Assembly: GCA_023974075.1 (NCBI GenBank)
Contig: JAMFTG010001374.1
Coordinates: 1 to 64,000, forward strand
Source of the DNA: Chaenocephalus aceratus
Lineage: Eukaryota > Chordata > Actinopteri > Perciformes > Channichthyidae
Reading direction: 5' to 3'
Length of the DNA: 64,000 nucleotides
Shown piece after piece: positions 1 to 64,000 of this stretch. A program made the translations under genes and the position numbers. Below the pieces are notes generated by a model. The model was not told the origin of the DNA, made no database searches, and worked only from the letters and a program-made list of their open reading frames with translations. Position 1 is the first letter of the stretch. Each line of letters opens with the position of its first letter.

Positions 1-953
1 CTGGTTCTCTTCTTAGCGAGCTGGATCTCCATGGTTACTGATGCTGAGCGGCTAACCAGCTCCGGAGCAGGTTAGGTTGCAGGCTAAGAGCTCAGCTCAG
101 TGAAAGCACCGCCTGCTGACCAATCAGAGCTCAGTGTGCAGAGTTTAAAGCGATCAAGTCATATCACAGGAGAAAGGAAACACAGAAAAGCTGCCGTTGC
201 AGGAAAGACGGCCGGCAGAAATCAGCGACTGTGTGAACGTGAACATGAATAAAATATCACCTCCATCTTCAGAGCAATCTGACTGTTAGAACATTAGCGT
301 TAAGAAAGCTCTTAAATATCTGCCTCAGCATCAGAACCCGGATCAGAGTACACTAAGTACAGTCAGCATCAGTACCCGGATCAGAGTACATTACGTACAG
401 TCCGCGGCACATCACTTCATGATGTATCATATCTCTCCTGATCCGAGTCCCTGAGCGTGTCTGGCCGTGCAGCACTCACAGCGTCACAGACTGGAGGAGA
501 AGCATTATGTTAACAACACGTTGAGTTGAGGAAACTCTGGAGTCAGAGGTAATGAAAGTCAGACGGTGTGTTAGACGGGCAGTGACATCATGAACCTGTT
601 GATGGACGCATTCAAACACTTGTTCTGTTCCAGCTGTATTCACCTTGCAGGTGCAGCTCTGAGGCTTTGATCCTGATCAAGTGTTTAAGTCATGTTTAAA
701 GTTTAACTTCTTCATGTGTCTAATATTAGAGTTGACTTTTCATTCAGGAAGTATGACGCTGCGCTGTCAGTGGCTTCTCCATGTTTGTGATTGGTCGAAT
801 GTTGCTAGCCCCGCCCCTGTCATGTGAACGCACACCTAGCTAGATAGGACCCGGCTGGCTGAGTGATCCACTTGATAACCCGCGTCGTAGGACCGCTTAG
901 CGAGAGCGCGTATGTTTTGGATTAGGCCAACCGGCTAACTCAAACATATCAGG
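1..953. other. Unassigned DNA, probably PLTP intron or flank
   Basis: I find no coding exon or RNA gene here. The stretch precedes the first recognisable PLTP exon, so it is probably intronic, with the earlier PLTP exons lying outside the window. It contains one short tandem duplication (326-401), listed separately, and no clear transposon ends. Confidence 0.4.
326..401. repeat. Two-copy 38-bp tandem duplication
   Basis: Two adjacent 38-bp copies share the core ACCCGGATCAGAGTACA and start at 326 and 364. They differ at a few bases. No function is apparent. Confidence 0.8.
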
Positions 954-1270
954 TTAGGTTACATTACATTTCATTTAGCTGACGCTTTTATCCAGAGCGA
1001 CGTACAATAAGTGCGTTCGACCAACAAAATACAACCTTGAAGAAAACAGAATCATAAAGTAAATCAGGTTTCATAGAGCCAAACATTTCAAGTGCTACTC
1101 AACTGGCTTTAGAGGAGCCAGTCCTTTGTTAGTATATAAGTGCTTTGTTAATAGTTCTATCCTTGAAGTGGAGTCGAGAGAGATGAGTTCTCAGTCTGCG
1201 CCGGTTGAACCGGCTTCGTAGTACAGGCCTCTGTAGAACCTCCAGACCTCCTGAAACCACAGAGAGAACA
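954..1270 (-). repeat. Dispersed teleost repeat with SINE/LINE-type 3' tail
   Basis: On the minus strand the low-coordinate end reads CGCTCTGGATAAAAGCGTC followed by AGCTAAATG and then ATG/TAA-rich sequence, the common 3' tail of many teleost SINEs and their partner LINEs. The tail core spans about 960-1012. The adjoining sequence up to about 1270 also looks like a high-copy fish repeat, but its outer edge is uncertain. A related tail occurs in the SINE at 54541-54752. Confidence 0.5.
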
Positions 1271-1271
1271 T

Positions 1272-1408
1272 CCAGGTTCTCCATCTGACCAGGTTCTCCA
1301 TCAGACCAGGTTCTCCATCTGACCAGGTTCTCCATCTGACCAGGTTCTCCATCTGACCAGGTTCTCCATCTGACCAGGTTCTCCATCTGACCAGGTTCTC
1401 CATCTGAC
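1272..1408. repeat. 17-bp minisatellite, about 8 copies
   Basis: Tandem copies of CCAGGTTCTCCATCTGA, one with a single substitution, lie just before the first PLTP exon. The short open frames across it on the minus strand are repeat artefacts. Confidence 0.9.
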
Positions 1409-1444
1409 CTCTGACCTCCTGCTTCTGTTTGTGTTTTTCTTCAG

Positions 1445-4053
<2,609 letters not shown>

Positions 4054-4092
4054 ACATGTACGATAACAAACATATGTATTTCTATGTAAACA

Positions 4093-4098
4093 AATAAA
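4093..4098 (+). terminator. Poly(A) signal of PLTP
   Basis: AATAAA lies 40 bases after the PLTP stop codon and about 50 bases before the hAT insertion site, so the element sits just past the 3' end of the transcript. Confidence 0.8.
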
Positions 4099-4149
4099 AT
4101 GCCTCTTTGAATGACCTCCAACTCTCTGCTCCAGTTTCTACAGTTGATC

Positions 4150-4157
4150 CTTTAAAC
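4150..4157. repeat. Left 8-bp target duplication of the hAT element
   Basis: CTTTAAAC directly precedes the left inverted repeat and is repeated exactly at 26950-26957. Eight base pairs is the standard hAT target duplication. Confidence 0.95.
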
Positions 4158-4807
4158 CAGTGGTTCTCAAAGTGGGGTCCGCGACCCCCCGGGGGTCCGT
4201 GGCACTCTGCCAGGGGGTCCGTGAAAAGTTTTCAGATTCATTAATTTAAATTATCATATCATTTCTTTTTCATTTTTTTTTTTTCAACAAATAATATATA
4301 TTTTTTTAAATCTAAAATAGTTCATAGATTACGTTCTAATCTAACAAATAGATACATTTAAAAATCAAGTGCGTCACCCATTACCGTGGAAACAACAATA
4401 ACTGTTACGTCAGTCAGAGAGCGCCGCTGCAAGCATCATCGAGATATAACACGGCTAGCATACTACGAAGATGGACAGATTTTTAAAACGACCGGTTACG
4501 GCTACAAATGAAGTAAATGAAAAACAAAAAACAAAAGTAAGGAAATACGATGAGGAGTATCTCCAATATGGATTTATTGAAGTGGAAGGGAAACCGAAAT
4601 GTCTGTTATGCCTGCGGTGTCTTGCCAATGAGGCGATGAAGCCTGCCAAATTGAAGAGGCACCTCGAGACCAAGCATCCAGATTATGTAAAAAAAAGACC
4701 GGGCTTTTTTTTGAGACGAAGGGTGAGGACTAACGCCAGCAACAACAACGGATGGTTTCTGCTAAAGCGCAGCGGGCCTCCTACCTGGTAGCGCAGAGGA
4801 TTGCTAA

Positions 4808-5143
4808 CGGTACGTCCACACAGCAGCTTTACGGTACGTCCACACAGCAGCTTTACGGTACGTCCACACAGCAGCTTTACGGTACGTCCACACAGCAGCT
4901 TTACGGTACGTCCACACTGCAGCTTTACGGTACGTCCACACAGCAGCTTTACGGTACGTCCACACAGCAGCTTTACGGTACGTCCACACTGCAGCTTTAC
5001 GGTACGTCCACACAGCAGCTTTACGGTACGTCCACACAGCAGCTTTACGGGACATCCACACAGCAGCTTTACGGGACGTCCACACAGCAGCTTTACGGTA
5101 CGTCCACACAGCAGCTTTACGGTACGTCCACACAGCAGCTTTA
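4808..5143. repeat. 24-bp minisatellite made of the MITE's own terminal repeat, 14 copies
   Basis: The unit is CGGTACGTCCACACAGCAGC plus TTTA, identical to the MITE terminus, repeated 14 times from the left end. Variants include CTGCAGC for CAGCAGC and GGGACATCC or GGGACGTCC for GGTACGTCC. The right end has only one copy. Confidence 0.93.
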
Positions 5144-5728
5144 GACGAATCTTCCAACGCTTCTCTGCCCATTGACTTTGAATGGGGATGACGTCACTTT
5201 GCCTCGCTTTTCGCCGAACTGCATTGTGGGGGAGCGAAGCGAAGATTTCCAGGATTCAAAAGTTGAGCAATGTTCAACTTTTGAAGCTGAGCTTGAAGCG
5301 TCAGCCAATCAAATCACGTTTATGCAAATCTGACAGTAGAAGCGCTAGCCAATCAAACCGCGTGTAAGCAGGGAGAACCAGACCGCAGTTCATTTCCTCA
5401 TATTCCAAACGAGAAGTTACGGGAGCAAATCACCCGGTTCTTTACGACCAGAACTATTAACGGGATACAAACCGGAGGAACCAGCATGGAGGGAGGTGGC
5501 AGAGACAGTGGGGGGAACTGGTAGGTTTTCGCCTGTTTGGGCAGTTTATATATATATATATATATTGCTCGGATAAAATCCCCGGAGTTTTTTGCTTTGC
5601 ATGTCGGGGGCGGGAGATTCATGTGATTGGTTGTTGGTCGCATTGCTCGCAAAAAATCCCCAAGCTGTCAGACACGCCCAGCTCCAAGATGTTCAAGATG
5701 TTTGAAAAGCTGCTGTGTGGATGTACCG
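4808..5728. mobile_element. Harbinger-like MITE inserted in the hAT transposase
   Basis: The left end is CGGTACGTCCACACAGCAGC and the right end is its inverted partner with one change (GCTGCTGTGTGGATGTACCG). The flanking target duplication is TAA (4805-4807 and 5729-5731), matching the 3-bp TWA duplication of PIF/Harbinger elements. Excision to one TAA would restore the transposase frame across the site, which confirms the borders. The internal sequence, with TTGAATGGGGATGACGTCAC near 5180, has no transposase and looks non-autonomous. Confidence 0.88.
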
Positions 5729-6737
5729 TAAGGCGCGAAAACCCCACACAATAGCGGAGGAACTGCTGCTCCCTGCTGCGGTGGATCTGTGTGAGGTGAT
5801 GGTGGGGAAAGATGCGGCTGCCAAATTGAGAAGTGTAGCTCTGTCCAATGACACCATCAGACGACGAATTGAGGACATGTCTGCTGATATCAAATCACAG
5901 CTGCTGGAAAGACTGAGAGGGTCTAAATTGGCGGTTCAATTGGATGAGTCCACTGATGAGTCCGGCTCTGCGCAGCTCATCGCGCTGGTTCGCTACCCGT
6001 GGGAAGGAAGGATTCAGGAAGATTTTTTATTTTGTCAAGAGTTGACGGGGCGAGCAACAGGTGAGGAGATGTTCAATGTTATAGATATGTTCATGCAGAC
6101 TGGCAATGTGAGTTGGGAGAATTGCATTGCGATTTGCACGGATGGGGCAGCTGCCATGACCGGACGCAAGAGTGGGGTGGTTGCTCGTGCCAAGGAGCGC
6201 AATCCAATGATGATAGCTACCCACTGCATGCTGCACAGGCAGGCTCTGGCGTCAACATCGTTGAGTCCTGAGCTACAGTCCGTTCTCAGCACGGTGGTAT
6301 CTGTGGTCAACCACATCGAGTGTAAGCCACAGTCCCGTTTATTCGGCCAGCTCTGCAGGGAGATGGGTGCAGGACAGGACACCCTGCTGTTCCATTCGGA
6401 GGTGCGTTGGCTCTCCCGTGGAAAAGCGCTACAGCGGGAGTACGAACTGCGCTCAGAGCTGTGTGAGTTCATCCAGAATGACAAGCCAACCACTGCAGCA
6501 CTCTTCTCGGACCCCGAGTGGATCGCACAGCTCGCCTACCTCGCAGATGTGTTCAACTTATTGAACGATCTCAGTTTGTCCGTTCAAGGCAGATATGCCT
6601 CTCTCCTGGAGGTAAGCGACAAACTCCAGGCATTCTGTGCCAACACAGCGACCTGGAGAAGGCAGGTGCAAAATGGCATTACAGACATGTTCCCCCAACT
6701 CACAGAGTTTCACACAACTAAGACTCTAGAAGGGTAA

Positions 6738-6890
6738 CAAAGAGGCTACGTCAGATTATTCCAAGGGACATACATTCAAATCAAGTCCATTTGTATTTAT
6801 ATAGCCCAAAATCACAAATCACAATGAGGGGGTCCTTGGTGTGTTCTCTATCTTGTAAGGGGTCCTTGGTGTGTTCTCTATCTTGTAAGG
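6738..6890. repeat. hAT distal remnant with 30-bp tandem repeat that served as target
   Basis: After the transposase stop there is a common fish motif (ATTTATATAGCCCAAAATCA, near 6793), then two 30-bp copies at 6829-6858 and 6859-6888 of a unit beginning GGGGTCCTTGGTGTGTTCTC. A further copy resumes at 26885 beyond the YR array. The YR element therefore interrupted a 30-bp tandem repeat, leaving an intact reference copy of the target. Confidence 0.85.
6884..6890. other. Left attachment junction of YR array
   Basis: TGTAAGG is preceded by target sequence CTATCT and followed by element sequence CAAATG. An unoccupied target copy lies 30 bp upstream at 6854-6860, followed by GGTCCTTGG. Confidence 0.78.
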
Positions 6891-7345
6891 CAAATGTCAG
6901 CCTTAGAGACGGAGGTACCGTGGAACTTGCCCTTCAGATGTACGCATGTCCGCTCAATGGAAATGCGATGTCAACCTCCGATGTCAAGTACCTGTCAGCA
7001 ACTGGACCGACTATGGGTGCCGATGGGCGGACGATAAAGCACCGCAAAATACACCCCCTTCAAGTGTTGCCAGGGGCACGAGAATACCCTCCATGGAGGG
7101 TGGGTGCTGCTGCTGTGAAAGAGGCCGACTATGGGTGCCGATGAGCGGACGATAAAGAACCACAAAATACACCTCTTTTCTGACTCATCAGGGGCATTAA
7201 GTTCTGGAGGGTGTGAACATCTGGGTTTAGTCCGTTGGGGAGTGCTTAATTCCGGGGTTCGGGGGTCTCATGTTATGGAAGTATGGATGATTCTCGAAAA
7301 ACGGCTAAGTGCCAACGGGGGAGGGTGAAAGTCCTGTATACCCTG
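6891..7345. other. Left-end module, unit 1
   Basis: This single-copy terminal segment begins CAAATGTCAGCCTTAG. It holds two copies of GACTATGGGTGCCGAT followed by a GGACGATAAA motif (about 7010 and 7127), related to the 120-bp repeats downstream of the gene, and AAACGGCTAAGTGCCAACGG near 7303. I see no long conserved coding region. Confidence 0.65.
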
Positions 7346-8530
7346 AGTAATCTTCCCCGGCTTTCAGACACTTATTCCTGGGTAACAAAGTCACCCTGCT
7401 CGGGTCGTCAAATGTGAATGAAATGGACAGATTCCTGTACATTTCAATCACTTTTGATGGGAGTCGTGAGGTGTGTTTGAAAGGGCCATATCTTCCTTAA
7501 ATTCACATCAATCATACCCAGCTTTCACACACTAATTGCTGGGTAATAAAGCCATGTGTACCCTGCATTTAAAGTAATCTTACCCAGCTTTCAGACACTA
7601 ATTCCTGGGTAACAAAGTCACCCTGGACCGGTCATCAAATGTGATTGAAATGGACAGATTCCTGTACATTTCATGCATTTTTAATGGGAGTCATCAGGTG
7701 TGGATGAAATGGCCATATCTTGCTTAAATTCACATCAAACTTACCCAGCTTTCACACACTAATTGCTGGGTAATAGAGCCATGTGTACCCTGCATTTAAA
7801 GTAATCTTACCCAGCTTTCAGACACTAATTCCTGGGTAACAAAGTCACCCTGGACCGGTCATCAAATGTGATTGAAATGGACAGATTCCTGTACATTTCA
7901 TGCATTTTTAATGGGAGTCATCAGGTGTGGATGAAATGGCCATATCTTGCTTAAATTCACATCAAACTTACCCAGCTTTCACACACTAATTGCTGGGTAA
8001 TAGAGCCATGTGTACCCTGCATTTAAAGTAATCTTACCCAGCTTTCAGACACTAATTCCTGGGTAACAAAGTCACCCTGGACCGGTCATCAAATGTGATT
8101 GAAATGGACAGATTCCTGTACATTTCATGCATTTTTAATGGGAGTCATCAGGTGTGGATGAAATGGCCATATCTTGCTTAAATTCACATCAAACTTACCC
8201 AGCTTTCACACACTAATTGCTGGGTAATAGAGCCATGTGTACCCTGCATTTAAAGTAATCTTACCCAGCTTTCAGACACTAATTCCTGGGTAACAAAGTC
8301 ACCCTGGACCGGTCATCAAATGTGATTGAAATGGACAGATTCCTGTACATTTCATGCATTTTTAATGGGGTCGTCGAATGTGGATGAAATGGACAGATTC
8401 CTGTACATTTCATGCATTTTTAATGGGGTCGTCGAATGTGATTGAAATGGACAGATTCCTGTACATTTCATGCATTTTTAATGGGGTCGTCGAATGTGAT
8501 TGAAATGGACAGATATTGGGAGTCGTCAGT
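7346..8530. repeat. 236-bp satellite array, unit 1 left arm
   Basis: Repeats are spaced about 236-237 bp (7740, 7977, 8213). Each contains two related half-motifs: ACCCAGCTTTCACACACTAA and ACCCAGCTTTCAGACACTAA. The right edge breaks into short repeats ending in a ATTTTTAATGGGGTCGTCGA motif. Confidence 0.88.
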
Positions 8531-9024
8531 ATATGGAGCTTAACCCATAATTCCCGGAGGTTCCAGGCCGAATTTGGAAGCTCATAGGCGGCCTGCCATG
8601 CGTCCCCACCCGTGGAAAGCAAAAAAAAGTAAAGAAAACGGTCAATTATATGTTAAAATAATCAAAAATGAAGTTTTTGAAAATTCTGTAAAAACGGCTA
8701 AGTGCCAACGGGGGAGGGGGTCAAGTCTTCGGCGCTTCGGGACGAAGCCCCGGAGACTTTTCCACTCCCCCGTTGCAATTTACAACGGAGAGGGGAAACC
8801 AGAGCTCCCCTCCTCCGTCCAAAAAATTCATTCATCTTTTCCAAGCTACTATCTGCACGAAATCGGAAACCCGGTTTTTGAGAGCACTTAGAAAAAAACG
8901 AGCTATTTTCACATGATGGGGAAATCATGGAGGAATGTATCCGCCTCAGGAGCACTTTGGATCGGATGAAATTGTTGCCAAGAGGACCCCCAATCCTGGT
9001 TCTCACAAAACTTTAAGTTTTCAA
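8531..9024. other. Non-repetitive spacer, unit 1
   Basis: This is single copy within the unit and conserved at 19817-20290 in unit 2. It includes a A-rich stretch, a copy of CGGCTAAGTGCCAACGGGGG at 8697, and the complementary-looking CTTCGGCGCTTCGGGACGAAG near 8729 (written here only in part as a GC-rich fold candidate). No gene is recognised. Confidence 0.4.
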
Positions 9025-9552
9025 ATTGGTGTCTAGAGGAATGCAAGGGGAGTTGTCAGGGGACTCTACCCGCCTCAAGGGGCACTATTTTGGGATACAT
9101 TTTATCCATTTTCACCCTTTTCTATGGTTCTTCCAAAAAGTTAACTTATACTTTTTCTGACTCTGGAGGAAGGTAGGGGAGTTGTCAGGGGACTCTACCC
9201 GCCTTATGGAACACTATTTTCGGATACAATTTATCCATTTTCACCCTTTTCTATGGTTCTTCCAAAAAGTTAACTTATACTTTTTCTGACTCTGGAGGAA
9301 GGTAGGGGAGTTGTCAGGGGACTCTACCCGCCTTATGGAACACTATTTTCGGATACAATTTATCCATTTTCACCCTTTTCTATGGTTCTTCCAAAAAGTT
9401 AACTTATACTTTTTCTGACTCTGGAGGAAGGTAGGGGAGTTGTCAGGGGACTCTACCCGCCTTATGGAACACTATTTTCGGATACAATTTATCCATTTTC
9501 ACCCTTTTGTATGGTTCTTCCAAAAAGTTAACTTATACTTTTTCTGACTCTG
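9025..9552. repeat. 129-bp repeats, four copies, unit 1
   Basis: Copies contain GGGGACTCTACCCGCCT and GTTAACTTATACTTTTTCTG. The period is 129 bp (anchor positions 9073, 9202, 9331 and 9460). Three copies occur in unit 2 (20300-20702). Confidence 0.87.
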
Positions 9553-10530
9553 GCCAGCAGATGAAAACACCCGCCTCTCCACCCCTTCCGAGGGACGAGG
9601 GAACCGTGCGGGGGTCTGCTGGAGGCTACTGCCGGGTGCTCCGTCCTGCGCCTCACCGGGACCCTGACTCCAGCACAGTGTGGCGGCCTCGCCCTGGCCG
9701 TCCACCGTGCGCCCTCTGGGTACCTGACTCCCCTGACTCCCCTGCCTCCTCCGGGAGCAGGTGAGAGGGGTTCAATGCCTCCCCGGAGGATGCTGTTACC
9801 CCGGCAACCCGCCAGCAGATGGAAACACCCGCCTCTCCACCTCTTCCGAGGGAACCGCGCGGGGGTCTGCTGGAGGCTACTGCCGGGTGCTCCGTCCTGC
9901 GCCTCACCGGGACCCTGACTCCAGCGCGGTGTGGCGGCCTCGCCCTGGCCGTCCACCGTGCGCCCTCTGGGTACCTGACTCCCCTGACTCCCCTGCCTCC
10001 TCCGGGAGCAGGTGAGAGGGGTTCAATGCCTCCCCGGAGGATGCTGTTACCCCGGCAACCCGCCAGCAGATGGAAACACCCGCCTCTCCACCTCTTCCGA
10101 GGGAACCGCGCGGGGGTCTGCTGGAGGCTACTGCCGGGTGCTCCGTCCTGCGCCTCACCGGGACCCTGACTCCAGCGCGGTGTGGCGGCCTCGCCCTGGC
10201 CGTCCACCGTGCGCCCTCTGGGTACCTGACTCCCCTGACTCCCCTGCCTCCTCCGGGAGCAGGTGAGAGGGGTTCAATGCCTCCCCGGAGGATGCTGTTA
10301 CCCCGGCAACCCGCAAGCAGATGGAAACACCCGCCTCTCCACCTCTTCCGAGGGAACCGCGCGGGGGTCTGCTGGAGGCTACTGCCGGGTGCTCCGTCCT
10401 GCGCCTCACCGGGACCCTGACTCCAGCGCGGTGTGGCGGCCTCGCCCTGGCCGTCCACCGTGCGCCCTCTGGGTACCTGACTCCCCTGACTCCCCTGCCT
10501 CCTCCGGGAGCAGGTGAGAGGGGTTCAATG
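9553..10530. repeat. 251-bp GC-rich repeats, four copies, unit 1
   Basis: Copies start CCAGCAGATG at 9553 and 9812, and the corresponding points at 10063 and 10314. Each has CTCCGGGAGCAG followed by GTGAGAGG, a good 5' splice site context, and most have an RFX X-box. Position just before the YR gene suggests a repeated promoter or enhancer, by analogy with amplified spacer promoters; that role is inference. Long open frames across it are repeat artefacts. Confidence 0.85.
9795..10310. promoter_or_regulatory. Three RFX X-box palindromes, unit 1
   Basis: GTTACCCCGGCAAC at 9795-9808, 10046-10059 and 10297-10310 fits the consensus GTNRCC-N2-RGYAAC exactly. RFX proteins bind such sites, including in ciliary and immune gene promoters. 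They are spaced 251 bp apart, one per repeat, with none after the last repeat. Use in transcription is inferred. Confidence 0.6.
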
Positions 10531-10813
10531 CCTCCGTCCCCCTGGGGGACGGATTGCCCGGAGGGTACTGTTATCCCCACGTTGTCGTACCCGAAACTGT
10601 CGGGTATCCTTTGGGAGAACCAGACTCTGGAGGAACGTGAGGGGAGATTACAGGGATCTCTGCCCGCCTAACAAGTGCCTAAATGGGACACCGCACCATG
10701 ATGCAAATGAAAACAAACACCGGTTTGAAAATAAGCTGAGTGCATCTTTCGTGAGTCTTTTCACGCTTCCTTCTTTTTTACCCACGATTCTGGTGACATT
10801 TCCCGGTACCGAA

Positions 10814-12954
10814 ATGCTCAAGAATACAGGTCGGATGGCGGTCCGTTGTCCGATCTGTAATAGTTCCTACCGTGCCCTGAGCAAGCACCTGCAGAGGCGC
10901 CATGGTGTGCGTAACTTGGTTGAAAGAAAAATTCTGCTGTTGTTGGCCAACGGACGGACCAACATTAGGCTCCATCCCTGTACCATTCTGGGATGCGAGT
11001 ACCGGGGCACAAGGCTGGATCACCACTTGGCCAGAGACCATGTTGAGCTGGCCCGGGAGGAACTACATGTGGTTCGAAATAAACTGAAAATGACAGTGGC
11101 CAAGAAGGAGCTTTATGAACTCCGAATGACAAACCCCACCATAGAAATGATTACCGCTTGGGCTGTTGACATGGTGGCAGACGACGATATACTGTCACAA
11201 CCTCCACCCTTGTCCCCGCTGAATGAATGTGACAACCCGGACTGCAAAGAATGGAGGCTGGAGGCAAACGCAGTGAGGGCTCAGCGGGACATATATGCTG
11301 CTGAGGTGAAATCCCTGCGCTGCAAGTTGCAGCAGAGGATAAAGCACAAGCGACAGAGGATGGATCAGCAGGCCGGGGACATGCCCGCGTTCGATGGGGA
11401 GGAACGAGAGCGGGTCATTCTGAAGAAACGACCCCGAACAGAGTCGACACCAACGAGGCTGTCCAAGTCGAAAGGTCCCTCCTGCAGCAAGTCTCCCATT
11501 CCCGCCTGCAGCGAGTCCCCCACTGGCTCTCACACACATTCATCCAGCTCCTCAGAGCCTGCATCCATGCATACCGAGGCCTCGTCAACCTCCCCTCCCA
11601 TCCATTCCCCCTGGTTCCGGGGCAGGGGCCGGGGAAATATAATGCGGGACATCACATTCCCACGGGTCATGGGTAAGTGTGTTGGCTATGTGACACATGC
11701 AGTTTCTGTAACACACGATGTGTTGTCATTAAAGTACTGTTTATATTTCACAGAGGAGTATCTTCAAGGATACCGGGAGCATTATGCAGGTATCGACCCA
11801 CCAGTGAGGCTCCAGGAAAACACAGTTTCCAAACTGAGCAGAGTGAAGTCGTTCCTAAGTTTCATGGCTCACGGGTTCAATCGCCTGTCTGACTGGCTCT
11901 TTTTGAGGGATCTCAAGAGGATACGCGGGTGGTCCCGGAGCCTGATGAAGTCAAGCCTTCAGGTCACGACCTCCGACTTCTACATCAAGAATATATCACA
12001 CTTTCTCAAGTACATGGCCGACACACCATGCAAGGGGAGCAGGCTCAGCCAAACCGACATGATTTTAATCAAACGGGAAGTAGTTGCCATCTTGAAGTCC
12101 CTGAAGAGAAAAGTACTTATCCACCAGATGCAAGTGAAGCGTGACAAGATGGAAGGTCTGCCGAGCCACAACGACCTAATGACATGCTTGACTTCGACCA
12201 CCACTCGCATCCCTCAGCTCCTGGATGTGATGGCCAGCAATCCGACTACCGCAACCCGGACCCTGCTCTATGGGTATATGACTCTTCATTGGAGCTGCAT
12301 TTACGGCCATCGTCCGGGGGTCTACTCCAACATGACCAACGCCGAGGTCCGCAAGGCGGATACAACTGGCACTGCCTTCGGCTACCTGGTTCATGTGAGT
12401 GCTATTAATCAATGCATTTATTCTGGCAGTTATATGCATGATTGACATTGTATTGACACTCTCTAACTCTGTCATAACAGGTAAGCAACCACAAGACGGC
12501 CAACGCGTTCGGGGAAGCGCAGCTGTACCTCACCGTAGAAGAATTTGGATGGATGAAGAGGTGGCTGGAAATCAAGGGTACGCTGACCTGCACCCAGAGC
12601 CGTTACTTTCTATACACAGAGGGGAAGAACCCGTTCAGGAAGCTTGCCTACTCCCTGAGGTTGGCATGGGCTGATGTGGGGCTCCACGGTCCCATTAACT
12701 TCACCGACCTCCGCACAGTCCACGCCGATAATGCGAAGAGGTTTCAAGACAAAGGCAACCGCCAACGAGTGAGTGATTTCATGTGTCGCAACACTGCAAC
12801 TGCGGACAAATTTTACGCGAATAATCCTTCTTTGAAGGAGGCTGCGGACATTCGGTTGCTCTTCACAGAGTCACTGCAAGCAGCGGCGGTGGCATCGACA
12901 GCAGTAGCAGCGGGAAATGAAGACACTTTTGCGGGTATTGACATTCGACAGTGA
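10814..12954 (+). CDS. Zinc-finger tyrosine recombinase of unit 1 (three exons)
   Basis: Exons 10814-11672, 11754-12394 and 12481-12954 give 657 residues. I start at the ATG at 10814 because unit 2 conserves it, while the upstream frame runs into promoter repeats. The order is: C2H2-like fingers CPICNSSY...HLQRRH (about residues 12-31) and CTILGC...HLARDH; a coiled coil after NECDNPDC; a Ser-rich linker with KKRPR; a helical core-binding region; and a YR catalytic domain. Candidate catalytic residues are Arg473 (GHRPGV), Lys505 (NHKT), Arg578 (FTDLRT) and Tyr612 (DKFY). Residue 603, His in unit 2, is Arg here. The usual HxxR His appears as Thr. An extra T near 12944 truncates a tail of about 70 residues present in unit 2. 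Predicted to integrate and excise its element. It is Crypton-like but not of the DUF3504 type as far as I can see. Confidence 0.8.
11673..11753 (+). other. 81-bp intron with open reading frame
   Basis: Donor GTAAGT and acceptor TTTCACAG. The length is a multiple of three and has no in-frame stop in unit 1, so retention would add 27 residues without breaking the frame. Splicing joins ATG-G to AG-GAG and gives a Glu codon. Confidence 0.65.
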
Positions 12955-13218
12955 CATCTCTGGAGAGGAGCACAGCCCGGCTCCCTACCAAGACTCCCTA
13001 CCAAGACATGTCAACGCTTGGCGAGCGACGAGGGACCAGTCACTGGCCGAACACAGCCCCTCAGACATGGGTGAAGAGAGGGTGCCATACTCTGCCCCAA
13101 CTTCACCCACTTTTGCCAGTGATCAACTTGTAAATATGCAGTGTGTTGTTGTAATCAGTCCCCTTGTAAATACTTTATATCCTGTGTGAATGTATTTATT
13201 ACTGTCAATATTACTGTA

Positions 13219-13224
13219 AATAAA
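13219..13224 (+). terminator. Poly(A) signal, unit 1 YR gene
   Basis: AATAAA lies about 265 bases past the unit 1 stop, or 32 bases after the stop used by the unit 2 frame. Confidence 0.75.
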
Positions 13225-13439
13225 GTTTGTTAAAATTACTAAGTCTTCTGTTTTTAAAGCCCACTATGGGTTTTTTTCCTTTAAGATCTCCAGGGGCACG
13301 ATATTCTGGTTCTGGTGGTAGCATGGAGGTGTTTAGTCCGAGTGAGGAGTGCTCAAGTGTGGGATGATTTGTAAGGTAGAAGAGGGTAAAAAAAGTTAAA
13401 GTGTGAACCTCCAGCAGGGCAGGTGGTGCTGTGAAGAAG

Positions 13440-13905
13440 GCCGACTATGGGTGCCGATGGGCGGACGGTAAAGCACCGCAAAGTAGACCCCCTTTAAGTG
13501 TTGCCAGGGGCACGAGAAAAATCCTCCACTGGAGGGTGGGTGGTGCTGCTGTGAAGAAGGCCGACTATGGGTGCCGATAGGCGGACGGTAAAGCACCGCA
13601 AAGTAGACCCCCTTTAAGTGTTGCCAGGGGCACGAGAAAAATCCTCCACTTGAGGGTGGGTGGTGCTGCTGTGAAGAAGGCCGACTATGGGTGCCGATGG
13701 GCGGACGATAGAGCACCGCAAAGTAGACCCCCTTTAAGTGTTGCCAGGGGCACGAGAAAAATCCTCCATGGAGGTTGGATGCTGCTGCTGTGAAGAAGGC
13801 CGACTATGGGTGCCGATGGGCGGACGATTAAGCACCGCAAAATACACCCCCCTTTAAGATTCCCAGGGGCACGAGATTCTTGAGGGTGTGATCATCTTGG
13901 TTTAG
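13440..13905. repeat. 120-bp repeats, four copies, unit 1 right arm
   Basis: Each starts GCCGACTATGGGTGCCGATG (13440, 13560, 13680, 13799) and contains TGTTGCCAGGGGCACGAG. The same motifs occur in the left-end module in the same orientation, so the two arms share direct repeats. Confidence 0.87.
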
Positions 13906-14099
13906 TCCGTGGGGGAGTGCTTAAGTTCGGGGGCCCGGGGACCCAAGCGGCCACAGAGAGGTGCTTTTTCCCCGGGGTATTTCATGGAAGTCTGAAATAA
14001 CCTGTTTGCTCATGTCAGGGAGAGATGCTGGGGCTGCTGTGTCCGTGTTTTGGGGGTCTTGGAGCGGCCCCGAAGAGGTGGCTTTGTCGGTGTACATAT

Positions 14100-14877
14100 T
14101 GGTTAAGAAAGCCACCCTTGACGGGTCGTCAAATGTGGATGAAATGGACAGAGTCCTGTACATTTCAATCACTTTGTATGGGAGTCGTGAGGTGTGGATG
14201 AAATGGCCATATCTTCCTTAAATTCACATCAAACTTACCCATCTTTCACACACTAATTGCTGGGTAATACAGCCATGTGCACACTGCATTTAAAGTAATC
14301 TTACCCAGCTTTCAGACACTAATTCCTGGGGAAGAAAGTCACCCTGGACGGGTCATCAAATGTGATTGAAATGGACAGATTCCTGTACATTTCAATCACT
14401 TTTGATGGGAGTATTCAGGTGTGGATGAAATGACCATATCTCCCTTAAATTCACATCAAACTTACCCAGCTTTCACACACTAATTCATGGGTAATGAAGC
14501 CATGTGTACCCAGTATTTAAAGTAATCTTACCCAGCTTTCAGACACTAATTCCTGGGTAAGAAATGTGAATGAAATGGACAGATTCCTGTACATTTCAAT
14601 CACTTTTAATGGGAGTCATCAGGTGTGGATGAAATGGCCATATCTTCCTTAAATTCACATCAAACTTACCCAGCTTTCACACACTAATTCATGGGTAATG
14701 AAGCCATGTGTACCCAGTATTTAAAGTAATCTTACCCAGCTTTCAGACACTAATTCCTGGGGAAGAAAGTCACCCATGACGGGTGATCAAATGTGGATGA
14801 AATGTACAGATTCCTGTACATTTCAATCACTTTTGATGGGAGTCGTGAGGTGTGGATGAAATGGCCAGTTGAATCCG
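14100..14877. repeat. Right-arm satellite, unit 1
   Basis: These are copies of the same satellite family as the left arm, with variant half-motifs such as CACACTAATTCATGGGTAAT. Confidence 0.82.
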
Positions 14878-15051
14878 ATTTTGAGCACTCTTTTCCCCGC
14901 ATAAACTAGTCACCGTTAAACACTTATTTTGTTGATGTCTATATAACCGACTTCCCGCTATGCATTGCGGTCGGTTATATGGACCCTGGCACTAGGCAGA
15001 CCGCGGCCGGTAGTAAATGTCCAACCATTGTACCCTCTGGTCCCTAGGGTA
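14878..15051. other. Right-end module copy 1, internal
   Basis: It begins GTTGAATCCGATTTTGAGCA and ends GGTCCCTAGGGTA. It contains a hairpin ATATAACCGAC...GTCGGTTATAT (11-bp stem, 14941-14951 with 14970-14980) and the 8-bp palindrome CCCTAGGG next to the junction. Here it is followed by TGTATGGATG, left-arm sequence, instead of TGTAAGG. Confidence 0.78.
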
Positions 15052-15055
15052 TGTA

Positions 15056-17031
15056 TGGATGATTCTCGAAAAAACGGCTAAGTGCCAACGGGGGAGGGTG
15101 AAAGTCCTGTATACCCTGTGTAATCTTCCCCGACTTTCAGACACTTATTCCTGGGTAACAAAGTCACCCTGCTCGGGTCGTCAAATGTGAATGAAATGGA
15201 CAGATTCCTGTACATTTCAATCACTTTTGATGGGAGTCGTGAGGTGTGTTTTGAAAGGGCCATATCTCCCTTAAATTCACAGCAAACTTACCCATCTTTC
15301 ACACACTAACTGCTGGGTAATACAGCCATGTGTACCCTGTGTTTAAAGTAATCTTCCCCGACTTTCAGACACTTATTCCTGGGTAACAAAGTCACCCTGC
15401 TCGGGTCGTCAAATGTGGATGAAATGTACAGATTCCTGTACATTTCAATCACTTTTGATGGGAGTCGTGAGGTGTGGGATGAAATGGCCATATCTTCCTT
15501 AAATTCACATCAAACTTACCCAGCTTTCACACCTAACTCATGGGTAATACAGCCATGTGCACCATGCATTTAAAGTAATCTTCCCCGACTTTAAGACACT
15601 TATTCCTGGGTAATAAAGCCGTGTACATCTCCCTGTTTGAAAGGGCCATATCTCCCTTAAATTCACAGCAAACTTACCCATCTTTCACACACTAATTGCT
15701 GGGTAATACAGCCATGTGTACCCTGTGTTTAAAGTAATCTTCCCCAGCTTTCAGACACTAATTCCTGGGGAAGAAGTCACCCTGCTCGGGTCGTCAAATG
15801 TGGATGAAATGGACAGATTCCTGTACATTTCAATCACTTTTGATGGGAGTCGTGAGGTGTGGATGAAATGGCCATATCTTCCTTAAATTCACATCAAACT
15901 TACCCAGCTTTCACACACTAACTCATGGGTAATACAGCCATGTGCACCATGCATTTAAAGTAATCTTTCCCGACTTTAAGACACTTATTCCTGGGTAATA
16001 AAGCCGTGTACATCTCCCTGTTTGAAAGGGCCATATCTCCCTTAAATTCACAGCAAATTTACCCATCTTTCACACACTAATTGCTGGGTAATACAGCCAT
16101 GTGTACCCTGTGTTTAAAGTATTCTTCCCCAGCTTTCAGACACTAATTCCTGGGGAAGAAAGTCACCCTGCTCGGTCGTCAAATGTGGATGAAATGGACA
16201 GATTCCTGTACATTTCAATCACTTTTGATGGGAGTCGTGAGGTGTGGATGAAATGGCCATATCTTCCTTAAATTCACATCAAACTTACCCAGCTTTCACA
16301 CACTAACTCATGGGTAATACAGCCATGTGCACCATGCATTTAAAGTAATCTTTCCCGACTTTAAGACACTTATTCCTGGGTAATAAAGCCGTGTACATCT
16401 CCCTGTTTGAAAGGGCCATATCTCCCTTAAATTCACAGCAACTTACCCATCTTTCACACACTAATTGCTGGGTAATACAGCCATGTGTACCCTGTGTTTA
16501 AAGTAATCTTCCCCAGCTTTCAGACACTAATTCCTGGGGAAGAAAGTCACCCTGCTCGGGTCGTCAAATGTGGATGAAATGGACAGATTCCTGTACATTT
16601 CAATCACTTTTGATGGGAGTCGTGAGGTGTGGATGAAATGGCCATATCTTCCTTAAATTCACATCAAACTTACCCAGCTTTCACACACTAATTCATGGGT
16701 AATACAGCCATGTGCACCATGCATTTAAAGTAATCTTCCCCGACTTTAAGACACTTATTCCTGGGTAATAAAGCCGTGTACATCTCCCTGTTTGAAAGGG
16801 CCATATCTCCCTTAAATTCACAGCAAACTTACCCATCTTTCACACACTAATTGCTGGGTAATACAGCCATGTGTAACCTGTGTTTAAAGTAATCTTCCCC
16901 GACTTTCAGACACTTATTCCTGGGTAACAAAGTCACCCTGCTCGGGTCGTCAAATGGTGGATGAAATGTACAGATTCCTGTACATTTCAATCACTTTTGA
17001 TGGGAGTCGTGAGGTGTGGATGAAATGGCCA
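15056..17031. repeat. Partial YR element: left-arm satellite fused to right end, unit 1
   Basis: Starts with GGATGATTCTCG and the AAAACGGCTAAGTGCCAACG motif, as in the left arm from 7283, then about 1.9 kb of satellite leading directly to a second right-end module. The gene and all internal repeats are missing. It looks like an internally deleted copy. Confidence 0.7.
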
Positions 17032-17214
17032 GTTGAATCCGATTTTGAGCACTCTTTTCCCCGCATAAACTAGTCACCGTTAAACACTTATTTTGTTGAT
17101 GTCTATATAACCGACTTCCCGCTATGCATTGCGGTCGGTTATATGGACCCTGGCACTAGGCAGACCGCGGCCGGTAGTAATGTCCAACCATTGTACCCTC
17201 TGGTCCCTAGGGTA
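17032..17214. other. Right-end module copy 2, true end of unit 1
   Basis: Same module with the hairpin at 17105-17115 and 17134-17144, followed by the TGTAAGG junction. Confidence 0.8.
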
Positions 17215-17221
17215 TGTAAGG
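17215..17221. other. Unit-to-unit attachment junction
   Basis: TGTAAGG joins the right end of unit 1 (CCCTAGGGTA) directly to the left end of unit 2 (CAAATGTCAG). This represents the sequence expected at the closed joint of a circular form. Confidence 0.78.
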
Positions 17222-17680
17222 CAAATGTCAGCCTTAGAGACGGAGGTACCGTGGAACTTGCCCTTCAGAATGTACGCATGTCCGCTCAATGGAAATGCGA
17301 TGTCAACCTCCGATGTCAAGTACCTTCAGCGACTGGACCGACTATGGGTGCCGATGGCGGACGATAAAGCACCGCAAAATACACCCCCTTCAAGTGTTGC
17401 CAGGGGCACGAGAATACCCTCCATGGAGGGTGGGTGCTGCTGCTGTGAAAGAGGCCGACTATGGGTGCCGATGAGCGGACGATAAAGAACCACAAAATAC
17501 ACCTCTTTTCTGACTCACCAGGGGCATTAAGTTCTGGAGGGTGTGAACATCTGGGTTTAGTCCGTTGGGGAGTGCTTAATTCCGGGGTTCGGGGGTCTCA
17601 TGTTATGGAAGTATGGATGATTCTCGAAAAACGGCTAAGTGCCAACGGGGGAGGGTGAAAGTCCTGTATACCCTGAGTAA
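17222..17680. other. Left-end module, unit 2
   Basis: This is near-identical to the unit 1 left end, starting CAAATGTCAGCCTTAG at 17222, with a few single-base differences. Confidence 0.65.
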
Positions 17681-19816
17681 TCGTCCCCCGGCTTTCAGAC
17701 ACTTATTCCTGGGTAACAAAGTCACCCTGCTCGGTCGTCAAATGTGAATGAAATGGACAGATTCCTGTACATTTCAATCACTTTTGATGGGAGTCGTGAG
17801 GTGTGTTTGAAAGGGCCATATCTTCCTTAAATTCACATCAATCATACCCAGCTTTCACACACTAATTGTTGGGTAATAAAGCCATGTGTACCCTGCATTT
17901 AAAGTAATCTTACCCAGCTTTCAGACACTAATTCCAGGGTAACAAAGTCACCCTGGACCGGTCATCAAATGTGATTGAAATTGACAGATTCCTGTACATT
18001 TCATGCATTTTTATGGGAGTCATCAGGTGTGGATGAAATGGCCATATCTTGCTTAAATTCACATCAAACTTACCCAGCTGTCACACACTAATTGCTGGGT
18101 AATAGAGCCATGTGTACCCTGCATTTAAAGTAATCTTACCCAGCTTTCAGACACTAATTCCTGGGTAACAAAGTCACCCTGGACCGGTCATCAAATGTGA
18201 TTGAAATGGACAGATTCCTGTACATTTCATGCATTTTTAATGGGAGTCATCAGGTGTGGATGAAATGGCCATATCTTGCTTAAATTCACATCAAACTTAC
18301 CCAGCTTTCACACACTAATTGCTGGGTAATAGAGCCATGTGTACCTGCATTTAAAGTAATCTTACCCAGCTTTCAGACACTAATTCCTGGGTAACAAAGT
18401 CACCCTGGACCGGTCATCAAATGTGATTGAAATGGACAGATTCCTGTACATTTCATGCATTTTTAATGGGAGTCATCAGGTGTGGATGAAATGGCCATAT
18501 CTTGCTTAAATTCACATCAAACTTACCCAGCTGTCACACACTAATTGCTGGGTAATAGAGCCATGTGTACCCTGCATTTAAAGTAATCTTACCCAGCTTT
18601 CAGACACTAATTCCTGGGTAACAAAGTCACCCTGGAACCGGTCATCAAATGTGATTGAAATGGACAGATTCCTGTACATTTCATGCATTTTTAATGGGAG
18701 TCATCAGGTGTGGATGAAATGGCCATATCTTGCTTAAATTCACATCAAACTTACCCAGCTTTCACACACTAATTGCTGGGTAATAGAGCCATGTGTACCC
18801 TGCATTTAAAGTAATCTTACCCAGCTTTCAGACACTAATTCCTGGGTAACAAGTCACCCTGGACCGGTCATCAAATGTGATTGAAATGGACAGATTCCTG
18901 TACATTTCATGCATTTTTAATGGGAGTCATCAGGTGTGGATGAAATGGCCATATCTTGCTTAAATTCACATCAAACTTACCCAGCTTTCACACACTAATT
19001 GCTGGGTAATAGAGCCATGTGTACCCTGCATTTAAAGTAATCTTACCCAGCTTTCAGACACTAATTCCTGGGTAACAAAGTCACCCTGGACCGGTCATCA
19101 AATGTGATTGAAATGGACAGATTCCTGTACATTTCATGCATTTTTAATGGGAGTCATCAGGTGTGGATGAAATGGCCATATCTTGCTTAAATTCACATCA
19201 AACTTACCCAGCTTTCACACACTAATTGCTGGTAATAGAGCCATGTGTACCCTGCATTTAAAGTAATCTTACCCAGCTTTCAGACACTAATTCCTGGGTA
19301 ACAAAGTCACCCTGGACCGGTCATCAAATGTGATTGAAATGGACAGATTCCTGTACATTTCATGCATTTTTAATGGGAGTCATCAGGTGTGGATGAAATG
19401 GCCATATCTTGCTTAAATTCACATCAAACTTACCCAGCTTTCACACACTAATTGCTGGGTAATAGAGCCATGTGTACCCTGCATTTAAAGTAATCTTACC
19501 CAGCTTTCAGACACTAATTCCTGGGTAACAAAGTCACCCTGGACCGGTCATCAAATGTGATTGAAATGGACAGATTCCTGTACATTTCATGCATTTTTAA
19601 TGGGGTCGTCGAATGTGGATGAAATGGACATATTCCTGTACATTTCATGCATTTTTAATGGACATATTCCTGTACATTTCATGCATTTTTAATGTGGTCG
19701 TCGAATGTGATTGAAATGGACAGATTCCTGTACATTTCATGCATTTTTAATGGGGTCATCGAATGTGATTGAAATGGACAGATTCCTGTACATTTCATGC
19801 ATTTTTAATGGGAGTC
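17681..19816. repeat. 236-bp satellite array, unit 2 left arm
   Basis: Same family as 7346-8530 but roughly 1 kb longer, with about four more copies. Several single-base gaps lie in homopolymers. Confidence 0.88.
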
Positions 19817-20290
19817 GTCAGTATATGGAGCTTAACCCATAATTCCCGGAGGTTCCAGGCCGAATTTGGAAGCTCATAGGCGGCCTGCCATGCGTCCCCA
19901 CCCGTGGAAAGCAAAAAAAAGTAAAGAAAACGGTCAATTATATGTTAAAATAATCAAAAATGAAGTTTTTGAAAATTCTGTAAAAACGGGGGAGGGGGTC
20001 AGGTCTTCGGCGCTTCGGGACGAAGCCCCGGAGACTTTTCCACTCCCCCGTTGCAATTTACAACGGGAGGGGAAACCAGAGCTCCCCTCCTCCGTCCAAA
20101 AAATTCATTCATCTTTTCCAAGCTACCATCTGCACGAAATCGGAAACCCGGTTTTTGAGAGCACTTAGAAAAAAACGAGCTATTTTCACATGATGGGGAA
20201 ATCATGGAGGAATGTATCCGCCTCAGGAGCACTTTGGATCGGATGAAATTGTTGCCAAGAGGACCCCCAATCCTGGTTCTCACAAAACTT
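19817..20290. other. Non-repetitive spacer, unit 2
   Basis: Counterpart of 8531-9024, with a short internal deletion near 19986 that removes the GGCTAAGTGCCAA motif. No gene is recognised. Confidence 0.4.
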
Positions 20291-20299
20291 TAAGTTTTC

Positions 20300-20702
20300 A
20301 AACTGGTGTCTGGAGGAATGCAAGGGGAGTTGTCAGGGGACTCTACCCGCCTCAAGGGGCACTATTTTGGGATACATTTTATCCATTTTCACCCTTTTTT
20401 ATGGTTCTTTCCAAAAAGTTAACTTATACTTTTTCTGACTCTGGAGGAAGGTAGGGGAGTTGTCAGGGGACTCTACCCGCCTTATGGAACACTATTTTGG
20501 GATACATTTTATCCATTTTCACCCTTTTCTATGGTTCTTCCAAAAAGTTAACTTATACTTTTTCTGACTCTGGAGGAAGGTAGGGGAGTTGTCAGGGGAC
20601 TCTACCCGCCTTATGGAACACTATTTTCGGATACAATTTATCCATTTTCACCCTTTTCTATGGTTCTTCCAAAAAGTTAACTTATACTTTTTCTGACTCT
20701 GG
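20300..20702. repeat. 129-bp repeats, three copies, unit 2
   Basis: Same unit as 9025-9552, with one copy fewer. Confidence 0.85.
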
Positions 20703-21915
20703 CCAGCAGATGAAAACACCCGCCTCTCCACCCCTTCCGAGGGACGAGGGAACCGTGCGGGGGTCTGCTGGAGGCTACTGCCGGGTGCTCCGTCCTGCGC
20801 CTCACCGGGACCCTGACTCCAGCGCGGTGTGGCGGCCTCGCCCTGGCCGTCCACCCTCTGGGTACCTGACTCCCCTGCCTCCTCCGGGAGCAGGTGAGAG
20901 GGGTTCAATGCCTCCCCGGAGGATGCTGTTACCCCGGCAACCCGCCAGCAGATGGAAACACCCCGCCTCTCCACCTCTTCCGAGGGAACCGCGCGGGGGT
21001 CTGCTGGAGGCTACTGCCGGGTGCTCCGTCCTGCGCCTCACCGGGACCCTGACTCCAGCGCGGTGTGGCGGCCTCGCCCTGGCCGTCCACCGTGCGCCCT
21101 CTGGGTACCTGACTCCCCTGACTCCCCTGCCTCCTCCGGGAGCAGGTGAGAGGGGTTCAATGCCTCCCCGGAGGATGCTGTTACCCCGGCAACCCGCCAG
21201 CAGATGGAAACACCCGCCTCTCCACCTCTTCCGAGGGAACCGCGCGGGGGTCTGCTGGAGGCTACTGCCGGGTGCTCCGTCCTGCGCCTCACCGGGACCC
21301 TGACTCCAGCGCGGTGTGGCGGCCTCGCCCTGGCCGTCCACCGTGCGCCCTCTGGGTACCTGACTCCCCTGACTCCCCTGCCTCCTCTGGGAGCAGGTGA
21401 GAGGGGTTCAATGCCTCCCCGGAGGATGCTGTTACCCCGGCAACCCGCCAGCAGATGGAAACACCCGCCTCTCCACCTCTTCCGAGGGAACCGCGCGGGG
21501 GTCTGCTGGAGGCTACTGCCGGGTGCTCCGTCCTGCGCCTCACCGGGACCCTGACTCCAGCGCGGTGTGGCGGCCTCGCCCTGGCCGTCCACCGTGCGCC
21601 CTCTGGGTACCTGACTCCCCTGACTCCCCTGCCTCCTCCGGGAGCAGGTGAGAGGGGGTTCAATGCCTCCCCGGAGGATGCTGTTACCCCGGCAACCCGC
21701 CAGCAGATGGAAACACCCGCCTCTCCACCTCTTCCGAGGGAACCGCGCGGGGGTCTGCTGGAGGCTACTGCCGAGTGCTCCGTCCTGCGCCTCACCGGGA
21801 CCCTGACTCCAGCGCGGTGTGGCGGCCTCGCCCTGGCCGTCCACCGTGCGCCCTCTGGGTACCTGACTCCCCTGACTCCCCTGCCTCCTCCGGGAGCAGG
21901 TGAGAGGGGTTCAAT
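20703..21915. repeat. 251-bp GC-rich repeats, five copies, unit 2
   Basis: Copies start at 20703, 20945, 21196, 21447 and 21699. The first is shortened. X-boxes are present in the first four. Confidence 0.85.
20928..21696. promoter_or_regulatory. Four RFX X-box palindromes, unit 2
   Basis: GTTACCCCGGCAAC at 20928-20941, 21180-21193, 21431-21444 and 21683-21696, all perfect matches to the X-box consensus. Confidence 0.6.
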
Positions 21916-22198
21916 GCCTCCGTCCCCCTGGGGGACGGATCGCCCGGAGGGTACTGTTATCCCCACGTTGTCGTACCCGAAACTGTCGGGTATCCTTTGG
22001 GAGAACCAGACTCTGGAGGAACGTGAGGGGAGATTACAGGGATCTCTGCCCGCCTAACGAGTGCCTAAATGGGACACCGCACCATGATGCAAATGAAAAC
22101 AAACACCGGTTTGAAAATAAGCTGAGTGCATCTTTCGTGAGTCTTTTCACGCTTCCTTCTTTTTACCCACGATTCTGGTGACATTTCCCGGTACCGAA

Positions 22199-24570
22199 AT
22201 GCTCAAGAATACAGGTCGGATGGCGGTCCGTTGTCCGATCTGTAATAGTTCCTACCGTGCCCTGAGCAAGCACCTGCAGAGGCGCCATGGTGTGCGTAAC
22301 TTGGTTGAAAGAAAAATTCTGCTGTTGTTGGCCAACGGACGGACCAACATTAGGCTCCATCCCTGTACCATTCTGGGATGCGAGTACCGGGCACAAGGCT
22401 GGATCGCCACTTGGCCAGAGACCATGTTGAGCTGGCCCGGGAGGAACTACATGCGGTTCGAAATAAACTGAAAATGACAGTGGCCAAGAAGGAGTTTTAT
22501 GAACTCCGAATGACAAACCCACCATAGAAATGATTACCGCTTGGGCTGTTGACATGGTGGGCAGACGACGATATACTGTCACAAACCTCCACCCTTGTCC
22601 CCGGTGAATGAATGTGACAACCCGGACTGCAAAGAATGGAGGCTGGAGGCAAACGCAGTGAGGGCTCAGCGGGACATATATGCTGCTGAGGTGAAATCCC
22701 TGCGCTGCAAGTTGCAGCAGAGGATAAAGCACAAGCGACAGAGGATGGATCAGCGGGCCGGGGACATGCCCGCGTTCGATGGGGAGGAATGAGAGCGGGT
22801 CATTCTGAAGAAACGACCCCGAACAGAGTCGACACCAACGAGGCTGTCCAAGTCGAAAGGTCCCTCCTGCAGCAAGTCTCCCATTCCCGCCTGCAGCGAG
22901 TCCCCCACTGGCTCTCACACACATTCATCCAGCTCCTCAGAGCCTGCATCCATGCATACCGAGGCCTCGTCAACCTCCCCTCCCATCCATTCCCCCTGGT
23001 TCGGGGCAGGGGCCGGGAAATATAATGCGGGACCTCACATTCCCACGGGTCATGGTAAGTTGTGTTGGCTATGTGACACATGCAGTTTCTGTAACACACG
23101 ATGTGTTGTCATTAAAGTACTGTTTTATATTTCACAGAGGAGTATCTTCAAGGATACCGGGAGCATTATGCAGGTATCGACCCACCAGTGAGGCTCCAGG
23201 AAACACAGTTTCCAAACTGAGCAGAGTGAAGTCGTTCTAAGTTTCATGGCTCACGGGTTCAATCGCCTTGTCTGACTGGCTCTTTTGAGGGATCTCAAGA
23301 GGATACGTGGGTGGTCCCGGAGCCTGATGAAGTCAGCCTTCAGGTCACGACCTCCGACTTCTACATCAAGAATATATCACACTTTCTCAAGTACATGGCC
23401 GACACACCATGCAAGGGGAGCAGGCTCAGCCAAACCGACATGATTTTAATCAAACGGGAAGTAGTTGCCATCTTGAAGTCCCTGAAGAGAGAAAGTACTT
23501 ATCCACCAGATGCAAGTGAAGCGTGACAAGATGGAAGGTCTGCCGAGCCACAACGACCTAATGACATGCTTGACTTCGACCACCACTCGCATCCCTCAGC
23601 TCCTGGATGTGATGGCCAGCAATCCGACTACCGCAACCCGGACCCTGCTCTATGGGTATATGACTCTTCATTGGAGCTGCATTTACGGCCATCGTCCGGG
23701 GGTCTACTCCAACATGACCAACGCCGAGGTCCGAAAGGCGGATACAACTGGCACTGCCTTCGGCTACCTGGTTCATGTGAGTGCTATTAATCAATGCATT
23801 TATTCTGGCAGTTATATGCATGATTGACATTGTATTGACACTCTCTAACTCTGTCATAACAGGTAAGCAACCACAAGACGGCCAACGCGTTCGGGGAAGC
23901 GCAGCTGTACCTCACCGTAGAAGAATTTGGATGGATGAAGAGGTGGCTGGAAATCAAGGGTACGCTGACCTGCACCCAGAGCCGTTACTTTCTATACACA
24001 GAGGGGAAGAACCCGTTCAGGAAGCTTGCCTACTCCCTGAGGTTGGCATGGGCTGATGTGGGGCTCCACGGTCCCATTAACTTCACCGACCTCCGCACAG
24101 TCCACGCCGATAATGCGAAGAGGTTTCAAGACAAAGGCAACCGCCAACGAGTGAGTGATTTCATGTGTCACAACACTGCAACTGCGGACAAATTTTACGC
24201 GAATAATCCTTCTTTGAAGGAGGCTGCGGACATTCGGTTGCTCTTCACAGAGTCACTGCAAGCAGCGGCGGCGGCATCGACAGCAGTAGCAGCGGGAAAT
24301 GAAGACACTTTTGCGGGTATTGACATCGACAGTGACATCTCTGGAGAGGAGCACAGCCCGGCTCCCTACCAAGACTCCCTACCAAGACATGTCAACGCTT
24401 GGCGAGCGACGAGGGACCAGTCACTGGCCGAACACAGCCCCTCAGACATGGGTGAAGAGAGGGTGCCATACTCTGCCCCAACTTCACCCACTTTTGCCAG
24501 TGATCAACTTGTAAATATGCAGTGTGTTGTTGTAATCAGTCCCCTTGTAAATACTTTATATCCTGTGTGA
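22199..24570 (+). pseudogene. Tyrosine recombinase gene of unit 2, frame broken as assembled
   Basis: Homologous throughout to the unit 1 gene. Relative to it there are one-base changes in short homopolymers near 22390, 22521, 22559, 22584, 23001, 23018, 23055, 23201, 23236, 23270, 23285, 23333 and 23490, and a CGA to TGA stop at 22789-22791. From about 23510 the frame is clean through the catalytic Arg, Lys, Arg and Tyr motifs, and His is kept in MCHNTATADKFY. The C-terminal tail of about 70 residues is intact, ending at 24570. The concentration of changes in homopolymers suggests sequencing error as an alternative to decay. Confidence 0.8.
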
Positions 24571-24599
24571 ATGTATTTATTACTGTCAATATTACTGTA

Positions 24600-24605
24600 A
24601 ATAAA
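24600..24605 (+). terminator. Poly(A) signal, unit 2 YR gene
   Basis: AATAAA lies 30 bases after the unit 2 stop codon, in the same context as 13219-13224. Confidence 0.75.
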
Positions 24606-24820
24606 GTTTGTTAAAATTACTAAGTCTTCTGTTTTTAAAGCCCACTATGGGTTTTTTTCCTTTAAGATCTCCAGGGGCACGATATTCTGGTTCTGGTGGT
24701 AGCATGGAGGTGTTTAGTCCGAGTGAGGAGTGCTCAAGTGTGGGATGATTTGTAAGGTAGAAGAGGGTAAAAAAAGTTAAAGTGTGAACCTCCAGCAGGG
24801 CAGGTGGTGCTGTGAAGAAG

Positions 24821-25020
24821 GCCGACTATGGGTGCCGATGGGCGGACGGTAAAGCACCGCAAAGTAGACCCCCTTTAAGTGTTGCCAGGGGCACGAGAAA
24901 AATCCTCCATGGAGGGTGGGTGGTGCTGCTGTGAAGAAGGCCGACTATGGGTGCCGATGGGCGGACGATAAGCACCGCAAAATACACCCCCCTTTAAGAT
25001 TCCCAGGGGCACGAGATTCT
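24821..25020. repeat. 120-bp repeats, two copies, unit 2
   Basis: Starts GCCGACTATGGGTGCCGATG at 24821 and 24940; two copies fewer than unit 1. Followed by a segment (about 25080-25320) with a near duplication absent from unit 1. Confidence 0.83.
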
Positions 25021-25329
25021 TGAGGGTGTGATCATCTTGGTTTAGTCCGTGGGGGAGTGCTTAAGTTCGGGGGCCCGGGGACCCAAGGTGCGCGAGGTTC
25101 TGGAAGTACTTATGTCAGGGAGAGATCCTGGAGCTCCTTAGTCCGTGTTTTGGGGGTCTTGGAGCGGCCACAGAGAGGTGCTTTTCCCCGGGGTATTTCA
25201 TGGAAGTCTGAAATAACCTGTTTGCTCATGTCAGGGAGAGATGCTGGGGCTGCTGCGTCCGTGTTTTGGGGGTCTTGGAGCGGCCCCGAAGAGGTGGCTT
25301 TGTCGGTGTACAATATTGGTTAAGAAAGC

Positions 25330-26080
25330 CACCCTTGACGGGTCGTCAAATGTGGATGAAATGGACAGAGTCCTGTACATTTCAATCACTTGTGTATGGG
25401 AGTCGTGAGGTGTGGATGAAATGGCCATATCTTCCTTAAATTCACATCAAACTTACCCATCTTTCACACACTAATTGCTGGGTAACAGCCATGTGCACAC
25501 TGCATTTAAAGTAATCTTACCCAGCTTTCAGACACTAATTCCTGGGGAAGAAAGTCACCCTGGACGGGTCATCAAATGTGATTGAAATGGACAGATTCCT
25601 GTACATTTCAATCACTTTTGATGGGAGTATTCAGGTGTGGATGAAATGACCATATCCCTTAAATTCACATCAAACTTACCCAGCTTTCACACACTAATTC
25701 ATGGGTAATGAAGCCATGTGTACCCAGTATTTAAAGTAATCTTACCCAGCTTTCAGACACTAATTCCTGGGTAAGAAATGTGAATGAAATGGACAGATTC
25801 CTGTACATTTCAATCACTTTTAATGGGAGTCATCAGGTGTGGATGAAATGGCCATATCTACCTTAAATTCACATCAAACTTACCCAGCTTTCACACACTA
25901 ATTCATGGGTAATGAAGCCATGTGTACCCAGTATTTAAAGTAATCTTACCCAGCTTTCAGACACTAATTCCTGGGAAGAAAGTCACCCATGACGGGTCAT
26001 CAAATGTGGATGAAATGTACAGATTCCTGTACATTTCAATCACTTTTAATGGGAGTCGTGAGGTGTGGATGAAATGGCCA
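25330..26080. repeat. Right-arm satellite, unit 2
   Basis: Counterpart of 14100-14877. Confidence 0.8.
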
Positions 26081-26264
26081 GTTGAATCCGATTTTGAGCA
26101 CTCTTTTCCCCGCATAAACTAGTCACCGTTAAACACTTATTTTGTTGATGTCTATATAACCGACTTCCCGCTATGCATTGCGGTCGGTTATATGGACCCT
26201 GGCACTAGAAAGACCGCGGCCGGTAGTAAATGTCCAACCATTGTACCCTCTGGTCCCTAGGGTA
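26081..26264. other. Right-end module copy 3, internal
   Basis: Hairpin at 26154-26164 and 26183-26193. As with copy 1 it is followed by TGTATGGATG. Confidence 0.78.
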
Positions 26265-26268
26265 TGTA

Positions 26269-26697
26269 TGGATGATTCTCGAAAAACGGCTAAGTGCCAA
26301 CGGGGGAGGGTGAAAGTCCTGTATACCCTGAGTAATCTTCCCCGACTTTCAGACACTTTTCCTGGGTAACAAAGTCACCCTGCTCGGGTCGTCAAATGTG
26401 AATGAAATGGACAGATCCTGTACATTTCAATCACTTTTGATGGGAGTCGTGAGGTGTGTTTGAAAGGGCCATATCTCCCTTAAATTCACAGCAAACTTAC
26501 CCATCTTTCACACACTAATTGCGGGTAATACAGCCATGTGTACCCTGTGTTTAAAGTAATCTTCCCCGACTTTCAGACACTTATTCCTGGGTAACAAAGT
26601 CACCCTGCTCGGGTCGTCAAATGTGGATGAAATGTACAGATTCCTGTACATTTCAATCACTTTTGATGGGAGTCGTGAGGTGTGGATGAAATGGCCA
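26269..26697. repeat. Short partial YR element, unit 2
   Basis: Same fusion of left-arm sequence to satellite as 15056-17031 but only about 0.43 kb, indicating loss of several satellite copies. Confidence 0.68.
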
Positions 26698-26880
26698 GTT
26701 GAATCCGATTTTGAGCACTCTTTTCCCCGCATAAACTAGTCACCGTTAAAACACTTATTTTGTGATGTCTATATAACCGACTTCCCGCTATGCATTGCGG
26801 TCGGTTATATGGACCCTGGCACTAGGCAGCCGCGGCCGGTAGTAAATGTCCAACCATTGTACCCTCTGGTCCCTAGGGTA
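26698..26880. other. Right-end module copy 4, true end of array
   Basis: Hairpin at 26771-26781 and 26800-26810, ending CCCTAGGGTA before the right TGTAAGG junction. Confidence 0.8.
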
Positions 26881-26887
26881 TGTAAGG
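26881..26887. other. Right attachment junction of YR array
   Basis: TGTAAGG is preceded by the element end CCCTAGGGTA and followed by target sequence GGTCCTTGG. The next target repeat has another TGTAAGG at 26911-26917. Confidence 0.78.
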
Positions 26888-26949
26888 GGTCCTTGGTGTG
26901 TTCTCTATCTTGTAAGGGTCCTTGGCTGAAAAACAATTGAGAACCTCTG

Positions 26950-26957
26950 CTTTAAAC
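26950..26957. repeat. Right 8-bp target duplication of the hAT element
   Basis: CTTTAAAC, identical to 4150-4157. Confidence 0.95.
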
Positions 26958-27186
26958 TGCTGACAACAGTCCTCCTAAATTCAGAATCTAAAAATCGTCG
27001 TTTGGATAACTTTGAAGATTCCTGAGGTTTTGATTGCTGCTCGTGATTCTTCTGAGCAGGAAGTTTAAAATATTATTTTTTTTTCTTCTTTACTAAAGCA
27101 GTACCCAGTCACCACAGGTCTCACCTCCATTACAACATCTTTAAACCTTAGGGCGTGCATCTTGTTACCACGGTTACCAGAGGTGG
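26958..27186. other. Intergenic sequence between PLTP and KHK
   Basis: This is the continuation of the pre-insertion PLTP flank. I see no gene. Confidence 0.5.
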
Positions 27187-27835
27187 GAGAGAGTACTGTG
27201 ATCGTGTACTTGAGTCAAAGTAGAAGTACTCAGATTGTGTTACTTGAGTCAAAGTAGAAGTACTCAGATCGTGTACTTGAGTCAAAGTAGAAGTACTCAG
27301 ATCGTGTGTACTTGAGTCAAAGTAGAAGTACTCAGATCGTGTACTTGAGTCAAAGTAAAGTAGAAGTACTCAGAGTGTACTTGAAGTTAGGTACTCAAGT
27401 GTTACTCGAATGTCAAAGTAGAAGTACTCAGATCGTGTACTTGAGTCAAAGTAGAAGTACTCAGATCTTGTACTCGAGTAAAAGTAGAAGTACTCAGATC
27501 TTGTACTCGAGTCAAAGTAGAAGTACTCAGATCTTGTAATTGAGTAAAAGTAGAAGTACTCAGATCTTGTACTCGAGAAAAAGTAGAAGTACTCAGATCT
27601 TGTAATTGAGTAAAAGTAGAAGTACTCAGATCTTGTAATTGAGTAAAAGTAGAAGTACTCAGATCTTGTACTTGAGTAAAAATAGAAATACTCAGATCTT
27701 GTTCTTGAGTAAAAGTAGAAATACTCAGATATTGTACTTGAGTAAAAAGTAGAAATACTCAGATCTTGTTCTTGAGTAAAAGTACTCAGATATTGCACTT
27801 GAGTAAAAGTACCAGAGTGTAGGAATACTCTGTTA
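27187..27835. repeat. 33-bp minisatellite, about 19 copies
   Basis: The unit includes AGTAGAAGTACTCAGATC and GTACTTGAGT, a widespread type of teleost minisatellite. The open frames through it are artefacts. Confidence 0.93.
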
Positions 27836-28114
27836 CAGTAACCCATACTAGAGTACAGCCTCCCTTCAGCCTCCGGTCGAAGATAAATTAACACATTTTG
27901 ACAAGATTGAAAAGTGTATTGTTAAATCAGATAAAGATCATTTATCAAACAGTAAACCTTTAGTTATGATTACTTTTTATTACTCGGTTCATTCATTTCA
28001 GTTATTCATACTTTACATGTTTCTGTGTCGAACTAGGAGGCCGAGGTGCAACGTGCTTCAGCGTCCCCCAACTCTTCCATCACGAGAAACATCTGAACCA
28101 GCTTTTCCTGCAGC
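27836..28114. other. Intergenic sequence between two minisatellites
   Basis: No gene recognised. It may include the KHK 3' untranslated region; a TTTTTATTA at about 27970 is a candidate poly(A) signal on the minus strand. Confidence 0.3.
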
Positions 28115-28715
28115 GTTTAGTGAACGCTGCATGTCTCCTCAAGCTGCTGGATGTCCTCTAAACGCTGCATGTCTCCTCAAGCTGCTGAGTGTTCTCTAAA
28201 CGCTGCATGTCTCCTCAAGCTGCTGGATGTTCTCTAAACGCTGCATGTCTCCTCAAGCTGCTGGATGTCCTCTAAACGCTGCATGTCTCCTCAAGCTGCT
28301 GGATGTCCTCTAAACGCTGCATGTCTCCTCAAGCTGCTGGATGTCCTAAACGCTGCATGTCTCCTCAAGCTGCTGGATGTCCTCTAAACGCTGCATGTCT
28401 CCTCAAGCTGCTGGATGTCCTCTAAACGCTGCACGTCTCCTCAAGCTGTGAATTCCTCTAAACGCTGCACGTCTCCTCAAGTGCTGGATGTTCTCTAAAC
28501 GCTGCATGTCTCCTCAAGCTGCTGGATGTCCTCTAAACGCTGCATGTCTCCTCAAGCTGCTGGATGTCCTCTAAACGCTGCACGTCTCCTCAAGCTGCTG
28601 GATGTCCTCTAAACGCTGCACGTCTCCTCAAGCTGCTGATGTCCTCTAAACGCTGCACGTGTCCTCAGCTGCTGGATGTCCTCTAAACGCTGCACGTGTC
28701 CTCAAGTTGCTGGAG
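28115..28715. repeat. 38-bp minisatellite, about 16 copies
   Basis: The unit includes AAACGCTGCATGTCTCCTCA and AGCTGCTGGATGTCCTCT. It lies about 200 bases beyond the KHK stop codon, possibly within its 3' untranslated region. Confidence 0.92.
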
Positions 28716-28909
28716 ATGTTTCTTCATTGGAACCTTTGGGTTGGGTATTTACGTCTGCATCCTCTGAAGCTGCAGCGCGTTCCTCCTGATGGAAGAGCGT
28801 TGGTTCCTTGTAGCGTCGGCCACCGTAAACACACGGATACAAAATACGATACATTTGATTTTAAACTAGAATAAAGATGTGGATTTCCTGTCAGATCTGA
28901 AATCGTCGA

Positions 28910-49442
<20,533 letters not shown>

Positions 49443-49477
49443 GTTGATACAGACACCACAGCTACAGTCTGGACTTT

Positions 49478-50170
<693 letters not shown>

Positions 50171-50369
50171 CAGTGCTTGAATTGGAATCAAAAAGGTGCC
50201 AGTACTCTAAATCAGCAACTGTTTCAAGTCAATTTATTTATACAGCCCAAAAACAAGTATTTGGCTCAAAGTCATGTATATCCTATAATGCTGGTGGGTT
50301 TGTCTCTTTACTGTATATTTTAGAAAGGCTCACTTAAACAAATGACTCAGGGTGCATCTGAGATTAGAG

Positions 50370-50640
50370 GGGGTGCAGGGGTAAAGTGCTATTTTTATAA
50401 GTGGGGAGTGGACCTGACACCTAGGGGGGTCCTCACCTCCTCTAAGGGGGTCCTCACCTCCTCTAGGGGGGTCCGGGGGCATGCTCCCCTGGGAAGATTT
50501 TTTTTTTAAAATATTGAAGTTAGATGCATCAATCTGGTGCACTTTGAGAGCAAAATGAGATATATGGATAGCTCTCAACATCCATATGAACAACTGTAAA
50601 CAGATTTACTTTTTCTTTATAAGAAAGTAAAGCCTGACTC
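50370..50640. repeat. Dispersed repeat, copy A
   Basis: Shares AAGTGCTATTTTTATA, GGGGGTCCGGGGGCATGCTC and GCATCAATCTGGTGCACTTT with 58385-58600. Each copy sits inside a different hAT element. Here GGGGGTCCTCACCTCCTCT is duplicated. Confidence 0.75.
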
Positions 50641-50858
50641 CTACTGGCGGCTGGTTAAATGACTCCTCGTCCCGGAGTACACTCACCATCTTTCAGCAGG
50701 GAAGGAGAGAGGGAATCCTTGTCCGGCGACAACCGCTGTTTTTTCACACTATTATTAAGCCACGCTAACATTTTCGAAATGCTAACGTTATGTGATGTAT
50801 TTTCTGCTCTAGGCCCATTCCCAAACCGCCCCCTACACCCTACACCCTACCCCTAGAC

Positions 50859-51203
50859 CAGTGCTTCTCAAAGTGTGGTCCGCGGACCACTGGTGGTCCG
50901 TGAGCACCCCCTAGTGGTCCGTGAGTATATTGGTACAATTTCACATTTGAAATAAATAAATACATTTGAGTTTTGCAGAAATATCTCCGCAATGGAGCGA
51001 GCTTAAGTTTCACTTTCCATTGCATGATATAGCCCAGGGCAACACCTTCGTCACACATGTTGGCACTTGTTTGTACCATTTTCAGGCGATTTCTAATCTG
51101 TTCTAGAAAAACGATGTGATTTTCGATATTTGTGGAGTTAGGTGGTCCGCGAGTGTTTTTTTATTGGTTAAGTCCTTGGTATGAAAAAGTTTGAGAATCA
51201 CTG
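50859..51203. mobile_element. 345-bp hAT MITE nested in the 50171-52019 element
   Basis: Begins CAGTGCTTCTCAAAG and ends TTTGAGAATCACTG. The duplication CCCTAGAC at 50851-50858 and 51204-51211 is perfect. It contains several TGGTCCGTGAG and GGTCCGCG motifs typical of ZBED-type hAT termini. Confidence 0.93.
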
Positions 51204-51732
51204 CCCTAGACCCTACCCCTCCGTTTGCGCGTTCACGCGGAGGGTCCGCCACATTAACTGCTGTTCCAAACCAACGAGTGTGGAGGGGAGTGGGCTATCA
51301 AGCCCTCAAACAGCGAGTCTGCAGCGGTGCTGACTGGAGACCGGTCTCTACCTGACCGGAGTCACGCTGTGTGTGTCCTCAGGAAACACGCTGTTAACAA
51401 GTAGTTCCAGCAAACATCCACTGATAAATCGCGATGTTAGCGACCTCATGATGACCTCATATGTTTCTAACTGAGGATCAAACCTGTGTTTAGTCTAGAA
51501 AAAGGTAAATGTGTGCATTTTATTATAAAGTTTTGTATATTTACAGACCGTTGCAAAAACTAAGAAGCTTATAAACATCAGGTTTAAAACTAAAGAGCTT
51601 TATTTACTCCCTCCATCTGACAGGAGGAGCCTCGTTGAGCTGCGAGTGTGGCTGCAGATGGAGTTCACTCCGTCACGGAGGGGTAGGGTCGAGGGAGTGG
51701 TTTGGGATTGGGCCCTAGTCTATCGTTGCAGC

Positions 51733-51908
51733 GCGTCATGAGACGCGCCATGAGACGCGCCATGAGACGCGCCATGAGACGCGCCATGAGACGCGCCATG
51801 AGACGCGCCATGAGACGCGTCATGTGACGTGTCAAGAGACGCGCCATGAGACGCGCCATGAGACGCGCCATGAGACGCGTCATGTGACGTGTCATGAGAC
51901 GCGCCATG
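51733..51908. repeat. 12-bp minisatellite ATGAGACGCGCC, about 14 copies
   Basis: Tandem CATGAGACGCGC with a longer-order pattern including ACGCGTCATGTGACGTGTCA twice. Confidence 0.93.
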
Positions 51909-52027
51909 CTTCTTACTGAGGCAAGGTGCCGGTACTCAGTAAGAAACCGGTACCACATGGGTAAAAATCAGAAGTGCCGGTACTGCGTACCGGTGAGTAC
52001 CGGCCCAATTCAAGCACTGGTTTGAAC

Positions 52028-52590
52028 TAAAGGCCCTGACACACCAAGCAGTCAGTTAAAGTTAAAGTTAAGTTAAGTTAAAGCCTTTTATTGTCACTAT
52101 ACACAGAGTATAACGAGATGCAGAGTCACCAGAGAACTCGCCGACGCCGACTGTTGCGTTGCCGTGTTCTCCTGCGTCTTGGCCATGTGTCGCACTGGAA
52201 CACACCGCAAAGACTTCAGCCGAGCACTTACGAACTGCGCATGCGTGAGTGGCAATAACTCTCCTTACGAGCAGGCGGCGGTAGTGTGTATTCGTCATTC
52301 AAAAGAGGCAACAACTGGAAGACAGTGAAGAAGAATAGACTGCGTGATCTAAACAAACAACAAATAGCGTGTGCGTTCCATGTTCACTCTCGTCCATCGA
52401 AAACATGTTTGGTGCGGCACTGGAGCTATCAGCCATTGGAGTGTTGCTTGTGGAAGACATTCTCAAGCAACCGTTTCGCTTCTCATGCACTGATTCGCTA
52501 GCTGAACAGCCAATCAGAGTGATTTCTTTGTCCGACTGCCTGTGGCCGACGCATTGTGATGAGAGGGATACAGGTATTTAATGAAAACAT
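52028..52590. mobile_element. 3'-truncated copy of TTAA-target element
   Basis: Starts AAAGGCCCTGACACACC and then tracks the complete element at 61145-61719: shared segments include GCCATGTGTCGCACTGGAAC, CTGCGCATGCGTGAGTGGCA, GTGTGTATTCGTCATTCAAA and CTGAACAGCCAATCAGAGTG. The right inverted repeat is absent. A short insertion rich in GTTAAA lies near 52050-52110. Confidence 0.8.
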
Positions 52591-54540
52591 TGATCGCTTG
52601 AGAATGGCTGGAGAAGTTGTATCACCATTTATTCGGAGCGGATCACAGCTTGCCATCTCCAGGCTGCTTTCGGGCTGTGAGTAAACAACGTGTGTTTCAC
52701 ATAGAGGCGGTCTGAAGGTATGGACAGCTATCAAAGCGACTATACATCACATTAAGAACGATGTACAACTGAAACTCTGACAAAAATATATTGTTAAAGT
52801 GATTTATTAAAGTTCGCAATGTTTTGCACAGGCATCCCCACAGTCACCTACTTTGTCATGTTCTAGTCGTCACTGTAAGCTTCACGATATCAGCTTCTCA
52901 CCCACAACCTCACACACGCGTACTGAACGTGCATCAAAGTCGTCCTATTCAGTCAGATATACCAAAAGATGAATTTGAACAACACGCGAAGCCGGCTTCT
53001 AAGATAATAGAATATCACCCGTTGTTCGGGCCACAATTTGTTCGGTAACACCGTTAGCCTACCTCCCGCCCCCTTAGCACCTGGTGGAGGGGGCGATAGG
53101 CTACTCTTCAAATGTTTCACAAAATACTTACCATCATGACTACTCTTACTGTTTAACATTTGGGTTCACTTCATGTTGAGGCTAATACAAATGACAAGGC
53201 TAAGTAATGTGATGCTAACTAACGTGCTCGCTACTAGCTATGTAGCTAGCTTGACTGTGTTCCATGCAAAACATGTGTATTACCTGATATGTTTGGTCCA
53301 ACGACTCCTGGTCCTTTCATCAGACGGATAGAACGAGCAAGTGGTATGATCACTTATGTGATTCCAACCTGGTACAAAGCACGCAGGCATCGTGTAAAAG
53401 TGAATTTATTTTTAGCAATCTCTTATATTTATTGGAGGGAATAAATCAGTTATGAGATCTTCTTCTTCTTCTTTGCTTTAATTACGAGTCGCAACCAGTC
53501 TTGGAGCATTATCGCCTATGACATCACTTACGCGACCCATAATGGGATTTGGGATTTGTAGTCTTTCTAGTCGCGTATTTTTCATAGTCTTATATCTCAA
53601 CAGTTTTACAACAAACTGTGACTTTTTTTTACATGGAAATGATTGTTTAAGATTGACAAACATCATATGTGTAGTTCGTGGCACAATTCAAACGGGATCA
53701 AAAGATACGTTTTCTCTCTCCTTTGAATTCAATGTATACTTTTTCGCTTCCGGGGTCCCACGGGCCGGAAGTAGATGGGCGTGACTTCGCCTCTCTATTC
53801 AATTCATTTGCTGTATTAGCATGACCATAGTTACAGGCAATTGCTAAAGCTCTGTTTAGTTGCAACATCTATACACAAATACATACATATAAACAAACAG
53901 CTAAGAATTAAAATGTCCTTTTCCCGCGGTACTCACTATGGCCCGTGTTATTTGCCTGCACTTGATCTGTCATCTCTTTTAACGATGTTCTTCCCTCACT
54001 GTATCTTCTCTTCACGTGAAGCTCTCCTCGGCTGGTGTAGTGGTTAGGCACGCTAACGCTAGCTATATAAATATGACGCTCTATGTATCAAAACAAAACT
54101 TACCTTCTTATATCTATCTCCACTTAAATGAACTTTCTTTCCTCCCGATTTCCAGCACTCTTGTTCGTTCTCTCTGTGTCTGGTCAGACATCAATCTGTT
54201 CCACGTAGCGCGCCCCTAGAGGCCTGGAGCACTTCCGGAATGTTTTTTTTGTATGTGTTTTGGGATTTGTACGTGCTTTGGACTTTGCAGCGTTTTTTTG
54301 TTGCTTTTGTTTCGGGGTTTGTGTGTTGTATTTAGTTTCCATCATTTCTGTAAACGCAGCGTTTTTCTGTTGTATTTGTTTTCAGGGTTTGTTTGTTTTT
54401 CATTTCATTATTTGCAGCTGTTTCCTGCTTATGTATGCGTTTTGGGCCGTTGTTCCACGTTTGCACCTGCCGGCCACCGTACACAGCACCTCCTCCTCCC
54501 TCCCTGCAGGGGGCAGCATGTGATGGAGACAAAGATGGAC
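52591..54540. other. Unassigned DNA
   Basis: No gene recognised. Items seen: an imperfect inverted repeat at 53053-53105 (AGCCTA, GCCCCC against GGGGGC, TAGGCT), a truncated pol III A-box-like GGTGTAGTGG at 54035, and a degenerate T-rich duplication around GCAGCGTTTTT at 54288 and 54356. Confidence 0.4.
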
Positions 54541-54752
54541 AGATATATTTAGGTTTGGATGATCTCATGTCACTTGTTAGACGCTTTTCTCCAAAGCGAC
54601 TCACATACTCAACACTGTGGGCGATCCCCTCAGGAGCACTTTGGGGTGAAGGGTCTCAGGGACACAACGACATGCTGACTGCAGTGGGGTTTGAACCTGA
54701 CCCCAACACCAACGCACCAGACCACTGCGCCACACGCCTCCAGAAACAATTA
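54541..54752 (-). mobile_element. tRNA-derived SINE
   Basis: On the minus strand it starts near GGCGTGTGGCGCAGTGG. It has an A box TGGCGCAGTGG (54732-54722) and B box GGTTCAAACCC (54697-54687), followed by a body and the tail CGCTTTGGAGAAAAGCGTC, the teleost tail also seen at 960-1012. Not an intact tRNA gene because the acceptor pairing is absent. Confidence 0.78.
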
Positions 54753-54814
54753 AATATGTAAAGGTGCATCAATAAAAAACAGTGAAGAAACACCTGCAGC
54801 TGATGTGAAAACTG

Positions 54815-55303
54815 TGCATCCACACACCCAGCACCTCCACAGGACCTGCATCCACACACCCAGCACCTCCACAGGACCTGCATCCACACACCCAGCACCT
54901 CCACAGGACCTGCATCCACACACCCAGCATCTCCACAGGACCTGCATCCACACACCCAGCACCTCCACAGGACCTACATCCACACACCCAGCACCTCCAC
55001 AGGACCTGCATCCACACACCCAGCACCTCCACAGGACCTGCATCCACACACCCAGCACCTCCACAGGACCTACATCCACACACCCAGCACCTCCACAGGA
55101 CCTGCATCCACACACCCAGCACCTCCACAGGACCTGCATCCACACACCCAGCACCTCCACAGGACCTGCATCCACACACCCAGCACCTCCACAGGACCTA
55201 CATCCACACACCCAGCACCTCCACAGGACCTGCATCCACACACCCAGCACCTCCACAGGACCTGCATCCACACACCCAGCACCTCCACAGGACCTACATC
55301 AGC
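54815..55303. repeat. 32-bp minisatellite, about 15 copies
   Basis: The unit is CATCCACACACCCAGCACCT plus CCACAGGACCTG. Two single-base variants (CAT for CAC, CTACATC for CTGCATC) recur. As 32 is not a multiple of three and stops are absent, it is open in every frame of one strand. Confidence 0.94.
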
Positions 55304-55727
55304 AGCTTTATGTGTCCTGCATTATACTGATCGTGTCTTTATCCATATTACACTTTGAAAGACACATCATACAAAAAACAAGTGGACAAAAATGCTACAA
55401 TAAATACAAAAAGTAATTGTAATAAAATAAATAATAATACATATACATATAATAGTATAAACAATAAAAGTAATAATAATAAAACACATAGAACAATTTA
55501 ATAAATGATAAATAATATTACCAAATCAAAAAAAATACTACCAGCGTCTTATATATTATATTATATAAAGTATAAGTAATTTCCTATATTTCTTAATGAG
55601 AATAAGATCATTTAAAGTTATAATAATACAATATGAGAATACTCATAATAATAATAATCATACAAATAGAAAAGAAAAGTAAAAAAATGTAAAGCTAGTT
55701 TATTCCTACATCATATTTGTTTTTTTA
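55304..55727. other. AT-rich unassigned DNA
   Basis: AT-rich with TAATAATAA-type low complexity; no gene seen. Confidence 0.5.
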
Positions 55728-55981
55728 GATGTTATCCCCCCCCCCTCTAAAGAGCAGACAGCCTTCCTCCAATCACAGCGCTCGGCCTGCCTTGTTTCCT
55801 GTGACGCTGTTTCTAATTGGACGGAGCACCGCACCCCCTCCCTGCTCCTCCTCCTCTCCCCGGGTTACTGTCACTGACAGTCGGATTACTCTCTCACAGC
55901 TGCAGCCTCTTCCTCCGGAGCTCCGGAACACAATGCAGACTCCGGATTCCTGATTCCCCGCTCACGGTAACACTCTCTGCT

Positions 55982-55990
<9 letters not shown>
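55728..55990 (+). promoter_or_regulatory. Possible promoter and first exon
   Basis: GC-rich compared with its AT-rich upstream flank. Contains TCCAATCACAGCG and, further on, CTAATTGG (reverse CCAAT-like), then a CTCCTCC tract. A candidate first exon ends CCGCTCACG followed by GTAACA at about 55967, before a TG array. The only ATG (55933) opens a six-codon frame. No protein or downstream exon was identified, so the gene is unknown. Confidence 0.3.

Positions 55991-56039
<49 letters not shown>
55985..56039. repeat. (TG)n microsatellite
   Basis: Perfect TG array. Confidence 0.97.
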
Positions 56040-56040
<1 letters not shown>

Positions 56041-56454
56041 CATGTGTGCAGGACTATGTAGTAAAGTGTGTGTTCAGCAGGAGGGTGTGTGTGATGTGCA
56101 GGCTGCTGCTGCTGCTGCTCACGCTCATCACAATGACAGCTGTTCAGTATTTTAATTGTATATCCTGTTGTTGTTTATCTTATTCTATTTACATGTTTAC
56201 AGACTCCTGCATGTACCTGGTCTCTGACAACACTCACAGCATTATTCAGTTTATTGTTTTTATTTATTTATGGCAGTGCACATTAGTCTGCAACATAATC
56301 TGCACTATTCTATTCTCTTGTTTCTTCTTACACTATTTGTGTTCTAAATCGGTTTTATTGTCTTAAATATATTGATGTTGTATTGTTGGAGGAGTTTTGT
56401 TTTTTTATTGTATTGTTGGAGTATTGTTGGAGGAGTGTGTGTGGGTGTGTGTGT

Positions 56455-56705
56455 GTGTGTGGCCTAGCATTACTATACTTGTGGGGACCTAAATCTGTTT
56501 ACACAGTCACTGTGGGGACTCGCCTCCCTTATGGGGACAAAATGGAGGTCCCCATGAGGGGGAGGATTAATTTTAGGGTGAAGACTTGGTTAGGTTTAGG
56601 GTAACGCTAAGGGTAAGGGTAAGGGTTAGGCATGTGTTGGTTAAGGTTAGGATAAGTCTCCAGGAAATGCATGTAAGTCAATGTAATGTCCCCTGAAGTG
56701 ATGTA
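56455..56705. repeat. Dispersed GGGGAC-type teleost repeat
   Basis: Contains TTGTGGGGACCTAAATCTG, CTGTGGGGACT, TATGGGGACAAAATGGAGGT and then GGTTAGGTTTAGGGTAACGC and GGGTAAGGGTAAGGGTTAGG. This mix of GGGGAC motifs followed by TTAGGG-like sequence is common in fish genomes. It is followed by a TG array at 56712-56766. Confidence 0.65.
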
Positions 56706-56710
56706 TTCAT

Positions 56711-56774
<64 letters not shown>

Positions 56775-57183
56775 CATGTCTTACCTGGTTGATGCTCAGT
56801 ATGGTTCAACGTGGAAGAAATGTATTTGATGCACAACTTAGACGGGAAATGAAATACAAAGATAGCAGAAAATGCAAAGATATAATAAAATAGGTGACAA
56901 TTATCATAGAAATAAGATAGTCGGAAGTCGGTGCATATGATTAATGTCAAAATATAACAATGAACAAAACATTGAACTGAAGCCAACTCTTTCTTTATGG
57001 AGCTCCAAAGAGTCATGGGTACGTTTTAAGCTATAAATCCATTCTGCAGAAGCTTCTTCACGCGAATCATTTCAGTTATTTCTTATTTCCCACAATGTTT
57101 TCACTGAACACTTTTTATGACATTCATTTTCTTTGCTTCGGGAAACACTGTCGTATTAAAACAAGTCCCCCCCCCACCCCCTT

Positions 57184-57186
57184 TGT

Positions 57187-57220
<34 letters not shown>

Positions 57221-57310
57221 CTGTCTCTGTGTGTGTGTGTGTGCGCGTGTGTGTCTGTCTCTGTGTGTGTGTGTGTGTGTGTGTGTCTGTCTTTGTGTGT
57301 GTGTGTGTGT

Positions 57311-57374
<64 letters not shown>

Positions 57375-57378
57375 CTGT

Positions 57379-57410
<32 letters not shown>

Positions 57411-57492
57411 CTGTGTCTGTCTCTGTGTGTGTGTGTGTGTGTGTCTGTCTTTGTGTGTGTGTCTGTCTCTGTGTGTGTGTGTGTGTGTCTGT

Positions 57493-57524
<32 letters not shown>

Positions 57525-57609
57525 CTGTGTCTGTCTCTGTGTGTGTGTGTGTGTGTCTGTCTTTGTGTGTGTGTGTGTCTCTGTGCGTGTGTGTGTGTGT
57601 GTGTGTGTT
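57184..57609. repeat. Compound (TG)n/(TCTG)n array
   Basis: About 425 bp of TG blocks separated by TCTGTCTC or TCTGTCTT. It produces long Cys/Val or Thr/His frames that are not coding. A second TG array lies at 57702-57788. Confidence 0.96.
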
Positions 57610-57700
57610 AGTTCTCACTGCAGGGCTATAATGCCGATAATCCTATGCAACACAAAAAGAAGAAGAGGGAGAGTAATCCTGTGATGTATTTCTTTATTTT

Positions 57701-57789
<89 letters not shown>

Positions 57790-58099
57790 GGGGGATGTAA
57801 AATGCTAAGCAGTCTCTATTCCCCTCATGTTTCTCTGGGGGTCTTCCTCGCTGCTTTATAATGTGTTGGTTCTTCCGGTTAAAGCGTCACTTAGCTTAGC
57901 GCAGTGGTTCTCAAACTTTTTCTGTCAGAAAAAAAAAAGTCGGCCCCCCCAACGCAAATAGTCAGGCTCAGTGGCGGCGCCAGAGATGTATTTTGGGGGT
58001 GCTGTGGGGTAGCTTGACGTTTCATAGAGGGTGCTCAAACATTTAGGGTTTCCCATTAATGCACCGGGCGCTCCAGAGGAATGTTCTCCTGCAACACTC

Positions 58100-58325
<226 letters not shown>

Positions 58326-58384
58326 GTACCCGCGACTATTACAATGAAGGCTCGATAATCAGCTCACGGCATATAGGTGTAAGC

Positions 58385-58600
58385 AGGGGTCAAGTGCTAT
58401 TTTTATAGGTGGTGTGTGGACCTCACATAGGGGGGTCCGGGGGCATGCTCCCCCGGGAAGATTTCTAAATATTGAAGTTGAAAGCATCAATCTGGTGCAC
58501 TTTGAGAGCAACATGAGAGATCTATGGATCCTTCTCTCAACACCCAGATGAAACAGAACTGGAAACAGATTTACTTTTTCTTTATGGATATTTTACAAAT
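58385..58600. repeat. Dispersed repeat, copy B
   Basis: Counterpart of 50370-50640, without the internal 20-bp duplication. Confidence 0.75.
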
Positions 58601-59082
58601 CACTCCCCTTTTAAACTTTATTCTTGTTTCGCTGTCATATAGTATTTCATACCAGTTTTTCATTTATTCTCTTATTTATTTATAACTATAATGATCATAT
58701 AAACGTGTGCTTCGGAAATAATAGTTTACATTAATGGTGTCCAAACCGTTTGAGACCCACTGAGATAACGCTGAGAGTCCTTTAGCTCACGGAGCCTCTC
58801 AGTCTGCCAGGAAGGACTCTCCTCCACTTTGTTGTTGAAAAGACTCCTTATATCCGTTAGCGTAGCTCGCTAGCACCGGAAGCTTTAATGAAACACAGAG
58901 ACCCAGACGTAATAGTACTGTATCATATTAATTTCGAATCAATAATTTTTTTAATTATGATTTGTTTTTGTTTTTTTAAATAACCATTTTTCCTCCTGGT
59001 CTCTCGCGCCCCCCCTGCCATGCCTCTGCGCCCCCCCTGCCATGCCTCTGCGCCCCCCACTTTGAGAACCACTGGCTTAGCG

Positions 59083-59527
59083 TCACTTAGTTTAGCGTTG
59101 ATAGCTTTATCAACCTTTACCTGACAAAGAAACTGATTTTTAAGCTTTTAAATGAACTGTTATTGAGTTATAACAGTTTTTCACACGAGAAACTAACCAT
59201 ATAATATAGATCACCAATATGTGATTACTTTAGCAAATAAACTTGTATTAGAGGTATAACGTTGATGTCTGGAGCTGTGAGGATAGCTCCGGTTAGCTTA
59301 AAGAAACACGTCATCAATGTTTTAAAATGACACAGGTCTCACTGTCTGACCATAGGGGGTTAAATAATAACTTATATTTAAATTAGGAGAGCCACCAATT
59401 AGGCAATAGCTAGCTAGATAGTTAACATTTACTAGCTAGCTTGTTAGAGGGGTAGCTAATGTAAGCTAGGTACATAGATAGCAAACGCGTATATTTTTAA
59501 GAAGTTCAAGTCAATTTATATTAAAAC
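59083..59527. other. Unassigned AT-rich DNA
   Basis: No gene found. GCTAGC-rich stretch near 59405-59470. Confidence 0.5.
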
Positions 59528-60402
59528 TAGGGATGCACGATAATTATCGGTCCGATATTAGGAATTATGACGTCATCCCGATAAACCCGATACCAGTATT
59601 AATAGCCCCGATAATATACAATATATTTTTTGGGTAAAAAAGACAAAAATACTGCGGTGTGGGTGGATTGGGATGAGGGGCGCTTGTTTTTCACTCGGCT
59701 CCTCCCGTTTTGCCAGTCCTGTGGTGTTAGTGGTTTAGGAAGAGGGGAGTTCGCTCCCTAATACTTCGAACCTGATCAGTCACCTGAAACATTGCCATCG
59801 CTACGATGGTGTGTTAAAAGCGTACGAAGACAATAATACAATACAAAGTGTGTGTGTCTGTGCGCGCGCGTTGGAGCTATGTGCAACTCAAGGCATATGC
59901 TCGAACCGGAGCTGCCTGGACGCTGCAATCATGTTGCGCACTATCGGTGCTGAGTGTGCTGACTTCTCCTACAACGTCCCACTGTCTGCTTCCTGCATCA
60001 AGTCAAGTGCTCGGCGCAGTTGTGGCGAAATGTCGCTCCTCTGTTTTCATTCAAACAGCTCCTTATATCCGTTAGCGCAGCTAGCTAGCACCAGATGCTA
60101 ACAACAACAATGCACGTAAGGTCTCTCTCTCGCTCGGGCCACACACACCCACCCTCCCGGTCCTCCCGATGGCCAGTCGGTGCCTGCCGGTGAGCGTGGA
60201 AGTGTGGTCTGCCACAAGCGGGCGGCAGGAGCATCAACTTGTAGATGGTATTTTAAACTCGATGCGCTCTGAAGCTACGGGGCGGCCGAGGAAAAAAAAT
60301 ACACATGCGTAAATCTTTTTTTATTATCGGTTATCGGTATCGGTCTTGAGAAGCAGGAAGTTATCGGTATCGGTTTTAAAAACCCAATATCGTGCATCCC
60401 TA
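59528..60402 (+). mobile_element. hAT element with BED-finger transposase remnant
   Basis: Ends TAGGGATGCACGATA and TATCGTGCATCCCTA are inverted repeats. The duplication ATTAAAAC at 59520-59527 and 60403-60410 is perfect. Both ends are rich in ATCGG motifs (TTATCGG, TATCGGTATCGG). Around 59690-59800 a broken frame encodes FCQSCGVSGLGRGEF and, after a frame change, NTSNLISHLKHCHRYDG, a BED-type finger. The catalytic core is absent. Confidence 0.9.
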
Positions 60403-60588
60403 ATTAAAACGTTTGTAAAAAATGTGTATACGACAGTAAAGAAATTGGTTTATTGGCCTTAAAGATTTAAATGCCAAAATCTCAGATTATTGCCCCGACC
60501 ATTTAACACACTCGAGTTAAAACGAGGATTTGTGTCCGACAGTCGCTGCACATCAAACAGCAGAGTTTAATCTAGCCTGGTGTGTGTG

Positions 60589-60637
<49 letters not shown>

Positions 60638-60732
60638 CATACTTACATTTCAGAGCAATGTCCTATTTATGGTGCAGACAGAGAGAGAGAGCTGCTGTTG
60701 TTAGCATCGAGGAATGCACCATAGCTATCTGT

Positions 60733-60813
<81 letters not shown>

Positions 60814-61140
60814 AGGGAGAATGGAGCCACTGTTCATCAGCAGAGCGCCGGACCCTCTGAATATTTCTCTTATTAATCTCTTTATTCTTATCTTCTTCAT
60901 CCTCTCTTGTTTCCCGTCTTCCTCACAGAAATCGAGGTCAGCGTTAATTGAAATCCAGACACCTATTAATTAGTGAGAGATTTCTCCCAGTCTCTTGTTT
61001 TTATTCTCTTCGGGGGTTTCACAGATGAATGCAAACTGTTCCACACTCTCCTCTTTATAACGCTGGTCATCAGACTGCCTGTTAGCATGTTAGCATCGTA
61101 ATTAATGGAAGTTAAGGGTGGACTGAAGGTGAAAGACATG
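60403..61140. other. Unassigned DNA with TG and CA arrays
   Basis: (TG)n at 60594-60634 and (CA)n at 60734-60811. No gene recognised. Confidence 0.55.
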
Positions 61141-61144
61141 TTAA

Positions 61145-61719
61145 GGCCCGGACACACCAAACTGACACCAAAGACCTCACACAGACGGGCCCGACTGTTG
61201 CGTCGCCTCGCGTCTCTGCGTCTCGGCCATGTGTCGCACTGGAACACACCGCAAAGACTTCAGTAGCACGTACACACTGCGCATGCGTGAGTGGCAATAC
61301 CTCTCCTTACCAGCAGGCGGCGGCAGTGTGTATTCGTCATTCAAAAGAGGCAACCGGAAGACAGACTGTGCGATAACTGAGAGAAATATAAACAAACAAC
61401 AAATAGCGTGCGTTCCATTTTCACTCTACAGCGAGGAGCTCACGGGGCTTTCCCGAACCTGTGTCGAGAGCTGGAGTTCAATGAAATCTCACATTTGCCT
61501 TCTTAATCGTATGTTTGGGTCCCTCACTACCGTTTCGCTTCTCATGCACTGATTCGCTAGCTGAACAGCCAATCAGAGTGATTTCTTTGGCCGACTGCCC
61601 ACCGACTCGACATGTTGAATCTTTCGGCTGAAAAGACCCGACGGTGCGGGACACACCAATCTGAGTAGGTGCGTGTCGACGCCCACCGACGCCGGTAATC
61701 GGCCTGGTGTGTCCGTGTC
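61145..61719. mobile_element. TTAA-target DNA transposon, non-autonomous (Kolobok-like or piggyBac-like)
   Basis: Flanked by TTAA at 61141-61144 and 61720-61723. Ends GGCCCGGACACACCAAAC and (reverse strand) GACACGGACACACCAGGC are imperfect inverted repeats. Contains CCAATCAGAGTG and a GCGCATGCGTGAG stretch. TTAA duplication is shared by piggyBac and Kolobok superfamilies; the ends alone do not settle which. Confidence 0.75.
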
Positions 61720-61723
61720 TTAA

Positions 61724-62281
61724 CAGGAAAGAGTGATGCTCTGTGTTTACTTCCTGATTAGCTCACAGCCTTCTCTGCACACATCAGAACCGTCTCTGTT
61801 GGCAGTCGTACAAAAAGCATTCGACCCACGTTTCCCCAACAGAGACAGTTGGCTTCACTTTAGAGAACAGGGACCATGCATACACAACATGAACATGAGA
61901 GATGATTTATGCCAGATTTCAATAATCAATTCTATAAAATATAAAACCAGCACATTTATCAGGACAAGGGATTTATAACAACTCAACTGAAAACTCAAAG
62001 TACAGTCAAATTCATGGAACAGATTGAGCCTCAATAATATCCATATTTCGTTGTGTGTTATTGTCATTTGTCCACAGCTATAGTGTATATATGACAATTA
62101 CAATCTGAGGTCCCAGGCTGCTCCAGCAGAGCAACACAATAACACAGACACAACAGTGCAAGTAAATACAATAAAAAAGAATATAGTAGAAATAGTGCAG
62201 AATAGTTTCATATACAAGTAAATGTGTACGCTGTAGCTACTGTATGTACACATGACAATAAAAGCCTGGAATCTTGAACAT

Positions 62282-62283
<2 letters not shown>
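61724..62283. other. Unassigned DNA
   Basis: No gene recognised. A degenerate copy of a common fish sequence, GTACACATGACAATAAAAGC, is near 62246. Confidence 0.45.

Positions 62284-62338
<55 letters not shown>
62284..62338. repeat. (TG)n microsatellite
   Basis: Perfect TG array. The 50 bp after it are nearly repeated at 62717-62762, on the other side of the next MITE. Confidence 0.96.
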
Positions 62339-62391
62339 TGCAGAGTTGTGCTGCTGTTCTGAGAGCATCTAGTGTGTGTGTTAGAGCTGCT

Positions 62392-62691
62392 CGATTATGG
62401 CAAAACTCATAATCTCGATTATTTGGGTCAATAATTAAAAACGATTATCCATTTACTTTGAAAACATAAATGTATTGAAAAGAAAAAAGGTGTAGTATGT
62501 TTTTTAACAGTTGATTACCCTGAACTTTATAATTCAATTAAAAAACCAATAAAACAAATAATATTTCTTTTTTTATAAATAATAATATAAATTAAAATAA
62601 ATAATCGCTTTATTTCGATGATGTGGTTTTCATAATCGTTGCACGCCAAAATCGTAATTGCGATTTAAATACGATTAATTGAGCAGCCCTA
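62392..62691. mobile_element. 300-bp hAT MITE
   Basis: Ends TAGAGCTGCTCGATTATGG and (reverse strand) TAGGGCTGCTCAATTAATCG are inverted repeats. GTGTGTGT flanks both sides (62384-62391 and 62692-62699), consistent with an 8-bp duplication though low complexity. Rich in ATAATCG and CGATTA motifs. Confidence 0.85.
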
Positions 62692-62816
62692 GTGTGTGTG
62701 TGCGTGTGTGTGTGTGTGTGCAGAGTTGTGGTGCTGTACTGAGAGCATCTAGTGTGTGTGTCTTAGAGAAATGGAGTGTGTTATCTGTAGATGTGCCTCT
62801 GTTCTGGCACCATATT

Positions 62817-62817
<1 letters not shown>

Positions 62818-62873
<56 letters not shown>
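62818..62873. repeat. (AATC)n microsatellite
   Basis: About 13 units of AATC followed by the common fish motif TATAGCCCAATATCAC. Confidence 0.96.
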
Positions 62874-62942
62874 GTATATTTATAGCCCAATATCACAAAT
62901 GTTACATTTGTCTCAGTACAGAATATCAGTATGACAATACGA

Positions 62943-63168
62943 CACCCTCTGTCCTTAGACCCTCTGTCCTTAGACCCTCTGTCCTCAGACCCTCTGTCCT
63001 TAGACCCTCTGTCCTCAGACCCTCTGTCCTCAGACCCTCTGTCCTTAGACCCTCTGTCCTTAGACCCTCTGTCCTCAGACCCTCTGTCCTTAGACCCTCT
63101 GTCCTTAGACCCTCTGTCCTCGACCTCTGTCCTTAGACCTCTGTCCTTAGACCCTCTGTCCTTAGACC
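62943..63168. repeat. 15-bp minisatellite CCCTCTGTCCTTAGA, about 15 copies
   Basis: Units alternate CCTTAGA and CCTCAGA. A multiple of three, hence open in frame, but not a gene. Confidence 0.94.
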
Positions 63169-63210
63169 CTCACATCGTACAAGGAAAAACCCACAATATT
63201 TATCCCATAT

Positions 63211-63297
63211 TTACGTTTTCATATCTCCCGCTGTGAACTCTATCTCCACTTCGTCTCCGTGACGCAGCTCCGATCTGAAGACGGGTTCTCCGCACGC
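63211..63297 (-). other. Possible terminal coding exon of an unidentified gene
   Basis: On the minus strand an acceptor-like GTTTCACAAG precedes an open frame of 28 codons to a TAA: ACGEPVFRSELRHGDEV, then EIEFTAGDMKT. It has balanced, non-repeat composition unlike its minisatellite flanks on both sides, and charged residues typical of a structured protein end. I do not recognise the family. The upstream part of such a gene would lie beyond the 36-bp array, outside the window. Confidence 0.35.
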
Positions 63298-63437
63298 CTT
63301 GTGAAACAAGACTAGTTATGAAGCTTCTCTTTGTTGTGTGGTTGGGGGGGGGGGGGAGACAAAGCAGTCCCTGTGTGCTCGATGCAGTCTGAAATATGGA
63401 GGTTGAGCTGGTTGGTCTCACAGCGGGGGGGACTCTT

Positions 63438-64000
63438 TGTGTTGGCTGTCTGTGAGTGCGACGCTCTCCCCTGTGTGTGTCTGTGAGTGCCACGCTCTCC
63501 CCTGTGTGTGTCTGTGAGTGCCACGCTCTCCCCTGTGTGTTGGCTGTCTGTGAGTGCGACGCTCTCCCCTGTGTGTGTCTGTGAGTGCCACGCTCTCCGC
63601 TGTGTGTTGGCTGTCTGTGAGTGCGACGCTCTCCCCTGTGTGTTGGCTGTCTGTGAGTGCCACGCTCTCCCTGTGTGTTGGCTGTCTGTGAGTGCGACGC
63701 TCTCCCCTGTGTGTTGGCTGTCTGTGAGTGCCACGCTCTCCCCTGTGTGTTGGCTGTCTGTGAGTGCCACGCTCTCCGCTGTGTGTTGGCTGTCTGTGAG
63801 TGCCACGCTCTCCCCTGTGTGTTGGCTGTCTGTGAGTGCGACGCTCTCCCCTGTGTGTTGGCTGTCTGTGAGTGCCACGCTCTCCCCTGTGTGTTGGCTG
63901 TCTGTGGGTGCCACGCTCTCCCCTGTGTGTTGGCTGTCTGTGGGTGCCACGCTCTCCCCTGTGTGTTGGCTGTTCTGTGGTGTTGGCTGTCTGTGAGTGC
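63438..64000. repeat. 36-bp minisatellite reaching the window edge
   Basis: The unit includes GTTGGCTGTCTGTGAGTGCC and ACGCTCTCCCCTGTGT, with shorter variants lacking TTGGCTG. Twelve codons per unit keep frames open on both strands. It continues past 64000. Confidence 0.94.

Follow-up and report, generated by a model that had tools for sequence, protein, structure and literature searches.

Tandem copies of a probable Crypton-like tyrosine recombinase transposon in the icefish Chaenocephalus aceratus

The window analysed here, 64,000 nucleotides of a Chaenocephalus aceratus contig, contains a head-to-tail dimer of an element of about 10 kb which, like all the features given below, is read on the + strand. 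It lies in a perfect 30-bp target repeat (TRF 6829-6890, 2.1 copies, 100% match), one copy of which is empty (6831-6860), with TGTAAGG at 6854-6860 followed by GGTCC. The host part of the occupied copy (6861-6885) ends in the host spacer ATCTTG (6880-6885), which is kept at the left junction. Unit 1 then runs from TAAGGCAAATG to CCCTAGGGTATG (6886-17216) and is followed by unit 2 (17217-26882), each ending in the element's own spacer GGTATG (17211-17216 and 26877-26882). On the right host side (26883-26917), TAAGG completes the split repeat (26883-26887) and one whole 30-bp unit comes after it (26888-26917). TGTAAGG is present at both outer borders (6884 and 26881) and also where the two units meet, in the bond CCCTAGGGTA-TGTAAGG-CAAATG at 17205-17227. 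The word by itself proves nothing, since the 7-mer is not rare in the window (7 on the + strand and 0 on the minus strand, where 64000/4^7 predicts about 4 per strand); it is significant because of its position at both borders and at the junction of the units. An earlier note on this DNA had described the two borders with their flanks and the unoccupied repeat with TGTAAGG at 6854 before GGTCC, and these readings are confirmed. Its view of empty and filled sites side by side, belonging to a tyrosine recombinase (YR) element acting at a short defined site, is borne out, and the joint which it predicted for a circle is the same sequence as the bond between the units. What it took for one large, Crypton-like element is indeed large and appears to work like a Crypton, but consists of two units of about 10 kb joined at the core.

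The core-to-core distances of the two units are 10,324 and 9,659 bp and their aligned blocks are 95-99% identical, while they differ in minisatellite copy number and in sequence. A 227-bp minisatellite at 7346-8392 is one of several tandem arrays in the element, with unit lengths of 227, 129, 251, 120 and 385 bp. Unit 1 also holds an internal relic junction, CCCTAGGGTATG|TATGGATGATTC (15030-15095), in which a right end is fused to the element's own interior at a crossover site equivalent to 7281|7282, and the relic is found again in unit 2 at 26243-26308. Comparing the outer 60 bases of both ends side by side by eye, we saw no DDE-type terminal inverted repeats.

The recombinase gene of unit 1 (10814-12954) has three exons, 10814-11672, 11754-12394 and 12481-12954, separated by GT-AG introns, with AATAAA at 13219-13224, and encodes 657 amino acids with two N-terminal zinc-finger-like motifs. 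The gene of unit 2 (22199-24570) has the same layout, its frame being broken by indels and a stop. Sequence searches of Pfam, NCBIfam and PDB gave no significant match. The predicted assignment of the protein to the tyrosine recombinases is well supported, the modelled structure of one relative (P0002) matching tyrosine recombinases and type IB topoisomerases. Of the catalytic residues, R489, K521, R594, H619 and Y628 are invariant in seven of eight sequences, but the HxxR box is TxxR in all eight. In another relative (P0001, of Pseudochaenichthys georgianus) the catalytic part is spliced as in unit 1. According to the open frames and profile searches, the recombinase is the only recognisable protein of the units; the 10 other open frames with 120 aa or more either fall within or span the 251-bp minisatellite or run antisense to the recombinase gene. 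A YR retrotransposon of the DIRS/Ngaro type whose reverse transcriptase had disappeared from these copies would also have a YR, pass through a circle and leave no long target duplication. However, no reverse transcriptase match was obtained in those 10 frames or in 10 relatives, and the gene retains its introns, from which we infer that its spliced mRNA was not the source of these copies; such an origin is hardly credible. In a collection of viral contigs no relative of the element was confirmed, and a single exact 17-base match, CCCTAGGGTATGTAAGG in one contig (L009), was judged to be due to chance given the size of the collection.

Across the genome, junction matches amounted to 101 left ends, 76 right ends and 18 tandem joints. 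With a query free of the core, the left ends were preceded by TGTAAGG in 26 cases and by AGTAAGG in 4 (all 30 loci fetched, among 40 listed), and 11 of these 30 were tandem, nine with the same family and two with a related family. The corresponding query gave 27 right ends among 30 fetched loci, a set to which 11 further listed matches do not belong; the three other loci (L046, L051 and L070) have the internal relic at their centre and were set aside. Four of these right ends were tandem and 23 adjoined host DNA. These 23, which are not all independent (L045/L058 and L055/L069 have common flanks), deviated from TGTAAGG after TG in 12 cases, compared with none of the 30 left junctions. Read in this way, the two ends rule out TGTAAGG as a duplicated core of 7 bp. 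The word is not simply duplicated: GTAAGG on the left is the element's and TAAGG on the right is the target's, and what both junctions have in common throughout the family is TG alone or, strictly, one G. The suggestion of the earlier note that TGTAAGG is the core or overlap accordingly holds for its place at the borders and the unit junction, but not for a core duplicated family-wide; as the note had expected, independent copies have unrelated flanks beside TGTAAGG or a short variant of it, and a single copy is present at empty sites.

Exact tandem junctions, searched with seven free positions, had TGTAAGG in 18 of 18 cases (control 0) and are spread over 14 contigs, with a pattern that misses junctions with changed bases (L043, L065 with AAAATG, L054 with AAATG) and the variant AGTATG. 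Could the tandem pair be a segmental duplication or an assembly artefact of a single insertion, with no recombination at the core? Repeats assemble poorly, and here two similar 10-kb units are concerned; 16 of the 30 indel positions in the longest block aligned between them fall in homopolymers, and the left flank is common to the contigs C708 and C1941, of which one has a tandem joint behind it and the other host DNA. A duplication would not, however, set its breakpoint at the core every time, as on these 14 contigs, nor do the differences between the units in minisatellites and sequence favour it, and joints between the element and a related family also exist. We therefore consider this explanation highly unlikely.

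The target has the form TCCTWA-NNNNWG|TWAGGGA, that is, two inverted arms with a 6-bp spacer between them, and the join lies where the spacer meets the right arm. TGTAAGG is the end of the spacer, which ends in TG, together with a recombinase arm. The distance of 6 bp between the arms comes from a test on 23 left and 21 right sites. Tandem junctions and sites with near-identical flanks were left out of this test and of a target logo, in which 11 positions exceed 0.5 bit, and the arm test also excluded L054 (tandem) and L030, which has another right end close by. At a target within a LINE, the empty copies confirm the join at the right spacer edge, with host spacers on the left and the element's own on the right. 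This anatomy, two inverted arms around a spacer within the 6-8 bp usual for tyrosine recombinases, is well supported, and the junctions have one predominant crossover point. In YR recombination the cuts fall at the edges of the segment between the arms. An effectively blunt double exchange at G|T, or one staggered by 1-2 bp, with arms that guide binding only, would suit the fact that the junctions fall in the interval from spacer base 5 to the base that follows the G and have only TG in common; yet the arms of YR sites flank a segment of 6-8 bp (PMC3212892), just as the arms here stand 6 bp apart, and such an exchange seems decidedly unlikely.

Varied host spacers were found at 94 of the 100 left ends listed, in a count covering ends whose spacer is preceded by A or T and that have an exact TAAGGCAAATGTCAGCC; four left ends have spacers resembling that of the element. 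The element's own spacer was found at all 76 right ends with TAAGG directly after it, at least 21 of which are uninformative tandem joints, so that at most 55 are informative. The site anatomy would be identical if integration were of the ordinary two-strand YR kind, over a 6-bp spacer, and repair of the spacer mismatch invariably went one way; repair can in principle be directional. It would, however, have to favour the host on the left and the element on the right in these numbers, and the element's spacer never varies as host DNA does. We regard directional repair as improbable.

Our preferred reading, to which we give a probability of about 0.72, is that these are tandem copies of a recently active, Crypton-like YR DNA transposon that moves through a circular intermediate and of whose two possible strand exchanges only one is inherited, like those of integron cassettes and bacterial SE elements. 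The element would be excised or copied as a circle with the joint TCCCTAG-GGTATG-TAAGGCA (arm, 6-bp spacer, arm), with which the tandem joints agree in sequence. The recombinase would recognise a genomic TCCTWA-NNNNWG-TWAGGGA and join the circle to it at one point, the right spacer edge, a match seemingly being needed just at the final base or two of the spacer (TG, or G as a minimum). With a crossover there, the host spacer stays at the left junction and the element's spacer at the right one. A single crossover point, taken with the usual YR geometry of two cuts 6-8 bp apart, suggests that only one strand exchange is inherited. Since the junction of a resident copy is a good target, further circles or a dimeric circle could yield head-to-tail arrays with the same joint. 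More tentatively, the family may use a strictly one-strand YR exchange, keep its own spacer and multiply by replication of the one-strand intermediate. If true, animals would have an equivalent of integron and SE recombination, and it would become understandable how a recombinase limited to cutting and rejoining can gain copies.

To our knowledge, the cutting, circle formation and copy gain of eukaryotic YR DNA transposons are largely open questions. From well over a hundred junctions of one genome, the crossover can now be assigned to a single step and the target described as two arms with a spacer, and the element's spacer is seen not to be exchanged. A strand-level test becomes possible in a vertebrate system, with a candidate recombinase whose target preference can be read. 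The family may account for some of the recent, near-identical, tandem-prone repeats of icefish genomes. The main texts of PMC10256766, on notothenioid genomes, and PMC10522714, on C. aceratus, do not mention Cryptons, and among titles, abstract openings and some passages from an open-access collection we recognised no paper describing the family.

How does the icefish element compare with known systems? In integron cassettes (attI x attC) one crossover takes place beside a G, at the margin of a simple inverted-arm site, and one strand is inherited; the icefish element, in contrast, has a eukaryotic host and carries its own recombinase. The strand-biased circularising integrative elements SE-6945 and SE-6283, as described in PMC9345347 and PMC10214605, are YR elements with a 6-bp spacer and a one-strand exchange inferred from junctions, which the predominant single crossover point in our junction sequences fits. 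SE elements are, however, bacterial with four core genes (intA-tfp-intB-srap), whereas each unit of the eukaryotic icefish element has one YR gene. In these accounts no inverted repeat was detected in SE targets and the circle joints are apparently of more than one type by location, whereas the icefish target has inverted arms and the element's spacer is fixed. Starships are also large elements with a YR, and the canonical target of the fungal Hephaestus family, TTAC(N7)A (PMC12153272), becomes T(N7)GTAA when read on the opposite strand, a pattern that the icefish target fits, with T at that position in 16 of 23 left flanks. This likeness of five bases may be due to chance, since other Starships in the table of PMC12153272 have other targets; the icefish target is otherwise longer, its gene lies about 3.9 kb inside the unit and not at the 5' end like a captain, 10 relatives had no captain-type Pfam match, and no cargo genes were recognised in the element. 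CryptonV of cnidarians, compared by its description in PMC8869645, is likewise a target-site-specific YR transposon, some families of which are inserted in microsatellites; the icefish family also enters a LINE and other sites, so that the minisatellite of the window is just one target. From Crypton DNA transposons the icefish element differs in its size of about 10 kb, its wealth of minisatellites and tandem arrays, its inverted-arm target and its spliced YR with zinc-finger-like motifs, and searches with 10 family members, read up to an E of 10, gave no match to PF12012 (DUF3504), the Pfam family that descends from Cryptons of animals. Direct repeats of 4-6 bp are described as recombination substrates of fungal Cryptons, and no terminal repeats were found in animal Cryptons (PMC3212892); the icefish repeat is 7 bp in the window, yet family-wide only TG or G is shared. 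The element nevertheless resembles Cryptons, including the CryptonA of animals treated in PMC3212892, in being a eukaryotic element whose recognisable enzyme is a YR alone, in having no long terminal repeats, in the short direct repeats at some insertions and in the circular intermediate that has been proposed for both.

The two units of about 10 kb lie head to tail on the forward strand (6886-26882), embedded in a 30-bp minisatellite. The joint between them (17205-17227, forward strand) reads CCCTAGGGTA-TGTAAGG-CAAATG, so that the sequence which the earlier note had proposed for the joint of a circle is present in the window itself. Simple duplication is a rival explanation of the pair. Other junctions were read in the C. 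aceratus genome (1.064 Gb, 3032 contigs). With a left-end query lacking the core TGTAAGG, 30 of 40 listed copies were fetched; CAAATG was preceded by TGTAAGG in 26 and by AGTAAGG in four. Tandem joints made up eleven of these 30 left ends, and in two cases the partner was a related family, its right end 80% identical at locus L015 and 81-90% identical, in pieces, at L026. Of the 30 loci fetched with the right-end query, 27 were true right ends, each with TG directly after CCCTAGGGTA; 12 of the 23 which meet host DNA, some sharing flanks, deviate from TGTAAGG beyond the TG. Whole-genome pattern searches with positions left free were made for all three junction types. All 18 tandem joints found carried TGTAAGG. 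The 76 right ends followed by TAAGG had only the element's spacers, GGTATG (46) or AGTATG (30), and as at least 21 of them are tandem joints, at most 55 are informative. Left ends with A or T before the spacer numbered 101, and the 100 that were listed had 56 distinct spacers, every one ending in G. Element-like spacers occurred in six of the 100, one being a joint with the related family. At another left end (C16:40516101), GGTATG stands beside a host-like arm, either by chance or as an infrequent outcome of the alternative strand exchange. Since 29 of the 30 fetched left ends, chosen as best matches, are identical over 360 bp, the sequences point to recent movement.

The unique targets share the consensus TCCTWA-NNNNWG|TWAGGGA. 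When the right-arm profile was reverse complemented and run over left host flanks, it peaked at a 6-bp spacer (z 6.2; 7 bp second, z 4.0), a height reached by none of 3000 shuffles at any spacing tested, and the arm profile likewise peaked at 6 at the element's own right end. Two arms around a 6-bp spacer are how a YR core site is built. One LINE target was struck several times, its spacer CCAGAG standing at 11 of the 100 left ends. Eight empty LINE copies were fetched, reading ACTAACCAG-AGTTAGG-AAAAGGGACC in five and ACTTAGG in two, with a small deletion in one. Occupied targets read ACTAACCAGA|GTAAGGCAAATG at two left ends (L029, L031) and GGTATG|TTAGGAAAAGGGACC at two right ends of other copies (L055, L069). 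By this comparison, host DNA stands before the G at the left junction and after it at the right junction. The minisatellite itself also shows the empty target, as TGTAAGG in the window and TGTAAGT at C16:43365841. In the pair L005 and L044, one locus's left flank and the other's right flank are reverse complements (92% over 390 bases), a single kind of repeat having been struck in opposite orientations; their combined sides suggest a nearly palindromic target.

At its two-armed site the element thus shows a single predominant crossover point, and its tandem arrays carry the same joint. Cuts at two places separated by 6 bp would be expected, but essentially one crossover point is seen, where the spacer meets the right arm. 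We infer that the element would pass through a circular intermediate and that one strand exchange would be inherited; directional repair and blunt exchange are rival accounts of the single point. Right ends are also joined to the element's interior, at a site equivalent to 7281|7282, in both units (15030-15095 and 26243-26308). The crossovers of this relic (15053|15054 and 26266|26267, after AG|TATGG) obey the same junction rule, so self-insertion has probably shaped the family, and its presence in 19 of 30 right-end loci, within the stretch fetched for each, indicates that it is old. Contig C578 holds five exact tandem joints (18364-59665 of 126 kb), an array of several units. C1941:4892 and C708:31659 have left flanks identical over 400 bases, and at about 11 kb one continues into a tandem joint and the other into host DNA; array length may differ between haplotypes. 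At C22:30660840-30662634 a left and a right end (L018/L059) are separated by only about 1.8 kb, and the copy is probably a short one that lacks the gene.

One gene can be recognised in each unit, beside several minisatellites (in unit 1 with repeats of 227, 129, 251, 120 and 385 bp). The remaining open frames (120 aa or longer) are antisense to the gene or fall within or span the 251-bp repeat, and none had a significant Pfam match. The unit 1 gene has three exons with GT-AG borders and encodes 657 aa. P0001, a Pseudochaenichthys georgianus relative (cluster of 71 member sequences), has the same exon joins and 98% identity over the catalytic part. Other relatives occur in Gymnodraco (one cluster of 36), Lates, Scophthalmus, Alosa, Hoplias, Misgurnus and Pagothenia, and as a partial protein in C. 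aceratus. A Pfam search with the recombinase and its relatives gave nothing significant. In the AlphaFold model of the relative P0002 (mean pLDDT 58, catalytic part better), structure matches at ranks 1-44 of 50 were tyrosine recombinases, type IB topoisomerases and YR-like regulators (three rows); the fold of this model is YR-like. R489, K521, R594, H619 and Y628 are invariant in seven of eight compared proteins, the eighth, P0023, lacking the R489 region; in all eight, threonine replaces the histidine of the HxxR box. As copy 1 has Arg for the second His of its relatives and the frame of copy 2 is broken, we assume activity for neither. A decayed YR retrotransposon is a further rival for such a unit. 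Upstream, a 340-aa forward frame (5715-6737; Pfam match only DUF659, E 0.094) resembles hAT/ZBED-type transposases, and this older transposon may come to an end close to the minisatellite that holds the YR pair. A tandem repeat makes up an 895-aa open frame at 46043-48730, and large minisatellites of this kind are many in the window.

How does the element compare with known systems? Its target agrees with T(N7)GTAA as well, which is the reverse complement of TTAC(N7)A, the target given for Hephaestus Starships in PMC12153272; this likeness of sequence may serve as a lead, not as evidence of descent. Cryptons are alike in mode of working and in having a YR as the only recognisable enzyme. However, the short direct repeats do not hold across the family and no sequence link to Crypton or DUF3504 was found in the Pfam matches of ten family members, and we therefore do not class the element as a Crypton. 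Integron cassettes inherit one strand exchange; the mechanism proposed here would be similar, although the icefish element keeps its own spacer fixed. The bacterial SE elements of PMC9345347 and PMC10214605, whose one-strand exchange is deduced from junction sequences, would be similar too, except that in the icefish element the spacer stays fixed.
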